From assembly GCF_000167355.1 (NCBI RefSeq), contig NZ_AAEW02000011.1, positions 62,001-126,000 of the forward strand: a stretch of DNA of 64,000 nucleotides, written 5' to 3'. Shown piece by piece: positions 1-64,000 of this stretch. The notes below the pieces were generated by a model that was not told the origin of the DNA, searched no databases, and saw nothing but the letters and a program-made list of their open reading frames with translations. Both the position numbers and the translations under genes were made by a program. How positions within the stretch are numbered: position 1 is the first letter of the stretch; the number at the start of each line of letters is the position of its first letter. The stretch comes from Desulfuromonas acetoxidans DSM 684 (lineage in GTDB: Bacteria > Desulfobacterota > Desulfuromonadia > Desulfuromonadales > Desulfuromonadaceae).

Positions 1-2
1 TA

Positions 3-164
3 ATTGACAAGGATCCAGAGATGAAAAAATATATACTTGGCTTAACTGAAACAACGACAATTGCAGCTCTCAGAAATAAATTGATCAGTTTATTTGGGAA
101 AGAACGAGTGCCTTCAAAAAGCGCTCTGCATAGGTATTTGGCAAAGCTTGAAGGGAGAGCTTAA
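3..164 (+). CDS. 3' end of an unrecognised gene (cut by the window edge)
   Basis: The frame is open from the left edge to a TAA at 162-164. An internal ATG lies at 21, so a 47-residue protein is possible, but the reading upstream of it (IDKDPE) is also open, so a truncated longer gene is more likely. The visible tail is basic and helical, ending with a segment (VPSKSALHRYLAKLEG) that looks like a recognition helix of a helix-turn-helix, as in the small HTH proteins of Mu-like phages and transposons. That resemblance is by eye only. Short direct repeats follow directly, which fits a mobile-element edge. Function is not assigned. Confidence 0.4.
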   Translation: MDKDPEMKKYILGLTETTTIAALRNKLISLFGKERVPSKSALHRYLAKLEGRA

Positions 165-551
165 ACTGGCCATTTTAAAGGTCTTAAAAGGCCATTTTAT
201 GACCGGTTCAAATTTTCAATTTTAAGTGTCCAAATTTTGCGTTTTAAGTGTCCGCGTACATGAACCTAGATCAACCGACAATGAGTCTGTTTCCGTTATG
301 CTTAACGAATTCGGCTTGCCTCCCTTTAGCTCGGCAAATCGTGCAACTCATCATTTTTGACATAAAACAGTTGATAACTGTCTAAAGCCGCGATCTATAT
401 CTTTTGTCGCACCAACCTAACGGGTGGGACGGTGCCCACCCTTCAGCGAGTTATCTTGCAACCAAGCTCTGCCATTCAGCAGCGCCGAGAGCAATCAATG
501 AACGTCAGAGCGATGAGCATACAGAAAATTCTCAATTGAAATTTAGCCGCC
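165..551. other. Intergenic stretch without a recognisable gene
   Basis: No open frame with a plausible ribosome-binding site was seen here. It holds the direct repeats at 220-253, a perfect palindrome ACAGTT-GAT-AACTGT at 367-381, and a GC-rich hairpin (GGGTGGG/CCCACCC, about 422-441) that lacks a T-run and so is not a clear terminator. The region is AT-rich at its left half and may be the scar of a mobile element. Confidence 0.5.
220..253. repeat. Pair of 12-bp direct repeats
   Basis: TTTTAAGTGTCC occurs at 220-231 and again at 242-253, with starts 22 bp apart. Short repeated blocks of this kind are typical of transposase-binding sites at element ends, and the gene fragment just upstream ends 56 bp before. 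No matching inverted copy was found inside the window, so the element would lie to the left. Confidence 0.4.
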
Positions 552-1703
552 CTACTTTTCTTGTTGCGCAGTGATCAACTCCCGCGCAATCACCAACCGT
601 TGAATCTCAGCCGTTCCTTCACCGATATCACACAATTTGGCATCGCGGTAAAACCGCTCAACACAACTGTTTTTCAGGTAACCGTAACCGCCTTGCAATT
701 GAACAGCGCGCTCAGCGCTCTTGACCGCCATCTCCCCGGCAAACAGTTTGGCTTTTGCCGCAGCGGTTCCGCAGGTTTGTCCGTCGTCACACAACTGGGC
801 GGCTCGCGCCGTCAGCAGCCAAGCCGCATCATAATGGGTGGCCATATCGGCCATGGGCCACTGCACCGCCTGAAACGTGTTGATCGGCGTGCCGAACTGC
901 TGTCGGCGTGCTGTATGACGCTGCGATTCCTCCAGACAACCGCGCATAATGCCACAGGCCAGGGCGGCAATCGTCACCCGACCATGGTCGAGCAGACTAA
1001 ACGCGGCTGAAAGTGCCCGGTGTTCCTCACCCAGGAGTTGCTCTTCGGCGAGCTGCACCTGATCAAAATGGACTGCCGTGGTATTGGAGCTGCGACAGCC
1101 CAATTTCTCTAGAGGGGCGGACGGCGTTACTCCCGGTGTATCACGCTCCACCAGATAAGCGCTGATCGCAGACTTCTTATGCTCGCCACTGCGTGCCATG
1201 ACCACGTAAAGCCCGGCCACCGATCCCTGAGTGACAAACATTTTACGACCATTAAGCTGCCAGCCGTCCCCGTTTCGCTGGGCACGGGTCTTAATGGAGA
1301 CCGCATCACTGCCACTGCCCGCTTCAGCCAATGCCCAGGCCCCAAGAGGCTCACCTTTAGCCAGGCCAGGAAGATAGCGGTTTTTCTGGGCTTCAGAGCC
1401 AAAACGTTGCACATGATCGCACACCAGACTATGTGCAGCCAGAGTCAAAGCCATGCCGGCATCGTAACGCGCCACCCCTTCAATAATCAGTGCCATCTCC
1501 AGGAGAGACTTCCCCAAACCGCCCCATTGCTTATCAACACAGATCCCCAGCAAACCATGTTCGGCTAAGGCGTGAACATGCTCCATGGGAAAGCGATTTT
1601 CCCGATCCCACTCGGCGGCATAGGGCTTCACATGGGCCACCGCCAGTTGGCGGATTTTATCGATCAGCGGATGATGTTGTGTTGCATTCAGAGTTTTAAT
1701 CAT
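552..1703 (-). CDS. Acyl-CoA dehydrogenase
   Basis: A 383-residue flavoprotein of the usual acyl-CoA dehydrogenase size that would oxidise an acyl-CoA to the enoyl-CoA and pass electrons to an electron-transferring flavoprotein. Seen: the N-terminal helical domain, the FAD-binding middle (WALAEAGSGSDA, FVTQG), and the C-terminal signature (RQQFGTPI, QLQGGYGYLK, RDAKLCDIGEGTAEIQR). The Glu of GEGT is at the place of the catalytic base in short-chain and glutaryl-type enzymes. I chose the ATG at 1703 over a GTG one codon upstream because it overlaps the upstream thioesterase stop codon (TGATG), indicating translational coupling. Substrate cannot be told from sequence; the partner thioesterase suggests acyl-CoA turnover. 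Confidence 0.9.
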   Translation of the reverse strand: MIKTLNATQHHPLIDKIRQLAVAHVKPYAAEWDRENRFPMEHVHALAEHGLLGICVDKQWGGLGKSLLEMALIIEGVARYDAGMALTLAAHSLVCDHVQRFGSEAQKNRYLPGLAKGEPLGAWALAEAGSGSDAVSIKTRAQRNGDGWQLNGRKMFVTQGSVAGLYVVMARSGEHKKSAISAYLVERDTPGVTPSAPLEKLGCRSSNTTAVHFDQVQLAEEQLLGEEHRALSAAFSLLDHGRVTIAALACGIMRGCLEESQRHTARRQQFGTPINTFQAVQWPMADMATHYDAAWLLTARAAQLCDDGQTCGTAAAKAKLFAGEMAVKSAERAVQLQGGYGYLKNSCVERFYRDAKLCDIGEGTAEIQRLVIARELITAQQEK

Positions 1704-2116
1704 CACGATTCCTGCTCCTGCAAAAGTTGCGTCACACGCTCAAAAAAGGTCTCATCCAAGGCACGAGGCTGTTTATCCGGCCCCACGATCAGATGGCGGC
1801 TGCTGCCCTGAACAATCACTTCTTCATCACGTAAAATCCGGTACGAAAATTCAATCAACCGTTTTTTCAGGCGCTGCAACGAGGTTTCAACGATCAACCG
1901 ATCTTCATAAAACGCCGGTGCCAGATAGCGTAGCGACAGATCTGCCACCACCACAAAATATCCCATCTTTTCCCACGTACTGTATGGGGTACCAATCTGA
2001 CGAAGAAAGTCAGAACGTCCCTCTTCAAACCAGATGGGATAGGTGGCATGGTGAACAACACCCTGAGCATCGGTTTCAGCATAACGGACAATGACTTGAC
2101 TGCTCTTTGCAACCAC
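1703..2116 (-). CDS. YbgC/FadM-type hotdog acyl-CoA thioesterase
   Basis: A 137-residue single hotdog domain that hydrolyses acyl-CoA thioesters. The family signature is present near the N-terminus: RYAETDAQGVVHHATYPIWF, where the Asp of ETDAQG is the expected catalytic residue. The frame stays open further upstream, but the GTG at 2116 sits 6 bases after a strong GGAGGAG ribosome-binding site and starts the protein exactly where family members begin; longer starts would add an unrelated leader. It overlaps the acyl-CoA dehydrogenase by the stop/start, so the two form an operon. Substrate unknown. Confidence 0.85.
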   Translation of the reverse strand: MVAKSSQVIVRYAETDAQGVVHHATYPIWFEEGRSDFLRQIGTPYSTWEKMGYFVVVADLSLRYLAPAFYEDRLIVETSLQRLKKRLIEFSYRILRDEEVIVQGSSRHLIVGPDKQPRALDETFFERVTQLLQEQES

Positions 2117-2163
2117 GTTGAACTCCTCCTGAGCGGGTTCCATACAAAAAACCATAAAAGGTC

Positions 2164-2193
2164 TTGGCCTAACCAAAGGTTTACATTTATAAT
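2164..2193 (+). promoter_or_regulatory. Sigma-70-type promoter of the ketosynthase operon
   Basis: TTGGCC at 2164-2169 and a perfect TATAAT at 2188-2193, with an 18-bp spacer, about 55 bp before the ATG at 2250. The opposite strand of the same 130-bp gap must hold the promoter of the divergent thioesterase operon. Confidence 0.55.
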
Positions 2194-2249
2194 ACGAAAT
2201 TGTCGTTTTTGTTATGTTTTTATGCTTTTTTGAGCTGTTGTGAGGTTTT

Positions 2250-2654
2250 ATGAGCCCCGAAGAACTTGTCTCTTTTGTCAACACAGCACAGCGTGTCGGC
2301 ACCCTGTCTACAGTTGACCATGCTGGAAATCCCAATAGCGCCATTGTTGGGTCAGCCATGATGCCTGACCCGCAGCATGTTAACATCGCCCTGGCCAAGA
2401 ATCACAGTCTGGAGAATCTGCGACACAACTCCCACGCGGTCCTCAGCATTTATGAACCGGCACCGGTGATTTTCAACTGGCAAGGAGCTCGCCTTTATCT
2501 CACGGTTGACTCCATTGAAGAAACCGGACCGTTTAAAGAGGAGATGATTCAACGGGTTGAACAGGAAGCCGGGAAAATGGCTGCACGAACCATCCACGCT
2601 GCGGTACGTTTTTCTATGGTGAAAATCCGCCCCTTGCTCGATAGCATTCGTTAA
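2250..2654 (+). CDS. Pyridoxamine 5'-phosphate oxidase-like flavin-binding protein
   Basis: A 134-residue split beta-barrel protein of the PNPOx-like/flavin reductase superfamily, which usually binds FMN or F420 and reduces or shields small molecules. The pattern is seen in the N-terminal strands (RVGTLSTVDHAGNPNSAIVG, then NIALAKNHSLENLRHNSHAVL). It is the first gene of a plus-strand run with the radical SAM enzyme (3-base gap) and the ketosynthase (8-base gap). Its place suggests a redox helper for that pathway, but it could be an unrelated general reductase. Confidence 0.7.
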   Translation: MSPEELVSFVNTAQRVGTLSTVDHAGNPNSAIVGSAMMPDPQHVNIALAKNHSLENLRHNSHAVLSIYEPAPVIFNWQGARLYLTVDSIEETGPFKEEMIQRVEQEAGKMAARTIHAAVRFSMVKIRPLLDSIR

Positions 2655-2657
2655 ACA

Positions 2658-3953
2658 ATGAATATTCTACTGATCAATCCGCCCAACTGCGGGCGCAGCA
2701 TCCCCGAAGAGCGTTACGGCATCGATTCACTAAAGCAGATCTTTCGTGGTGAACCGTTAGCCCTTGAAGTTGTTGCTGCCGGCCTCACTGACCACAATGT
2801 GACGATTCTGGACCTTAAAGCTGACAACACGGATTTGCAAAAAACAATTCATGCCGGTAAACCCGATATCATCGGCTTTACGGCAATGACCTGTGAAGCC
2901 AACACGGTCAAGAAATTGGCCAGACAGGCACGTACACTTTGCGATGCAACTTTGGTTATTGGCGGAATTCATGCCAGCAATGTCCCGGAACACTTTAACG
3001 AAGAACCGTTTGACTATATCGTCCTCGGCCTTGGCAAAGACAGTTTTCACCAACTGGTCACGCATCTGGAACAGAGTCAGTCAGACTTTGCGATCCCGGG
3101 AATTGCCAGCGTCACGCCGGGGCAACCATTATCTTGGTCACCACGACGTTATAACCACACTGATCAGCCCATTGATCACGCTCCGCGCTACGACCTGATT
3201 GAATCCTACCGAGACGATTATTTTCTGGCTAAATTAAACGTGTCCTTAGGTTTTGTCGTCACCGCCTTTGGCTGTCCGTTCAATTGTTCGTTCTGCTGTA
3301 TCGCCGGCCAGTGTGGTGGCCAATACCTGACCCAGCCGATTGATGCGGTGATTCGCGATCTGCAGAGTTTACCCGACATTCCGTTTATCCGTCTGGTGGA
3401 TGCCAACACCTTTGGTTCTCCGGCCCATGCGGAAGAACTTTACCGGGCGATCAAACAAGCTGGAATTAAAAAGAATTACTTGATTGACGTGCGCGCCGAT
3501 ACTGTGGTACGTCACCCCGTGCTGTTGCAACAATGGAAAGAGATTGGCCTGCGTTCCGTGGTCATCGGTTTTGAAGAGATCAATGATCAACGGCTCGCGC
3601 AGATGAACAAACAGGGAACCCAGGCGCTCAATGATGAAGCACTGTTGCGTCTCAAAGAGTTGGACATTACCGTGGTTGGTGATTTTATTGTCGACCCGGA
3701 TTACAGTCATGACGACTTTGACACCCTGGAGCGCTACATCACCAGTCATAAGATCGACTTGCCCATGCTGACAATCATGACACCACTGCCGGGCACCCCG
3801 ATATACGACAGCATGAAAAAGCGAATTACCGAACACAATCTCGATTATTACACGTTGACCAATGCGGTCACCCGGACCCGTTTGCCGGAAAAGGAATTTT
3901 ACACCCGTTACGCCAACCTGTTGCGTGCCTGCCACGCCCAGGCGAAGTTATAG
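2658..3953 (+). CDS. B12-binding-domain radical SAM protein
   Basis: A 431-residue class of enzyme with an N-terminal cobalamin-binding-type Rossmann domain (about residues 1-140; INPPN start, IIGFTAMT, VIGGIHAS) followed by a radical SAM TIM barrel. The cluster motif CPFNCSFC supplies Cys206, Cys210 and Cys213 for the [4Fe-4S] cluster. The DxHxxG cobalamin-ligand motif is not visible, which is common in this group. Related enzymes do methylations, cyclisations or ring changes. Tight coupling to the downstream ketosynthase suggests it modifies the product or acyl substrate of that enzyme. The exact reaction is unknown. Confidence 0.85.
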   Translation: MNILLINPPNCGRSIPEERYGIDSLKQIFRGEPLALEVVAAGLTDHNVTILDLKADNTDLQKTIHAGKPDIIGFTAMTCEANTVKKLARQARTLCDATLVIGGIHASNVPEHFNEEPFDYIVLGLGKDSFHQLVTHLEQSQSDFAIPGIASVTPGQPLSWSPRRYNHTDQPIDHAPRYDLIESYRDDYFLAKLNVSLGFVVTAFGCPFNCSFCCIAGQCGGQYLTQPIDAVIRDLQSLPDIPFIRLVDANTFGSPAHAEELYRAIKQAGIKKNYLIDVRADTVVRHPVLLQQWKEIGLRSVVIGFEEINDQRLAQMNKQGTQALNDEALLRLKELDITVVGDFIVDPDYSHDDFDTLERYITSHKIDLPMLTIMTPLPGTPIYDSMKKRITEHNLDYYTLTNAVTRTRLPEKEFYTRYANLLRACHAQAKL

Positions 3954-3961
3954 GATCACGT

Positions 3962-5098
3962 ATGGACGCCTACATCACTGACCTCGCATCGTTCCTCCCC
4001 AATAAACCGGTTTCCAACCAAGAGATGGAAGCCATGCTTGGACTGGTCGGTGATCTGCCTTCGCGTACGCGGCGCATTATTCTGCGCAACAATCGCATTG
4101 AACAACGCTATTATGCGATTGATCCAATCACCCTGGAACAAACTCATACCAATGCCGAGTTGACCGCCGAGGCAGTTCGCCAGTTGCGTTCCTACGATCC
4201 GCACAACATCCACACCCTGTGCTGCGGAACCTCATCGCCGGACCAGATCATGCCGGGGCACGCCTCCATGGTGCATGGTGAGCTTAAAGGAGGACCGTGC
4301 GAAGTGGTGTCCACTGCCGGTATCTGTATCTGTGGTGTCACCGCCCTGAAGCAAGCGTGCATGCAGGTGGCTTTAGGCGAAGCACCCAGTGCGATTGCCA
4401 CCGGTTCGGAACTCGCCTCATCTTTCATGCGTGCCTCATTGTGCGGCCAGATCTCAGACGAGCGCGCGGAACAGCTGCAAAACCAGCCGGTATTGTCTTT
4501 TGATGCGGATTTTCTGCGCTGGATGTTGTCGGATGGTGCAGGTGCCGCCAAGATTTCACCGACCCCTGCCCAAGAGGGAATTTCGCTGAAGGTTGAATGG
4601 ATTGACCAGCGTTCCAGTGCCCATCTATTTGAGCCGTGCATGTATGCCGGAGCCATCAAGGAACAGGGAAAACTGCGCGGCTGGCGCGAATTTGAGACCA
4701 TTGAGCAGGCCGTGGATAATCATGCCTTTTTAATCAAGCAAGATGTCAAATTACTCAATGAAGAGATCATTCCGACATCCGTTGACAGAGCGTTGCTGCC
4801 CATTGCTGAACAACGGGGATTAACACCTGAGAGCGTTGACTGGTTTCTGCCCCACTACTCATCCGATTATTTCCGGACCCGGCTTTATGACCGAATGCAG
4901 GAACAGGGCTTTCACATCCCTTATGATCGCTGGTTTACCAACTTGACAACAAAAGGAAATACCGGCGCAGCCTCGATCTATATCATACTCGAAGAGCTGT
5001 TTTATTCCGGCCGTCTGAAGAAGGGACAGCGCGTGCTGTGTTTTATTCCGGAAAGCGGACGCTTCTCCGTATGCTACATGCTTTTGACGGTCTGCTAA
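3962..5098 (+). CDS. KAS III-family ketosynthase, StlD/DarB-like
   Basis: A 378-residue thiolase-fold condensing enzyme. The catalytic triad can be placed: Cys122 in STAGICICG, His298 in LPHYSS, Asn333 in TKGNTGAAS. The opening (FLPNKPVSNQEMEA, then SRTRRIILRNNRIEQRYYAI) recalls the StlD/DarB group that condenses beta-ketoacyl units into cyclohexanedione precursors of dialkylresorcinols and stilbenes, rather than FabH of fatty acid initiation; this is recalled family knowledge, not a search result. No DarA-type aromatase is next to it; instead it follows a B12-type radical SAM enzyme by 8 bases. It ends before a bidirectional terminator. Confidence 0.8.
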   Translation: MDAYITDLASFLPNKPVSNQEMEAMLGLVGDLPSRTRRIILRNNRIEQRYYAIDPITLEQTHTNAELTAEAVRQLRSYDPHNIHTLCCGTSSPDQIMPGHASMVHGELKGGPCEVVSTAGICICGVTALKQACMQVALGEAPSAIATGSELASSFMRASLCGQISDERAEQLQNQPVLSFDADFLRWMLSDGAGAAKISPTPAQEGISLKVEWIDQRSSAHLFEPCMYAGAIKEQGKLRGWREFETIEQAVDNHAFLIKQDVKLLNEEIIPTSVDRALLPIAEQRGLTPESVDWFLPHYSSDYFRTRLYDRMQEQGFHIPYDRWFTNLTTKGNTGAASIYIILEELFYSGRLKKGQRVLCFIPESGRFSVCYMLLTVC

Positions 5099-5124
5099 AT
5101 CAGCGACCACAGCAATAGTGACAA

Positions 5125-5157
5125 AAAAAACCCCTGCCAGATGGTCAGGGGTTTTTT
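5125..5157. terminator. Bidirectional rho-independent terminator
   Basis: A 12-bp stem AAAAAACCCCTG/CAGGGGTTTTTT with a 9-base interior, having T-runs on both strands. It lies between the convergent ends of the ketosynthase gene and the HU-family gene, and can serve both. Confidence 0.9.
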
Positions 5158-5158
5158 A

Positions 5159-5434
5159 TCAGTTATCCACACGTTCCCGTAGTTCTTTACCAACTTTGAA
5201 AAACGGAAGTTTCTTCGTTTTCACCTGGATGGCTTCACCCGTTTTCGGGTTACGACCGGTGTACGATTTATAGTCCTTAACGACAAAACTGCCAAAACCG
5301 CGGATCTCAATCCTGCCACCTTTGACCAGTTCCTGCGTCATTGAGTCGAACATAAGGTTAACAATCTCCTCTGCCCGCTTATAGGTCAAATCCTTTTCAA
5401 GAGAGAGCGCTTCGATCAGTTCAGACTTATTCAT
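5159..5434 (-). CDS. HU/IHF-family DNA-bending protein
   Basis: A 91-residue histone-like protein, the standard length. The beta-arm signature is present (IEIRGFGSFVVKDY, GRNPKTGEAI) with the intercalating Pro in RNPKTG, and the terminus FKVGKELRERV. The sequence is closest in style to IHF subunits of delta-proteobacteria (IEIRGFGSF, FKxGKELRE), where IHF also assists sigma-54 promoters such as those found in this window. I cannot decide between HU, IHF-alpha and IHF-beta by eye. A TCCTCC ribosome-binding site (on the minus strand GGAGGA) lies 6 bases before the ATG. Confidence 0.9.
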   Translation of the reverse strand: MNKSELIEALSLEKDLTYKRAEEIVNLMFDSMTQELVKGGRIEIRGFGSFVVKDYKSYTGRNPKTGEAIQVKTKKLPFFKVGKELRERVDN

Positions 5435-5516
5435 ACTTCCTCCTAGCCGCTCATCTTACACGGTATTCCGATCAGGTTGTCAGCAAAGAGTTCCAAGTTA
5501 TTTAAGCGATATTAAG

Positions 5517-5544
5517 AACATACATGATTAATCACACGTGTCAA
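5517..5544 (-). promoter_or_regulatory. Promoter of the HU-family gene with ACACGTGT box
   Basis: On the minus strand TTGACA (5539-5544) is followed after 16 bp by TATGTT (5517-5522). The -35 overlaps an 8-bp palindrome ACACGTGT. Nearly the same -35 context (AAT-A/C-ACAC-A/G-TGTCAAC) recurs in front of the XRE-cupin gene at 6770-6786, suggesting a shared operator. Confidence 0.5.
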
Positions 5545-5568
5545 CAAGTGAAACCACCGTTTTTATTA

Positions 5569-6135
5569 TTAAATCACAGTAAAGGGTGAGACTGTCCAGA
5601 TCACTTTAGCGTCAACCGTACCGATATTCTCCCAACTGTGCGGTAAATGGGACTTGAAGGACAGACTGTCACCGGGAGTCAACTCATAGACTTCATCAAC
5701 GACAGTTACTTTTAAACGGCCCTCCAACAGATAGATCAGTTCATCACCCGGATGATACATGTTGGATTCGCCACTGAGGCCGCCAACAGGGACGGTACAG
5801 TAAAAAGACGAGAACTGCGGATCGCGAAGTCCCGAGGTAAACGACTCGGTAATCATGTTGCTGCTGTCTTCATACACCGTTGCATCACGCTGACCGCTGG
5901 AACTAAAAACCACTTCATGCGTGGTTTTTACCTCTTCAACAAAATAGTCGACGCTCTTATTGAACACACGTGCCAGCTTCATAAGAATTTCAACCGACGG
6001 GATCGTCAATCCCCGCTCGACACGGGATATCATATTGGAAGACACCCCGGAGCCGTTGGCCAGCTCCTGAATGGTCAAATCACGGCCAAGACGGATCGCT
6101 TTCAACTTTTTGCCGATAATTTTTTTCAGTTTCAT
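5569..6135 (-). CDS. XRE-family regulator with C-terminal cupin (copy 1)
   Basis: A 188-residue repressor-type protein: helix-turn-helix at about residues 10-65 (LTIQELANGSGVSSNMISRVERGLTIPSV shows the turn and recognition helix), then a cupin_2 sensor barrel at about 110-185 (HPGDELIYLLEG, LTPGDSLSFKSHLPHSWEN). Such proteins bind small ligands such as amines, amino acids or sugars through the cupin and regulate nearby catabolic genes. It follows its paralogue by 13 bases and is presumably cotranscribed. Ligand and targets are unknown; no metabolic gene is adjacent. Confidence 0.88.
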   Translation of the reverse strand: MKLKKIIGKKLKAIRLGRDLTIQELANGSGVSSNMISRVERGLTIPSVEILMKLARVFNKSVDYFVEEVKTTHEVVFSSSGQRDATVYEDSSNMITESFTSGLRDPQFSSFYCTVPVGGLSGESNMYHPGDELIYLLEGRLKVTVVDEVYELTPGDSLSFKSHLPHSWENIGTVDAKVIWTVSPFTVI

Positions 6136-6148
6136 GGTCAGTTACTCC

Positions 6149-6724
6149 TTACGCCTGCTGCTGGGCGACATTGGGCGCCGGTGAAACAACCCACATTACC
6201 AACGTCTGCCCCTGATAGGTATTGGTCCAGCGATGTGGCAGGTTGGCTTTAAATGACAGCGAATCGCCATCACTCAGCAGGTAGCTTTTGCCTTCGATGA
6301 TAAATTCCATCTGCCCCTTGAGCACCATGGCAAACTCTTCACCAACATGGACCATATCACCTTCGCCACTGTTGCATCCCTCTTCCAAAGTGTCATAAAA
6401 CACAGTGAAGCCGGGATCACGCAGCCCTTGCGTCAAACTGACGATCTGATGTTTGTCTTCAAAGAAGAAGATGGGCTCGCCGGATCCATTCGGCGTATGT
6501 ACCACTGTTGAGCCTTTTTCCGCTTCTTCAACAAAATAACTGATACTCATGCCGAAGGCACCGGCCAGCTTCATAAGAATCTCAACAGATGGCGTCGTCA
6601 GTCCGCGTTCGATCCGGGAAATCATATTGGAAGACACCTGAGATTTATTGGCCAAACCTTCAATGGTCATATCGTTATTTAGCCGCATTTTTTTCAGTTT
6701 TTTACCAATGAGTTCTTTAACCAT
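6149..6724 (-). CDS. XRE-family regulator with C-terminal cupin (copy 2)
   Basis: A 191-residue paralogue of the downstream gene with the same architecture: HTH at about residues 10-65 (MTIEGLANKSQVSSNMISRIERGLTTPSVEILMKLA), cupin at about 110-185 (MVHVGEEFAMVLKG, LSDGDSLSFKANLPHRWTN). The first 75 residues are strongly alike, while the ligand domains differ, as expected after duplication with divergence of the sensed compound. Matching DNA-binding helices mean the two may bind the same operators, alone or as mixed dimers. Confidence 0.88.
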   Translation of the reverse strand: MVKELIGKKLKKMRLNNDMTIEGLANKSQVSSNMISRIERGLTTPSVEILMKLAGAFGMSISYFVEEAEKGSTVVHTPNGSGEPIFFFEDKHQIVSLTQGLRDPGFTVFYDTLEEGCNSGEGDMVHVGEEFAMVLKGQMEFIIEGKSYLLSDGDSLSFKANLPHRWTNTYQGQTLVMWVVSPAPNVAQQQA

Positions 6725-6756
6725 GACAACTCCCTAGTTCGTAATAATAGAATGTT

Positions 6757-6785
6757 GTTTTATCATCAGCAATAACACATGTCAA
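6757..6785 (-). promoter_or_regulatory. Promoter of the XRE-cupin pair with ACACATGT box
   Basis: On the minus strand TTGACA (6780-6785), 17-bp spacer, TAAAAC (6757-6762), 33 bp before the ATG of the upstream XRE gene. The -35 lies in ACACATGTCAAC, matching 11 of 12 bases with the box over the -35 of the HU-family gene. The likely reading is autoregulation by the XRE proteins. Confidence 0.5.
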
Positions 6786-7059
6786 CGGCAGATATCCCAT
6801 TTGTCGCAGAATTCGTATTTGTAGCACAGAATAAAAATAGCCATTTCACAGATAACCAGAAGATCAGATAGTTATATATGTTTGCCAAGGCACTTGTGTT
6901 GTTAAACATAGCTCATATTTATGTTTTTTTCACAACAAACACTTTTCGACTCCCTTAAACAGTATTTCAATACCCTATTTCTATTATTTATTAAGTACTC
7001 GGCGAAATATTACGAATGTTCATTCGGGTATATCGCCACATGAAGGCGTCATTAGACTG

Positions 7060-7307
7060 TGTTTGACGGGCCAAGGAGGAAATTGCAAAGATTAAGAGGG
7101 GAGATAAAAGGAAATAAAAAGATTTAAGAAAAAAGTTAAAGATCCTAAGTGGCCGGAATCAGGTGGGAAGAGCACAGTGGAAGTCAAAAAAAAACAGAGG
7201 ATCAATCTCTATTGGCACAGCGAATGCATATTCCAAAGACAACAAAAAAGAAAAATCCTCTATTGAGCCTCGGCGCTTTCTCCTCCTTAGCCCGAGGCTA
7301 TTTTTTT
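7060..7307 (+). ncRNA. Candidate small RNA with anti-Shine-Dalgarno terminator loop
   Basis: Prediction only; the 5' end is a guess. A clean plus-strand terminator at 7266-7307 has no plus-strand CDS before it. AAGGAGGA at 7073-7080 is the exact reverse complement of TCCTCCTT at 7281-7288, which sits in the loop of the terminator hairpin, so the ends of the transcript could pair or the loop could pair with mRNA ribosome-binding sites. No known RNA family (6S, SRP, tmRNA, RNase P) was recognised. A 14-codon frame from TTG at 7083 exists but its ribosome-binding-site spacing is too short to be convincing. Confidence 0.4.
7266..7307 (+). terminator. Rho-independent terminator with CU-rich loop
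   Basis: Stem AGCCTCGG (7266-7273) pairs with CCGAGGCT (7292-7299), extended by GCT/AGC across one bulged C, leaving an 11-base loop TTCTCCTCCTT, followed by seven T. The T-run is on the plus strand, so it does not serve the mtaB gene that ends at 7310 from the other side. Confidence 0.8.
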
Positions 7308-7309
7308 AT

Positions 7310-8596
7310 CTAACTTAGCGTTCCAACAAGGAAATTCTGACTCACGCCGACAATCTCAACCGAGACAAGTTCTCCAGCAGCACCCTGCTCACCTGCGACC
7401 AGAACGGTCAAATATTCAGCACTGGTGCCTTGCCACTGGTTATTTTTTGTACGGGATTCCAACACAACGTCAACAAGCCGACCAATAAACTGCTCTCGGT
7501 ACTGGCTGGCTTTTTCCTCTGCCAATACTCGAAGCTCTGCGGCACGTTGCTTGGCGATATCCCCAGGGATCTGATCGGGCATGGTAGCCGCCGGCGTTCC
7601 CGGCCGGGCACTGAACGGAAAGACATGCAGATAATGCACCGGCAAAGACGAGATAAACTCACAGGTATGCCGATGTTGCGCTTCTGTCTCACCGGGAAAA
7701 CCACTGATCACATCAATACCGATCGAGACACGTGGAATTTTTTGACATAACAGTTCAACAGTGTCGTGAAACTGCCGGATGGAGTAATGGCGATTCATCT
7801 GTTGCAGAACATCATCACAACCGGACTGCAATGGGATATGAAAATGGGGGCAGATCCGAGAAGAGTGTTGTACACAGTCGATCAACGCCTCGTTGACCTC
7901 TTGAGGTTCAATAGAACCAAGACGGATGCGGCATCCATCAGTCTGCGTCAATAAAGCATTGAGCAAGTCAGTTAACGTACATTGCGGGGTCAAATCCTGA
8001 CCATAGTTGCCAATATGGATACCGGTCAAAACCACTTCACGATAACCGCCCGCAACCAGTTGATTGACCTGGTCTACCACTGCAGAGGTGTTCACGGAAC
8101 GACTTCGACCGCGAGCGTAAGGGATGATGCAGTAACTGCAAAAGGCATTACAACCACTCTGGATTTGCACAAAGGCACGACTGTGTTCGGAAAACGACGC
8201 TATTTTCAAGTCCGGGCACTGTTGTTGACTGGCAATATCGCCAACCTGAACCTGAGGCCCCTCCTGACACAGGATATCGATGAGATCCTGTTTTTCACTG
8301 TTGCCGATGACATACATCACTCCAGGCAACTCCGCGATCTGTTGCGGTTGAATTTGAGCATAGCAGCCGGTCACCACAATACGGCATTGCCCGTTCAAAC
8401 GACGGGCTCTACGAACCAATTTGCGTGACTGGGCATCGGTTGCCGAAGTGACGGTACAGGTATTAACAATGACCAACTCTGCCCCCTGTTCAAAAGGGAC
8501 AATCTGATACCCCTGTTCGCGCAGCATCCGCTCCATTGCTGCAGACTCAAACTGATTGGCCTTACATCCCAGAGTAACTATGCTGACGCAACTCAT
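7310..8596 (-). CDS. mtaB: tRNA t6A methylthiotransferase MtaB
   Basis: A 428-residue radical SAM methylthiotransferase that adds a methylthio group to t6A37 of tRNAs reading ANN codons. Domains in order: N-terminal UPF0004 cluster domain (TLGCKANQFES, NTCTVTSATDAQSRK, VTGCYAQ give three cysteines for the auxiliary cluster), radical SAM core with SGCNAFCSYCIIPYARGRSRS, and a C-terminal TRAM-like segment. The TSATDAQSRK pattern fits the MtaB rather than MiaB branch. I start it at the ATG at 8596, which overlaps the mnmA stop codon by ATGA; upstream in-frame codons would give a poor extra leader. It is the last gene of the cysE operon. Confidence 0.9.
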   Translation of the reverse strand: MSCVSIVTLGCKANQFESAAMERMLREQGYQIVPFEQGAELVIVNTCTVTSATDAQSRKLVRRARRLNGQCRIVVTGCYAQIQPQQIAELPGVMYVIGNSEKQDLIDILCQEGPQVQVGDIASQQQCPDLKIASFSEHSRAFVQIQSGCNAFCSYCIIPYARGRSRSVNTSAVVDQVNQLVAGGYREVVLTGIHIGNYGQDLTPQCTLTDLLNALLTQTDGCRIRLGSIEPQEVNEALIDCVQHSSRICPHFHIPLQSGCDDVLQQMNRHYSIRQFHDTVELLCQKIPRVSIGIDVISGFPGETEAQHRHTCEFISSLPVHYLHVFPFSARPGTPAATMPDQIPGDIAKQRAAELRVLAEEKASQYREQFIGRLVDVVLESRTKNNQWQGTSAEYLTVLVAGEQGAAGELVSVEIVGVSQNFLVGTLS

Positions 8597-9633
8597 ACCG
8601 TAATCCATCCACCGCCAAGGACACAATCGTCGTCATAAAAAACCGCGCATTGTCCGGGGGTCACACCATATTGAGGCTCATCGAAAACCACATCGACATC
8701 ACCGTTGGGCCGGATCGACAGGGTGGCCATGGCCGGATGATGACGGTAACGAATCCGACAATCAACACGCAACGAGGTGTGTTGTGGCGGTACCGACCAA
8801 GTCACATCACGTACTTGCAGACGATCACGCTGTAAAGCGGCTTTTTCACCAACGATAACCCGCTGCTGCTCAGCATCAAGCTCAATCACATAAAGTGGTT
8901 CCGTCCAACCAATGCCGAGACCTCGTCGTTGGCCGATGGTGTAGCGATGGGTCCCATGGTGCGTTCCCAGCACTTTACCGTTAATATGGACAATCTCTCC
9001 ATGGTCCGGCCATGGGCTGTCATAGCGTTCGAGAAATCCGATATAATCGTTGTCGGGAACAAAACAGATATCCTGACTTTCTGACTTCTTCCGAGAACTG
9101 AGGTGGTATTTTTCAGCCAGGTTGCGCACCTCGGGCTTGGTCAAACCGCCAAGAGGAAACAACACCCGTTTTAACTGGGCCGCACTGAGCACAAAAAGAA
9201 AATAACTCTGGTCTTTTTGTTTATAAAGCCCGCGACAGAGACGAACATGGTCCTTTTGGCGGTCGATGCGTGCATAGTGGCCAGTGGCCAGATAATCGGC
9301 CCCCAGCTCATCAGCCAACGCGAACAAAGCGCCAAACTTGAACTGTTGATTGCAACGGACACAGGGATTAGGCGTGCGACCGGCACGGTATTCGCGACAG
9401 AAGTCTCCGATAATGGCAGCATTAAAAGTGTCTCGGCAATCCAGACTGTGAAACGGAATCTCTAACTCTTCAGCAATGCGGCGCGCATCCGCCTCGCCCT
9501 GAATCGATTGATCTCCAGGCAGCAGACGCATATGGGCACCGATCACCTCATAACCCTGATCAATCAGCAGGGCTGCCGTCACCGATGAATCAACACCGCC
9601 ACTCATGGCCACCAATACTGTGTTTTTTTTCAT
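8593..9633 (-). CDS. mnmA: tRNA 2-thiouridylase MnmA
   Basis: A 346-residue tRNA-specific 2-thiouridylase that thiolates U34 of Glu, Gln and Lys tRNAs using sulfur ultimately from a cysteine desulfurase. The PP-loop SGGVDSSVTA binds ATP. The two catalytic cysteines are in NPCVRCN (nucleophile) and SQDICFV (persulfide carrier). Length and the C-terminal beta-barrel are typical. It sits downstream of a cysteine desulfurase gene in the same direction, with a 262-bp repeat-bearing gap, and is translationally coupled to mtaB, so two tRNA thiolation steps and their sulfur donor are encoded together. Confidence 0.95.
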   Translation of the reverse strand: MKKNTVLVAMSGGVDSSVTAALLIDQGYEVIGAHMRLLPGDQSIQGEADARRIAEELEIPFHSLDCRDTFNAAIIGDFCREYRAGRTPNPCVRCNQQFKFGALFALADELGADYLATGHYARIDRQKDHVRLCRGLYKQKDQSYFLFVLSAAQLKRVLFPLGGLTKPEVRNLAEKYHLSSRKKSESQDICFVPDNDYIGFLERYDSPWPDHGEIVHINGKVLGTHHGTHRYTIGQRRGLGIGWTEPLYVIELDAEQQRVIVGEKAALQRDRLQVRDVTWSVPPQHTSLRVDCRIRYRHHPAMATLSIRPNGDVDVVFDEPQYGVTPGQCAVFYDDDCVLGGGWITV

Positions 9634-9679
9634 TTTGGATCCTGCAACCTGACCCCTCTACGGATTCAGGAAAAGACAG

Positions 9680-9708
9680 CGAAGGCACTTCCAGATGAAG
9701 TGCCTTCG
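9680..9708. repeat. 11-bp perfect hairpin in the desulfurase-mnmA gap
   Basis: CGAAGGCACTT (9680-9690) and AAGTGCCTTCG (9698-9708) form a perfect stem with a 7-base loop. On the minus strand it is followed by CTGTCTTTTCC, a weak U-tract, so it could be an intercistronic attenuator or mRNA-stabilising hairpin rather than a full terminator. Confidence 0.5.
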
Positions 9709-9718
9709 TGGGGTTAAA

Positions 9719-9871
9719 CAGGATGTTGAAAAAATCCCGTCCGGGGATTTTTCAACGACGCAAGCCAAAAATGCGATTTCCGTCTTGCTCACAAAATCAA
9801 GGACTTGAAAACATGTCCTTGATTTTGATCGCCCGTCCATGAGCTCCACAGTCTGTTTTTTCAACAGCCTG
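9719..9871. mobile_element. MITE-like palindromic repeat with CAGGxTGTTGAAAAAA ends
   Basis: A 153-bp non-coding element. The ends are 16-bp inverted repeats: CAGGATGTTGAAAAAA (9719-9734) and TTTTTTCAACAGCCTG (9856-9871), 15 of 16 matching. Inside are a left hairpin (about 9725-9756) and a perfect 13-bp stem CAAAATCAAGGAC/GTCCTTGATTTTG (9792-9804, 9815-9827). A degenerate relative lies at 15939-16060 and a compact one may lie at 50167-50225. It carries no gene. It separates the cysteine desulfurase gene from mnmA. Confidence 0.65.
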
Positions 9872-9895
9872 TAAATCTATCGAACGGACACAACG

Positions 9896-11101
9896 CTAAT
9901 GGGGATCGATCTCACACTCGACCACCAAACAGTCCGAGGAAAATTCGCGCTCAAGCATCGGACTCATCTCGCGCAATTTATCAACAATGGGTGGTAATTG
10001 TTCCAGAACATAGTCCACATCATCTTGTGTTGTCTGCGGACCGAGGCTGAATCGAACACTGGAGTGCAACACCGCCTCCGCAACCCCCATGGCCGCCAGA
10101 ACATGAGACGGACCATCGGATCCGGAGGTACAGGCCGAACCCGACGACGCGGCAATGCCAACCATATCCATGTACAACAACAGCCCTTCCCCTTCGATAA
10201 AGGAAAAACTGACGTTGAGGGTGTTGGGCAAACGGTTGTCCTTATGTCCATTGAGAGTGACATCAGGCAGAGCCAATACCCCCTGTTGCAAACGGTTACG
10301 CAACACCATCATTCGTGCAACATCGTCATCAAACTGTTGTTGCGCTACGGCACAGGCTTTGCCAAAAGCAACAATCCCGGCGACATTCAGCGTACCGGCA
10401 CGACGCCCCTGCTCCTGATGACCGCCATGAATCAGCGATTCCAGTTCGATACCATCACGCACATAGAGGGCTCCCACTCCTTTAGGCGCACCAATTTTAT
10501 GCCCGGAAAACACCATCAGATCAACACCACACTCTGCCACGTCAATCGCCACTTTACCGAGCGCCTGAACGGCATCGCAATGGAATCGTATCTGATGCTT
10601 GCGAGCAATCCGGCCGATTTCACCAATGGGAAACAGACAGCCGGTCTCATTGTTGGCCCACATGACGGAGATCAGAATAGTCTGATCGGTGATGGCAGCT
10701 TCCAGTTCAGCCAAATCAAGCATCCCTTCACTGTCCACCCCAAGATACGTGACGCAAGCCCCTTTTGTTTCCAGGTAGCGACAGGTATCGAGCACTGCCG
10801 GATGTTCCACAGCCGTCGTAATAATGTGATTGCCATTGCTTTTGAGCATTTCATAACTACCGATCAGCGCCTGATTGTCTCCTTCACTGCCGCAACCGTT
10901 AAAAACAATCTCTTGCGGCGTGGCATTGATCAGGTCAGCAACCTGCTGACGGGCATTATCCACAGCGCCTTTAACCTCTCGACCGGCCCAGTGAATACTG
11001 GAGGGATTTCCATAAGCGTGCTGATAAAACGGTAGTAAAGCATCAACCACCACAGGAAGAACCGGGGTGGTTGCATTGTTATCCAGATAGACGTTTTTCA
11101 C
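9896..11101 (-). CDS. Cysteine desulfurase (NifS/IscS type)
   Basis: A 401-residue PLP enzyme that takes sulfur from cysteine as a persulfide for Fe-S cluster and tRNA thiolation. Seen: YLDNNATTPV at the N-terminus, the PLP lysine in FSGHKIGAPKG, and the persulfide cysteine in SSGSACTSG of the group I type. The GTG at 11101 is chosen over a TTG two codons upstream because AGAGG lies 7 bases before it; the TTG would have almost no spacing. It lies 12 bp after the Rrf2 regulator, the same order as isc operons. No scaffold (iscU) gene follows. Confidence 0.92.
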   Translation of the reverse strand: MKNVYLDNNATTPVLPVVVDALLPFYQHAYGNPSSIHWAGREVKGAVDNARQQVADLINATPQEIVFNGCGSEGDNQALIGSYEMLKSNGNHIITTAVEHPAVLDTCRYLETKGACVTYLGVDSEGMLDLAELEAAITDQTILISVMWANNETGCLFPIGEIGRIARKHQIRFHCDAVQALGKVAIDVAECGVDLMVFSGHKIGAPKGVGALYVRDGIELESLIHGGHQEQGRRAGTLNVAGIVAFGKACAVAQQQFDDDVARMMVLRNRLQQGVLALPDVTLNGHKDNRLPNTLNVSFSFIEGEGLLLYMDMVGIAASSGSACTSGSDGPSHVLAAMGVAEAVLHSSVRFSLGPQTTQDDVDYVLEQLPPIVDKLREMSPMLEREFSSDCLVVECEIDPH

Positions 11102-11113
11102 GATCAAACCTCT

Positions 11114-11566
11114 TTACTTGCTGTCCTCACTCTGCTCGGCACGTTGCTGCCGAATCCGTTCCTGAGCTTCTCTGGTCAGGTCCTCAATTGAAACCGATGA
11201 CAAAAACCCCCGGATGCGTTCTCCAAGTTCCTGCCATACCGTATGGGTGACACACTGGTCCGAACAGGCGCAATTGCCAAACTCATCCATACACGAAACC
11301 GGGATCAGGGTCTCTTCGACGCTGTCAATAATCTGATCTACCTTGATTTGGTCGGCGGGTCGGGCCAGAACGTAACCGCCGCCGGGACCACGAACACTCC
11401 GAACCAGCTCGCCGCGACGCAGTTTAGCGAAGAGTTGTTCCAGATAGGTCAAGGAGATATTTTCATGATTGGAGATCTCGCGAATGGAAACCGGTGTCTC
11501 CCTTTGCTCAAGGCTTAAACGTACCATGGCGCGCACGGCATATTGAGCTTTTGTTGACAGCCGCAT
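11114..11566 (-). CDS. Rrf2-family regulator, IscR-like
   Basis: A 150-residue winged-helix regulator. The N-terminus (MRLSTKAQYAVRAMVRLSL) and wing (VRGPGGGYVLAR) are classic Rrf2. Cysteines in the C-terminal half (SCMDEFGNCACSDQC) are placed like the cluster ligands of IscR, although the spacing is denser, with four cysteines in 14 residues. It would sense Fe-S or cysteine status and regulate its own operon, which also carries cysE and the desulfurase. Being between cysE (2-bp gap) and the desulfurase makes control of cysteine and sulfur flow likely; CymR-like function is an alternative. Confidence 0.85.
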   Translation of the reverse strand: MRLSTKAQYAVRAMVRLSLEQRETPVSIREISNHENISLTYLEQLFAKLRRGELVRSVRGPGGGYVLARPADQIKVDQIIDSVEETLIPVSCMDEFGNCACSDQCVTHTVWQELGERIRGFLSSVSIEDLTREAQERIRQQRAEQSEDSK

Positions 11567-11568
11567 GG

Positions 11569-12279
11569 TTAAGCCCTTCTTTCGTTGAGGTTGTCCTGTT
11601 TCACTTGGTCGTTCAGAACCTTCTGCTGATCCTGTAATTGGACAACCTGTTGTTCCAGTGACCGGATGTGTTCAAACAGGCGGCTGATAGCCTGGGCCTG
11701 AGGGTCCGGTAACCGGCCATGTTCAAGATCAAAAAGGTGCCGTTCATCCTGCTGGCGACGCTCCTCTTCACTGAGCACCATCCGTCCAGGCACGCCGACG
11801 ACAGTCGCCTTTTCCGGCACCTCTTTAACCACTACTGAGTTAGAGCCCACCTTGCTGCCACTGCCGACCTTAAACGGGCCAAGGATCTTAGCTCCTGAGC
11901 CAATCACCACATCATCGCCAAGTGTCGGATGACGTTTTTCCTTGGCCCACGACGTACCACCAAGAGTAACGCCGTGATACAGGGTGCAGTTATCACCGAT
12001 TTCGGCCGTTTCACCAATTACCACCCCCATACCGTGATCAATAAAAAAACCACGACCGATTCGGGCTCCGGGATGAATTTCAATACCGGTGACAAAACGA
12101 CCGAATTGTGAAATACAACGGGCCAGAAAGTACCATTTCCAGTTCCACATTTTATGCGCAAGACGGTGCAGTTGCAGAGCATGAAACCCCGGATAGCACA
12201 CGATCACCTCAAGCATACTGCGAACGGCCGGATCACGTTGAAATACAGCGCTGATATCTTCTTTTAACGTTTTAAACAC
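11569..12279 (-). CDS. cysE: Serine O-acetyltransferase
   Basis: A 236-residue cytoplasmic enzyme that makes O-acetylserine from serine and acetyl-CoA, the first step of cysteine synthesis. The left-handed beta-helix hexapeptide repeats run through [31 protein letters not shown] and VTLGGT. The C-terminus extends into a Gln-rich probable coiled coil ([20 protein letters not shown]), longer than in short epsilon-proteobacterial forms. Start GTG at 12279 has GGAGG 6 bases upstream and begins the protein at FKTLKEDI, as in relatives; upstream ATG codons lack a site. First gene of the sulfur operon. Confidence 0.93.
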
Positions 12280-12314
12280 GTGCAACCTCCTCTGGTGCAT
12301 GCAGTTATGGGTCA

Positions 12315-12343
12315 CTCTTAGCATTCCTGAGCATAACTGTCAA
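12315..12343 (-). promoter_or_regulatory. Promoter of the cysE-iscR-desulfurase operon
   Basis: On the minus strand a perfect TTGACA (12338-12343), 17-bp spacer, then TAAGAG (12315-12320), giving a start near 12308 and a leader of about 30 bases. The weak -10 beside a perfect -35 suits a regulated promoter; the Rrf2 protein of the operon is the obvious candidate regulator, but no operator was proven. Confidence 0.5.
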
Positions 12344-12407
12344 CTATTAACCCTGTACGGATGGCACCATCAGTCGTGTTTTGATTAAACGCTAACAATC
12401 CATAACT

Positions 12408-13925
12408 TTATCCGCCCTGAAGAAATCGTTTATAAGCGGGATTGAAGGTTTCTTCGATGTAGTAATACCCCAGATGATCGAGAAATGACGTGAGCTGTTC
12501 GTGTTGATCTTCCGGAACTTCCAGACCCACCAGAACTCGCCCAAAGTCACCCCCTTGAGCGCGATAATGAAACAAAGAGATATTCCAGTTACTCCCCATC
12601 GCCGAAAGAAAGCGCGCCAAAGCACCTGGACGCTCCGGAAACCAGAAGCGGTAGAGAAACTCCTTACCCACCTGTCGCGAATGTCCGCCGACCATATAGC
12701 GGATATGGGTCTTGGCCAGATCATTATCCGTCATGTCGAGGCAATCGTAGCCGTTTTTCTGCAACAGTGTGAGAAAATCAAGACGCTCCTGAGAATCCCT
12801 GACCGACAGACCGACAAAAATATAGGCATCTTTACGCCCGGCCAGTCGGTAGTTGAATTCGGTGATATTGCGCTCATCAAGTAACGTGGTGCACAGATGG
12901 CGCAGGGCACCGGGGCGCTCGGGAATGGTCACGGCATAAAGAGCTTCCTTTTTCTCACCGATCTGAGTGCGCTCAGCCACATAGCGCAAGCGGTCAAAGT
13001 TCATATTGGCCCCGGAATTAACGGCGACCAGATGCTGACCTGTGATGCCATGCTCCTGCACATATTTCTGCAGACCGGCCACAGCCAAAGCTCCAGCCGG
13101 TTCAACAATGGAACGTGTTTCCTGATAAATGGTTTTGATCCCGCTGCAAATTTCATCGGTATTAACCTGCACCATGTCATCTACATACTGACGGCACAAT
13201 TCAAAGGTCCGTCTGCCCACTTCGCGCACGGCAACACCATCAGCAAAAATTCCGACGGAATCCAGAGTTAAACGCGCCCCTAACGCCAGGGAACGGCTCA
13301 TGGCATCGCTGTCTTCCGGTTCAACACCGATCACTTTGACGTCAGGACAGACCGCCTTGATAAAACTGGCCACGCCAGCTATCAACCCGCCACCACCGAC
13401 AGGAACAAAAATAGCATCAAGACGACCAGCACTTTGCCGTAAAATTTCGTCGCCGATGGTGCCCTGACCGGCAATAACATAGTCATCGTCAAAAGGATGG
13501 ATAAACACCATACCACTCTCTTCGATCATAGCCTGACAACGCTCGGCCGCCTCAGAATAATTATCCCCATGTAGGACCACCTGGGCATCGTAACTTTTCA
13601 CTGCCGAGACCTTGATGGCCGGCGTTGTCGCCGGCATGACAATAACGGCCTTAATCCCTAACTGACATGCGGAAAAAGCAACCCCTTGGGCGTGGTTACC
13701 CGCAGAAGCGGCAATCACACCGCGACGCTTCTCCTCATCAGTCAGTTGAGCCATGCGATTGTAGGCACCGCGCAATTTAAACGAAAAAACCGGTTGAAGA
13801 TCTTCGCGCTTCAACCAGATGTGGTTATTCAATGTCGTGGAGAGTGTCGATGCTGACTCCAACGGTGTTTCCACAGCAGCATCATAGACCCGAGAGGTCA
13901 AAATCATTCTGAGCATCGTATGCAC
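12408..13925 (-). CDS. ilvA: Threonine ammonia-lyase, biosynthetic
   Basis: A 505-residue PLP enzyme that deaminates threonine to 2-oxobutanoate for isoleucine synthesis. The PLP lysine is in SFKLRGAYNRM and the glycine-rich phosphate loop in VPVGGGGLIAG. Two C-terminal ACT-like domains (each opening with PERPGAL, near residues 330 and 425) mark the long, isoleucine-feedback form. The GTG at 13925 is favoured since AAGGAG lies 7 bases upstream; an ATG three codons later is also possible. It stands alone behind a bidirectional terminator shared with the chemoreceptor gene. Confidence 0.93.
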   Translation of the reverse strand: MHTMLRMILTSRVYDAAVETPLESASTLSTTLNNHIWLKREDLQPVFSFKLRGAYNRMAQLTDEEKRRGVIAASAGNHAQGVAFSACQLGIKAVIVMPATTPAIKVSAVKSYDAQVVLHGDNYSEAAERCQAMIEESGMVFIHPFDDDYVIAGQGTIGDEILRQSAGRLDAIFVPVGGGGLIAGVASFIKAVCPDVKVIGVEPEDSDAMSRSLALGARLTLDSVGIFADGVAVREVGRRTFELCRQYVDDMVQVNTDEICSGIKTIYQETRSIVEPAGALAVAGLQKYVQEHGITGQHLVAVNSGANMNFDRLRYVAERTQIGEKKEALYAVTIPERPGALRHLCTTLLDERNITEFNYRLAGRKDAYIFVGLSVRDSQERLDFLTLLQKNGYDCLDMTDNDLAKTHIRYMVGGHSRQVGKEFLYRFWFPERPGALARFLSAMGSNWNISLFHYRAQGGDFGRVLVGLEVPEDQHEQLTSFLDHLGYYYIEETFNPAYKRFLQGG

Positions 13926-13990
13926 AACCGCACTCCTTTGTAAGGCAATTGACCGGTTGTACCACGGCACGTTAAACGAGGTCAAACCAA

Positions 13991-14020
13991 CAAAAAGAGC
14001 GGCACAAGCCGCTCTTTTTG
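13991..14020. terminator. Terminator-like hairpin between ilvA and chemoreceptor genes
   Basis: A 13-bp perfect stem CAAAAAGAGCGGC/GCCGCTCTTTTTG with an ACAA loop and T-runs on both strands. It lies downstream of the minus-strand chemoreceptor gene and upstream of ilvA, so it most likely ends the chemoreceptor operon. Confidence 0.85.
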
Positions 14021-14071
14021 TCAGGTCTGTCAGGGGAAGACAAACAAGTTCAAGGGTAGAGGTGTTCTAAC

Positions 14072-15913
14072 TTAGTAGCGTCCAAACTCCTCATCATCAA
14101 GGGCAATCTGAACATCATCTTTTTCAGGCGTGCGTTCAACCGGAAGCGTATGGGGTTTGCGCTCATAAGCCACCCGCTCAACCTGGGGCTTCGGTTCCTG
14201 CCATGCAACAGGTTCCGGCTCAGGCTGATGCATAACCACACGGTTCTGACCTTGCTTGAGTACGAATCGTCCCAACATCTGACGCAGCTGATCGGCCTGA
14301 CTGGACAGCTCTTCGGCGGCGGCCGCACCCTCTTCGGCACTGGCGGTGTTCTGCTGGGTTACTTGATCGATTTGACCTAAGCCGATGCTGACCTGTTGCA
14401 CACCTTGGGCCTGCTCGTTGCTGGCCGAGGCGATTTCAGCGACCAGATCGGTCACTTTAACGATGCTTTGTACGATGTCGTTAAAGCCGCTGGCCGTACG
14501 GTCGGCAATGGTCACACCGTTTTCGGCTTTTTTGACGGAACCTTCGATCAGTTCAGCGGTTTCACTGGCGGCTTTGGCGCTGCGAGCGGCCAGGTTGCGC
14601 ACCTCTTCGGCGACAACAGCGAAGCCTTTGCCGTGCTGTCCGGCGCGGGCAGCTTCTACGGCGGCGTTGAGAGCCAGCAAGTTGGTCTGGAACGCGATCT
14701 CGTCGATCACTTTGATGATCTTGGCGATATCCTGACCGGAGGCGCTGATGTCGTCCATGGCACCAATCATATCCTGCATGCTGTCTTTACCGCTGTCGGC
14801 TGCAGTGCGAGCCTGATCGGCAAGCTGACTGGCCTGGCCGGCGTTGTCGGCACTGAGTTGAATCTGGCTGCTGAGCTCCTGCATGGAGGCGGAGATCTCT
14901 TCGAGAGAGCTGGCGGATTCCGTGGCACCTTGCGATAAGGCCTGACTGGAATCGGATACTTCAGTGGATCCGGCTGCAATCTGCTCTCCTGCCACCTGGA
15001 CTTGGGACATAATTTCATTCATGTCGTTGCCAAGCGCTTTGAGGGCGCCACGAATCTCGTCTTTGTCGCTGTGGGGAACCACGTCAAAGTCGAGGTTGCC
15101 GTCGGCCAGCTTGCGCAGCGAGGCGACGATATCGTTTTGCAGACTGTCGGCAAATTTGTCCATGGTGGCGGCCATCTGCCCCACTTCGTCTTTTTGATTC
15201 AGATTCATTCGGGACGACAATTGACCAGCTTCGAGACTGGACAACATCTCTACGGCGTGTTTCAGTGGACGGGAGATGCCGCGAGAGACAAAATACACCA
15301 GAGCCAAGGCCAGAAGAATGACCACGCTAACCACGACGAGAACGGCGTAGAAGATGGCGTTGAGTTCGGCCTGAATGTCATCCAGATACAATCCGGCACC
15401 GACAATCCAGCCCCAGTCACGCTGCAATTTGACAAACGAGATTTTTCCAACAGGCTTGGTGGTACCGGGTTTACTCCATTGGTAATCAACAAAGCCTTGA
15501 CCGTTTTTACTGGCCACTTTGGCCATTTCGACGAAAAGCGCCTTACCGCTCGGGTCAGTTGAACCACTGAGGCTTTTACCATCTAAGTCCGGCTTGATCG
15601 GGTGCATGACCATGTTTGGTGTGGCATCCTGAATCCAGAAATAGTTGTTACCTTCATCAAAGCGCAAATGGCTTACAGCTTGTTTCGCAGCAGTTTGAGC
15701 CTCTTCCAGACTCATAGTCCCGCTTTTGTACTCTTGGGCGTAATGATCGACAACACCCCAGGCACTTTCAACCGTGTGCTCAATTTCAACATTCTTACCA
15801 TGGTAAAGGCTGTCTTTAAGACGACCGTACACCCAGCCGACTGTCAGCGTAAATCCGACAACCAAGGCCATGCTCAGCACAAAAATTTTCATGGATACGT
15901 TCAAGTTTTTCAT
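14072..15913 (-). CDS. Methyl-accepting chemotaxis protein with single Cache domain (copy 1)
   Basis: A 613-residue chemoreceptor. Order: TM1 about 8-30, periplasmic sCache_2 domain about 35-185 (FWIQDATPNMVMHPIKP, WGWIVGAGLYLDDIQAEL), TM2 about 190-212, HAMP, then the signalling hairpin with the invariant tip EIAFQTNLLALNAAVEAARAGQHGKGFAVVA-type sequence split around residues 410-440. An extended Pro/Glu/Arg-rich tail follows. From TM2 onward it is essentially identical to the second receptor at 17399-19234, while sensor domains differ. ATG at 15913 has GGGGGAAGC upstream. It follows the pseudo-receiver gene at 16076-16495. Related Cache domains bind small carboxylates; the ligand is unknown. 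Confidence 0.95.
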   Translation of the reverse strand: MKNLNVSMKIFVLSMALVVGFTLTVGWVYGRLKDSLYHGKNVEIEHTVESAWGVVDHYAQEYKSGTMSLEEAQTAAKQAVSHLRFDEGNNYFWIQDATPNMVMHPIKPDLDGKSLSGSTDPSGKALFVEMAKVASKNGQGFVDYQWSKPGTTKPVGKISFVKLQRDWGWIVGAGLYLDDIQAELNAIFYAVLVVVSVVILLALALVYFVSRGISRPLKHAVEMLSSLEAGQLSSRMNLNQKDEVGQMAATMDKFADSLQNDIVASLRKLADGNLDFDVVPHSDKDEIRGALKALGNDMNEIMSQVQVAGEQIAAGSTEVSDSSQALSQGATESASSLEEISASMQELSSQIQLSADNAGQASQLADQARTAADSGKDSMQDMIGAMDDISASGQDIAKIIKVIDEIAFQTNLLALNAAVEAARAGQHGKGFAVVAEEVRNLAARSAKAASETAELIEGSVKKAENGVTIADRTASGFNDIVQSIVKVTDLVAEIASASNEQAQGVQQVSIGLGQIDQVTQQNTASAEEGAAAAEELSSQADQLRQMLGRFVLKQGQNRVVMHQPEPEPVAWQEPKPQVERVAYERKPHTLPVERTPEKDDVQIALDDEEFGRY

Positions 15914-15938
15914 AGCTTCCCCCGATAGGTTTGGTTGG

Positions 15939-16060
15939 CAGGTTGTCGAAAAATCCATCCAGGACTTTCACCCACGCATAACGAAAATCAAATCTTCGTC
16001 ATCTTTACAGAATCAGTCTTTAAACAATCAGGAGCTGATTCTTATCGCCCCTCCCTGGGC
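15939..16060. repeat. Degenerate copy of the MITE-like repeat
   Basis: Starts CAGGTTGTCGAAAAATCC, like the left end of the element at 9719, then keeps the same order of features: a central inverted repeat GAATCAG/CTGATTC (16010-16016, 16035-16041) and the segment TTATCGCCCCTCC like TGATCGCCCGTCC. The right terminal repeat is lost. It fills the gap between the pseudo-receiver and chemoreceptor of module 1; the same gap in module 2 lacks it (55 bp instead of 162 bp). Confidence 0.5.
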
Positions 16061-16075
16061 TCATAAATTTCGTGA

Positions 16076-16495
16076 CTAAGGTGTTGCCTGCAGCAATCCA
16101 CGATTGAGTGCATCATGAATCTCTTCGATACGACCAACCAACTTTTCGCTTTGACAAAAATCAACACCCTCGCGAGTCAGTTCAGCCAAACATTTTTTTT
16201 CACTACGCTCCAGTTCATTGCTGCAAATCAGAATGGAAACAGGCCGCTGCAAATTGCTGCACATCTCCAGGCATTGCGATTCGAAAAGTCGCTCTTCCAT
16301 GCTTTCAGCAAGGGAGAGATAGTTAACAACAACCAGCAGATCAAAATAATTGTCGTTAACATCAGCATTCTTGAGATAATTAACGGCTTCCGGCAAAGAG
16401 ACCGAAGATTGCACCTCCCAACCGGCGAGCCTTAATAGAAAAGATACAATTTTCAATCTCTCCGGTCGGGCTGCTGTAATCATCACTTTGTTCAT
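16076..16495 (-). CDS. Pseudo-receiver-like protein (copy 1)
   Basis: A 139-residue protein with the alternating hydrophobic-strand pattern of a response-regulator receiver, but without its acidic pocket: the first strand ends TAAR instead of DD, and the third strand ends VVVNYLSLAE with Asn where the phospho-accepting Asp would be. It resembles the protein at 19290-19694 (shared ERLKI-SFL-R-G pattern at residues 10-25). Both lie directly upstream of near-identical chemoreceptors behind sigma-54 promoters. It may be a non-phosphorylated adaptor for the chemoreceptor; this is inference. The ATG at 16495 is preceded by AAGGAC. Confidence 0.7.
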   Translation of the reverse strand: MNKVMITAARPERLKIVSFLLRLAGWEVQSSVSLPEAVNYLKNADVNDNYFDLLVVVNYLSLAESMEERLFESQCLEMCSNLQRPVSILICSNELERSEKKCLAELTREGVDFCQSEKLVGRIEEIHDALNRGLLQATP

Positions 16496-16564
16496 AACGT
16501 TGTCCTTAGTATTAAAAAAAATTTTCATGTCATTATGCTTGTGATCTTGTTGAGATCTTTAAAG

Positions 16565-16580
16565 AGCAATCGTTGTGCCA
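16565..16580 (-). promoter_or_regulatory. Sigma-54 promoter of module 1 (pseudo-receiver and chemoreceptor)
   Basis: TGGCACAACGATTGCT on the minus strand matches the -24/-12 consensus TGGCACN5TTGCW at every defined position, with GG and GC ten bases apart. Transcription would start near 16554, leaving a leader of about 60 bases before the ATG at 16495. Needs an enhancer-binding activator; the NtrC-type regulator at 19942-21366 is the nearest one. Confidence 0.85.
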
Positions 16581-16798
16581 GAAAGCCAAAAAGCCCATAA
16601 CAAGCTGGATTGACAGAGGAAACGATCAAAAATCAACATGGTCGTAGAAACAAAAAGGTTATGCACAAAAGAATAGAAACATGCGCAATTAAAAATAAAT
16701 CGCGCAAAAACGATGAGTTACATCGATATGCAGTTCTGCAAGTTATAACAATTGTCATAGCCTTTTTTAACGGCGGGAGAAGACGTTTTTCTCAACAA

Positions 16799-16838
16799 AA
16801 AACGGGGGGCTATTCCACACTAGAACAGCCCCCGTTTT
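16799..16838 (-). terminator. Terminator of the chemoreceptor-cheW operon
   Basis: AAAACGGGGG(G)CT and AGCCCCCGTTTT form a 12-bp stem with one bulge; read on the minus strand it is followed by TTTTTTGTTG. It lies 40 bp after the cheW stop codon. Confidence 0.85.
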
Positions 16839-16878
16839 GGGGATAGATACACGCTTTCAGTATAATTAGGCCGTCTTT

Positions 16879-17370
16879 TTATGCCGCTTCGACAAAGTCT
16901 CCTTCATTGATCAAGCGATCAACGTCAATAAGGATTTTCACTTCATCATTCAACTTGCCCAACCCCATAATATAATCCTCGTTCAGTTGTAATTGGGGAA
17001 CCGGCTGAATCTGGTTACTGCTGATCTCGACCACTTCATTCACACGATCGACAATCAGTCCAACGGTATCTTCACCAACATTGACAACCACAACACAGGT
17101 ACGATCATCATACTCACGCTGTTCCATATCAAATCGCAGGCGGACATCCATCACCGAAATCACCTTACCGCGCAAATTGATCACACCCTGCATGTAGTGT
17201 GGCATGTCCGGAACAGCGGTAATTCTCTGGATGCCGATGATCTCAATCACATGGGCGATATCGATGCCAAAATCCTCACTACCGATATGAAAGTTCAAGT
17301 ACAGGTCCTTCTGTGCCATGTCCATTGTTTCAAACGTTTCGTCAACCATTGTGTTCTCTACATCGCTCAT
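16879..17370 (-). CDS. cheW: Chemotaxis coupling protein CheW
   Basis: A 163-residue CheW scaffold that links chemoreceptors to the CheA kinase. Seen: LYLNFHIGSEDFGIDIAHV at the start of the fold, the receptor-contact strands PHYMQGVINLRGKVISVMDV, and NVGEDTVGLIVDRVNEVVEI. Two ATG codons are adjacent; the second (17370) has AGGAGG at 6 bases and gives MSDVENT. The frame is open far upstream into the chemoreceptor gene but that reading is an overlap artefact. No CheA, CheY, CheR or CheB is nearby, so this CheW must feed a chemosensory array encoded elsewhere. Confidence 0.93.
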   Translation of the reverse strand: MSDVENTMVDETFETMDMAQKDLYLNFHIGSEDFGIDIAHVIEIIGIQRITAVPDMPHYMQGVINLRGKVISVMDVRLRFDMEQREYDDRTCVVVVNVGEDTVGLIVDRVNEVVEISSNQIQPVPQLQLNEDYIMGLGKLNDEVKILIDVDRLINEGDFVEAA

Positions 17371-17398
17371 CATGTCCCTCCTGACTTCTAAAAAATCC

Positions 17399-19234
17399 TT
17401 AGCGGGTTGCATTCTCGCCCCAACCACTACCCTGTCCCGGAACCAATTGGGAACGCTCAACCGGAAGCGCGTGAGGTTTGCGCTCATAAGCCACCCGTTC
17501 AACTTGGGGCTTAGGTTCCTGCCATGCAACAGGTTCCGGCTCAGGCTGATGCATAACCACACGGTTCTGACCTTGCTTGAGTACGAACCGTCCCAACATC
17601 TGACGCAGCTGATCGGCCTGACTGGACAGCTCTTCGGCGGCGGCCGCACCCTCTTCGGCACTGGCGGTGTTCTGCTGGGTTACTTGATCGATTTGACCTA
17701 AGCCGATGCTGACCTGTTGCACACCTTGGGCCTGCTCGTTGCTGGCCGAGGCGATTTCAGCGACCAGATCGGTCACCTTAACGATGCTTTGTACGATGTC
17801 GTTAAAGCCGCTGGCCGTACGGTCGGCAATGGTCACACCGTTTTCGGCTTTTTTGACGGAACCTTCGATCAGTTCAGCGGTTTCACTGGCGGCTTTGGCG
17901 CTGCGAGCGGCCAGGTTGCGCACCTCTTCGGCGACAACAGCGAAGCCTTTGCCGTGCTGTCCGGCGCGGGCAGCTTCTACGGCGGCGTTGAGAGCCAGCA
18001 AGTTGGTCTGGAACGCGATCTCGTCGATCACTTTGATGATCTTGGCGATATCCTGACCGGAGGCGCTGATGTCGTCCATGGCACCAATCATATCCTGCAT
18101 GCTGTCTTTACCGCTGTCGGCTGCAGTGCGGGCCTGATCGGCAAGCTGACTGGCCTGGCCGGCGTTGTCGGCACTGAGTTGAATCTGGCTGCTGAGCTCC
18201 TGCATGGAGGCGGAGATCTCTTCGAGAGAGCTGGCGGATTCCGTGGCACCTTGTGATAAGGCCTGACTGGAATCGGATACTTCAGTGGATCCGGCTGCAA
18301 TCTGCTCTCCTGCCACCTGGACTTGGGACATAATTTCATTCATGTCGTTGCCAAGCGCTTTGAGGGCGCCACGAATCTCGTCTTTGTCGCTGTGGGGAAC
18401 CACGTCAAAGTCGAGGTTGCCGTCGGCCAGCTTGCGCAGCGAGGCGACGATATCGTTTTGCAGACTGTCGGCAAATTTGTCCATGGTGGCGGCCATCTGC
18501 CCCACTTCGTCTTTTTGATTCAGATTCATTCGGGACGACAATTGACCAGCTTCGAGACTGGACAACATCTCTACGGCGTGTTTCAGTGGACGGGAGATGC
18601 CGCGAGAGACGAAATACACCAGAGTTATGGCCAGAAGAATGACCACACTGACAACAGCAATAACCGCGTAAAAGATCGCATTGAGTTCAGCCTGAATATC
18701 GTCAAGGTAAAGTCCGGCACCGACAATCCAACCCCAATCAGGTTGCAACTTGACAAACGAGGCTTTGCCAACAGGCTTGGTGGCACCGGGCTTGCTCCAT
18801 TGGTACTCAACAAAACCTTCACCAGATTTGCCGGCGACCTGAGCCATTTCAACAAATAGTGCTTTGCCATTGGGATCGGTAATGCTGCTGAGATTCTTGC
18901 CATCCAATTCCGGCTTGATCGGATGCATGACCATGGTCGGTGTAGCATCTTGAATCCAGAAATAATTGTTGCCATGATCAAAACGAGTGTGGCTGATAGC
19001 TTCTTTGGCAGAGGCCTGCGCTTGCTCCAGGGTTATCTCGCCGTTTTTGTAGGAGTGCGCATAAAAATCGACAATGCTCCAGGCGCTTTCGACCGAATGT
19101 TTAATTTCGATATTTTTCGCATGGTACAGATGATCTTTGAAGCTGCTGTACACCCAACCGATCGTCACAGTAAAACCGACGATCAAGGCCATGCTCAGCA
19201 CAAAAATTTTCATGGATACGTTCAAGTTCTTCAT
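17399..19234 (-). CDS. Methyl-accepting chemotaxis protein with single Cache domain (copy 2)
   Basis: A 611-residue receptor with the same plan as copy 1: TM1, sCache_2 sensor (FWIQDATPTMVMHPIKPELDG, WGWIVGAGLYLDDIQ), TM2, HAMP, signalling hairpin. From the HAMP domain to the tail (about 380 residues) only one amino-acid change from copy 1 was seen (PHALP for PHTLP); the periplasmic part differs at many sites. The last 15 residues are different (ends SGWGENATR). It lies 28 bp before cheW and 55 bp after the second pseudo-receiver gene. Ligand unknown. Confidence 0.95.
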   Translation of the reverse strand: MKNLNVSMKIFVLSMALIVGFTVTIGWVYSSFKDHLYHAKNIEIKHSVESAWSIVDFYAHSYKNGEITLEQAQASAKEAISHTRFDHGNNYFWIQDATPTMVMHPIKPELDGKNLSSITDPNGKALFVEMAQVAGKSGEGFVEYQWSKPGATKPVGKASFVKLQPDWGWIVGAGLYLDDIQAELNAIFYAVIAVVSVVILLAITLVYFVSRGISRPLKHAVEMLSSLEAGQLSSRMNLNQKDEVGQMAATMDKFADSLQNDIVASLRKLADGNLDFDVVPHSDKDEIRGALKALGNDMNEIMSQVQVAGEQIAAGSTEVSDSSQALSQGATESASSLEEISASMQELSSQIQLSADNAGQASQLADQARTAADSGKDSMQDMIGAMDDISASGQDIAKIIKVIDEIAFQTNLLALNAAVEAARAGQHGKGFAVVAEEVRNLAARSAKAASETAELIEGSVKKAENGVTIADRTASGFNDIVQSIVKVTDLVAEIASASNEQAQGVQQVSIGLGQIDQVTQQNTASAEEGAAAAEELSSQADQLRQMLGRFVLKQGQNRVVMHQPEPEPVAWQEPKPQVERVAYERKPHALPVERSQLVPGQGSGWGENATR

Positions 19235-19289
19235 AGCTTCCCCCGCTAGGTTTGGTTAAAACAGTGTCTGTTTACGAGCATGCCCATTG

Positions 19290-19694
19290 TTAGGACTGTT
19301 GGTCACATTGTTGTGCTGCGCAGTGGCGCTCAACAAAGTCGATGATCTGATGTGACTGACACATCAGGAATGATTCACCTTGTGGAACTTCTTGGACCAG
19401 GGCTAGCTGTTCCGGCTCTGTCCATCGGTATGCGGCAAGGAGTACTGCTGACGGTTCAAGCTGGGCCAAGGTTGTCAGTTTTTCAAAACGCAGTTCACGC
19501 TGGTGGCCAAGGTGGTGATAATCGGCAACAACAAGTAATGATGATTGCCGTTCAACACTGCTGAGCCCTTGATAAGATGCCATCGCACGCCCAAGATCTT
19601 GAATAACCTCAATGGTGTAACCGGATACTCTGAATAAAAACGAAAGTATTTTCAGCCGTTCTTGATTGCCTTCGGTCAAAATCACGTTTTTCAT
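19290..19694 (-). CDS. Pseudo-receiver-like protein (copy 2)
   Basis: A 134-residue protein related to the one at 16076-16495. The receiver-like fold is suggested by strand 1 (MKNVILTEGNQERLKILSFL), strand 3 (SSLLVVADYHHLG) and strand 4 (SAVLLAAYRW). The double acidic residues of strand 1 are absent (TEGN), though an Asp is kept in VADY. Start ATG 19694 has GGGAGGTGCTT upstream. It heads the operon pseudo-receiver, chemoreceptor, cheW. Without the acidic triad it is unlikely to be a normal phosphorylated CheY; an adaptor role is inferred. Confidence 0.7.
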   Translation of the reverse strand: MKNVILTEGNQERLKILSFLFRVSGYTIEVIQDLGRAMASYQGLSSVERQSSLLVVADYHHLGHQRELRFEKLTTLAQLEPSAVLLAAYRWTEPEQLALVQEVPQGESFLMCQSHQIIDFVERHCAAQQCDQQS

Positions 19695-19735
19695 AAGCAC
19701 CTCCCTGCACAACACGTTATTTACCCTTGTGATAG

Positions 19736-19751
19736 AGCAACGCCCATGCCA
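19736..19751 (-). promoter_or_regulatory. Sigma-54 promoter of module 2 (pseudo-receiver, chemoreceptor, cheW)
   Basis: TGGCATGGGCGTTGCT on the minus strand keeps the GG and GC pairs ten bases apart and all the strongly conserved positions (TGGCA, TTGCT). Start site near 19725, about 31 bases before the ATG at 19694. An inverted repeat CGCATAG/CTATGCG at 19809-19838, about 60 bp upstream, is a possible enhancer site. Confidence 0.85.
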
Positions 19752-19808
19752 CAACGGCCAAACAAAACATAAGTCACTGTAATCGTGGCAGGTTTTATCC
19801 AACGCAAC

Positions 19809-19838
19809 CGCATAGAAGAGTTATTAACAGGCTATGCG
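19809..19838. promoter_or_regulatory. Inverted repeat upstream of the module 2 promoter
   Basis: CGCATAG (19809-19815) and CTATGCG (19832-19838) are perfect 7-bp arms 16 bases apart. Their place, 60-90 bp upstream of a sigma-54 promoter and 100 bp from the regulator gene, suits an activator-binding site. Not confirmed by a second copy at module 1. Confidence 0.35.
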
Positions 19839-19867
19839 TTTCATCATGACGTGTTGGCCATAAAATA

Positions 19868-19897
19868 AAAAAAGCCCTGATTTCTCAGGACTTTTTT
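19868..19897. terminator. Terminator after the two-component operon
   Basis: AAAAAGCCCTGA/TCAGGACTTTTT with a TTTC loop and one mismatch, T-runs on both strands. It lies 45 bp after the regulator stop codon, separating it from module 2. Confidence 0.8.
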
Positions 19898-19941
19898 CAA
19901 TATAACCTGTGTCATGGCTATAACGTTTGTTATATGGGTTT

Positions 19942-21366
19942 TCAGGCGCAAGACTCAGAGGACTTTTTCAATCGTCGACTTAATGCAGGTTGGGAAATCC
20001 CTAAAAGCTTTGAGGCGATTGATTGATTGCCCTGAGAACGCTTCATGGCTTCATCAACCAGTTGCCCGGCAACTTCATCCAGAGTGGGCAACTGCTCGGG
20101 AAACATCACCCTGCCGGTAATCGGGCAGGAGGTTGGTGCGTTTTTGTCAGACTCATCAATAGCAATGGCCTGGCGAAAGACGTCCATCGACAGGATTCCC
20201 TGACGATGCTGACTTAAGGCATCGTAAACCATTCCACGCAATTCTCGGATATTGCCGGGGAAGTGATACGTTGATAACAGGACCGGCAATTGAGGTGGAT
20301 AGGTCGGCACCTCTTTATTCAATTGATCGGCAGCCTGTTCGAGAAAATGAGTGAGCAACAAGGGTAGATCTTCACTACGCTCACGCAACGGTGGCAGAAC
20401 AACCTGGTGCGAGCAAAGACGGTAATACAGATCTTTTCGAAAAGCACCGGACTGCTGCTTGCCGGCAAGATCGCAATTGGTTGCACAGATGATTCGCGCT
20501 TCCACCTGACGGGGCGCATCACTGCCCAACGCAAAATATTCCTTCTCCTGTAACAGACGCAATAACTTCACCTGGGATTGCAACGACAGATCGCCAATCT
20601 CATCAAGAAACAGAACTCCTCCTGCAGCCTTGGCGATCATTCCCTCTCTGGGTTTGTCGGCGCCGGTAAACGCGCCACGAACATGGCCAAACAAGGTATC
20701 GCTGAACGCAGTGTCATCGAGTCCAGCAACATTAACCGCCACCCATGGCGCATCAGGACAACTCAAGCGGTGAACCGCTTTGGCAATCAACTCTTTACCC
20801 GACCCGGACTCGCCGACGATCAGAATGGGCTCACAACTGCAGGCGACAGCTTCAAGGTACTTGAACACCGAGATCATCATCGGACTGCGCGTCACAATCT
20901 CTTCAAACACGTCGGGATGATTCAAGCCATAGCTGAGCAAGCCACTTTTGAGCGTTTGCAACTCACGGCGTAGATCCTGTTCGGTAAGAATGCGCTTCAA
21001 CCCCGTCATCAGATGGCTGATTTCAGTGGTTTTCGTATAATAATCCGTAGCCCCGAGCTTCATGCAGTTGACAGCCGTATCAAGCTGATTGAGTCCACTC
21101 AGAACGACCACTGGCACATCTGGATACTCTGCAGTGATCAACGGCAACAACTGTTCCCCGGTCGGTGGCGGCATGGTCATATCGAGAATCACCAGACTGA
21201 ATGGTTGCTCCTTGAGCAGCGCCATCACTTCATGGCTTTGACTGCAGGTCATGACATGGGTGATCCCAGCCTGATATTCCAGAGTAAAGCTGAAACTCTC
21301 CAACCACTCCACCTCATCATCAACCAGCAGCACCGGAAATTTTGGATAAAGACCCGAATGTGTCAT
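19942..21366 (-). CDS. Sigma-54-dependent response regulator (NtrC family)
   Basis: A 474-residue activator. Receiver domain about 10-130 with the acidic pair in LLVDDEVEW and the phospho-Asp in VILDMTMPPP; AAA+ domain about 150-390 with Walker A GESGSGKE, the sigma-54-contacting GAFTGA loop, and Walker B GGVLFLDEIGD; C-terminal Fis-type helix-turn-helix (NQSIASKLLGISQPALSRRLKK). Its start overlaps the kinase stop codon by ATGA. The intact GAFTGA means it can activate sigma-54 promoters; two near-consensus ones lie immediately downstream of it, in front of the chemoreceptor modules, which makes them likely targets (inference). Confidence 0.93.
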   Translation of the reverse strand: MTHSGLYPKFPVLLVDDEVEWLESFSFTLEYQAGITHVMTCSQSHEVMALLKEQPFSLVILDMTMPPPTGEQLLPLITAEYPDVPVVVLSGLNQLDTAVNCMKLGATDYYTKTTEISHLMTGLKRILTEQDLRRELQTLKSGLLSYGLNHPDVFEEIVTRSPMMISVFKYLEAVACSCEPILIVGESGSGKELIAKAVHRLSCPDAPWVAVNVAGLDDTAFSDTLFGHVRGAFTGADKPREGMIAKAAGGVLFLDEIGDLSLQSQVKLLRLLQEKEYFALGSDAPRQVEARIICATNCDLAGKQQSGAFRKDLYYRLCSHQVVLPPLRERSEDLPLLLTHFLEQAADQLNKEVPTYPPQLPVLLSTYHFPGNIRELRGMVYDALSQHRQGILSMDVFRQAIAIDESDKNAPTSCPITGRVMFPEQLPTLDEVAGQLVDEAMKRSQGNQSIASKLLGISQPALSRRLKKSSESCA

Positions 21367-24338
21367 GCGTCCTCCTTATAACACGGCAACGAGATGGTGA
21401 TCTCTGTCCCTGAGTCGACAACACTTTCAATCGACAGGCGACCACCATGTTCTTCAATGATGCGTGATGATATCGATAACCCTAATCCCGTTCCACCCGT
21501 CTCCCTTTTTGTTGTAAAAAACGGGTTGGTAACTTTGGCGATATTCTCCTCACTGATGCCGCAACCTTGATCAATGATCTCCAACTCAATCTGGTTATTT
21601 TTGGCATCGTAGCGCGTCTGCAGCATGATAGACGCGTCCATGTCCGGCAACGACTGACAGGCATTCATGATCAGATTAACAATGACCTGTTCAATACGTT
21701 GCACAGAACCGATGAACGGGGGCAAGTTCTCTGCATAAGTGACCGAAAAATAATTGGTCGCTTTCTTCACTGTGTTGCTTGTCAAACGCACGGCAGCCTC
21801 AAGTGCATAATTCAAATCAGCCCGACTCCCTGCGTCCAAAACCCCTTCATCGCGCACAAAGTCTTTCAAATCATCAACAATGGCCTTGATCCGCTGGCTA
21901 CTGTCCTCAACCCGACGCGGTATTTGAAGCAACTTATCGCGTACTCGGCTGTAAGGCAGACGGCCGACAGTAAAATCACCATGATCTTGAACATAGTCAT
22001 CGAGAATCGGCTGCAGTGACTCGAGCATCTCACGAATAATTGGCGCATTTTGCATGATCACCCCGTTGGGATTATTGATCTCATGGGCAATGCCGGCAGA
22101 CAACTCCCCCAGCGAGGCCAATCGCGCCGAACGCATGGCTTCTTCACGTAAAATACTCGATTCGGTAATATCACTGGCCACTTCAATCACATTGGTGACC
22201 TGACCGTTTTCATCTTTTTGCGGAAATGTTTTGATCCCCCAGCGAACACCATCGGGCGTTGTCACGATTGAACTGTGACTTTCACCAGTTTCAAAACTCT
22301 TACGGATCGGACAATCCTTACATTCACTCAGGTTCTTATCCCAGAGCGAATAACAACTGGTCATGGGAAGGACCGCTTCATTTTTATTCCAGCGTTTTTT
22401 GCCGTGATTACACCAGAGAATTTTCATATCTGGACTGATCAGAGAGATCACATCCTCGATACTGTTCAGAATTGACTGAAATTCTGCAGAAAGCAGCTTA
22501 TATTGCTCTTCGCGCTCCTGAAGTTGTCGCTGGGTTTTCTTAAATGCAGATATATCTTCAAGCAAAATCAGGATGTTTTCGCAGGAGCTTTCCGGGCCAG
22601 CCAGACAGGCCGCAGAAACCAGCAAATCAAGCTTGTGTCCGTCTTTATGGTAACGCTGCATCTCCCTGGCCTGAAGAATCAGACCATTTTCGACCAGCTT
22701 TTTGTAGTCGAGACACTCTGCTGTCATATCTTCCCCCCTGACCAAGGGGTAGAGTTGACCGAGAACTTCCCTTTCTTTCCAGCCAAACATCTTTTCGGCG
22801 CTGGGATTCCACATCACCACATACCCCTCTTGGGTCACGACAATAATCGACATGGGGGCTTCACGGATAATGGTTTCCAGAGTGGCAACGGTATTTTGCA
22901 GCTTCTGCTCAATCTGGCGGCGGGCATTGACTTCAAGATCCAGTTCATCCCGCGATGCCGTGACCTGCTGAAGATTGTGCACCATGGTGTCAAAGGAACG
23001 ATACAGCGCTTCAATTTCAAAACCACTGGCATGCCCTAATTCGTAGTCCAGATCGCCCTGGCCGACACGCTGAAATCCTTCTACCGCTTTTTCAAGCGGC
23101 TTGGAGATCTGGGTGGCCAGACGGAAAGCCAGCCACAGGGCCAAACTGAACCACAAAAAAGCTGTCATGCAGACAGAGGCGACCGTACGTTGAAACATGA
23201 CACCTAAACGCTGCTGGGTGGAACTGGCTGTTTCACACTGGGAATAGATGCCAACAAGCCAGTCCCAAGGCGCAAAATAGCTGTAAACAATGACATGGTC
23301 ATCCGGCACTGCGGACACACCGTTTAAACCACCATCTGTGTGAAGAACATTTATTTTATCCGTCAATAGCAGGCGATTTTCATTGAGCAGTTTGCCGATG
23401 ATCTGCTGGGCATATTGGGCATCCTTGCTGGTAAGCCCGGAATGTACATGGTCGTAATCAGATGACGTCAGTTGCTGAACAACCCCCTGACGGTGATTCT
23501 CCTCACGCGGCTGGGCCTCCATCATAAACAACGCACCACTGGATCCGGCCGCAATATGTTGAATGGAATGAATCAGGGATGCGAGCTCGGATTGACGTTC
23601 GCCGACATAGAGCATGCCGATAATATTTCGCTGTTGATCATATAACGGATGATAAGCAGTGTTGTACCAGTCATCGACGACAAAAGCACGACCGACAAAG
23701 CGCTGCCCCTGCAGTACTTGACTGATAACCGGATCAAATGAACCGTCCGGATGCTGTGCCGGAATATAGGTGCCGACGGCGGCCCGCCCATCAGAGCTGG
23801 GAACCGTCGTGGCGACGCGCAACATGTCACCCTGCGGATCTATGCGCTGAAACAAAGTGCAGGTAACGCCGAGCACTTCGGACAGGTGTTCGATAAAATG
23901 GCTTGTTGATGGAGATTGCCAATGATCAGGATCGTACAAGTTGTTGTTCGAAACAAATTCCAGTGTCGGAAGAACAACGTCACGACTTGAATGATCGTAT
24001 TGGTTAATGATTGTCCACTGCTGGGTGCGTGGCGTGATTTGAACCCCTCCAGAACTGTTCAAAAGAGCTTGGGCGGCGTTCAAATTGTAGTGCAGACGTC
24101 GTTCAACTTCAGCCTGCAGCGCCTCAATCATGAGAATTGTATTGCGCAGGACATTTTTCGTTTGGTCGAACTCAATGGTAAACAGTTCTTCTTCGATCTC
24201 GTCCTGAACATAATCGAGTTGGTAAAACACCACAGAAACAATGGACAGAGCCGTCAACAACACCAGAACGAGCGCCATAATGGCTATTTTCGACCGAATT
24301 TTCATCATTCCACCGTGTTTAATAATTGATTGTTTCAT
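21363..24338 (-). CDS. Cache-HAMP-PAS sensor histidine kinase
   Basis: A membrane kinase of about 991 residues. Order: TM1 (IAIMALVLVLLTALSIVSVVF), a large periplasmic Cache_3/Cache_2-type sensor (VGRAFVVDDWYNTAYHPLYDQQRNIIGMLYVG), TM2 about 395-420, HAMP, two PAS domains (first MSIIVVTQEGYVVMWN; second with Cys-rich ECKDCPIRKSFETGE), then HisKA with phospho-His in GIAHEINNP and an ATPase domain (NACQSLPD, GTGLGLSIS). The start is uncertain between ATG codons at 24338, 24308 and 24305; none has a strong site. Partner of the overlapping sigma-54 regulator. The ligand is unknown. Confidence 0.9.
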   Translation of the reverse strand: MKQSIIKHGGMMKIRSKIAIMALVLVLLTALSIVSVVFYQLDYVQDEIEEELFTIEFDQTKNVLRNTILMIEALQAEVERRLHYNLNAAQALLNSSGGVQITPRTQQWTIINQYDHSSRDVVLPTLEFVSNNNLYDPDHWQSPSTSHFIEHLSEVLGVTCTLFQRIDPQGDMLRVATTVPSSDGRAAVGTYIPAQHPDGSFDPVISQVLQGQRFVGRAFVVDDWYNTAYHPLYDQQRNIIGMLYVGERQSELASLIHSIQHIAAGSSGALFMMEAQPREENHRQGVVQQLTSSDYDHVHSGLTSKDAQYAQQIIGKLLNENRLLLTDKINVLHTDGGLNGVSAVPDDHVIVYSYFAPWDWLVGIYSQCETASSTQQRLGVMFQRTVASVCMTAFLWFSLALWLAFRLATQISKPLEKAVEGFQRVGQGDLDYELGHASGFEIEALYRSFDTMVHNLQQVTASRDELDLEVNARRQIEQKLQNTVATLETIIREAPMSIIVVTQEGYVVMWNPSAEKMFGWKEREVLGQLYPLVRGEDMTAECLDYKKLVENGLILQAREMQRYHKDGHKLDLLVSAACLAGPESSCENILILLEDISAFKKTQRQLQEREEQYKLLSAEFQSILNSIEDVISLISPDMKILWCNHGKKRWNKNEAVLPMTSCYSLWDKNLSECKDCPIRKSFETGESHSSIVTTPDGVRWGIKTFPQKDENGQVTNVIEVASDITESSILREEAMRSARLASLGELSAGIAHEINNPNGVIMQNAPIIREMLESLQPILDDYVQDHGDFTVGRLPYSRVRDKLLQIPRRVEDSSQRIKAIVDDLKDFVRDEGVLDAGSRADLNYALEAAVRLTSNTVKKATNYFSVTYAENLPPFIGSVQRIEQVIVNLIMNACQSLPDMDASIMLQTRYDAKNNQIELEIIDQGCGISEENIAKVTNPFFTTKRETGGTGLGLSISSRIIEEHGGRLSIESVVDSGTEITISLPCYKEDA

Positions 24339-24397
24339 TCTACCGTCTTTGCGCTGACTTCTCAATCACCGGAAATCAATAAAAAAACGCTCAGCTA

Positions 24398-24427
24398 TCG
24401 ACAATTGTATACAGTTTCATTTATACT
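24398..24427 (+). promoter_or_regulatory. Promoter of the fumarase gene
   Basis: TCGACA (24398-24403), 18-bp spacer, TATACT (24422-24427), both one mismatch from the sigma-70 consensus, about 75 bp before the ATG at 24504. Confidence 0.5.
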
Positions 24428-24503
24428 AGGCGCGCTGTAGAGTCGCGGTGGAGAACCCTCTGCCCTTGTAACCTATAGGATGTCATGTCAAAAGGAGAGA
24501 ACC

Positions 24504-26117
24504 ATGTCAGAATTCAAGTACCAGGACCCGTTCCCGATGGGCAAGGACGATACCGAATATCGCCTGTTGACCAAGGAATATGTCAGCACCACCGAATTTG
24601 ACGGCCAGGAAGTTTTAAAAGTCGACCCCGAAGGTCTGGCGTTCCTGTCCAACCAGGCGTTCCGCGAAGTTAACTTCCTGCTGCGTCCGGCCCACAACGA
24701 AAAAGTCGCGTCCATTCTTCGTGACCCTGAAGCTTCTGCCAATGACCGCGGTGTTGCTATGGCCATGCTGCAGAATGCCGTTGTCGCAGCTAAATTTGAG
24801 CTACCGTTCTGTCAGGATACAGGCACTGCCACAATCGTTGGTAAAAAAGGTCAGGGCGTCTGGACCGGTTGTAATGACGCTGAAAAACTCTCTGAAGGAG
24901 TCTACAAGACCTACACCGAAGAGAACCTGCGCTACTCACAAAATGCACCGATCAATATGTACGACGAGGTCAACACCAAATGTAACCTCCCGGCTCAAAT
25001 TGATCTGTTGGCCACCAATGGTAGCGAGTATAAATTTCTGTTTGTCGTTAAAGGTGGTGGTAGCGCGAACAAAACCTACCTCTACCAGGAGACTAAAGCG
25101 ACCATTAACAAGAACACTCTGGTCGATTGGCTGGTTGGCAAACTCAAAACCCTCGGCACAGCAGCCTGCCCTCCCTACCATGTGGCATTCTGCATCGGCG
25201 GCACCAGCGCTGAAACCTGCTTAAAAACTGCCAAGCTCGGGTCCACAGGCTACTACGACAGCTTGCCGACTGAAGGCAATGAGCTGGGTCAATCGTTCCG
25301 CGATGTTGAGCTGGAGAATGAGCTGCTCAAGCGCGCTCAAGAGCTGGGCATCGGTGCTCAATTCGGCGGTAAATACTTCGCTCACGATATCCGCGTGATC
25401 CGTTCCAGCCGCCACGGCGCGTCCTGTCCCATCGGCCTGGCCGTCTCCTGTTCGGCAGACCGCAACATCAAGGCCAAGATCAACAAAGACGGCATCTGGC
25501 TGGAGCAGATGGACAACAACCCTGCGCGCCTCATGCCTGAAGGCGAGCGCGGCAACCGTCCTGAAGTGGTTAAAATCGACCTCAACCGTCCGATGAAAGA
25601 CGTTCTGGCGGAACTGTCCAAGTACCCGACCAAAACGCAATTGTCTCTCAACGGTACCATCATCGTTGGTCGTGATATTGCTCACGCCCGTTTCCGCGAG
25701 ATCATCGAGCGTGGTGAAGAGCTGCCGCAATATCTCAAGGATTACCCGATCTACTACGCCGGTCCGGCCAAAACTCCGCCCGGCAAGCCATCCGGATCCT
25801 TCGGTCCGACCACCGCAGCACGCATGGACCCCTATGTGGACATGCTGCAGTCGCGCGGCGCATCCATGATCATGATCGCCAAAGGCAACCGCTCCCAACA
25901 GGTGACGGATTCCTGTAACAAGCATGGCGGTTTCTACCTCGGCTCCATCGGTGGCCCGGCTGCCGCCCTGGCCGAGTACAACATCAAGAGCGTTGAATGC
26001 CTCGATTTTGAAGACCTGGGCATGGAAGCGGTCTGGAAAATTGAAGTTGAAGACTTCCCGGCCTTCATCCTGGTGGATGACAAAGGTAACGACTTCTTCA
26101 AAGAGCTGGGGATCTAA
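24504..26117 (+). CDS. Fumarate hydratase, class I (single chain)
   Basis: A 537-residue [4Fe-4S] fumarase interconverting fumarate and malate in the oxidative TCA cycle. Both halves of class I enzymes are fused in one chain: the alpha-type part ([17 protein letters not shown], and cysteine in CIGGTSAE) and the beta-type part (TVGRD-like [33 protein letters not shown]). The ATG at 24504 follows AAGGAGAG by 6 bases; an in-frame ATG at 24480 would add eight residues. Codon use is strongly biased, suggesting high expression. It is monocistronic, ended by a strong terminator. Confidence 0.95.
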
Positions 26118-26432
26118 TCCACTCACCAGCGTAACGCAAAAAAGCCGGACTCCACTGGGGTCCGGCTTTTTTATTGATGCTCAGGCAAACAGATCCAAAA
26201 AACTTTTGAGCTTCACAATGACCTTCGGATCAAGGCCTGGATGAAACAAAAGTCAAAAACAATTCACCACGCAGCCTCAGAGACACAGAGTAAAAACCAC
26301 CAGGAATGAATCGGCAATGATTTACCTTGCCCTCATGCCTGAGTGATCCATAGGCGTTTGAGGTTTTATCCGAACGTACCGAGACCCTTGCCACGGAGCT
26401 AAATAAGGTTTTGCACGTCGTATCACGGATAA
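26118..26432. other. Intergenic stretch after fumarase
   Basis: 315 bp. The left end is the fumarase terminator. The rest shows no open frame with a ribosome-binding site. A piece near 26261-26290 (TTCACCACGCAGCCTCAGAGACACAGAG) and CCACGGAGCTAAA at about 26392 resemble remnants of a dispersed repeat, but there is no second copy in this window to prove it. Confidence 0.4.
26138..26173 (+). terminator. Terminator of the fumarase gene
   Basis: AAAAAAGCCGGAC pairs with GTCCGGCTTTTTT around TCCACTGGG, with a T-run on the plus strand. Confidence 0.9.
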
Positions 26433-27230
26433 TTATTTTGTCGAGTGCAAGAACTCCAGCAAACGCGCATTGAAAAACTCCGGGTTTTCCAGATTGCTTA
26501 AATGTGCCGCATCGGGAACCACATGCAGCACGGACCCTTTGATCTGATTCTGCAAATTACGCGCGTCCTCCGGAGTGGTCAGTTTGTCCTTTTCTCCTAC
26601 CAGAATCAAGGTCGGCACGGCAATGTCTTTCAAAGAGGCGGTGGTGTCAGTACGTGCGGCCATGGCAATCAGGTTACCGGCGATAGCCAACGGGGCATTT
26701 TTACTGATAATCTGTTTAATCATACCAACGCCCGGTACATTGTTAGTGATCGACGCCTCACTGAATACTGCAGGTAGAAAGCCTTCGGCAAAAGCGGCAG
26801 CACCCTCCTTTTTAACCGATTGAGCAGCGTTAGCGCGCTTGATTCTCGCGGCATTGTCGTCCTCCTCACTGCGGGTATCGCACAGCGCCACAGCAAGAAA
26901 TCGTTCCGGATTGCGTTGCAAAGCCCGCAAGGCGATATACCCGCCCATGGACAGACCGACAATCACAGCCTGGTCAATCTGCAGAAAATCCAGTAATGCG
27001 ACCAGATCATCGACATGTCCTTCGAGTGAGTACTGGCCATCGCCGACACAGCTTTCGCCCATGCCACGGAAATCGTAGGCAATGCAGTGAAAATCATCCC
27101 CCAATGCCTTGATTTGTTTCTGCCAGATCGCATGACTGAACGGGAATCCGTGTATAAAAACAACGGAGGTTTTCGTCGGATCACCGCTTTCGGTATAAAA
27201 AATTTCAGTATCGTTAATTTGTGCTTTCAT
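26433..27230 (-). CDS. Alpha/beta-fold hydrolase
   Basis: A 265-residue hydrolase of the RutD/3-oxoadipate enol-lactonase/BioH-like group. Oxyanion-hole motif FIHGFPFSHAIW, nucleophile elbow GLSMGG (Ser), acidic residue in LILVGEKDKLTTPED, and His in PDAAHLSNLENP complete a normal catalytic triad. No signal peptide. GGAGGTC lies 6 bases before the ATG. It stands 80 bp after recQ in the same direction and could be cotranscribed. Natural substrate (ester, lactone or thioester) is not evident. Confidence 0.88.
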   Translation of the reverse strand: MKAQINDTEIFYTESGDPTKTSVVFIHGFPFSHAIWQKQIKALGDDFHCIAYDFRGMGESCVGDGQYSLEGHVDDLVALLDFLQIDQAVIVGLSMGGYIALRALQRNPERFLAVALCDTRSEEDDNAARIKRANAAQSVKKEGAAAFAEGFLPAVFSEASITNNVPGVGMIKQIISKNAPLAIAGNLIAMAARTDTTASLKDIAVPTLILVGEKDKLTTPEDARNLQNQIKGSVLHVVPDAAHLSNLENPEFFNARLLEFLHSTK

Positions 27231-27309
27231 AAGACCTCCAACGTTATGACAATAAGCATATCAGAAAAACCAAAAATACCACGCAATGCCCTGCTCGATT
27301 CGTCAACAA

Positions 27310-29106
27310 TTACTCTTCCCCCTCGCAATAAGCATCAATGGCGTCCATAAACTGCTGACCGTAATGAGCCATTTTATGCTTGCCGACGCCGTTGATTTTC
27401 ATCATCTCCTCTTCAGTGAGCGGCAGATAGTAGGCCATCTCCACCAGGCTGTTGTCACTGAACACCACAAACGGCGGCACGCCCTGTTCATCGGCAATCT
27501 CCTTGCGGCGCTGGCGCAGCACTTCAAACAGATCTTCATTGTAATCGAGATCCATGGCCCGTTTGCGTACCGGCTTTTTGGTCACGGCTTTCAAACGGGG
27601 TCGAGCCAGGGTCAATTCCTGTTGACCGGTAAGCACAGTTCGTGACAGTTCTGTGAGCTTGATCACGGAATAATTGGCCACATCCTGATACAGATAGCCT
27701 AAGTGAACGAGTTGACGGATCAGTCCTCCCCAGACATCGCTGGACTGATCCGCGCCGATGCCATAGGTGCTCAATTTATCATGACCAAGATCCAGGACAC
27801 GTTGGCCGCTGGATCCACGCAATACGTCAATAACATGTTTGGCGCCAAAACGTTGTCCAACCCGGTAGACACAGGACAACACTTTCTGGGCATCTTCTGT
27901 GGCGTTGTAGCGCTCGGGGGGATTGAGACACAAATCGCAGTTGCCGCAATCGTGATCAAGCGTTTCGCCAAAATAACCAAGTAAGGCGCGCCGTCGGCAG
28001 GTTAACGGCTCAGCGTAACTAACCATGGCGTTAAGTTTATGCAGTTCGATCCGCACCTGATCAGGATTGCCGCCCTTCTCGATCAGCCCGCGAGCAATCG
28101 CAATATCCCCATAGCCGAACAGCAACAGAGCTTCGGCAGGCAACCCGTCCCGTCCAGCGCGACCGGTTTCCTGATAATAGCTTTCAATATTTTTTGGCAG
28201 ATCGTAATGGACGACAAAACGCACGTTGGATTTGTCGATGCCCATACCGAAGGCCACCGTGGCGACGACAACCTGAATATCATCACGCAGAAACGCTTCC
28301 TGAACTTCATGGCGTTGACGATCCGGCAGACCGGCATGGTAAGCGGCGGCAACAATCCCCCGGTCTACCAACTTGGCGGCAATTTCTTCAACCCGTTTGC
28401 GACTCAGGGCATAGACAATACCCGCCTCATTGCGGTGCTGATCGAGAAATTGCTCAAGTTGAACAATCGGTTTTTGTTTATCAACAACGGTATAGCGAAT
28501 ATTGGGCCGGTCAAAACTGCTGATAAATTTCCGGGCATGGTGCAAACGCAGACGTTCGACAATATCCTGACGGGTCTGCATGTCAGCCGTGGCAGTCAAA
28601 GCAATCATCGGTGTGTCGGGAAACTGGTCGCGCAACTGTCCCAGCTGGACATATTCAGGGCGAAAATCATGACCCCACTGAGAGACACAATGGGCTTCAT
28701 CGACGGCAATCAGAGCAATCTTGATATCATGCAGGCGCTCAAGAAAGTCCGGACTAAGCAAGCGTTCGGGAGCAACATAGAGCAGATCGAGCTGCTGGCG
28801 ATGCAATTGCGACAGAACATCGCGTGCCTCCTGTGCAGCCAGCGACGAGTTGTAGCACGCCGCGCTGACACCGTTGGCATTCAGAGCATCAACCTGATCT
28901 TTCATCAGAGAAATCAGGGGGGAAACAACAATGGCAACCCCCTGACGGTGCAACGCCGGAATCTGATAGCACAACGATTTACCACCACCGGTTGGCATAA
29001 GGACAAAGCAGTCCTGACCCGCTATCAGGGTTTCAATAATCTGTTGCTGCGGCTCACGAAATTCGCGAAAGCCGAACGTATTTTGCAAGGTTTGTTGAGG
29101 TGACAC
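27310..29106 (-). CDS. recQ: ATP-dependent DNA helicase RecQ
   Basis: A 598-residue 3'-5' helicase of the RecF pathway and fork repair. Seen: Q-motif region FGFREFREPQQ, Walker A MPTGGGKSLCYQ, DEAH box in AVDEAHCVSQWGHDFRP (with the aromatic-rich loop), motif VI QETGRAGRDG, zinc-binding cysteines (CRR, CGNCDLC), winged helix, and one HRDC domain at the C-terminus (residues about 520-595). Start is a GTG at 29106; no better codon is near. Standard length for bacterial RecQ. Confidence 0.95.
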   Translation of the reverse strand: MSPQQTLQNTFGFREFREPQQQIIETLIAGQDCFVLMPTGGGKSLCYQIPALHRQGVAIVVSPLISLMKDQVDALNANGVSAACYNSSLAAQEARDVLSQLHRQQLDLLYVAPERLLSPDFLERLHDIKIALIAVDEAHCVSQWGHDFRPEYVQLGQLRDQFPDTPMIALTATADMQTRQDIVERLRLHHARKFISSFDRPNIRYTVVDKQKPIVQLEQFLDQHRNEAGIVYALSRKRVEEIAAKLVDRGIVAAAYHAGLPDRQRHEVQEAFLRDDIQVVVATVAFGMGIDKSNVRFVVHYDLPKNIESYYQETGRAGRDGLPAEALLLFGYGDIAIARGLIEKGGNPDQVRIELHKLNAMVSYAEPLTCRRRALLGYFGETLDHDCGNCDLCLNPPERYNATEDAQKVLSCVYRVGQRFGAKHVIDVLRGSSGQRVLDLGHDKLSTYGIGADQSSDVWGGLIRQLVHLGYLYQDVANYSVIKLTELSRTVLTGQQELTLARPRLKAVTKKPVRKRAMDLDYNEDLFEVLRQRRKEIADEQGVPPFVVFSDNSLVEMAYYLPLTEEEMMKINGVGKHKMAHYGQQFMDAIDAYCEGEE

Positions 29107-29250
29107 GAAAATTTCGCCTTATCTAGGGGAGGTGCAAAACAGGTCAATATTTGTTACCATATAGGTTATAAACAGCATGGACCACTATTGAACCATAGAT
29201 GAACGCTGGATACCATGCCCTAATTACATCTGACGTCTAAGGAGTCTGCA

Positions 29251-31455
29251 ATGACCTCCACAGAAATCCAGTTAGCTATTTCCGGTATGTCGTGTGCCAA
29301 CTGCGCTCAAACGATTGAAAAAGGGCTCAATGCGCTTGACGCTGTTGACAGTGCCCAGGTCAATTTCGCCAGCGAGATCGTAACGATTCATTACGATGGC
29401 AAACATCTCAGTGTTGATGATCTGATTGAAAAAATTGAATCGCTGGGATTTCACGCGACACGTGATCTCGAACAAAGTGATCAGAGTGACACACAAAATG
29501 AGAAAAAATATTTCATCGTCGGTATTGCCTTCACCCTGCCACTTTTTTTACTCAGTATGTCGCGTGATTTTGGCATTATCGGACCATGGAGTCATGCCCT
29601 CTGGGTCAACTGGCTGTTTCTTTTACTGGCAACACCGGTGCAGTTTTACACCGGTTCAGGATTCTACACCGGTGCCTGGCGCAGCCTGCAAAACCGCAGC
29701 GCCAACATGGATGTTCTGGTGGTCATGGGCTCCACCATTGCCTATCTCTACTCGCTGGTGGTACTGCTGTTTCCGGCATCCGGAGACCACGTTTACTTTG
29801 AAACCTCTGCCGTGATTATCACCCTGATCAAGCTCGGCAAACTGCTTGAAGCACGCACCAAAGGCAAGACCGGTGCCGCCATTCGCAAATTGATGGACCT
29901 GCGACCGAAAAAAGCGTTACGACTGACGGACGACAAAGAGCAAGAGGTCGAAATCAGGGACGTTATCCAGGGTGACCGCCTGCGCATCTATCCGGGACAA
30001 ACTATTCCCGTCGATGGAACGGTGGTCAAGGGCGAAAGTGCTGTAGACGAGTCTATGCTCAGTGGTGAGGCGTTACCGGTCGATAAGCAGATCAATGATC
30101 GGGTCACCGCCGGAACCATCAACCAGCATGGTCTGCTGGAGATGGTGGCGGAGAAAGTCGGCAAAGACACAGTGCTGTCTCAAATCATTCAGCTAGTTCA
30201 GGAGGCTCAGGGCAGCAAGGCACCGATTCAAGCTTTGGCTGATCGCGTTGCCGCCATTTTCGTGCCCACCGTGCTGCTGATTGCCATAACGGTCTTCATC
30301 CTGTGGTGGTCCATCGGTGGTGAATTTGTGCCGGCCATGGTCCGCCTGATCGCCGTGTTGATCATCGCTTGCCCCTGTGCCCTGGGCCTGGCAACCCCCA
30401 CGGCATTGATGGCTGGCATTGGTAAAGCCAGCGAACAAGGAATCCTGTTCAAAAACGGCACGGCCATTGAAACTGCGGCAACGATTCGCCAGATGATCTT
30501 TGACAAAACCGGTACCATCACAGAAGGCAAACCGGCCCTGACCGACATCCTGCCCCTCAACACACAAAGCCAAGAGGAGATTCTCAAACTGGCGGCAAGT
30601 ATTGAACAGGGCTCTGAGCACCCTTTAGGTCAGGCATTGATTCAAAAAGCGAAACAACAGCAGCTTGAACTGATCGCCGTAAATAACTTTGCCGCCCGTT
30701 CCGGCTGGGGCGTTGAAGGGGTCCTTGACAACACCCACTACCAGCTGGGCAAACCAAATTGGTTTAATCAGCGGCTGACAGAGACAATCCGCCAAAAACT
30801 GACTGCGTTACAAAAAGAGGGAAAAACAGCCATGATCCTGGCTGACACGACAGAGGTACTTGGCATAGTCGCCCTGTCCGACCCTATTAAAACAGATTCA
30901 GCGGCTGCCATTACCCGCCTTAAAGATCAAGGGCTATCGGTTACTATGTTGACCGGTGACCACCACGATACGGCTCAGGCCATTGCCAAGCAAAGCGGCA
31001 TTGACGACATTGTTGCTGAAGTCCTACCGGTGGATAAAGCCTCGGTCGTCATTGATAAACAACACACAGCTCCGGTTGCCATGGTCGGAGACGGCATCAA
31101 TGATGCACCCGCCCTGGCCCGTGCTGACATCGGCATGGCCATGGGCAGCGGCACGGATATCGCCATGGAGAGTGCCGACGTTATTCTGGTTTCCGGCAGC
31201 CTGTCACGTGCCCCTATCGCCATTGAGATCAGCCGCCAGACTATGGCGACGATCCGCCAGAATCTGTTCTGGGCGTTTATCTACAATGTCGCTCTTATCC
31301 CGACGGCAGCCGGTGTGTTTATGCTGTTTCCAGCAGTTCCTGATATCCTGCGTCACTTCCATCCCATGCTGGCAGCCGTGGCCATGTCGTTAAGTAGCGT
31401 TACGGTCGTTTCCAACAGCTTGCGTCTTTATCACAAGCGTCTAAAAACCGCCTAA
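29251..31455 (+). CDS. copA: Copper-exporting P1B-type ATPase
   Basis: A 734-residue inner-membrane pump for Cu(I). One N-terminal HMA domain with GMSCANCAQTIEKG; eight membrane helices; the ion-binding CPC in IIACPCALGLATPTAL; phosphorylation site DKTGTITEG; HP motif in SEHPLGQAL; ATP-hinge MVGDGINDAPALARADIG. The final helices carry the conserved YN (IYNVALIPTAAG) and MSLSSVTVVSNSLRL. AAGGAG lies 6 bases before the ATG. Divergent from recQ. No CopZ or CueR-type gene is beside it. Confidence 0.95.
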   Translation: MTSTEIQLAISGMSCANCAQTIEKGLNALDAVDSAQVNFASEIVTIHYDGKHLSVDDLIEKIESLGFHATRDLEQSDQSDTQNEKKYFIVGIAFTLPLFLLSMSRDFGIIGPWSHALWVNWLFLLLATPVQFYTGSGFYTGAWRSLQNRSANMDVLVVMGSTIAYLYSLVVLLFPASGDHVYFETSAVIITLIKLGKLLEARTKGKTGAAIRKLMDLRPKKALRLTDDKEQEVEIRDVIQGDRLRIYPGQTIPVDGTVVKGESAVDESMLSGEALPVDKQINDRVTAGTINQHGLLEMVAEKVGKDTVLSQIIQLVQEAQGSKAPIQALADRVAAIFVPTVLLIAITVFILWWSIGGEFVPAMVRLIAVLIIACPCALGLATPTALMAGIGKASEQGILFKNGTAIETAATIRQMIFDKTGTITEGKPALTDILPLNTQSQEEILKLAASIEQGSEHPLGQALIQKAKQQQLELIAVNNFAARSGWGVEGVLDNTHYQLGKPNWFNQRLTETIRQKLTALQKEGKTAMILADTTEVLGIVALSDPIKTDSAAAITRLKDQGLSVTMLTGDHHDTAQAIAKQSGIDDIVAEVLPVDKASVVIDKQHTAPVAMVGDGINDAPALARADIGMAMGSGTDIAMESADVILVSGSLSRAPIAIEISRQTMATIRQNLFWAFIYNVALIPTAAGVFMLFPAVPDILRHFHPMLAAVAMSLSSVTVVSNSLRLYHKRLKTA

Positions 31456-31497
31456 CGGTTTATTATTTCTCTCTAAGTTGCGCGGCACTCACACAAT

Positions 31498-31535
31498 CCT
31501 TATCTTCGCCAAACATTTTTTTGGCGAAGATAAGG
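31498..31535. repeat. 16-bp perfect hairpin downstream of copA
   Basis: CCTTATCTTCGCCAAA (31498-31513) and TTTGGCGAAGATAAGG (31520-31535) form a perfect 16-bp stem with a 6-base loop CATTTT. There is no T-run after either arm, so it is not a standard terminator. It lies 38 bp before the EAL gene start, so it could control that gene's translation, protect the copA mRNA 3' end, or be an operator. Confidence 0.6.
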
Positions 31536-31572
31536 CCAGTGGAATTTCACAACTGAACAGAGAGATAAAACG

Positions 31573-33402
31573 ATGTCATCACTACACCGCCTGGAAAACC
31601 CATCGGCAGAACCCGCTTTACAACATACTCTCGACTCGGAGCAGGGCTCTTTTGTCACCTGGCTTGATAACATTATCACTCATCGTCGGTTGACACCCTG
31701 GTTTCAACCCATCGTTGATCTGGCCGACGGAAAAATCATCGGCTACGAAGCCCTGGTACGCGGCCCATCCAACTCGCCCCTGCACTCTCCGGCCAACCTG
31801 TTCAATGCCGCCATCCATTGTGATCGGCTCACAGAGTTGGAGATGTTGTGCCGTGATGTCAATATTGAGTTCTTTTCCCGCTTGAAACTGCCGGGAAAAC
31901 TGTTTCTTAATGTCAGCCCTAAAGCCTTGCTGGAACCCAATTTCCCCCATGGGTTCACCCGTCAAACCTTGGCGCACTATGGCATGGATCCACGCAATGT
32001 GGTGATTGAACTGACCGAGAATTTCCCAATTCTCGACATCGAAACCATTCGCAGCGCCCTTAACCACTACCGCCAGGAAGGGTTTAAAGTTGCTTTGGAC
32101 GACCTGGGTTCAGCTTACGCAGGATTGCGGTTATGGTCGGAGCTGAAGCCGGACCTGGTCAAATTCGATAAATATTTCATCCAGTCCATCAATCGTGACA
32201 AGCATAAGAAACAACTGATCCAATCGTTGCAGGAAATTGCTAAATGTGTTGACTGCCGAACCATTGCCGAAGGCATTGAAACCCTCGAAGAATATTATGT
32301 GGTTCAGGCGTTGGGTGTCACCTATGGGCAAGGATATTATTTCAGTCGCCCCAGTCCCAGTCCCCCCCAGCAGTTACCAAGCAATATCGTTCTCAACCAC
32401 GAAACCAATCAGCAAAACCACTTTAAATGGCGGACCGAATCTGTTTCGGGACTGATTAAAACCGTCCCGACAACCTGTTCGTCAACCACCCTGAACACAG
32501 TTGGTGATCTGTTTGAAAACATGCCGGAACTGTTGGCTCTGCCCGTCGTCGATGAGGGGCAGCCGGTGGGAATGCTGCACCGTCATGAAGTGATGAATAT
32601 TCTCGCCAGCCGCTATGGCCGTGACTTGCGTGGTAATAACTCCATTCGTGAATTCATGAACATCTCGCCTCTGTGTATTGAAAAAGATGTTCCCATCGAA
32701 AAGCTCAGTGAGATCATCACCAAGGATGACAGCAAATATCAGGGCAACTATTTTATCATCACCGACAACGACTCTTACCTCGGCGTTGGCATGGTCACAG
32801 ATCTTTTGAAACGGATTACCGAATTGCAGATCCGCAATGCCCGCTACGCCAACCCGTTAACACTGTTGCCCGGCAATGTACCGATTAATGAACATCTGGA
32901 GCATCTTCTGGAAAACTACCTGCCCTTCACGGCCTGTTATTTTGATCTGGACAACTTCAAACCGTTCAACGATTTGTACGGTTACAGCCGTGGCGACATG
33001 GTGATCCGACTACTCGGCACCATTCTCCAGAGCGCTTGCAATCCTCAATGCGACTTTATCGGCCATATTGGCGGCGATGACTTCATGATCATTTTTCGCA
33101 GCCAGGACTGGAAGCAGCGCTGCAAGATGATTCTCGCCCGTTTTGAAGAAGAAGTGATCGAGCTGTTTGACGAAGAGGATCGCAAACAAGGCGGTATCAC
33201 CTCCACTGACCGCACAGGGCAGACAACTTTTTACGCCATCACCTCCGTCTCGATTGGAGCCACCTCTTTTGATGGAGATACCAATCACTGCTGCAGCCAG
33301 CATGAAATCGCCTTGCTGGCCTCAGAAGCCAAAAAAATTGCCAAAAAAACGGCTGGCAACACGTTGTTTATCAATCGACGTAAGTGCTCCTGTGGTTCCT
33401 GA
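31573..33402 (+). CDS. EAL-CBS-GGDEF-like c-di-GMP signalling protein
   Basis: A 609-residue cytoplasmic protein with a reversed domain order: EAL phosphodiesterase domain first (GYEALVRGP near residue 57; ELTENFP; DDLGSAYAGL; KFDK; AEGIETLEEY), CBS pair in the middle (about 290-420), and a C-terminal GGDEF domain with GGDDFMIIF, a conservative change in the signature. The metal and catalytic residues of EAL look intact, so breakdown of c-di-GMP is likely; the CBS pair may sense adenine nucleotides. No membrane segment. Lone gene between a hairpin and a bidirectional terminator. Confidence 0.9.
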   Translation: MSSLHRLENPSAEPALQHTLDSEQGSFVTWLDNIITHRRLTPWFQPIVDLADGKIIGYEALVRGPSNSPLHSPANLFNAAIHCDRLTELEMLCRDVNIEFFSRLKLPGKLFLNVSPKALLEPNFPHGFTRQTLAHYGMDPRNVVIELTENFPILDIETIRSALNHYRQEGFKVALDDLGSAYAGLRLWSELKPDLVKFDKYFIQSINRDKHKKQLIQSLQEIAKCVDCRTIAEGIETLEEYYVVQALGVTYGQGYYFSRPSPSPPQQLPSNIVLNHETNQQNHFKWRTESVSGLIKTVPTTCSSTTLNTVGDLFENMPELLALPVVDEGQPVGMLHRHEVMNILASRYGRDLRGNNSIREFMNISPLCIEKDVPIEKLSEIITKDDSKYQGNYFIITDNDSYLGVGMVTDLLKRITELQIRNARYANPLTLLPGNVPINEHLEHLLENYLPFTACYFDLDNFKPFNDLYGYSRGDMVIRLLGTILQSACNPQCDFIGHIGGDDFMIIFRSQDWKQRCKMILARFEEEVIELFDEEDRKQGGITSTDRTGQTTFYAITSVSIGATSFDGDTNHCCSQHEIALLASEAKKIAKKTAGNTLFINRRKCSCGS

Positions 33403-33487
33403 GTGAAAAGGCAATTCAGCAAGGCGTTAAGAACATCTGTTGCTTATGTCCTCTTTTGTCGGCTATCACAAAAAAACATTTTCAAAT

Positions 33488-33522
33488 AAAAAAGGCTCCC
33501 GGAAAACCGGGAGCCTTTTTTT
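33488..33522. terminator. Bidirectional terminator between EAL gene and glnA
   Basis: A 15-bp perfect stem AAAAAAGGCTCCCGG/CCGGGAGCCTTTTTT with an AAAA loop and T-runs on both strands, between convergent genes. Confidence 0.93.
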
Positions 33523-33545
33523 GATCCATCCTGTTACTGCAACGA

Positions 33546-34958
33546 TTAGATGTCGTAGTAGAGGTTGAATTCCTCAGGAACGGGACGCATGCGAACGGGG
33601 TTAACCTCGTTCTCAGTTTTGTACTCGATCCATGTGTCGATAACGTCTTGAGTGAAAACGTCACCTTTGAGCAGGAATTCGTGGTCTTCTTTAAGTGCGT
33701 CAAGAGCTTCCTCCAGAGAAGAAGCAACACACGGAATGTCTTTGAGTTCTTCAGGAGACAGACCGTAGATGTCTTTGTCCAGAGGCTGACCCGGATCGAT
33801 TTTGTTCTCGATGCCGTCAAGACCTGCCATCAGCAATGCGGCGAATGCCAGGTAGCCGTTGCAGGAAGGGTCAGGCGTACGGTACTCAACACGCTTAGCA
33901 GCGGGAGCGTTGGTTACCGGAATACGCAGGGAAGCGGAACGGTTACGGTTGGAGTAAGCCAGGTTAACCGGAGCTTCAAAACCAGGAACCAGACGCTTAT
34001 AAGAGTTGGTGCTGGGGTTAGTGAAAGCACACAGAGCTTTGGCGTGCTTCATGATACCACCAATGTAGTACATGGCCATTTTGGACAGGCCGCCGTAGCC
34101 GTCGCCGGCAAACTGGTTAACGCCGTCTTTCCAGATCGACTGGTGGCAGTGCATACCGGAACCATTGTCATTGTAGATCGGCTTGGGCATGAAAGTAACA
34201 GTTTTACCGTTACGTACAGCAACGTTCTTGATGATGTACTTGAACCATTGCAGGGTGTCAGCCATGTTCATCAGGGAATCGAAACGCATGTCGATTTCGC
34301 ACTGACCACCGGAAGCAACCTCATGGTGAGAGGCTTCGATACGCATGCCAACGCTTTGCAGCACTTCAACCATCTCGTTGCGCAAGTCAACCATGGAGTC
34401 GGTCGGAGCGCAGGGGAAGTAACCTTCTTTATGACGAGGCTTGTAACCGAGGTTGGGGTACTCATCACGGCCAGTGTTCCAGCGACCTTCCATGGAGTCA
34501 ACAGCATAGAAAGACTGGTTGCAGGTCGATTCGAAACGCACATCATCAAAGATGAAGAACTCAGGCTCAGGACCGAAGTAAGCAGTATCACCAATGCCGG
34601 TAGACTTCAGATACGCTTCAGCTTTGCTGGCGATGAAACGGGGGTCACGGGTGTAACCTTCGCGAGTGATCGGATCGATAATGTTACAGATGAGGCTCAG
34701 GGTCGGAGCTTCGATGAAGGGGTCGATTTTAGCTGTTTCGGGAACAGGAATCAGCAGCATGTCACTGTTGTGAATCGGCTGCCAGCCACGAATTGAAGAG
34801 CCGTCAAAACCAATGCCCTCTTCAAACGTATCCTCGTCAAACTCGGACATCGGCGTACTGAAATGCTGCCAGATACCGACAAAATCGAGGAATTTGTAGT
34901 CAACCATTTTCACATTGTTTTCTTTGGCAAACTGCACGACTTCTTTTGGGGTCATCAA
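33546..34958 (-). CDS. glnA: Glutamine synthetase, type I
   Basis: A 470-residue enzyme making glutamine from glutamate, ammonia and ATP. Signatures: FDGSSIRGW near residue 50, the ATP loop [18 protein letters not shown], and [11 protein letters not shown]. The sequence [11 protein letters not shown] carries the Tyr that is adenylylated in GSI-beta enzymes, so activity control by an adenylyltransferase is expected. It lies 63 bp after glnB, behind one sigma-54 promoter, so expression should rise under nitrogen limitation. ATG preceded by AAGGAGAAC. Confidence 0.97.
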
Positions 34959-35021
34959 CTTGTTCTCCTTTACGGTTTAAAAAATACTGAACCTTTCGAT
35001 TAACAGAACATACGATATCGC

Positions 35022-35420
<399 letters not shown>

Positions 35421-35446
35421 TCAAACGTGGCGCACTTGCATTTTTA

Positions 35447-35462
35447 AGCAAATCTCTTGCCA
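35447..35462 (-). promoter_or_regulatory. Sigma-54 promoter of glnB-glnA
   Basis: TGGCAAGAGATTTGCT on the minus strand fits the -24/-12 consensus at all strongly conserved positions. The start would be near 35436, leaving a leader of about 75 bases before glnB. Confidence 0.85.
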
Positions 35463-35552
35463 CAATCACCCCAAAAAGACCGAACTATTTTTACAGCGCA
35501 AAATCAATGCATTACAGCGCACTGAAAACATGTTGTTTTATTTATGTTCAAA

Positions 35553-35569
35553 TGCGCCCAACCAGTGCA
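35553..35569. promoter_or_regulatory. Probable NtrC-binding site
   Basis: TGCGCC-CAACC-AGTGCA is a near-perfect dyad of the NtrC type (TGCRCC...RGTGCA) about 90 bp upstream of the -24 element of glnB. Further half-sites occur nearby: TTACAGCGCA is directly repeated at 35491-35500 and 35512-35521. Confidence 0.6.
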
Positions 35570-35615
35570 CATTATTTACTCAACAAAAAACTAACAATGC
35601 TGACATTTTAAGCAA

Positions 35616-36134
35616 TTACAGAATGTGCGCAGCCGAGTAAGCAAGCCACATCTGCCATTCTTCTTCAAAGTTCGGTGTCAAAATTCCACGACCAAGAGCA
35701 CCGTCAATCTCTTGTGGCGTCCAAAAGCGCACTTCATCAATTTCCGTCCGATTAAAACAGATTTTTCCATCATAAACCACAAGATAAGTCATGACATTTT
35801 CAGATTCAAAATCATTACGAATTTTCGATGGATACAGCAACTTCAACGATAGCCCATGAATCCCCAATTCCTCATTCATCTCCCGATAAGCTGCCTGAAG
35901 ATAATTCTCTCCCGGATCAACATGTCCACCAACGCTGGTATCCCATTTTCCCGGCTGGACATCCTTTAGTTCGGAACGCTTTTGCAGCAACAAATCTCCT
36001 GAGGAGTTGAACACAAGAACATGGGAAACACGATGAACAAGGTCGGGATTACCATGACATTCGTTTCGTGGTCTCAGGCCGATCACCTGGTCATCGCTAT
36101 CGACAATCTCAAAAAAATCCACCTGTTCCCCCAT
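35616..36134 (-). CDS. NUDIX hydrolase
   Basis: A 172-residue pyrophosphohydrolase. The Nudix box is complete: GHVDPGENYLQAAYREMNEE followed by LGI, giving the metal-binding REXXEE. The N-terminal part (FEIVDSDDQVIGLRPRNECH, then HRVSHVLVF) resembles the YfcD/isopentenyl-diphosphate-isomerase-like subgroup. Substrate not predictable. ATG at 36134 lacks a clear strong ribosome-binding site. It faces the glnB promoter region and is transcribed toward it. Confidence 0.88.
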   Translation of the reverse strand: MGEQVDFFEIVDSDDQVIGLRPRNECHGNPDLVHRVSHVLVFNSSGDLLLQKRSELKDVQPGKWDTSVGGHVDPGENYLQAAYREMNEELGIHGLSLKLLYPSKIRNDFESENVMTYLVVYDGKICFNRTEIDEVRFWTPQEIDGALGRGILTPNFEEEWQMWLAYSAAHIL

Positions 36135-36370
36135 GGCACGTGATTTATAAATGAGCAGTTAATACTAACAGAACCGAATCATGAATCAATAAGCATCTTG
36201 GCGACGATTCCCCTTGACCATGGTGAAAGATGCACAGTAAAACAAGGGCGGGTCGCCAGAGGCTGATTATTTTTGCAGATAGCCGTCCGGCGATTGAGGT
36301 CGCCCACCCAGGGGCACCCTCTTGGCAAGAAGGTCACTATTTTCAACCGAGTATCGGATATTACAGGATT

Positions 36371-37018
36371 ATGCCCGCTTTCTATCGTTCCACTTGGTTT
36401 CCGTATGTTCTGCCGTTTTTGCTCTACCTGACTTTAATTCAGGCGGAAGAGTTTCTCCCGCAGTGGCACCATCATCTTTACGGTGCCCGAGTGTTCTTGT
36501 GTGCCGGTTTTTTATGGATGTGGCGCAAACACTATGGTCGTGATATTTCGGGCAGGCCCACCACCCGTCAATATCTCTATGCCTTGCTTGCCGGGGCGTT
36601 GGCATTTGCCTTATGGCCGTTATCACTTCACTTAGGGTGGATCACGTTGATCCCGGTGCAGAGCAGCTCCTATTCTTTTGCTGTAAGCATCCTGTTGCTG
36701 ATCATCAAACTGTCAGGTTTTATCGTTGTGTTTCCGATTATGAACGAGTTGTTCTGGCGTTCCTTCATGCTGCGTTATTTCATCTCTGCAGATTTTCGTT
36801 CTGTCGATTTAGGACAGTTTCAATTATTTTCATTGCTCGGTGTCACCGTTCTTTCCGGACTGGCGTTCCAATATGGTATTGTTCTTGGAGGTGTTTCTCT
36901 GATCATGAGCCTCTTGTTGATTTGGCAGAAAAACCTCGTCAGCTGTATCGTCGCCCACGGTTTCACACAGATCCTTGTCGCCGCTTACGTGATGATGAAT
37001 CATGCGGCTCTTTTTTAA
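36371..37018 (+). CDS. CPBP-family (CAAX-protease-like) membrane protein
   Basis: A 215-residue integral membrane protein with about six or seven hydrophobic helices. The motif MNELFWRSFMLRYF corresponds to the EExxxR motif of the CPBP intramembrane protease family, with NE in place of EE; a later helix has HGFTQILVA. Exosortase-associated CPBP proteins show the similar ELFWRxFL form. The frame is open from 36230, but the ATG at 36371 starts exactly before the first helix (YVLPFLLYL), so the upstream part is left out. Ribosome-binding site is weak (AGGA). Next gene starts 13 bp after. Protease activity uncertain. Confidence 0.7.
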   Translation: MPAFYRSTWFPYVLPFLLYLTLIQAEEFLPQWHHHLYGARVFLCAGFLWMWRKHYGRDISGRPTTRQYLYALLAGALAFALWPLSLHLGWITLIPVQSSSYSFAVSILLLIIKLSGFIVVFPIMNELFWRSFMLRYFISADFRSVDLGQFQLFSLLGVTVLSGLAFQYGIVLGGVSLIMSLLLIWQKNLVSCIVAHGFTQILVAAYVMMNHAALF

Positions 37019-37031
37019 TGGTTAGGGATAA

Positions 37032-37862
37032 ATGTCGATCATGAACCACACCGATTACATAGAAGACCAGCTATATGAACTCGAGCTGTCCCTGTTGAGT
37101 CCCGACCCGAATCAGCCTCGCAAACATTTTGACGATAAAGCGCTGCTGGAACTCAAAGAGACCATCTGCCAACATGGCGTCTTGCAACCGGTCCTTTTCA
37201 CCCTATCGCCCGACGGACAGCTCCAGTTAATCTCCGGAGAAAGGCGCTACCGCGCCTCCAAGCTTGCCGGACTGACACACATACCGGCGATTTTCAAAAA
37301 ACAGGCCAGTCTTGAAGTTGCTTTGATCGAAAATATCGTCCGGGAAAACCTTTCTCCGATTGAAGAGGCTGAAGCCATTCAACGCCTGATTGATGATAAG
37401 ATCTGTCGCCAAAAAGACTTGCCGGAAAAGCTTGGCAAAGCCAAATCAACCATCAGCGAAATCCTTTCACTGAACCGCTTGCCCGAAGAGATCAAAAACG
37501 ACTGTCGCAGTAACAACCTAGTGCCGCGGGGAATTCTGGTTGAGGTGGCAAAAAAACGAAAAAAACACACCATGCTGTCTCTGTATGAAAAATACAAAGC
37601 TCGTGGCCTGACTCGCGGCGAAGTGCGCAAAGTCTCCCGGCAACCGCGTAGAACCACCCCTGGCTCATCGTTGCAAAAATCCATTGATCAATTGATGCGC
37701 AAAATCGAACTGACTTATGAGCTCGGGTTTAACGATGACGATGAGAAACAACGCATTGAATCTCAGCTCTTTGAGTTGAAAAAGCAGATCGACGCCCGGG
37801 TCAAACCCCGCAGCAAAAACGACACGCAGGCCCCTCAACAAACTCTTGAATTCAATTTTTAA
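37032..37862 (+). CDS. ParB/Spo0J-family nuclease-fold DNA-binding protein (orphan)
   Basis: A 276-residue protein with the ParB N-terminal domain (SPDPNQPRKHF, then SGERRYRASKLAGL with the arginine-rich CTP-binding patch GERRYRA) and a helix-turn-helix middle (KDLPEKLGKAKSTISEILSLNRLP). ALIENIVRENLSPIEEAEA is the typical linker. No parA lies beside it and no parS-like sequence was seen, so it is probably not the main chromosome-partition ParB; it may be a regulator. An alternative ATG lies three codons on. Confidence 0.85.
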   Translation: MSIMNHTDYIEDQLYELELSLLSPDPNQPRKHFDDKALLELKETICQHGVLQPVLFTLSPDGQLQLISGERRYRASKLAGLTHIPAIFKKQASLEVALIENIVRENLSPIEEAEAIQRLIDDKICRQKDLPEKLGKAKSTISEILSLNRLPEEIKNDCRSNNLVPRGILVEVAKKRKKHTMLSLYEKYKARGLTRGEVRKVSRQPRRTTPGSSLQKSIDQLMRKIELTYELGFNDDDEKQRIESQLFELKKQIDARVKPRSKNDTQAPQQTLEFNF

Positions 37863-37876
37863 CGAGGTTTTTCTTC

Positions 37877-38398
37877 ATGAAGTTTCGCCATTTCTCTCAA
37901 AGTGTTCTTTTTCTTATCCTTGTCATTGCCGTGCTCAGCGGCTGCACCCACCCCGGTGAAGACGAATTCAACAAGGGAATTGAAGCGCAAAGAAACAATG
38001 AATTGGAACTGGCAAAGGAACTGTTCCAGACCGCTTTGAACAAAGACGCCTCGCTGGCGGAAGCTCATATCAATTTAGGGTATGTGTATTTACGGGAGAA
38101 AAATTACGATAAGGCCTGGGAGGAAACAGCTGTCGGCCTGGAAAAGATCAAAAAAAGCCGGGAAACCATCGTTATGGGGCAATCCTGGCAGGATCAGGCC
38201 GCTCTTGCCTATAACAATCTTGCAAAAATCGTTTTTGAAAAAGCGGTTCAAGCAAAGAAGGCCGGCTTAACGGCAGAGCAGAAGCGCCATCAGGAACACA
38301 CCGTATCACTGCTCAACCAGGCCCTTGAACTGGTTCCGGATCTGGAGATGACCCAAAAAAACCTCGCCTATGTGCAACGCTGGATAAAGGAACAATAG
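37877..38398 (+). CDS. TPR-repeat lipoprotein
   Basis: A 173-residue lipoprotein: hydrophobic signal (FLILVIAVLSGC) with lipobox LSGC, Cys at about residue 23. The mature part has at least two tetratricopeptide-like repeats (ELAKELFQTALNKDASLAEAHINLGYVY, AWEETAVGLEKI...). Such proteins act as periplasmic or outer-membrane scaffolds. It follows the ParB-like gene by 14 bp and precedes a small membrane protein by one base, so these genes form an operon. Function unknown. Confidence 0.85.
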   Translation: MKFRHFSQSVLFLILVIAVLSGCTHPGEDEFNKGIEAQRNNELELAKELFQTALNKDASLAEAHINLGYVYLREKNYDKAWEETAVGLEKIKKSRETIVMGQSWQDQAALAYNNLAKIVFEKAVQAKKAGLTAEQKRHQEHTVSLLNQALELVPDLEMTQKNLAYVQRWIKEQ

Positions 38399-38399
38399 A

Positions 38400-38567
38400 A
38401 TGGAGACACCATCAAAAAAATCATGGGTCTTGGCCGTATATGTCTGTGCCTTGCTGGCTATGACCGTAGCGACACTCTGCTGGTTCAACAAAATCACCTT
38501 TGGCGCTCTGTTCATCCTGATCGCGGTGTGGCCGGTTGGTCAATTCTTTCTCAATAAAAAACGCTGA
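38400..38567 (+). CDS. Small 55-residue membrane protein
   Basis: ATG at 38400 begins one base after the lipoprotein stop codon and ends with TGA at 38565-38567. The protein has two hydrophobic helices (WVLAVYVCALLAMTVATLCW and ITFGALFILIAVWPVGQFFL) separated by FNK, and a basic tail LNKKR, so it should span the inner membrane twice with both ends inside. Tight spacing after the lipoprotein and a clean membrane topology support it as real. No family recognised. Confidence 0.7.
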   Translation: METPSKKSWVLAVYVCALLAMTVATLCWFNKITFGALFILIAVWPVGQFFLNKKR

Positions 38568-38882
38568 TCACGCGTTCTCATCACGACACAGCGTTTTTTT
38601 CTCCAGACTGCTGACCCAGCGCACAGACAGCAGAATGCTGCCCAAAAAGGCCCCACCAAAGATCAGCCCCCCCTTTTGAAACAGGTTTGTCACCCCCAGA
38701 GTGATGACAAACCCTAAGCAACTCAGGGCAACACACACAATAGCACATCGCATGGTCAATGATTTTGAAGCGGCAGGAAGGTTAGACTGCTGCGTCGCAT
38801 CAACCGGCGCATCACAAGTCAGGCAGGTTGTCGCTCGACGCGGCAAAGGATTTCCACATTGAGTACAGTGAAGACGGGCCAT
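38568..38882 (-). CDS. Zinc-ribbon membrane protein
   Basis: A 104-residue protein: N-terminal zinc ribbon with CTQCGNPLPRRATTCLTCD (two CxxC pairs), a short linker, then two hydrophobic helices (AIVCVALSCLGFVITLGV, LIFGGAFLGSILLSV). The ATG at 38882 places the ribbon at the extreme N-terminus as usual; a longer reading would add an odd leader. Convergent with the 55-residue gene, touching it end to end. Such ribbons often mark small scaffold or regulatory membrane proteins; no function is assigned. Confidence 0.75.
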   Translation of the reverse strand: MARLHCTQCGNPLPRRATTCLTCDAPVDATQQSNLPAASKSLTMRCAIVCVALSCLGFVITLGVTNLFQKGGLIFGGAFLGSILLSVRWVSSLEKKTLCRDENA

Positions 38883-38951
38883 CGCATCCTCGCACAATTC
38901 GGAAGGAAAAAACAAAACGGGAGCCGATTGATATCGGCTCCCGCAAATATT

Positions 38952-39027
38952 TGGTGGGCGAAACAGGGCTCGAACCTGTGACCCTCGGTGTGTAAGACCG
39001 ATGCTCTCCCAGCTGAGCTATTCGCCC
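38952..39027 (-). tRNA. tRNA-Val (UAC)
   Basis: 76 bases with encoded CCA. On the minus strand it starts GGGCGAATAGCTCAGC, has the loop CTTACAC with anticodon TAC, the T-arm AGGTTCGAGCCCT, and acceptor pairing GGGCGAA/TTCGCCC. All arms fold normally. Confidence 0.97.
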
Positions 39028-39073
39028 AAACGTGTCGGTGTTTTTATCAACTTCCCGACAGGCTGTCAACAGT

Positions 39074-39907
39074 TTAATGCGTCATTGGTGTTTTTGTTTT
39101 TTCTGGGTCGTTTTCCACATCGTTTAAAATCGCCACGGTTTTATCCTGTGATAGCCACTTGACTTTACCGGTACCGACATTATAGATCGCTCCAACCACC
39201 ATTGCCTGACCGCTTTTTACCAAATCACGGGTGGATGGGCTACGCATGAACAACTCACGAATCCCCTGCCACACATTTTCCTCAATGGCAAAACGGATGA
39301 TATCCCGTGTTGGCGCACCGGGATAGTCATCGAGACTTTTTTGCACCGCGGGTTCAATATTATCCACCAGTGGCGGAATATTACACTCAAGCGAGTGGCC
39401 ATGCCCTGTCATTGCTGCCGTAACAGCCGTTACCGCACCACATTGAGTGTGGCCGAGAACCACCAGAACCGGGGTGTTAACATGCGACAAACCATATTCG
39501 ATTGACCCGGCTTCATCAACATCAACCACATTGCCTGCAACACGAATGACAAAAATATCCATAATGCCGGCATCAAAAATCAACTCCACCGGCACCCGCG
39601 AATCTGAGCAGGTGATCACCGTGGCATAAGCATGGTCCCCCTGATCTTCACGACCGGCTTGAATAATACGGGCAGAATCCATATGCGGATGCATTGATTC
39701 TCCGGTTACAAACCGCTTGTTGCCCTGTTGAAGCATTTTTATGGCCTCATCAGGTGACGGTTTGCCCTTAGCAGCTGTTTGGTGTGCCATGCTATGACCA
39801 TGAGACGATTCGTCATGATGACTTGTTGCCCAACTCGGCGACACACACACAGCAACCAGCAACAGCGGTAACACCACGTAACGACGTACATCTACCCCAA
39901 AATCCAT
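39074..39907 (-). CDS. Beta-carbonic anhydrase with signal peptide
   Basis: A 277-residue zinc enzyme hydrating CO2. Zinc ligands are in CSDSR (Cys and catalytic Asp-Arg dyad) and GHTQCGA (His, Cys). The first ~27 residues form a signal peptide (VVLPLLLVAVCVSPSWA), so it should be periplasmic, followed by a His-rich linker (SHHDESSHGHSMAH). The ATG at 39907 has AAGGAGGGAAC upstream. Most beta-class enzymes are cytoplasmic; the exported form may interconvert bicarbonate and CO2 at the cell surface. Monocistronic. Confidence 0.92.
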   Translation of the reverse strand: MDFGVDVRRYVVLPLLLVAVCVSPSWATSHHDESSHGHSMAHQTAAKGKPSPDEAIKMLQQGNKRFVTGESMHPHMDSARIIQAGREDQGDHAYATVITCSDSRVPVELIFDAGIMDIFVIRVAGNVVDVDEAGSIEYGLSHVNTPVLVVLGHTQCGAVTAVTAAMTGHGHSLECNIPPLVDNIEPAVQKSLDDYPGAPTRDIIRFAIEENVWQGIRELFMRSPSTRDLVKSGQAMVVGAIYNVGTGKVKWLSQDKTVAILNDVENDPEKTKTPMTH

Positions 39908-40000
39908 GTTCCCTCCTTGTTTCATAAACATCATTTAAATCATCCCGCAACAAAACGACCTCTCGTTCTAATGCCCCACCGATCGACTCATCCTCTTTGG

Positions 40001-40041
40001 TTTTCTGGTTTGTGCGCCACAGTGCCGCATAAACCAGAAAA
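40001..40041. repeat. Long hairpin upstream of the carbonic anhydrase gene
   Basis: TTTTCTGGTTT (40001-40011) and AAACCAGAAAA (40031-40041) form a perfect 11-bp stem, extended inside by TGCG/CGCA. There is no T-run. It lies about 95 bp upstream of the carbonic anhydrase start. Confidence 0.5.
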
Positions 40042-40345
40042 AAAGATCACAAAACGACCGGATAAAAGCCTTCTAGAGGGCACGATGAGCCACACAGCCG
40101 GGCACTGTGCAAAGTGAGTTTTCTCCCCCACCAGAAGTCATCAATCACTGCAAAACGGGCCATAGCCCCCAGATAAAACCTTGTGCAACATCGCCTCTGT
40201 CGATGAGCAATATTAGTGCCTACAGCAATAACTCCAGCAAGGGCATGAGAATATTCACACGAGTTTAAGGTTTTCTATGGCAGGAAAAGTTATTAGGATA
40301 TAAAAGGAAAATAGAAAAGAAGCAGGTTCCTTACCGGCGTTGCTC

Positions 40346-40354
40346 TGGTATAAT
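40346..40354 (+). promoter_or_regulatory. Extended -10 promoter of the prenyl-synthase-like gene
   Basis: TGGTATAAT is a TG-N-TATAAT extended -10 element with a perfect hexamer; no good -35 is seen 17 bp upstream, as is usual for this class. Start near 40361, about 56 bases before the ATG at 40417. Confidence 0.55.
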
Positions 40355-40416
40355 TTTGAAAAAACTTTTATTTCAAACGACTCAATTATTATCGTGACAG
40401 GAATAAATTTAACATT

Positions 40417-41475
40417 ATGAATCGTTTTGCAATTTTGCGTCATCTCTATCCGGCGCTACGTGACCATCAGCGTGTGGAACACTCCTTAAATCAGTTGCTG
40501 CGAAGCACACTGGACTCTGTTTATCTGAACACGACACCGGCTAAACCCAAGTTGATGCGCTTCTATCAGCGCAACTTCTTCTCTATCCTTTTTCTGTCCA
40601 TCTACAAAGCGCTGAAAATACCCTCCGCCCATCGCCAGCTTTACGGTGTGATCAACCAATCTATCCGCGGCATTGTGACGGGCTGCGATAATATCCTCGA
40701 CGACGAATACAAGTCCATGTTGCCATTGGCCTTCCCTTCCAAGGCGCAACGATTCAGCAGCGTGATGCATATCCTTCTGTTTGATCGCTTTCTTGAACAG
40801 GTTCTTGATAAGGCTGTCAATGACGCTCTTCTAAACAGAGCGGATAAAGACGCCATTCACAAACAGATTTTTTCTGCTCTGGTTGCCATTGGCGCCGAGG
40901 AAGCCAGTGAGGAGGGGGGCGTTAAAACCATTCTGCGCCCGGATCAGATTTTAACAACGGTTCACGCTCTGAAAGGCGGAGAACTTTTACGCTTGGCATT
41001 TATCACCCCTTGTTACATTGAAAACAGCCCGGCGGTTCGACAGGCCGATCAGGCCATTTATAAAATCGGCCTGGCACTGCAGGTGATTGATGACATGACC
41101 GACCTTGTTGAAGACCTGAGCGTCGGCCACCACAATTATCTGGTGTCATCCATTTATCACGAGGGCAATCGTCAGGAGCAGGACGCCTTACAAGCCTGCC
41201 TTGCCGCGCCGGATGAGATCTCAACACCCATTGAAGTGCTGTTCCCGACCTCAACCCGTCTGGTCATGCAACGCGCCATTGGCGAAGCGCTCAATGGTTT
41301 TACCGAGCTATACGACGCCGGTTTCTGGCTCAATCGTCGCGATGCATTCGGTGTCATCAAAGATCTGTTCCATTTACGCGGTTTAAGCCGTCTTGACCCG
41401 TTATGGCCCACCTACCAGGACCACCATCCAGGATTGAGCGATACAATTCACGGCTCAGAGGAAAACGCACCATGA
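40417..41475 (+). CDS. Polyprenyl-synthetase-like protein
   Basis: A 352-residue all-helical protein of the class I prenyl-diphosphate synthase fold. Two acidic motifs that bind Mg-diphosphate are recognisable: DNILDDE at 91-97 and IDDMTDL at 224-230 in LQVIDDMTDLVEDL. The rest diverges from canonical GGPP or octaprenyl synthases (first motif DNILD is altered), so chain elongation is not assured; it could be a terpene-synthase-like or squalene-synthase-like relative. It overlaps the following permease gene by ATGA, so the two proteins are made together. Substrate is unknown. Confidence 0.65.
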   Translation: MNRFAILRHLYPALRDHQRVEHSLNQLLRSTLDSVYLNTTPAKPKLMRFYQRNFFSILFLSIYKALKIPSAHRQLYGVINQSIRGIVTGCDNILDDEYKSMLPLAFPSKAQRFSSVMHILLFDRFLEQVLDKAVNDALLNRADKDAIHKQIFSALVAIGAEEASEEGGVKTILRPDQILTTVHALKGGELLRLAFITPCYIENSPAVRQADQAIYKIGLALQVIDDMTDLVEDLSVGHHNYLVSSIYHEGNRQEQDALQACLAAPDEISTPIEVLFPTSTRLVMQRAIGEALNGFTELYDAGFWLNRRDAFGVIKDLFHLRGLSRLDPLWPTYQDHHPGLSDTIHGSEENAP

Positions 41476-42677
41476 TCGATGCTGTGATCGGCTTAAGAAA
41501 TCTTGGACGCAACCGCCGTCGGACCCTGCTTACCGGCAGTCTCGTTGCTTTTGGTGTGGTCTGTCTGATTGTCTTCCAATCATTAAAGGTGGGCATGCAC
41601 GAACAGATGATTGTTTCTACGACCTCTCTCGACAACGGCATCCTGCAAATTCATGACCCGGACTACCGCCCTAACCGATCATTACTGCAACCAATTAACG
41701 ATTCTGCCACCCTGATTGAGCGCCTTGACCAGCATCAAATTCGCTACGCTGAACGGCTTAAGACAGCTGCCCTGCTCCTGGCCGGGCCACAGAGCAGCAT
41801 GATCTCACTCAGCGGCATCAGTCCTGAACATGAAGCCCAAGTCACCCAGATTTCTAACCAGATGCGTGAAGGGACCTATCTTGGTCGCAGCAATACCATT
41901 GTTCTTTCACAGGCGTTATGCCAAGCACTGTCGCTGTCTTTAAACGATCAGGTGACCGTCATGGCCCAGGACAGCGCCGGCCAGCCCGCTCTGGCAAAAC
42001 TGACTGTTGTTGGCATATTCTCAACCGGCCTGCCGAGTTTCGACACCACACATGGCTATGTGGAGTTGGCAACCCTGCAACAACTGATCAAAGCGCCTCA
42101 GGTGATCAGTGAGATCAGCATCCACACACAACTCGACAATCAGAACGACATGGAAACACGCCTGCTGCCGTTACTGAACAAAGATCAGCGCATAACACGC
42201 TGGCAGGAGGCGCTGCCCGACTTGGTGCAATTGATCGAACTCAACGACACGACGATGTCGATCTTGATCGTCATCGTGTTTATTCTGGTGGGCATGGGCA
42301 TTCTCAATACCATGACCATGATCACCTATGAACGGTTTAAGGAGTTTGGCCTGCTGGCAGCTTTAGGATACCCACCGGCGGGCGTGATACGTATGGTATT
42401 AGCGGAAGCTCTTTTCCTTGGAACAGGTGCAGCGTTTCTCGGTGGGTTGATTGGCGCACTGATCTGCTTATGGTTGGGCCAGCAAGGCTTGGATCTGAGT
42501 CAGTTTACCAGCAACAATCAATATTTCACCAGCGCCCATATCTTGTACCCGCAACTGCGCTGGTCCGACATGGTGGCAGCATTTGTGCTGGCAGCAGTCA
42601 CCTGCATACTCTCCGGTCTGTTTCCGGCCTGGAAGGCCTCGCGACTCAATCCGGTGGAAGCATTGCGCCATATTTAA
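41472..42677 (+). CDS. FtsX/MacB-type ABC transporter permease (no ATPase beside it)
   Basis: A 401-residue permease. Topology: TM1 at about 14-35 after a basic start (GLRNLGRNRRRTLLTGSLVAFGV), a large periplasmic MacB-like domain, then three helices at the C-terminus including the FtsX core (ILIVIVFILVGMGILNTMTMITYERFKEFGLLAALGYPP). The final LFPAWKASRLNPVEALRHI is the family signature. Start ATG 41472 overlaps the previous stop codon. No ABC ATPase or LolC/E partner is adjacent, so it must pair with one encoded elsewhere or be a lone component. Coupling to a prenyl-synthase-like gene suggests a role in lipid or lipoprotein export. Confidence 0.88.
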   Translation: MIDAVIGLRNLGRNRRRTLLTGSLVAFGVVCLIVFQSLKVGMHEQMIVSTTSLDNGILQIHDPDYRPNRSLLQPINDSATLIERLDQHQIRYAERLKTAALLLAGPQSSMISLSGISPEHEAQVTQISNQMREGTYLGRSNTIVLSQALCQALSLSLNDQVTVMAQDSAGQPALAKLTVVGIFSTGLPSFDTTHGYVELATLQQLIKAPQVISEISIHTQLDNQNDMETRLLPLLNKDQRITRWQEALPDLVQLIELNDTTMSILIVIVFILVGMGILNTMTMITYERFKEFGLLAALGYPPAGVIRMVLAEALFLGTGAAFLGGLIGALICLWLGQQGLDLSQFTSNNQYFTSAHILYPQLRWSDMVAAFVLAAVTCILSGLFPAWKASRLNPVEALRHI

Positions 42678-42719
42678 CCGGGTATGAGATGTAGTCCACA
42701 CACCACCCCTATACAAAAA

Positions 42720-43211
42720 TCAATAGTTATGGCAGCACAGGCACAATTGTGAATCGTCCAGCGGCACTCGCAACATCCAGCTCCTATCACTGTGCGGATC
42801 ATGACAGGTTGAACACATAATCCGTCCGGAATCCCCCTCCTGCCAATGATACAGCTTGATCCCCTGGGGCTCGGCATGAAACTTTTCGGAAAGAAAACCC
42901 GGATCATAAGGCATACCCACCGGATGATTGACGGATTGCTGATCGGCATTCACATGGCAACGCATGCAAATGCCCTGATCGTTGACAATCGGCAGTACCG
43001 CATCAACAAACTGCTCGGGGATAAATTCGCCTGAGATATCGAAATCAAAAACCAACTCTTGGGTTAATTTATGACATAACTGACAGACAGGAGCGACTTC
43101 GTTTTGATGTGTTTTACGAAATACCCGCGAGATCTGATGCGGATTTTCCGTGGCAAAAGCAACAGATACACTGGACACAATCACAATGAAAACAATTAAG
43201 GATCTCACCAT
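42720..43211 (-). CDS. Periplasmic tetraheme cytochrome c
   Basis: A 163-residue exported protein with a signal peptide (LIVFIVIVSSVSVAFA). Four CXXCH heme-binding motifs are present: CQLCH, CMRCH, CSTCH and CLCCH, with extra His residues (HPVGMPYD, HDPHSD) for axial ligation, and the repeat resembles doubled-CXXCH domains. Such cytochromes carry electrons between inner-membrane oxidases and outer-membrane conduits in metal- and sulfur-reducing bacteria. Transcribed convergently with the permease gene; no cytochrome partner is adjacent. Confidence 0.88.
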   Translation of the reverse strand: MVRSLIVFIVIVSSVSVAFATENPHQISRVFRKTHQNEVAPVCQLCHKLTQELVFDFDISGEFIPEQFVDAVLPIVNDQGICMRCHVNADQQSVNHPVGMPYDPGFLSEKFHAEPQGIKLYHWQEGDSGRIMCSTCHDPHSDRSWMLRVPLDDSQLCLCCHNY

Positions 43212-43288
43212 GTCCCTCTCCCGAAATATATTGCATCAAACAAAACACTCATGAAAGGGTAACAAGCGAAATCGTTTTTTCAATATAT

Positions 43289-43320
43289 AAAAAAAGGCTG
43301 ACCTAATGGCCAGCCTTTTA
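43289..43320 (-). terminator. Terminator of the thiol peroxidase gene
   Basis: AAAAGGCTG/CAGCCTTTT stem with inner pairs; read on the minus strand a TTTTTTTATATA tract follows. It lies 20 bp after the tpx stop codon. Confidence 0.85.
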
Positions 43321-43339
43321 AAGAGTTTTTCAGAGTTGT

Positions 43340-43858
43340 TTATAGCAATGCTTTTACAGCGTTAAGAGCCGCCTGGTAATCGGGCTCAGCCGTCACTTCA
43401 GAAACAATTTCGCGGTAAGCAACCTTACCCTGGGCATCGACAACATAAACAGCGCGAGCCAACAGTTTCAGTTCATCAATCAGCAAGCCGTAAGCGAGAC
43501 CAAAAGAACGGTCTTGATAGTCTGATAATGTTTTTACACGCTCAATTCCGGCATTACCGCACCAGCGTCCCTGAGCAAACGGCAGATCCACGCTGATCGT
43601 ATAAACGGCAACACTGTCCGGAAGATCGGCTGCATCCTGGTTAAATTTGCGGGTCATGGTGTCGCAAACCCCCGTATCAATCGACGGCACAACCGCAATT
43701 AGCTGAACTTTACCTTTAGCGGAGTCCAGGGTTACCGGTTGCAACCCGTTATCCACCACTTTAAAATCAGGTGCGTTGTCCCCAACAGTGATATCCGGAC
43801 CAACCAACGTTACAGGATTGCCTTTAAATGTAATTACACCAGTTCTTTTTTCTGCCAT
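43340..43858 (-). CDS. tpx: Thiol peroxidase
   Basis: A 172-residue 2-Cys peroxiredoxin that reduces hydroperoxides with thioredoxin. The peroxidatic Cys is in VPSIDTGVCDTMTRKFN and the resolving Cys in GRWCGNAGIERV, both in the Tpx-specific places. The ATG at 43858 has AGGAG 7 bases upstream; an ATG one codon earlier is equally in frame but too close. Cytoplasmic or periplasmic location is not marked by a signal peptide. Single gene with its own terminator. Confidence 0.93.
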   Translation of the reverse strand: MAEKRTGVITFKGNPVTLVGPDITVGDNAPDFKVVDNGLQPVTLDSAKGKVQLIAVVPSIDTGVCDTMTRKFNQDAADLPDSVAVYTISVDLPFAQGRWCGNAGIERVKTLSDYQDRSFGLAYGLLIDELKLLARAVYVVDAQGKVAYREIVSEVTAEPDYQAALNAVKALL

Positions 43859-43970
43859 CATAGATCTCCTTTTGTTTAATGAGCCTGCTGCCAGCCTAAC
43901 AAAACAGGTCATCCTGTCAAGACGACATTAGCTCGAAAAAAAATACACAACACTTTCCATCCCATGAAAA

Positions 43971-45971
43971 TTATAGGGCGGTACCATTAACCTGCGGCAG
44001 GTTAATCACTTCAACCCACAATGTCGCGCCGCCCCCTTCCGTCGTGGCCACCCAGGCGCGACCACCGTAATGACGGGCGATCTTCTGCACTGTGGCCAAT
44101 CCAATCCCGGTACCAGGACGCTTTTCCGCCTGTTGACCACGGAAAAACACGTCAAACACCTGAGGCTGTTCCTGTTCATCAATTCCCGGACCATGGTCAC
44201 GGACGTAAAACTGTATCAAACTACCGCGAGAATAGCCTCCAACTTCAATTTGTTCGCCATCAGGCAGTGAATAACGGATCGCGTTGGTCAATAGATTGGA
44301 AAATAATTGGCTGACCACGCTTTCGGGCAGAAAAACATCGGGAATATCTTCGATCACAATGCGCCCCTGTTGGGCGACTAGTTCTGAATTAAGATCTGTA
44401 ATCACATCTGTAACCACGGTGTTGGTGTTCACCGGATGTAAGGGGCGATCATCATGACCAACTTTCGCCAAGTCGAGCAGGTCTTCCATGAAAACCAGCA
44501 TTTTATCACCCTGTTGCTCAATTTCATCCAAGGCATCCAGAGCCCGTTCATCAAGCACACGATGATAGTTCTCAATTAGAAACTGAGCATAACCGACGAT
44601 TGGAGTCAAAAAAGTCCGCAGATCATGCGAGACTGTATAGGCAAAAGCTTCAAGCTCCTTGTTGACCTGTTTCAAATCCGACTGTGCCAGTTGAATTGAC
44701 GTCAGCATCTGGCTGAGCACCAAGGCCAGATCCTGTGTTTCACGCGTCCCGGACACCGGGATATCGATATCCTGGTAAATATCCTTCTCAATCAGAGCGG
44801 CACTTTGCGTTAACCGGTACAACGGGGTGGACAGCGCTTTGGACAGGTGCAGTGCCAACAGGGAGGAGACCAGCAAAACCCCGAGCGTCATAAACAAAAT
44901 GCCGCTTTGCGCTGTTGCGGCCGGCGCATTTAATTCCGTGACATACATAGTGGAAACAATATACCAATCCAACGGTTCGAAATAGCGGATGTACGCGCGT
45001 TTTTCGTAGTTGTAGACCCCAACATGGTCGGGGCGATCCCACATGTACTCCAGGGGCTTCTCAGGATGTCTGGCAGCAACGATCAAGTCATCGACCAGCA
45101 TATTGCCGGTGGCAGGGTTGACCATGGTGCGAAATGTATCGCCATTGATATTAGGATGAATCAGCATCTCCTTTTTGCCGTTGAAGATGCACATATAACC
45201 GGTTTCAGCGACTCTCATCTGCTCAAAAGCCGCACGCAGCTCTTTGATAATGGAAGCCAGCCGCCTTTGAGCTTCGTACTCAATATCGTCAATATAAACC
45301 CCGGTACCGACAACCCATTGCCAGGGTTCAAATAAACGAACAAAGGAAATCTTCGGCTGTTGAACAGTCAACCCCTGAGCGGTTGGTTTGGGCCACATAT
45401 AACGGACAAACCCCTCTTTGTCCTCAGCACAGATCGACACCGCTTTGCTAAAAAAATTGCCATTCCCATCGGCTAGACTGTTAAAAGATGGCAAATCGAG
45501 TGGTTTGCCATCCAAATGGGGCAATGTCGGATGCATGATCATTTCAGGAACCGGCTGATCCATCGAATTGATCCACAGGTAGCCAACGCCTTGGTCATAG
45601 CGAAGCAACCGGATATGTTCGATGGCATTTTGTTGCGCCTGATAAGGCGAAATCAAATTGGCTCGCGAGTCTGAGTATTGCTCCTCAACATAGGACAGAG
45701 CCAGGCCGACGATGTTCTTCATCTCTTGTTTTCGTCGTTCCAAGGTGGCCTGCTTGTGGAACTGATAGCTGCGGTATTCACTTTCAACGTTGAGCAACAC
45801 CGTCTGAATCAGATCTTTAGCATGTTGATCCAGCTTTTTGGAAACGGCCCGATCGATGGTGTAATGCGTCATAATCGAAATGGTAAACGCACTGAGTAAC
45901 ACCATGGAGATGGTCAGGGCGAGTATCCGCGACCTTAACGTATTAAAAAGTCGATTGAGCCAATCAATCAT
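43971..45971 (-). CDS. Cache-HAMP sensor histidine kinase (second of a pair)
   Basis: A 666-residue kinase: TM1 about 15-35, a double Cache periplasmic region (YLWINSMDQPVPEMIMHP, PWQWVVGTGVYIDDIEYEAQ; then GYMCIFNGKKEMLIHPN and DWYIVSTMYVTEL), TM2 about 360-380, HAMP, coiled linker, HisKA with phospho-His in YTVSHDLRTFLTP, and HATPase_c (NLLTNAIRYS, GTGIGLATVQKIA). The first eight bases overlap the end of the upstream kinase gene. The Cache domain resembles that of the chemoreceptors at 14-19 kb. No response regulator gene is next to it. Confidence 0.93.
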   Translation of the reverse strand: MIDWLNRLFNTLRSRILALTISMVLLSAFTISIMTHYTIDRAVSKKLDQHAKDLIQTVLLNVESEYRSYQFHKQATLERRKQEMKNIVGLALSYVEEQYSDSRANLISPYQAQQNAIEHIRLLRYDQGVGYLWINSMDQPVPEMIMHPTLPHLDGKPLDLPSFNSLADGNGNFFSKAVSICAEDKEGFVRYMWPKPTAQGLTVQQPKISFVRLFEPWQWVVGTGVYIDDIEYEAQRRLASIIKELRAAFEQMRVAETGYMCIFNGKKEMLIHPNINGDTFRTMVNPATGNMLVDDLIVAARHPEKPLEYMWDRPDHVGVYNYEKRAYIRYFEPLDWYIVSTMYVTELNAPAATAQSGILFMTLGVLLVSSLLALHLSKALSTPLYRLTQSAALIEKDIYQDIDIPVSGTRETQDLALVLSQMLTSIQLAQSDLKQVNKELEAFAYTVSHDLRTFLTPIVGYAQFLIENYHRVLDERALDALDEIEQQGDKMLVFMEDLLDLAKVGHDDRPLHPVNTNTVVTDVITDLNSELVAQQGRIVIEDIPDVFLPESVVSQLFSNLLTNAIRYSLPDGEQIEVGGYSRGSLIQFYVRDHGPGIDEQEQPQVFDVFFRGQQAEKRPGTGIGLATVQKIARHYGGRAWVATTEGGGATLWVEVINLPQVNGTAL

Positions 45972-48804
45972 GCTCCTCTCCTCTATTTTGACACGGCAAC
46001 GTTAGCGTCACCGTTGTTCCCCGATCGACTTCGCTATCAACACGAATCGAACCATGATGGGCATCAATGATACTTTTTGCCACTGTCAACCCAAGACCCA
46101 ATCCACCTTTAGAGGTGGTAGAACCATCAATTCGGAAAAATTTATCGAACACTTTGTCGATATTTTTCTGTTCCATACCAATCCCCTCGTCACGCACTGT
46201 GATAACCGCCTGATGGTTTTTCATCTGTAATGAAATATGGATCCGTGTTTGTGGCGGCGAAAATTTCACCGCATTACTGAGCAAATTATCGAGAACCTGA
46301 CCAACCCTCTCCTGATCAGCCCAAAGTTCACAAGGCTCGACCATGACGATAAAACGATGATCGGTATACGTCTTTTCATAGTGTTTGACCAAGGTCATAA
46401 TATCAAGCTGCAAATCAAAACAATGGTATTGCAATTGAATCGACTGGCCGAATTCGAGTTGTTCGAGTTTCAACAGATCGTCAACGATCGAAGTGAGCAC
46501 TTCCCCTTTATTGCGTATTGTCTCGAGAAATTCCTGCTGCTGTTCCAACGTAATGGACTGGCGATATTCTCGATTAACCAGCAATTCGGCAAATCCCATG
46601 ATCACGGTCAGCGGCGTATTAAGCTCGTGAGCGGCAGAGGAGATAAACTCATTTTTAAGCTGATCCAGTTCCCGTTCACGGGTGATATCCCGTAGCAAGA
46701 TCAGTGTTCCGGAAATCTCTTTGTCGTCATTCTGTACAGCCGTCACCTGAACGGCCATTAAACGGTTACGCTCCTGATCAGCTATCGGCACCTCGACTTC
46801 ACAGTGTCGTGACAGGGACTCGCCCGCCAGGATCGATCCAACCAGAACAGAGAGATCATTATCGTGGAGAACGGTTGCCACCTGACGATTGAGAGTCTCC
46901 CCTTCCGGAAGTCCCAACCAATCCTGCGCTGATTGATTAATCAGAATAATGCGCCCCAGAGGATCAACAACGATTAAACCATCAGAAATAGCTTTGAGGA
47001 TGGCATCAATTTTATCCCGTGACGACTCAGCATCCGCCAAGGCATTCACCAGTGCGGCTTCAGCGTATTTGCGTTGAGTCACATCACGGACCACCGCCAA
47101 CATCGCCTGTTTGCCGTCGAGAGGGATCAGCGTCAGATGGACCTCGGCCTGGAATAGCGTGCCATCTCGTTTTTTATGTGTCCACTCGAAAAACTGGTGT
47201 CCTTCATGAATAAGCCGGGATATTTTTTCAGAGACTTTGAGTTCCGACAAACTGCCATCCGCTTGATTGATCGGAGAAAAATCTTTCGGCACCATTCCTT
47301 GCATTTCATCGTGACTGTAACCGAACATCTCTTCTGCAGCATGATTACTATCAAGAATCTGATGGCTATCACAATCAGCCAGCACAATGGCATCGTAGGA
47401 AAGCTCAAATAAGCTCCGATATTTTTGTTCATTATTTTCCAGAGCCTGCTGAGCCTCTTGCCGTTCAACCATCTCCCTGGCCAGTTGTTTATTTGCGGCG
47501 ATAAGATCATTGTTGCTGACTTCAATGGCCCGCATGGCAGCCTCTTTGTCATGCAACAGCCCCTTCATCGAAGCCAACATATTCTGCAGCACCTGCCCCA
47601 GTTCCCGCGTTTCACTCGCACCACAGATTGGAACAGAAATATCCATGTCTTGACTGTGCTCAATGCGCCGCGCCACATCAGTGAGGAGCAACAACGGTCG
47701 GGTCAACGAATAGGAGAAAAGGTAAGACACCATGGCGGCCACCAACAAAACCAGTCCGGAAACCATCAGAATATCCCGGCGCAATTCATATCCGCTGTGC
47801 GCCAGATCATCGAGGTACATGGTGGAAACGATATACCAATCCAACGGTTCAAAATAACTGACATAAGCGCGTTTGGCATGCTGGGCGCCCGCGTAACGTG
47901 GATGGTGCCAATGGTATTCAATGGGAACATTGGGCGTCGCCGCAGCGCGTTTAAATTGGCCGGCATTTGGAAAGCCGTGGTCCGCAAACTCGCCTCTGGC
48001 ATCGGGATGAATCAGCGTGTTGCCTTGACCATCGAAAATAAACATGTAGCCGTTTTGAGCGACATGCACACGGGAAAAGGTACGCTTAAGCTCGACCAGA
48101 ATCTCATCAAGACGTTGTTGGACTTCGGCCTCGATATCATCCAGATACACGCCGCTACCCACCACCCAGTTCCATGGTTTGAACAAACGGACATAAGAGA
48201 TTTTCGGCTGTTCTTCCGTAACCCCCTGTGACGTTGGCTTGTTCCAACGATAATTGACAAACCCCTCTTGATCACGCCGAATCAGCTTGGCAATCAAAAC
48301 CAACAGATGTTCATGGCCTTGGGTGGCACGATAATATTTGTCATCAACAGCAGAGCGACCATCTTCCTGCTCCGGCAGGATTGGATGCATCAACACCTTG
48401 GGAATAGGCTCGCTGAGATCATTCACCCAGAAATAGCCCACCCCGTTGGCATAACGCAGTTGCCTGAGTTGCTCCAACGCTTCACGCCGCGCCACCGATT
48501 CGCTGATTTTACCCCGTTGGACTTCGCCATAGAGTTCTTTAAGGTGGGACATTGCAACGATGACCACGTCTTTGAGGGACACCTTACGCCGCTCCACCGT
48601 GATATGGCGGTGAAATTCAAGGCTGCGATACTCATTTTCAATAGTGAGCAACACCGCGTTCATCAAATCAATCCCGTGACGGTCCGCCGAATCCAACACC
48701 GCCCTTTGCGCATGGTTTTGAGCAAAATAGGCGATTGAACCGGCTGACAGCAGCAGGATACATCCAATCGTTATCAGTATGCGAGTACGAAACGAAGCAC
48801 GCAT
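45964..48804 (-). CDS. Cache-HAMP-PAS-PAS sensor histidine kinase (first of a pair)
   Basis: A kinase of about 946 residues. TM1 (ILITIGCILLLSAGSIAYFA), a double Cache sensor (GYFWVNDLSEPIPKVLMHP, WNWVVGSGVYLDDIEAEVQQRL; GYMFIFDGQGNTLIHPD), TM2 about 350-372, HAMP, two PAS domains (one with SYDAIVLADCDSHQILDSN, one with ISDGLIVVDPLGRIILIN), HisKA with SSAAHELNTPLTVIMG and HATPase_c (DNLLSNAVKFS, GLGLGLTVAKSI). ATG at 48804 is chosen since the codon at 48852 adds a Gly/Pro-rich leader ahead of the first helix; the ribosome-binding site is weak at both. It shares its sensor family with the downstream kinase, so the pair arose by duplication. Confidence 0.9.
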   Translation of the reverse strand: MRASFRTRILITIGCILLLSAGSIAYFAQNHAQRAVLDSADRHGIDLMNAVLLTIENEYRSLEFHRHITVERRKVSLKDVVIVAMSHLKELYGEVQRGKISESVARREALEQLRQLRYANGVGYFWVNDLSEPIPKVLMHPILPEQEDGRSAVDDKYYRATQGHEHLLVLIAKLIRRDQEGFVNYRWNKPTSQGVTEEQPKISYVRLFKPWNWVVGSGVYLDDIEAEVQQRLDEILVELKRTFSRVHVAQNGYMFIFDGQGNTLIHPDARGEFADHGFPNAGQFKRAAATPNVPIEYHWHHPRYAGAQHAKRAYVSYFEPLDWYIVSTMYLDDLAHSGYELRRDILMVSGLVLLVAAMVSYLFSYSLTRPLLLLTDVARRIEHSQDMDISVPICGASETRELGQVLQNMLASMKGLLHDKEAAMRAIEVSNNDLIAANKQLAREMVERQEAQQALENNEQKYRSLFELSYDAIVLADCDSHQILDSNHAAEEMFGYSHDEMQGMVPKDFSPINQADGSLSELKVSEKISRLIHEGHQFFEWTHKKRDGTLFQAEVHLTLIPLDGKQAMLAVVRDVTQRKYAEAALVNALADAESSRDKIDAILKAISDGLIVVDPLGRIILINQSAQDWLGLPEGETLNRQVATVLHDNDLSVLVGSILAGESLSRHCEVEVPIADQERNRLMAVQVTAVQNDDKEISGTLILLRDITRERELDQLKNEFISSAAHELNTPLTVIMGFAELLVNREYRQSITLEQQQEFLETIRNKGEVLTSIVDDLLKLEQLEFGQSIQLQYHCFDLQLDIMTLVKHYEKTYTDHRFIVMVEPCELWADQERVGQVLDNLLSNAVKFSPPQTRIHISLQMKNHQAVITVRDEGIGMEQKNIDKVFDKFFRIDGSTTSKGGLGLGLTVAKSIIDAHHGSIRVDSEVDRGTTVTLTLPCQNRGEEHD

Positions 48805-48897
48805 GGGAATCCCTGGAGGTATTGGTATGACATGACCGCCATAACCGATCAATGAGTCATGTTTCCTGATCTGTCTGGTTTAAACCGAACCACAATC

Positions 48898-48912
48898 TGT
48901 TACAGTGTAACA
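48898..48912. promoter_or_regulatory. Perfect palindrome between divergent genes
   Basis: TGTTACA-G-TGTAACA is a perfect 7+1+7 dyad in the 251-bp gap between the kinase pair (minus) and the thioredoxin-fusion gene (plus). A second palindrome GGTTTAAACC lies just before it at 48878-48887. Size and place suit an operator for a dimeric regulator acting on one or both genes. Confidence 0.5.
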
Positions 48913-49055
48913 ATGACAATCCATCTTTCCATGGTTCCTCCGCATAATGTGTCACACTCATGAAAACTGAAAACAAAACCATGGAAAAACCAACAAAACA
49001 AGACGCGTATACTCCCTGACAACATCACGTCATCACTATCAACAGGATATCAGAC

Positions 49056-50291
49056 ATGAAACAATTTATTATAAGTATTTTATTGTTTTTAATGTGCATC
49101 TCCCTGAGTTGGGCACAGCAGTCAACACCGATCAGCACCGGATATCCCTTTCCTGAGCTGCAACTCCCCATGCCTGAATCTCCCCGTCAGCGAGCCTATC
49201 TGGGGCTTAATGACGTTCAGGGGAATTTTTTTTCCCCCAGCGCGATTCAGGCGCAAGTGGTTCTGTTCGAGTTCCTCAATGTTCACTGCCCGCATTGCAA
49301 AGATCAGGCACCAATTTACAACACGTTGTATCATCGCATCGAACGTGATCCCAATCTTAAAGACAAGGTGCGGATCGTCGGCGTTGCCGTCGGCAACCAT
49401 CCCAAAAGGGTTGCGGATTTTATTGATTACTACGATGTAGCATTTCCGATGTTTCTCGACGAAAACTATCTTTTCTGGCGTGATGTCGGGGGGAAAACAA
49501 CCCCGTTCACGGTTTATGTGCGGCAGTCTGCACCCGGCCAGGCCGGTGTTGTTGCGGGCACCCATATCGGCACCAATTGGGACATCAAAGAAACGCTGGA
49601 GCTGTTAACGGAAATGATTGACGAACTGCCGGAGGATCTACTCCTGCCCGAGGATGACCTGGTGGATATCGCCCAGGAAACACCACTGCCGTTTTCTGAA
49701 CAACAGATCGTCACCAAGGTACGCCGTCTGATGGCACGCCAGGGAATTATTGATTCCTTGGAAAAGATCAAGGGCATTGAAGGACACAGCCTGTTTCGCG
49801 GAGTCGTTGAACGAGGCGGAGAACATAGAACCCTGCTGGCTGAAGTGGTCAGCCGCTCCACGGTTTGTGATATCTGCCATGATGTTCATTTTATTTATCT
49901 GTTCGATTCGTCCCTGAAAATTATCGATGTTGCGGCTCTACAGTTGACCAAATACGGCAATCAGGAATTTGATCAACAGGACATGCGTAAGTTGAAGCAG
50001 ATTCTGGTTGGACGTGTGTTGACCGAAACAAAACCGTTCAACCCTGATGTGGATGCCGTTACAGCGGCGACGATCACCTCCTCAGTGATCAATCATGCCT
50101 TGAATCAAACCCCGATGTTGATCAAGCAATTAAAACGTTACAAATTCCCCCCACAGAGGATCAGAACTGACGTTATAAAAAAGACCCCCGGTGATGTTCA
50201 CACCGGGGGTCTTTTCAACAGCCTGTCAGACCATCATCCTGCTCTATTTACCCTCATCGAGTTCCGCGCGTTCCATCACCGTCGCCGGTAA
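49056..50291 (+). CDS. Exported thioredoxin-fold/CXXCH/FMN-binding-like fusion protein
   Basis: A 411-residue periplasmic protein. Signal peptide residues 1-20 (ending SLSWA). A TlpA/AhpC-like thioredoxin domain about 45-190 with active-site CPHC (78-81) and cis-Pro in GGKTTP (150). A helical linker follows, then a CDICH sequence at 271-275, a possible c-type heme site, inside a region whose end DAVTAATITSS (333-343) resembles the flavinylation motif D-G/A-x-T-G/A-A-T of FMN-binding domains. The last ~40 residues read through a terminator hairpin and into the convergent rmuC gene by 48 bp, which suggests the native stop was lost. Confidence 0.75.
   Translation: MKQFIISILLFLMCISLSWAQQSTPISTGYPFPELQLPMPESPRQRAYLGLNDVQGNFFSPSAIQAQVVLFEFLNVHCPHCKDQAPIYNTLYHRIERDPNLKDKVRIVGVAVGNHPKRVADFIDYYDVAFPMFLDENYLFWRDVGGKTTPFTVYVRQSAPGQAGVVAGTHIGTNWDIKETLELLTEMIDELPEDLLLPEDDLVDIAQETPLPFSEQQIVTKVRRLMARQGIIDSLEKIKGIEGHSLFRGVVERGGEHRTLLAEVVSRSTVCDICHDVHFIYLFDSSLKIIDVAALQLTKYGNQEFDQQDMRKLKQILVGRVLTETKPFNPDVDAVTAATITSSVINHALNQTPMLIKQLKRYKFPPQRIRTDVIKKTPGDVHTGGLFNSLSDHHPALFTLIEFRAFHHRRR
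50177..50216. terminator. Terminator-like hairpin, CAACAGCCTG-flanked
   Basis: AAAAGACCCCCGGTG (50179-50193) and CACCGGGGGTCTTTT (50201-50215) form a perfect 15-bp stem with a 7-base loop and T-runs on both strands. It is followed by CAACAGCCTG, the end motif of the MITE-like element at 9719-9871. The plus-strand gene reads through it. Confidence 0.75.
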
Positions 50292-51587
50292 GGTCTTTTT
50301 CACCTTGACGCCGAGATCAACAAAACGGCTGGCCTGGCTGATCAGGTTGCCACGGCCCTGACTCAACTTGTTCATGGCCGCCGTATATGTATGGCCAACG
50401 GTATCCAATTGCGTACCGAGCTTTTCCATCTCCTCGACAAAGCCACGCAACTTGTCATAAATCGCCCCGGCCTTATCGGCAATGGCCTGAGCATTTTGAT
50501 TCTGCCGTTCAAAACGCCAGATATTTTCAATGGTGCGCAATGTCGCCAACAGCGTGGTCGGCGATACCATAACAACATGGCGGTCAAACGCTTCATTGAA
50601 CAGTTCACCATCCTGTTGCAAGGCCACCACCAAAGCCGCTTCAATGGGCATGAACATGACGACAAAATCAAGGGAACGCACCCCTTTAAGGTTGGCATAA
50701 TGCTTTTCACTCAGTCCCAAAACATGCTGACAGACCGCCTGAACATGCTGTTTAAGACACTGCTGGCGCTGTTCAGGATCATCCTCACGGCAGGAGCGTT
50801 CGTAACTCGATAGAGAAACCTTTGAATCGACAATGATATCTTTGCCTTCAGGCAGGTGGATAATCACATCCGGGCGCAATAAGCGATTGTCGGCATCGCG
50901 AAAACTGCCCTGAACCTCATATTCCACACCGCGGCGCAATCCAGACTGTTCAAGCAATCGTTCAAGCACCAGTTCGCCCCAATTGCCTTGAACCTTACGA
51001 TCCCCTTTTAACGCACGCGTCAGTTGGCGGGCATCTTCAGACATCTGCTGATTCAAACCGCGCAGCTGCTCAAGTTCCTGGCGCAGTGTCGCTCGCTCTC
51101 GAACATCGGTCACATGCACATCATCAACTTTTTGTCGAAAACCATCGAGTTGTTGACGTAACGGCGTCAGCAACTGGGATAATTCTTCGCGGTTAACCTC
51201 TTTGAATTGACGACCCCGCTCATCAAAAATTTCCCCGGCAACAACCTTAAACTGCTGGGTCAACTGTTCTTTGGCTTCAAGCAACAACGCCTGTTTTTCC
51301 GCGCTTTGCTGCCGCTCCAGTTCAAGTCGGGTGGTCATTTCGGCAGTTTGAAGACGGGCGTGTTCGACCGCCTGTTGCAGTGCGCGATTCTGCTGTTCCC
51401 TATCGGCCAGTTGTTGCTGTAAAACCTGGGTCAGACGCTGGGATTCATCCACCCGGACAAGGCTTTCATCCAGGCGTCTGCGTAACCCGCGAAGAAAAAT
51501 AAGTCGCCCCCAGGCATAAACCAGTGCCAGCAGGCCAATCGCCCCACAACCCCATAACCATTGAGCGGGCTGAATGCTTTCCATCAA
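50244..51587 (-). CDS. rmuC: DNA recombination protein RmuC
   Basis: A 447-residue protein that limits aberrant recombination at inverted repeats. One N-terminal helix anchors it (WLWGCGAIGLLALVYAWG), a long coiled coil runs to about residue 190, and the C-terminal RmuC domain with a PD-(D/E)XK-like nuclease core follows (DVIIHLPEGKDIIVDSKVSL holds the Asp and Lys). It overlaps the upstream thioesterase by 4 bp. Its 3' end overlaps the convergent thioredoxin-fusion gene by 48 bp. Confidence 0.93.
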   Translation of the reverse strand: MMESIQPAQWLWGCGAIGLLALVYAWGRLIFLRGLRRRLDESLVRVDESQRLTQVLQQQLADREQQNRALQQAVEHARLQTAEMTTRLELERQQSAEKQALLLEAKEQLTQQFKVVAGEIFDERGRQFKEVNREELSQLLTPLRQQLDGFRQKVDDVHVTDVRERATLRQELEQLRGLNQQMSEDARQLTRALKGDRKVQGNWGELVLERLLEQSGLRRGVEYEVQGSFRDADNRLLRPDVIIHLPEGKDIIVDSKVSLSSYERSCREDDPEQRQQCLKQHVQAVCQHVLGLSEKHYANLKGVRSLDFVVMFMPIEAALVVALQQDGELFNEAFDRHVVMVSPTTLLATLRTIENIWRFERQNQNAQAIADKAGAIYDKLRGFVEEMEKLGTQLDTVGHTYTAAMNKLSQGRGNLISQASRFVDLGVKVKKTLPATVMERAELDEGK

Positions 51588-52036
51588 CGCCCCTCAGCCA
51601 CAGTGGTTAACCGCCGCCGGGAGATCTTAAACACCGCTGTCATCTCCATGGCCACGACATCCGCTTCGGTAACAATCTCTACCCGTGCATGCCACAACCG
51701 TTCTTCCTGCTGCTCCACACGGGCTTTTGCCGTGATCATCCCCTGGATCACCGGGTGCAGAAAGCGAATCGCCATATCCGTAGTGCCGAAATGGGTTCCC
51801 GGCTCGACCTTGCTTTTCAGTGCCATCACGGCAGCCGTATCCGCCAGACTCACTGTCGCCCCACCGTGCATAATCGACCCGCCGTTGGCATACTGACGAC
51901 GAAACGGCATGGTCAAGATCGCTTCGCCATCTTCAGCACGTACAATGTCCATGCCTAGTAATTGTTCAAAAGGAGCACATTCAATCCAGCGTTCAAGGTG
52001 AATTTCGTGGGGTCCCAAACTTTCTTCATGCAACAT
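51584..52036 (-). CDS. PaaI-family hotdog thioesterase
   Basis: A 150-residue hotdog-fold protein. The PaaI/YdiI motif GGSIMHGGATVSLADTAA is present, with the Asp/Glu position as Asp. It would hydrolyse acyl-CoA or hydroxyphenylacetyl-CoA-like substrates. Its stop overlaps the rmuC start (ATGA). The N-terminus (HEIHLERWIECAPFEQLLGM) is of ordinary length. Substrate unknown. Confidence 0.88.
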   Translation of the reverse strand: MLHEESLGPHEIHLERWIECAPFEQLLGMDIVRAEDGEAILTMPFRRQYANGGSIMHGGATVSLADTAAVMALKSKVEPGTHFGTTDMAIRFLHPVIQGMITAKARVEQQEERLWHARVEIVTEADVVAMEMTAVFKISRRRLTTVAEGR

Positions 52037-52045
52037 GACAACTCC

Positions 52046-52663
52046 CTATTTATCGCAACAGTGGACCACTTCCCACTGGAGCATATGAACTTTAACATCT
52101 GTTCCTGAACCATAGTTTCCCGGCTGTCCATCGCTGCGGATCACTCGATGACACGGCACCAGAGCGGGAATAGGGTTAGCGGCCATGGCCGAGCCTACCG
52201 CCCTGCTGCCACGCGGGAAACCACTGGCCGCCGCCAGATCGGCATAGGAGACAACCTGACCTGATGGAACCCGCAGCAAGGTTGTCCATACCGACTGTTG
52301 GAATACGGTACCATCCATGGCCAATGGGATAATGTCGCGAACTTCGCCACCATTGAGAAGAGCTTCCACAGCAAAAGGAAGATGGGATTTAGCCGACCAG
52401 TGTTGGCTTGGGTAGCGGTCCTGCCAGTCAGCGAGAACGTCGCCCACGGATTGATGGCACAGCAGCTGCGCCAGAACAATAGCTGTTGGCTTCCAGGCCA
52501 CCAGCAGAGGGCAAACCGGTCCTTTAACCACGGCATAGTCGAGAGAACCAGCCTGATCAAGGTGGGCAGAGGCCACAATTCGCACCGGCCAGCAAGGCGA
52601 GGCCGGTGACGATGAAGCATCAAAGGAGAACCAGCGGGGCTGCCAAAGGGTCTTCGTCATCAT
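52046..52663 (-). CDS. Methylated-DNA--protein-cysteine methyltransferase
   Basis: A 205-residue suicide repair protein of the Ogt/AdaC type that removes alkyl groups from O6-guanine. The reactive Cys is in PALVPCHRVIRSDG, preceded by the helix-turn-helix (SYADLAAASGFPRGSRAVGSAMAANP). The N-terminal domain is longer than in minimal Ogt. Start may be either of two adjacent ATG codons (52663 or 52660). Lies 9 bp before the thioesterase gene in the same direction. Confidence 0.92.
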   Translation of the reverse strand: MMTKTLWQPRWFSFDASSSPASPCWPVRIVASAHLDQAGSLDYAVVKGPVCPLLVAWKPTAIVLAQLLCHQSVGDVLADWQDRYPSQHWSAKSHLPFAVEALLNGGEVRDIIPLAMDGTVFQQSVWTTLLRVPSGQVVSYADLAAASGFPRGSRAVGSAMAANPIPALVPCHRVIRSDGQPGNYGSGTDVKVHMLQWEVVHCCDK

Positions 52664-52678
52664 GTCATGATCCTTTAA

Positions 52679-54022
52679 TTATCCGTTAGGGTCATTGAGC
52701 ATCAGGTCGGCCTCAGGCATCCAGCGACAACTGAAAATGGCCAGCACACCCGCAACGACCAGACCCGCGATCAACATATCAGAACCAAACCATTGCGCAA
52801 TAATACCAGCCCCACCTGCCAGCAGGGCCAGGATACCAACGGAACTGTTGGTAAATGCAACACAGGTAGCGCGATCATCATTGGTGATAGCATCAACCAG
52901 GTAGGTTTTCCGCCCCAGACGAATTCCGGATTCAGCCAGACCGACCAGAACAAAACTGATAAAGAAACCAACCTGTTGCCAGGAGGCCGGACAGGCACCG
53001 GCAACCCATAAGATCAAAAGAGCCGCAGTAACGGAAAGGATGGCACTGTAGGTCATGACTGTTTTACTGGTGCGATCTGCCAAACGGCCCCAAAACGGAC
53101 TACTCAAAACCTGCGCCACACCAATCGCCAGCACCAATTGACCGATAAATCCGCCATTCACCTCCATGCTGTGACTGGCATGTAGAAAATAAAAGGGCGT
53201 CGCCAATTCAACACTGAGCAATAGCGCCCGAGCCAGAAGGAAACGCCGAAATCCTGAGTAACGCCTCAAATAATCAATGCCAATGGTCATCTCATGAATG
53301 GGGTTGCGTCCCCCTTGTGTTTCACCGGGGTGCTCACGAATAACTGCAAAGCAGACGGAGCCAATCAGCCATAGTGCGGCGCCAACAACAATCAATACAA
53401 ACACGGTCACCAAATCAGAGCGCCCTTCTGCCTTGAGAATGGGCAGAATCGCCCCGGCAGTCATGGTCAACACCCCTCCGATTAAGGAGCGCGAGGCCAG
53501 AAGACGTCCCCGATGTCCTTTGATAATGGTCTTGGCCAGCACATCTTGAAAAGCGATCGACGCCGTGCCACTGGCGACACTGAACAGCGTAAACAACCCG
53601 AGAATGATCAATCCGGCGACCCGTGGTGAAAAGGTCAGTGCGACCGGAATCATCAACAACAATGTCAGTGCCTGAATAACACCGGCCGCCACCCACACCC
53701 ATTTGCGCACAGTCAGACGACGGATCTGCCCCGAAGCCACCAGTTGCGGCAACAGAGAACCGGCCTGTTTAATCGGCACCAGAAAGCCGAACATCCACAC
53801 CGGGCTACCGAGTAACTGCAGCAACCACACCAGAATCAGATTGGGTCCAGCCACCTGCTCGGCCAGTTTTGTTGCAGCCCCATTGACAACATTGAAGGAA
53901 AAATTAAACGGTAATTCGTGGCAGCCACTGTCAGGAATACCCTCACACGCTCGGTCAAGAGCATCCTCACCCGCCAAAATACCATAGACACGGCGTTTGC
54001 TAAGCTGAATCAGACGCTTCAT
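52679..54022 (-). CDS. MFS transporter
   Basis: A 447-residue permease with about 12 membrane helices. A short cytoplasmic head with CEGIPDSGCHELPFNFSFN precedes TM1, which is longer than usual for the family. Recognisable loop motifs: GRLLASRSLIGG and the second-half SPFWGRLADRTSKTVMTYS, the usual basic MFS loop. The substrate cannot be told. It is the first gene of a minus-strand run that continues with the methyltransferase (15-bp gap). Confidence 0.85.
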   Translation of the reverse strand: MKRLIQLSKRRVYGILAGEDALDRACEGIPDSGCHELPFNFSFNVVNGAATKLAEQVAGPNLILVWLLQLLGSPVWMFGFLVPIKQAGSLLPQLVASGQIRRLTVRKWVWVAAGVIQALTLLLMIPVALTFSPRVAGLIILGLFTLFSVASGTASIAFQDVLAKTIIKGHRGRLLASRSLIGGVLTMTAGAILPILKAEGRSDLVTVFVLIVVGAALWLIGSVCFAVIREHPGETQGGRNPIHEMTIGIDYLRRYSGFRRFLLARALLLSVELATPFYFLHASHSMEVNGGFIGQLVLAIGVAQVLSSPFWGRLADRTSKTVMTYSAILSVTAALLILWVAGACPASWQQVGFFISFVLVGLAESGIRLGRKTYLVDAITNDDRATCVAFTNSSVGILALLAGGAGIIAQWFGSDMLIAGLVVAGVLAIFSCRWMPEADLMLNDPNG

Positions 54023-54167
54023 CTCTGTTCCTTGTGCATTTCATAAAATTAAAAAAAATACGTCCCAGCGTTTTCCTGGAGAATGACCGCTAAGAATCAT
54101 TTAAAAGAATTATTCGACAGACCTGCATGAAGATGTTCTACTTAGTATCATAAATCCATCAAGCGGT

Positions 54168-54184
54168 CACGCGCTGCTCGCGTG
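54168..54184. promoter_or_regulatory. Inverted repeat upstream of korA
   Basis: CACGCG-CTGCT-CGCGTG is a perfect 6-bp dyad about 70 bp before the korA ATG and inside the 229-bp gap shared with the divergent MFS gene; it may be an operator. No promoter could be chosen with confidence. Confidence 0.35.
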
Positions 54185-54251
54185 TCTGCTGTCGTTCAGC
54201 ATCATTTCTCACGACACTCTTTTAACGCTTTCGCAACAAGGAGGAGAAAAA

Positions 54252-55958
54252 ATGCAACGGGTCAATATCGTTCTTGGCGGCCAGGCCGGCCAAGGCGTCA
54301 ACACGGTGGAACGGATCCTCATCCGTGCATTCAAGCAATCCGGTTATCACATCTACGCCACCAAAGAATACATGTCACGTGTGCGCGGCGGTCTCAACAC
54401 CATCACCATCAGCGTCGGTTCATCCCCGATACGCAGTTACCGTGAACAGATCGACCTGCTGGTTCCGTTCACCACCGGGGTCATCGACTGGGTCGCCCCA
54501 CGGCTGACACCACAGGCGATTATTCTCGGCAGTGACACATTCCTTGATGGTACACCACCAACAGAGCATGTCTTTGCCCTGGATTGGGACGAAGAGGACG
54601 AGAAAAACTTTAAAAAAGAGCTGAATACTCTGTGTGCCGGCATGGTAACGGCCTTATTTGATATCGACCAAAACCTGGTAGAGGAACTGGTCAAAGAGGC
54701 TTTCGACGACAAACAAGCGTCAATTGTCGAAAAAAACCTCAAAGCACTACACTACGGCTGGACCCAAGGGGAAAAGCTGAAAAACGACCAGAACTGCACC
54801 TTTACTCTGGGTACCGATAACAGCGTCAATGACCAGACATTACTTAATGGCAGTGAAGCGGTCGCTGTGGGCGCGTTAAGCGGAGGGTGCAACGCGTTAT
54901 CTTTCTATCCGATGTCACCATCGACAGCAGTTGCGGTTTTTCTCAGTCAGCAGGCACAAAATTTTGACCTGGTGGTCGAGCAGTTTGAAGATGAGATTGC
55001 TGCAGCCGGTGCCTGTATCGGCACTTGGTACGCCGGAGGGCGCGGCATGGTCACCACTTCAGGTGGCGGCTTTGCTTTGATGGAAGAGCTGATCAGCTTG
55101 TCCGGCATGTCTGAAACACCCTTTGTGCTGCATTTGGCACAACGGCCCGGTCCAGCAACCGGACTGCCCACTCGCACAGCCCAGGGCGACCTTAATTTGG
55201 TGCTCCATGCAGGACATGGCGATTTCCCCCGAACCATCTTTGCCCCAAAAGACATTGAAGAAGCCGTGCAATTATCGGCACGAGCGTTCGCCATGGCCGA
55301 CAAGTTTCAGACCCCCTGTTTCATTTTGACCGATGAATATTTCGTCGACACCTATTACAACAGCGATCAGGTTTCCTTGCCCGAAATGGAGCCACTGCAG
55401 ATCATTGAATCCCCTGAAGATTACCAGCGCTATCAGCTTACCGACAACGGCATCTCACCGCGCGCTCTTCCCGGTCACGGTCAGGGTGTTGTAATCGCCA
55501 ATGGTAACGAACACGATGAGTACGGAGACACCACCGAGGAGATTACCCTGAGCGCAGCCATGCCCGAAAAACGGATGCGCAAACAGCAACAGATGATTGA
55601 TGAGGCGTTGCAACCGACCCTGGTCGGCACCAAAGACTACTCGACATTGGTCATCAGTTGGGGATCAACCTACAACACTCTTAAAGATGCCGTTGAATCG
55701 TGCGCGATTCCCGGACTTGCCCTGCTTCACTTCAGTCAGGTCTTCCCCTTGCCAAAATCGATCACCGACTATCTCAACCAGGCACAGCAGATCATTGCCG
55801 TGGAGCAAAACTTTACCGGCCAGTTTGCCGACCTGCTCCAGCGTGATTACGCCTGCCGCATAGAGCAGCGCATCCTTAAATACGATGGTCGTGCCCTGTC
55901 CTGCGAATATGTGTCCGAGCAATTGAATGCGCTGGTGAAAGGAGGCCACCATGAGTAA
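54252..55958 (+). CDS. korA: 2-Oxoacid:ferredoxin oxidoreductase, fused gamma-alpha subunit
   Basis: A 568-residue subunit. Residues about 1-185 are the gamma domain (NIVLGGQAGQGVNTVERIL, YMSRVRGGLNTI), followed by the alpha, pyrimidine-binding domain (SEAVAVGALSGGCNALSFYPMSPST, FALMEELISLSG, RPGPATGLPTRTAQGDL). Together with the beta subunit it oxidatively decarboxylates a 2-oxoacid, most likely 2-oxoglutarate, and reduces ferredoxin, a TCA-cycle step in acetate-oxidising deltaproteobacteria. GGAGG lies 8 bases before the ATG. It overlaps korB by 8 bp. No ferredoxin-like delta subunit is present. Confidence 0.92.
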   Translation: MQRVNIVLGGQAGQGVNTVERILIRAFKQSGYHIYATKEYMSRVRGGLNTITISVGSSPIRSYREQIDLLVPFTTGVIDWVAPRLTPQAIILGSDTFLDGTPPTEHVFALDWDEEDEKNFKKELNTLCAGMVTALFDIDQNLVEELVKEAFDDKQASIVEKNLKALHYGWTQGEKLKNDQNCTFTLGTDNSVNDQTLLNGSEAVAVGALSGGCNALSFYPMSPSTAVAVFLSQQAQNFDLVVEQFEDEIAAAGACIGTWYAGGRGMVTTSGGGFALMEELISLSGMSETPFVLHLAQRPGPATGLPTRTAQGDLNLVLHAGHGDFPRTIFAPKDIEEAVQLSARAFAMADKFQTPCFILTDEYFVDTYYNSDQVSLPEMEPLQIIESPEDYQRYQLTDNGISPRALPGHGQGVVIANGNEHDEYGDTTEEITLSAAMPEKRMRKQQQMIDEALQPTLVGTKDYSTLVISWGSTYNTLKDAVESCAIPGLALLHFSQVFPLPKSITDYLNQAQQIIAVEQNFTGQFADLLQRDYACRIEQRILKYDGRALSCEYVSEQLNALVKGGHHE

Positions 55959-56817
55959 CTTACTTTACGACTCACAACGCCCCGGATCACAAGAGATCTC
56001 CTGGTGCCCGGGTTGTGGTGATTTTGCTATTTTAGAGGTCTTGAAAAAAAGCCTGGAAAACTTGAACAAAACACCACAACAAACCGCGATTATCAGCGGT
56101 ATCGGCCAGGCAGGAAAGTTGCCTCACTACATCCACAGCAACGGGTTTCACACCCTGCATGGCCGGGCCTTACCCATTGCCACAGGGGTCAAAGGCGCCA
56201 ATCCTGAACTCACGGTGGTCGCTGTTGGCGGTGATGGTGATATGTACGCTGAAGGCGGCAACCATTTTTTGCATATGTTGAGACGCAATCCGGATATCAC
56301 GGTTTTGGTGCACAACAACCAGATCTACGGCCTGACCAAAGGACAGGGCTCACCCACCACACTTGAAGGGATGAAAACCACCACCCAACCACGAGGAGTG
56401 ACCGAGGAACCGATCAATGCCATGGCCATTGCCATCGCCCAGAATGCCTCATTTGTTGCCCGCAGCTTCATCGGGCACAAAGAGCTGACTCAGGATCTGA
56501 TTGAACAGGCCGTTGAGCACAAGGGCCTGGCTGTGGTAGAAATCTTTCAGCCCTGTGTCTCCTTTAACAAACTCAACACCTATGCCTGGTATAAAGAGCA
56601 TTGCCGCATTATTGAGGATCACGATCCGTCTGATCGCGCTGCGGCCTTGGCTCTGGCATTGGACACCGAACGTTATCCGCTAGGCATTCTTTACCGTAGC
56701 AACGACAAAAAAACCTATGAGGAACAACAGGCCGCGTATCAACGAAACAACACACCACTTTGGCAACGAAAGGTGGATCAAGAGGCATTAAGGCAGTTAC
56801 TGGACAGCAAGAAATGA
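55951..56817 (+). CDS. korB: 2-Oxoacid:ferredoxin oxidoreductase, beta subunit
   Basis: A 288-residue thiamine-diphosphate subunit. WCPGCGDFAILE gives two cluster cysteines; the TPP motif GGDGDMYAEGGNHF with downstream NNQIYGLTKGQGSPTT binds Mg-TPP; VFNKLNTYAWYK-type ending CVSFNKLN gives another conserved Cys. This is the short beta form of KorB. Starts inside the end of korA (8-bp overlap, AAGGAGG upstream), so subunits are made in fixed ratio. Followed by a terminator. Confidence 0.93.
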   Translation: MSNLLYDSQRPGSQEISWCPGCGDFAILEVLKKSLENLNKTPQQTAIISGIGQAGKLPHYIHSNGFHTLHGRALPIATGVKGANPELTVVAVGGDGDMYAEGGNHFLHMLRRNPDITVLVHNNQIYGLTKGQGSPTTLEGMKTTTQPRGVTEEPINAMAIAIAQNASFVARSFIGHKELTQDLIEQAVEHKGLAVVEIFQPCVSFNKLNTYAWYKEHCRIIEDHDPSDRAAALALALDTERYPLGILYRSNDKKTYEEQQAAYQRNNTPLWQRKVDQEALRQLLDSKK

Positions 56818-56824
56818 CATGAGG

Positions 56825-56862
56825 AAATGGCCGGATAACATGAATTATCCGGCCATTTTTTT
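56825..56862 (+). terminator. Terminator of korAB
   Basis: AAATGGCCGGATAA/TTATCCGGCCATTT, a 14-bp perfect stem with a CATGAA loop, followed by a T-run on the plus strand. Confidence 0.92.
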
Positions 56863-56872
56863 AACGGTCGGG

Positions 56873-57340
56873 CTATGCGCGATTATGCAGGGTCAAGCCT
56901 TTTAAAAAATTCCGCAACAACTGATCGCCGCAGGGTTTGTAATTTTTGTGTCCCTTTTTACGAAACAGAGCACTGAGCTCTGAACGTGAGATGGTAAACC
57001 CAGCCTGAGCAAACACTTCCAGCATATCCTGTTCTTGCATCTCCAGAGCTATGCGTATGGCCTTGAGAATTACGTTATTGGTCAGCGAGTCGTTTTCACC
57101 GATCAACGGTGGCGTTCCCGCAGGAGCTTCACCGCGGGTAAAACGCACCAGGCCGGTCAAAAACTGCTTCATACGTTTTTCGCTGCAGGGTTTACAACCC
57201 TCATCCTCTTCACGGCGCAACAAAGCAACCAATTCGCCGTTGTCCAGTGTCACTCCACCTTCAGAAAAAATATCTACCATTGCGTCATCCGACAAATCCA
57301 CCGCATAACGGAAGCGACGCAAAATATCGTTATATGTCAT
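56873..57340 (-). CDS. YehS-like DUF1456 protein
   Basis: A 155-residue protein built of two repeats of about 70 residues, each ending in a KPCxxxxxxxFLxGL-type turn (CKPCSEKRMKQFLTGLV and YKPCGDQLLRNFLKGLT). This is the DUF1456/YehS family, of unknown function, seen in many proteobacteria. The repeats start with DILRRFRYAVDLSDD and NVILKAIRIALEMQEQ. No neighbours suggest a role. Confidence 0.88.
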   Translation of the reverse strand: MTYNDILRRFRYAVDLSDDAMVDIFSEGGVTLDNGELVALLRREEDEGCKPCSEKRMKQFLTGLVRFTRGEAPAGTPPLIGENDSLTNNVILKAIRIALEMQEQDMLEVFAQAGFTISRSELSALFRKKGHKNYKPCGDQLLRNFLKGLTLHNRA

Positions 57341-57361
57341 TACATTTCCTGTTGTTGCAAA

Positions 57362-57754
57362 TTACAGCCGAAAGACCTTGGTACTGGCTTCAGCATGAAC
57401 GGTTCCATTGATGGCAATCTTAGCCTCGACCAGAAATACCCTCTTTTTCTGTTCAACCACTTCCGCACTGATATCCAACGGCGTATCCACAGGAACTGGT
57501 TTTTTATAGCGTACCGCCAACTCCGCCGTTACACAGCGAGGTGCAATGGTCCGACAGGCGTAGATGGACGCTTCATCCAACAACGTGGCCAGCATGCCGC
57601 CATGAACTACGTCCTGCCAGCCCTGGAACTCCCCGGACAGCGAAATTTGACAATGAGAGCGCAACCGTTCAGGGTCCATCTCAAATTTAGCCTGCAAACC
57701 ACGGGAGTTTTCCGGACCGCACACAAAGCAATGCGCATCATCAGCAATTTCCAT
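57362..57754 (-). CDS. Hotdog-fold thioesterase
   Basis: A 130-residue single hotdog domain. The opening HCFVCGPENSRGLQAKFEM, with a Cys pair CFVCG, and DVVHGGMLATLLDEAS are typical of the PaaI-like group in which Asp/Glu of LLDEA is catalytic. ATG at 57754 follows AGGAG by 7 bases; an earlier in-frame ATG at 57772 lacks a site. It is followed by the YehS gene (21 bp). Third hotdog protein in this window; no shared operon. Confidence 0.86.
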   Translation of the reverse strand: MEIADDAHCFVCGPENSRGLQAKFEMDPERLRSHCQISLSGEFQGWQDVVHGGMLATLLDEASIYACRTIAPRCVTAELAVRYKKPVPVDTPLDISAEVVEQKKRVFLVEAKIAINGTVHAEASTKVFRL

Positions 57755-57799
57755 TACGATACTCCTATCCACTCAATCATTAAAAATGCGCCTACCCTA

Positions 57800-58531
57800 T
57801 CACTTTTTCGCCAGAGTTTCGAGCATCGTCCCGATGTTGTACGTCTCAACCTGAGCGGCGCCACGCGACAACCAGTATTCTGCTTTGGAAAACTCTGAAA
57901 CTTCGTAGATCACAAAAGGCGTTTTGATTGAAGCAAGATCTGCATCGTCGGGCACCAGGTAGGCATCACAGAAAAAAACATCCGGCTGAATCTGGCTGAC
58001 AACCGACATCTGCAATGTCTGCCAGGTACTCAGAACCACTCCGACACGCGGCGCACCAATATGGCGGGCCAAACCGATGCTATCAAGATCAAAACTGATA
58101 ATCACCACTTGCGCAAAGACAGGCCTTAATCGATTCATAATCTGGGTGACCGCGTTTAAACCATAGCCCTGGCGACATTCCGGCTTGATTTCAATATAAG
58201 CGGTGACCTGTGGTCTGTCCGCCAGCCAGACAACGAAGGCATCCAGTGTTGCCAGCGGTTCCTGTTCAAAGCGACTTCCGAACCGTTCCGGCTCACAGAC
58301 ACAGACCTGCTTCAATTGTTCTGCGGTAAACTCGTCGAGCCGTTGTTGCAGACCACTGAGACGCAACATGTCGATATCGTGATACAACACCGGAACACCA
58401 TCAGCACTCATCTGGATATCGGTTTCCACAAACAGGGCGCCCGCTTCAACAGCCATTTGATGAGCCAAAAGCGTATTTTCCGGATAATCGCTACGATAGC
58501 CACGATGAGCAACAAACTGACCGACGTTCAT
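57800..58531 (-). CDS. Glycerophosphodiester phosphodiesterase
   Basis: A 243-residue TIM-barrel GDPD. The catalytic start VAHRGYRSDYPENTLLAH holds the acid-base His, and the metal Glu/Asp lie in FVETDIQMSADGVPVLYHDID (second catalytic His in YHD). No signal peptide, so cytoplasmic. It splits glycerophosphodiesters to glycerol-3-phosphate and an alcohol. ATG 58531 chosen because GAAGGTGG precedes it and the codon at 58549 has no site. Same strand as DUF1847 gene upstream (32-bp gap). Confidence 0.9.
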   Translation of the reverse strand: MNVGQFVAHRGYRSDYPENTLLAHQMAVEAGALFVETDIQMSADGVPVLYHDIDMLRLSGLQQRLDEFTAEQLKQVCVCEPERFGSRFEQEPLATLDAFVVWLADRPQVTAYIEIKPECRQGYGLNAVTQIMNRLRPVFAQVVIISFDLDSIGLARHIGAPRVGVVLSTWQTLQMSVVSQIQPDVFFCDAYLVPDDADLASIKTPFVIYEVSEFSKAEYWLSRGAAQVETYNIGTMLETLAKK

Positions 58532-58563
58532 AACCACCTTCTCTTCCATAGGGAGGGAATTTT

Positions 58564-59274
58564 TCAGTCGACCTTCAACGGCGATTTCTTCAACCGTTTG
58601 TAGTAAAAATTCTGTCCATAAAGAACACTGACAGGATTGTGACCGGTAACTCGATCCTTGGCCACGAGAGTCGTGACCGGAGCCTTAGAATGGAGATTAA
58701 ACAGCATATCGTGACCGACACATAATCCAACAATGATATTCATATCGGTCTTTGATTCATTGAGGAACGCTGCCTGGGCAATCGGATTACAGGCCGCTTC
58801 GTAATGGCCCGGGCGCACTTTATCCTGCTCTTCAATCCCCAGTTTAATTTTATCAATTCCCCCGGCTTTACAGCACACGGAAACCACATCAAACCCTTGG
58901 GCTTCGAGAATTTCACTCAATTGACGGGTTTCCGCCAACAAGCCAAGACAGGTCGCAATACCGATGGTCTGATAGCCCATCAGTTTAGCCAGGGCAATAG
59001 TATCCTCGACACGCGTCCAACGCGGATGCACCGACTGTTCATCGGAATCAGACTGATAGCACAACCCTTCGACGCGCGCAGCGACTTGAGCCAGACGGGC
59101 CTGTTCCGTATCATCACAGTACTGGTCAAAACATTCGTGAATCAGCTCCTGCTGTTGGCCGGGACAATCGGCCGGAGCTTTGATTTTTCCGGGAGGAGCA
59201 CTGCACGAGGTTCGCCCGGTCTTTTCCCAGACGCCAAGGCAGCGGTGACATTGATAATTTTTCTTTGAACTCAT
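58564..59274 (-). CDS. DUF1847 cysteine-rich protein
   Basis: A 236-residue protein of the DUF1847 metal-binding family. Cysteines are arranged as an N-terminal ribbon (CHRCLGVW, later CSAPPG, ADCPGQ), then GLCYQSD, IGIATCLGLL, VVSVCCKAGG, AACNPIAQA and VGLCVGHD. Members bind metal or a cluster and are often found in anaerobes and methanogens; the function is unknown. It follows the HD-GYP gene by 17 bp and precedes the GDPD gene, in the same direction. Confidence 0.85.
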   Translation of the reverse strand: MSSKKNYQCHRCLGVWEKTGRTSCSAPPGKIKAPADCPGQQQELIHECFDQYCDDTEQARLAQVAARVEGLCYQSDSDEQSVHPRWTRVEDTIALAKLMGYQTIGIATCLGLLAETRQLSEILEAQGFDVVSVCCKAGGIDKIKLGIEEQDKVRPGHYEAACNPIAQAAFLNESKTDMNIIVGLCVGHDMLFNLHSKAPVTTLVAKDRVTGHNPVSVLYGQNFYYKRLKKSPLKVD

Positions 59275-59291
59275 TGGGTTTCCTTGAATGA

Positions 59292-60377
59292 TCAGTCCGC
59301 AGGTGGATCGACGAAACGGCGGCGAATGGCTTCCACATCATCGCGTCGTTTGGCAAGGGCCGCCACACAGGCTGGATCGTAGAATGCAGACTCGGTTGTC
59401 TGCATCTGGGTCAGAGCCTCGTCAAAAGACCAGGCCGGTTTATAAGGACGCTGTGTTGTCAAAGCATCAAAAACATCCGCCACTGCGATAATACGACTTT
59501 CAACGGGAATATCCAACCCCTGCTGACCGGAAGGATAGCCGGAACCATCAAACCGTTCGTGATGCCCGGCAATAATATTGCGCAGCAACTCGATATGGCG
59601 CACGGTACCCAGATCAAACTCATCGATCATCAGGTCAATAATTTCTACGCCACGAAGAACATGAGAGCGCATCACCTCGCGTTCATCATCGGTCAAACGC
59701 CCCTTCTTGAGAAGAATTCGATCAGGGATGGCCACCTTGCCGATATCATGCAACGGAGCAAACTGATGGAGGTACTCAATGGTCTCTTCACTGATCTGGT
59801 AGTGATCACTGACCTCCATAGCGATCAAACGTGAATAATGAGCCATCCGCGACAAGTGCGCGGCGGTTTCCTCATCCCGTTGACGACTGAACTCCCGAGC
59901 TGTCACCACTGCACCGCGTAATGTTTTTATCGATGCCAGATCATGGGAAATCGTTTCACAAATAAGTTGCGCATATAAATTGAGCGTTCCTTGCATGGTT
60001 ACAGAAAAATCGTCTTTTTCAAATGAGTCATAGAACAAAAATCCCAAAAGTTTTCCCTGCAACTTTAGCGGTATGGTCAAACTGGAACAATATCCACTAC
60101 CAACAATTTGTTTGCTGTGGTGTGAGTTCGAATCGGACAGGCTTGCCGGAATATCGGAAATAAGGCGATTTTCCCCTGACATGGCCAACATATTCAGGGA
60201 CGGAACCTGAGACAGAGGAATCTGATAGTTGTGAAATGGATTCTCCTCGCTACTGGATAAGAAGGTATGAAGAATATCGGTTTTATCGTCATACAAAGCC
60301 ACGGCAATCCGACCAACAGAGTTACAGCTCTGTTGAATCTGGTCGTGAATACGCTCCAAGCGTTCATTCAAAGTCAT
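59292..60377 (-). CDS. GAF-HD-GYP c-di-GMP phosphodiesterase
   Basis: A 361-residue protein: GAF-like sensor at about 15-155 (GYCSSLTIPLKLQGKLLGFLFYDS), linker, then HD-GYP at about 165-345 with HDIGKVAIPD, the HHERFDGSGYPSG motif, and RIIAVADVFDALTTQRPYK. It would hydrolyse c-di-GMP to GMP. The HD and GYP residues are intact. A short C-terminal tail (RFVDPPAD) follows. It starts about 150 bp from the tRNA-Arg gene. Confidence 0.92.
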   Translation of the reverse strand: MTLNERLERIHDQIQQSCNSVGRIAVALYDDKTDILHTFLSSSEENPFHNYQIPLSQVPSLNMLAMSGENRLISDIPASLSDSNSHHSKQIVGSGYCSSLTIPLKLQGKLLGFLFYDSFEKDDFSVTMQGTLNLYAQLICETISHDLASIKTLRGAVVTAREFSRQRDEETAAHLSRMAHYSRLIAMEVSDHYQISEETIEYLHQFAPLHDIGKVAIPDRILLKKGRLTDDEREVMRSHVLRGVEIIDLMIDEFDLGTVRHIELLRNIIAGHHERFDGSGYPSGQQGLDIPVESRIIAVADVFDALTTQRPYKPAWSFDEALTQMQTTESAFYDPACVAALAKRRDDVEAIRRRFVDPPAD

Positions 60378-60491
60378 CAGCTACCTCCTTCAATACGAAC
60401 CAACTTAAATATTATAGATATTTCATTCAAAGGTCGAGTAAAGAAACAGACACACAGACGAAAAAATTTGCATCCCAAGAGAATAAACAAT

Positions 60492-60525
60492 AAAAAAAGC
60501 CCTTAGCATTAGCTGCTAAAGGCTT
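60492..60525 (-). terminator. Terminator after tRNA-Arg
   Basis: AGCCCTTAGCA/TGCTAAAGGCT stem with one G-U pair and a T-run on the minus strand; it lies 9 bp after the tRNA 3' end. Confidence 0.85.
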
Positions 60526-60533
60526 GATTTTAT

Positions 60534-60610
<77 letters not shown>

Positions 60611-60658
60611 AAAGGCGATATTTATAGCCCAGGCCATAGTTCATGGCAAGGCTTTATA

Positions 60659-61177
60659 TTAAAAATGCAACAGACTGAACACCTTATTCTCCGGCAGACG
60701 ATCACGACCTTTGAGAAAATCAAGTTCAGCAAGAAACGCACATTCAACCAGATCGGCTCCAAGTTCCTCAACCAATTCAACAACAGCGGTAACCGTGCCA
60801 CCGGTTGCCAGAAGGTCATCGGCGATGAGCACGCGTTCTCCCGGCTGAAAAGCATCTTCATGGATTTCGAGGGTATCGGTGCCATACTCAAGATCATAGG
60901 TCTTTTTCAAGGTTTTATACGGCAGCTTCCCCGGCTTACGCACCAATACAATTCCAACGCCCAATTTATAGGCTAAGGCCGAACCCAACAGAAAGCCACG
61001 CGCTTCAACCCCAACAATTTTATCAATCTTCTGTCCGATATAACGATGCGCAATCAAATCAATCATACGATGAAAGCTCTTGCCGTCAGCGAGCAGCGTC
61101 GTAATATCTTTAAAAACAATCCCTTTTTTGGGAAAATCGGGAATATCCCGAATGATACTTCTCAGTTCTTCCACCAA
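60659..61177 (-). CDS. apt: Adenine phosphoribosyltransferase
   Basis: A 172-residue purine-salvage enzyme making AMP from adenine and PRPP. The PRPP-binding loop is [20 protein letters not shown] and the base-binding region [20 protein letters not shown]. Length and start ([21 protein letters not shown]) are standard. It is 26 bp after rpoS on the same strand, so the two may be cotranscribed; the tRNA-Arg gene follows. Confidence 0.95.
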
Positions 61178-61203
61178 TTACTCCTCTTGTGAGTCAAGAT
61201 AGT

Positions 61204-62094
61204 CTACAGTTGGTTTTCAGCTTCTTCGCGCATCATGCGCCGCAATTTATCAAGGCTCTTTGCCTCAATCTGACGAATTCGCTCCCGTGTCACCCCGTAA
61301 CGTTTACCGATCGTATCTAGAGTCTCCGGTTCACAATCATTCAGACCGAAACGCAGCATAAGAATATCACGTTCGTTTTCCTTTAAGCTGGACAGCCATT
61401 TATTCACAAAATCATACTGGTCCTGATTTTCCAGCAATTCGGCTGGATTAATCACCGAGGAATCTTCCAGAGTGTCCATCAACGAATAGTTGTCATTGTC
61501 GCCGAGCGGATGCTCAATAGAATAAGTTTTTTTGACCAGTTGTTGCAAACGCCGCACTTCTTCGACAGGTGCCCCCATCGCCTCAGCAATTTGTGCTTCT
61601 GAAGGCTCATGGTTCAATTTTTTAAGCACCTCTTTGGTGGCCTTGAGCATACGATTGACATTATCTGAGACATGGACCGGCAGACGGATCGTTCGACTCT
61701 GATTCACCAGTGCGCGTTCAATAGACTGACGAATCCACCAAGTGGCATAGGTTGAAAAACGGCACTCTTTGGCGACCTGAAAGCGCTCCACCGCTTTAAT
61801 CAATCCCATATTGCCTTCCTCGATCAGATCAAGAAACGGCAAACCACGATTCATATAGCGTTTGGCGATTTTGACCACCAGACGCAGGTTGGATTCAATC
61901 ATTTTAGCCCGGGCCTGCTCATCTCCTGCTTCAACTTTTGTGGCAAGCGCCCGCTCTTCTTCCGCCGTTAACAATTTGGATTTCTGGATGTCGTGCAGAT
62001 AATATTTGATGGCATCATCACCCGAGGTTTCTCGCGCAGATGAAGCCTTGTTTTTTTTCTTTTTTGAACTGTCACTCGCTTTTTCTGCTGACAT
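61204..62094 (-). CDS. rpoS: Sigma factor RpoS
   Basis: A 296-residue stationary-phase/stress sigma factor of the sigma-70 group 2. Regions: 1.2 (DDAIKYYLHDIQKSKLLTAEEE), 2 (RLVVKIAKRYMNRGLPFLDL; FSTYATWWIRQSIERAL), 3, and 4 (RFGLNDCEPETLDTIG; TRERIRQIEAKSLDKLRR). Region 1.1 is missing and a Lys/Ser-rich head replaces it, as in delta-proteobacterial RpoS. The gene neighbours nlpD-like, yqaA-like and pcm reproduce the gammaproteobacterial surE-pcm-nlpD-rpoS block, supporting the assignment. Confidence 0.93.
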   Translation of the reverse strand: MSAEKASDSSKKKKNKASSARETSGDDAIKYYLHDIQKSKLLTAEEERALATKVEAGDEQARAKMIESNLRLVVKIAKRYMNRGLPFLDLIEEGNMGLIKAVERFQVAKECRFSTYATWWIRQSIERALVNQSRTIRLPVHVSDNVNRMLKATKEVLKKLNHEPSEAQIAEAMGAPVEEVRRLQQLVKKTYSIEHPLGDNDNYSLMDTLEDSSVINPAELLENQDQYDFVNKWLSSLKENERDILMLRFGLNDCEPETLDTIGKRYGVTRERIRQIEAKSLDKLRRMMREEAENQL

Positions 62095-62169
62095 GGTTCC
62101 TCCATCCTGGGGTTAAACATATGACAACATTGAAAACTACGGAGATTTAAAGGTAGTAAAATGCGTGTG

Positions 62170-62919
62170 TCATGGCAAGTAAAAAGCCGGATTAACCGCC
62201 TGATTTCCCTGCCTGACTTCAAAATGCACCCCACCTCGTCCCAGTGAAGGGACACGACCCGACAGGGCAATTCTCTGCCCCTTATTGACAAACGCACCGG
62301 TCTTAACCAGTGTCGATCGATTGTGTCCGTAAACAGTGTAGAGATTGTCACTATGCTTGACAATCAGGAGATGGCCATAACCTTGTATACCGCTGCCACT
62401 GTAGATCACTTGCCCTGCAGCTGCACAAAGTACAGGTGTCCCCTCAGAAGCCGCAATCACAATTCCCTTATTGCGTTCGCCATTTTTCACACCATACGTC
62501 TGCAGTACTGCACCTCTCACCGGCCAGTCCAGAAGGCCTTTTTTAACAGCAACACTTGGCTGTTTACGCACAGGTTGTGACACTTTTGACGGTGATTTTT
62601 TCTTCACCGTTTTCGGTGGTTTCACTGTTTTTTTACGGGGAACTTTCGGAATGGATTTTTGAAGGGTTTGACGTGTTGTACCTGGCACAACAGCAACGGT
62701 GCGCGTATGACGGACGCCAGGAATCCATAAGGATTCACCAGCTTTGATCTGGGTAGGATCTTTAATATGATTGTAGGCGGCGATTTTATCGGCAGAAACC
62801 CCATAGGTTTTACTGATACGGTAAAGTGTCTGTCCCGGCTGAACAACGTGATTCACCCCTGATATCGCGCACGCCACCAGGGTTATCAGTGTCAACAAGG
62901 TCAGTGCGATAACACGCAT
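62170..62919 (-). CDS. NlpD-like LysM/M23 lipoprotein (degenerate peptidase)
   Basis: A 249-residue lipoprotein with LVAC lipobox (Cys17), one LysM domain about 24-70 (HVVQPGQTLYRISKTYGVSADKIAAYNHI), a Lys/Pro-rich linker, and a LytM (M23) domain about 130-245. The zinc-binding HxxxD motif of active enzymes is missing (NKGIVIAA), though GGVHFEVR retains the last His, so this is a non-catalytic EnvC/NlpD-type amidase activator. It lies 75 bp before rpoS, the classic nlpD position. Confidence 0.88.
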   Translation of the reverse strand: MRVIALTLLTLITLVACAISGVNHVVQPGQTLYRISKTYGVSADKIAAYNHIKDPTQIKAGESLWIPGVRHTRTVAVVPGTTRQTLQKSIPKVPRKKTVKPPKTVKKKSPSKVSQPVRKQPSVAVKKGLLDWPVRGAVLQTYGVKNGERNKGIVIAASEGTPVLCAAAGQVIYSGSGIQGYGHLLIVKHSDNLYTVYGHNRSTLVKTGAFVNKGQRIALSGRVPSLGRGGVHFEVRQGNQAVNPAFYLP

Positions 62920-62960
62920 CAGAGGCCATTCTCCTTTTTCGGAAGGTCTCCCGACAAGAC

Positions 62961-63557
62961 TTAAAACACGTAGCGAACCACAACAAAACCACCAACCAGC
63001 AACACGGTGAATGCGATGGTTAAACGGTTGAAATTCTCATCAATAAAAGAACGGGCTGACGACCCATAGCGGCTGACAAGCCAAGCGATCAGAAAAAATC
63101 GTAACCCACGGCTGATACAGGAAGCAACGACAAAAATGATAAATTGAAGATTGAACACCCCAGCGCCAACCGTAATAATTTTATAGGGAATCGGTGTAAA
63201 TCCCGCTGTAAAAACAAACCAGAAATCATACTGTTGAAATAAATGCTGAATACGGGCAAAAAGCTCTGGAGTAAATCCCGGAACCCAGGTAAAAAACAAC
63301 TGCGAGGTCGATCCCCAAAAAGAAAAACCAATCAGATAGCCAAGCATTCCACCGAGAACAGATCCTAAAGTACAGATCAAAGCATAGCGCGGTGCCAATG
63401 CAGGCAAAGACAGGCACAGGGCCAACAACAGCACATCCGGAGGAATGGGAAAAAAGGACGATTCCGCCAGCGCCAGGAAAAACAATGCCACCGTCGCATA
63501 GGGTGAATCCGCCCAACTCAAGACCCAATCATAAAGACGACGAACCAGAGCTGTCAC
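62961..63557 (-). CDS. YqaA-like DedA/SNARE-associated membrane protein
   Basis: A protein of about 198 residues with four or five hydrophobic helices. YATVALFFLALAESSFFPIPPDVLLL is the characteristic DedA/VTT motif (ESSFFPIPPD), and GFTPIPYKIITVGAGVFNL is its repeat. Small DedA-family proteins of the YqaA type are probable lipid scramblases or transporters. The GTG at 63557 has GGAG 9 bases upstream; a TTG at 63572 would overlap the pcm stop and has no site. The second gene of the pcm operon. Confidence 0.85.
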   Translation of the reverse strand: MTALVRRLYDWVLSWADSPYATVALFFLALAESSFFPIPPDVLLLALCLSLPALAPRYALICTLGSVLGGMLGYLIGFSFWGSTSQLFFTWVPGFTPELFARIQHLFQQYDFWFVFTAGFTPIPYKIITVGAGVFNLQFIIFVVASCISRGLRFFLIAWLVSRYGSSARSFIDENFNRLTIAFTVLLVGGFVVVRYVF

Positions 63558-63559
63558 AA

Positions 63560-64000
63560 TTATTGGCTCCAACCGTGTTCACCAATGAGGGGAACAAACC
63601 GGCACGGTAAAATCTCTTCTTCATCAAATTGCTGCTCCGCCACCCGGGTCACCCGTTTCAGAACCTGTTGACCGCTATCACCAACAGGAATAATCAAACG
63701 ACCACCCACAACCAGTTGATCAAGATAATCCTGAGGGATTTGCGGTGCTCCGGCAGTAACAATGATTCCATCAAACGGTGCCTGATCCCTCCAACCGGTG
63801 GTCCCATCCGCAACCTGGATATGAACATTGCTGCTACCGATTTTATCGAGAATACGGCGAGCGCGCCTGGCCAGGGTTGCAATCCGCTCGACACTGTAAA
63901 CATGGGCAACAAGGCGTGATAACACAGCAGCCTGATACCCTGATCCAGTTCCCACTTCGAGAACCCGGTCACCCCGTTTCAATTGCAGCGCCTCAGTCAT
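63560..64000 (-). CDS. pcm: Protein-L-isoaspartate O-methyltransferase (5' end outside the window)
   Basis: The C-terminal 146 residues of a SAM methyltransferase that repairs isoaspartyl residues. Motif I RVLEVGTGSGYQAAVLSRL, YSVERI, and DGIIVTAGAPQIPQDYLDQL with VGGRLIIPVG are typical. The N-terminal ~65-75 residues (with the substrate loop) lie beyond the right edge; the first visible Met is not the start. First of the pcm-yqaA-nlpD-rpoS block. Confidence 0.93.
   Translation of the reverse strand: MTEALQLKRGDRVLEVGTGSGYQAAVLSRLVAHVYSVERIATLARRARRILDKIGSSNVHIQVADGTTGWRDQAPFDGIIVTAGAPQIPQDYLDQLVVGGRLIIPVGDSGQQVLKRVTRVAEQQFDEEEILPCRFVPLIGEHGWSQ

Follow-up and report, generated by a model that had tools for sequence, protein, structure and literature searches.

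In Desulfuromonas acetoxidans DSM 684, two chemoreceptor genes, each preceded by a small receiver-like gene and a sigma-54 promoter, lie beside the genes of a histidine kinase and a sigma-54-dependent regulator. The question raised by this locus is whether the neighbouring sensory pair controls both receptor operons or whether they are driven by the flagellar regulator encoded elsewhere. Our analysis considered a window of 64,000 nucleotides (the whole stretch of DNA that was analyzed, contig C11:62001-126000), together with the rest of the 3.82 Mb genome (51 contigs) and the genomes of relatives. The genus is Desulfuromonas in the GTDB sense throughout.

Organization of the locus and its regulatory pair

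The kinase, the regulator, rec2-MCP2-cheW and rec1-MCP1 are all encoded on the minus strand (Table 1). Read from right to left, the order is kinase, regulator, terminator, sigma-54 promoter, rec2, MCP2, cheW, terminator, sigma-54 promoter, rec1 and MCP1. We refer to rec2-MCP2-cheW as module 2 and to rec1-MCP1, which has no cheW, as module 1. As intrinsic terminators are found 3' of the regulator and of cheW, the operons should be considered as separate transcription units. The original prediction described two operons of the same gene order, each with a -24/-12 promoter, and an adjoining GAFTGA regulator with an overlapping Cache kinase; all of these elements are indeed present, and in the places that it gave. 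For two genes, the start was placed differently from the open reading frame call: rec1 was called from 16528, while an in-frame ATG at 16495 agrees with rec2, and MCP1 was called from 15958, while the conserved start, MKNLNV, lies at 15913.

Table 1 Features of the locus, with positions counted from the first letter of the window.
Feature	Position	Strand	Description
MCP1	14072..15913 (about)	-	sCache_2 chemoreceptor
rec1	16076..16495 (about)	-	receiver-fold protein (predicted)
Sigma-54 promoter, module 1	16565..16580	-	TGGCACAACGATTGCT; TGGCAC-N5-TTGCT
Enhancer B	16744..16759		TATAAC-AATT-GTCATA (+ strand); one mismatch; -24 element 179 bp off
Intrinsic terminator, module 2	16805..16833	-	module 2 end, after cheW
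CheW (cheW)	16879..17370	-	third gene of module 2
MCP2	17399..19234	-	sCache_2 chemoreceptor; 7/7 PscD ligand-contact residues
rec2	19290..19694	-	receiver-fold protein (predicted), degenerate active site, Cys112
Sigma-54 promoter, module 2	19736..19751	-	TGGCATGGGCGTTGCT; TGGCAT-N5-TTGCT
Intrinsic terminator, kinase-regulator operon	19866..19899	-	between enhancer and promoter
Enhancer A2	19901..19916		degenerate second copy, 18 bp from A1
Enhancer A1	19919..19934		TATAAC-GTTT-GTTATA (+ strand); perfect palindrome; -24 element 183 bp off
Regulator, NtrC/DctD-type sigma-54 activator	19942..21366	-	PF00072, PF00158, PF02954 (Pfam); helix GISQPALSRRL
Cognate histidine kinase	21363..24338	-	Cache_3-Cache_2, HAMP, PAS, HisKA, HATPase
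Divergent fumarase	24480..26117	+	kinase-gene neighbour conserved in genus

The regulator combines a receiver domain (PF00072) carrying the phospho-acceptor Asp in the sequence LVILD, an AAA+ Sigma54_activat domain (PF00158, E 1e-52) with the GAFTGA loop, and a C-terminal Fis-type HTH (HTH_8, PF02954). These domains place it in the NtrC family, as does a -24/-12 promoter with a palindromic enhancer 100-200 bp further upstream. Control of a C4-dicarboxylate transporter, which would mark it as DctD proper, was not found, the three sites in the genome preceding the MCP modules and a kinase operon. Orthologues of 69-93% identity are present in six genomes of the genus. The kinase gene overlaps the regulator gene by 4 bp, and its Cache_3-Cache_2 region has only distant relatives among solved structures.

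The arrangement resembles that of DctB/DctD and other NtrC-family pairs, where kinase and GAFTGA regulator genes that overlap or lie side by side are accompanied by an enhancer and a -24/-12 promoter on the neighbouring operon. As in DctB/DctD-type systems, homologues of the window's regulator precede TAXI TRAP transporter genes. Unlike in DctB/DctD, the targets at this locus are chemoreceptors with a receiver-like partner, joined by a distant signalling operon, and include no transporter.

Promoters and a shared palindromic enhancer

Allowing up to one mismatch, the -24/-12 consensus has six matches in the window, compared with 3.4 expected, and one perfect match sits inside a gene. As the matches are barely above chance, promoter consensus as the sole evidence was dropped. 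The two module promoters stand above chance because of their position at the start of an operon and because of an enhancer at a fixed distance. Three further near-consensus sequences (10/11) are found in the window, at 7213-7228 (+), 35447-35462 (-) and 40206-40221 (-), and these have no TATAAC-N4-GTTATA enhancer.

The two module promoters do have an enhancer in common, namely the palindrome TATAAC-N4-GTTATA, located 179-183 bp upstream of both -24 elements, which was first spotted by eye and then found by pattern search. We know of no published UAS of this form. A tandem of 18 bp, like that of A1 and A2, recurs at several regulator homologues. Between enhancer and promoter, no match to an IHF site with up to one mismatch was found in either module. 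Autoregulation of the kinase operon through this enhancer was considered and dropped, as no site with fewer than four mismatches was found upstream of the kinase gene, and the region between fumarase and kinase yielded neither the enhancer nor a sigma-54 site.

When the whole 3.82-Mb genome was searched with the pattern TATAACNNNNGTYATA (TATAACN4GTYATA), three perfect sites were obtained: A1, B and a site at C17:27330, which has a perfect -24/-12 element (TGGCACGTGCATTGCT) 180 bp downstream. The C17 operon encodes a hemerythrin-domain hybrid kinase, a receiver-HD-GYP protein and a 1969-aa PAS-rich hybrid kinase (L016 2865-12345), and is the predicted third member of the regulon, overlooked by the original prediction. 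The sigma-54 promoter of the hemerythrin kinase was found in five of five genomes, with the enhancer perfect in two and carrying two mismatches in G002. Through this target, a link of receptor supply to c-di-GMP or redox sensing is possible. Two other genes of the same locus were noted, one (L016 12451-13329) for a 292-aa protein with GYDxxGYD-type short repeats, a signal-peptide-like start and no Pfam match, and one (L016 15401-17680) for a 759-aa bacterial protein with a RyR domain and a TPR-S sensor domain.

In the genus, all 18 perfect sites, counted over eight genomes, are paired with a -24/-12 element (score of 10/11 or better) located 166-183 bp away, and for 16 of the 18 this distance is 178-183 bp. 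The spaced pattern GCAAN5RTNCCA-N(148-178)-TRACN4GTYA returned 18 distinct places in the genus, compared with two for the reversed control, and was absent from four family members of other genera (G010-G013). Counts of the bare enhancer are no higher than the reversed-control counts, and the argument thus rests on the pairing of enhancer and sigma-54 promoter. Class-level matches of the spaced pattern are mostly other motifs and were set aside.

The position of A1 after the regulator stop is kept in G008, G002, G007, G001 and G009. Indeed, in every orthologue with sequence beyond the stop codon, the enhancer is at most about 20 bp from it. The synteny itself is shared with other genomes, the kinase-regulator-receptor order being conserved both in relatives within the genus and in family f19. 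The complete set (kinase-regulator-rec-MCP-cheW, the second rec-MCP module and the divergent fumarase) recurs in G008, G002 and G007. In G001 and G009 it is seen as far as the contigs extend, with G009 having no pseudo-receiver, while in family f19 (G031, G045) kinase-regulator-rec-MCP is kept and the regulator is 62% identical. Some genomes present additional sites. In G002, these precede two more MCPs, both of the 4HB type and one of them with an HBM-like stretch, as well as an SBP/hybrid-kinase/HD-GYP operon, and in G007 a site precedes the hemerythrin kinase.

The recognition helix and the choice of regulator

To assign the palindrome to a regulator, we compared 74 regulator homologues, each with the DNA after its stop codon. 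The palindrome T[AG]AC-N4-GT[TC]A was present for 26 of 38 regulators with an ISQPAL helix and for 2 of 34 others (Fisher p 3e-8, a value that is indicative only, as the homologues are related). Most of the QPAL regulators without the palindrome are also without a downstream sigma-54 promoter. Among regulators driving pseudo-receiver/receptor modules, the palindrome was found in nine of nine QPAL cases and in 2 of 20 non-QPAL cases; in these two exceptions, the helix is RPAL and the palindrome is of the CGTAAC type. For QPAL regulators driving TAXI TRAP transporters, the count was 14 of 17, the three upstream of TAXI genes without the palindrome being L032, L108 and L115. The regulators that combine QPAL with the motif are spread over separate clades of the regulator tree, interspersed with regulators that have other helices. 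By these comparisons, the palindrome appears to track the recognition helix (QPAL) and not the type of target.

Since the palindrome goes with the regulator, the best candidate for driving both modules is the adjacent regulator and not the flagellar one. The main claim of the original prediction, that the neighbouring sensory pair controls both modules, is thus upheld at the level of sequence by the spaced enhancer, by the genus-wide synteny and spacing, and by the covariation of helix and enhancer.

QPAL regulators are also found at other types of target. Three in the genus (L129, L130 and L131, from G005, G006 and G003) drive TAXI TRAP genes via a TATAAC-N4-GTTATA-type palindrome. In the gammaproteobacterium Halomonas heilongjiangensis (L157 7399-10317), a QPAL homologue of 59% identity has the palindrome before an AGCS-type symporter and a glutaminase (gene names assigned by eye), probably as a result of lateral transfer with a swapped target.

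The genes, promoters and enhancer were read from the sequence, as were the spacing and its conservation, the covariation of enhancer and helix, and the ligand-pocket residues; from these we infer binding, phosphotransfer, activation, the ligand and a role for the pseudo-receivers. The Cache kinase would sense a periplasmic signal and phosphorylate the overlapping GAFTGA regulator, which would bind TATAAC-N4-GTTATA through its Fis-type helix (QPAL) and, by looping, activate sigma-54 polymerase about 180 bp downstream. The regulator would in this way turn on rec2-MCP2-cheW, rec1-MCP1 and the hemerythrin-kinase/HD-GYP operon on another contig. MCP1 and MCP2 would then join existing arrays, with the CheW supplied by module 2. 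We estimate the probability that a dedicated two-component system drives such a small sigma-54 chemoreceptor regulon at about 0.88.

Even with control as proposed, the receptors might feed another chemosensory pathway, such as one acting on type IV pili or c-di-GMP, instead of flagellar chemotaxis. Such an output would fit the hybrid kinases and HD-GYP proteins encoded by the third target and by one extra target in G002, as well as the control of whole che clusters by related regulators. The signalling domains of MCP1 and MCP2 are, however, those of standard MCPs, and we consider this output possible but doubtful.

It is improbable that the palindromes are bound by a QPAL paralogue of the TAXI-transporter regulator type or by another EBP, alone or together with the neighbour, such that the modules would follow a transport signal. 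The same palindrome does serve TAXI genes in G005, G006 and G009, and QPAL paralogues are present in G005, G006 and other genomes; in G006, where a TAXI-type paralogue and the chemoreceptor regulator are found together, cross-regulation is possible. In the window's genome, however, the two closest paralogues (55% and 54%) have the helices ISQQAL and ITQPSL, with no such palindrome downstream, although it should be noted that this comparison covers only three of many EBPs, namely those above the similarity cut-off.

The original prediction named the flagellar sigma-54 regulator as the alternative. In this reading, a flagellar regulator of the FlrC/FleQ type would activate the sigma-54-dependent modules as part of flagellar gene expression, and the neighbouring pair would control something else; it is disfavoured and in our view highly improbable. 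One DNA-binding activator can serve several operons, and sigma-54 promoters precede some flagellar and chemotaxis genes of the class (PMC2577667). Nonetheless, none of the genome's three enhancer-promoter pairs is flagellar, and the enhancer abuts the neighbouring regulator's stop wherever this is visible in the genus and covaries with its helix. Finally, the near-chance level of the -24/-12 consensus alone in the window would allow the promoters and palindromes to be coincidental and the modules to be constitutive. This reading is strongly contradicted by the fixed spacing at 18 of 18 genus sites, the conservation at 69-93% regulator identity and the helix covariation, and its probability is negligible.

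Control of the two modules by the neighbouring pair can be compared with what has been described in other bacteria. In Geobacter, sigma-54 sites were reported before che, mcp and flagellar genes (nine of 110; PMC2577667), and in Desulfovibrio vulgaris, promoters with no predicted UAS include chemotaxis-linked ones (PMC4641369). The portions of these two reports considered here likewise present sigma-54 chemotaxis promoters but name no activator or enhancer, whereas in the present case an activator is connected with an enhancer and with targets. In Borrelia, mcp5 is controlled through Rrp2-RpoN-RpoS (PMC11723614), another case in which a two-component system and RpoN gate the expression of a chemoreceptor. 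The Borrelia pathway is, however, global and acts via RpoS, while the Desulfuromonas pair is local, with sigma-54 promoters on the receptor operons.

The receptors and their receiver-like partners

MCP1 and MCP2, two of the 32 MCPs encoded in the genome, both contain PF00015, PF00672 and PF17200 (MCPsignal, HAMP and the periplasmic sensor). Their sCache_2 domains are closest to those of PscD (5g4y) and Adeh_3718 (4k08), with E 1e-40 for the Cache of MCP2. In PscD, propionate is contacted by Y90, W92, H103, F126, Y143, W145 and K156 (PMC5062169), and the alignment shows all seven to be kept in both MCP1 and MCP2. Of nine pocket residues described for acetate-bound Adeh_3718 (PMC3831638), both receptors keep eight, while the ninth, Phe133, is replaced by Met, as in PscD. 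Judging by these residues, MCP1 and MCP2 probably sense C2/C3 carboxylates such as acetate. From the known C2/C3-carboxylate sCache receptors PscD, McpP and Adeh_3718, MCP1 and MCP2 differ in their regulon membership, in having a partner pseudo-receiver and in their near-identical, duplicated signalling domains.

The DNA of MCP1 and MCP2 is 68-85% identical over the first 600 bp and 99-100% identical over the next 1100 bp, which encode HAMP and the signalling part (window 14150-15290 and 17470-18620). This step in identity points to recent gene conversion, or to a partial duplication, in which the sensor ends remained distinct.

It had been proposed that the cell swaps its taxis sensors according to a periplasmic signal. 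This part of the original prediction is not supported, as the C2/C3-carboxylate pocket predicted for MCP1 is also that of MCP2, and the signalling domains of the two are nearly identical. Induction would therefore add receptors of one kind and not exchange kinds, and there is no sign of another receptor going down.

The receiver-like proteins rec1 and rec2 are 26-30% identical to each other, and no Pfam or NCBIfam family scores on either. A profile of their family finds CheY structures (E 1.5e-5), and the AlphaFold model of rec2 (pLDDT 92.6) has receivers as its top Foldseek matches. By these models, rec1 and rec2 have the (beta/alpha)5 receiver fold, as do single-domain CheY-like receivers. 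Unlike CheY-like receivers, they have no Lys after beta-5, either near the end of this strand in rec2 or at the corresponding place in rec1, and their acidic pair is incomplete; the Asp-like position is D in rec2 and N in rec1. The set of acidic pair, phospho-Asp and Lys that marks a phosphorylatable receiver is thus not complete. In an alignment of 19 pseudo-receivers, a single Gly is invariant and a Cys close to the end of beta-5 is nearly so, and among pseudo-receivers held out of this alignment, the Cys is kept in four of the five with an aligned C-terminus. Cys112 was also considered as an exact stand-in for the catalytic Lys, an idea that was dropped because the CheY profile alignment puts the Lys two residues away.

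The pseudo-receiver family has 45 matches in 27 of 58 relatives. Outside the set used to build the profile, 11 of about 25 members lie, by coordinates, no more than about 700 bp downstream of a regulator homologue. Given this placement, a cassette made up of regulator, sigma-54 promoter, pseudo-receiver and a chemoreceptor or che cluster recurs across the order Desulfuromonadales. A paralogous cassette is found on C14 (L070, C14:85000-104000, about 8032-10359), where a regulator of 54-55% identity with the helix ISQQAL is followed by a pseudo-receiver and then by genes for a short cytoplasmic-tip MCP, CheW and an MCP, leading into a larger chemotaxis cluster. This cassette is also sigma-54-type and presumably has a different enhancer.

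Our search of the open-access literature found no equivalent description of the cassette, of the pseudo-receiver family or of pseudo-receivers beside chemoreceptors, and these proteins form a so far undescribed family of the receiver fold in which a Cys is near-invariant. As to what they do, we favour a role in the array or as an adaptor. A more specific proposal, rather unlikely as it stands, is that the Cys pseudo-receiver is a new array component, delivered with the receptor by sigma-54 two-component cassettes across Desulfuromonadales, that would set receptor-CheA coupling (e.g., as a thiol/redox-sensitive adaptor) and carry no phosphate.

Taken as proposed, control by the neighbouring pair ties activator, enhancer, promoters and targets into one testable regulon, and the helix-to-enhancer rule (QPAL to TAAC-N4-GTTA) gives predicted targets across many related genomes. 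For the organism itself, the regulon suggests a way in which a genus of acetate-oxidising sediment bacteria could match its taxis equipment to the environment.
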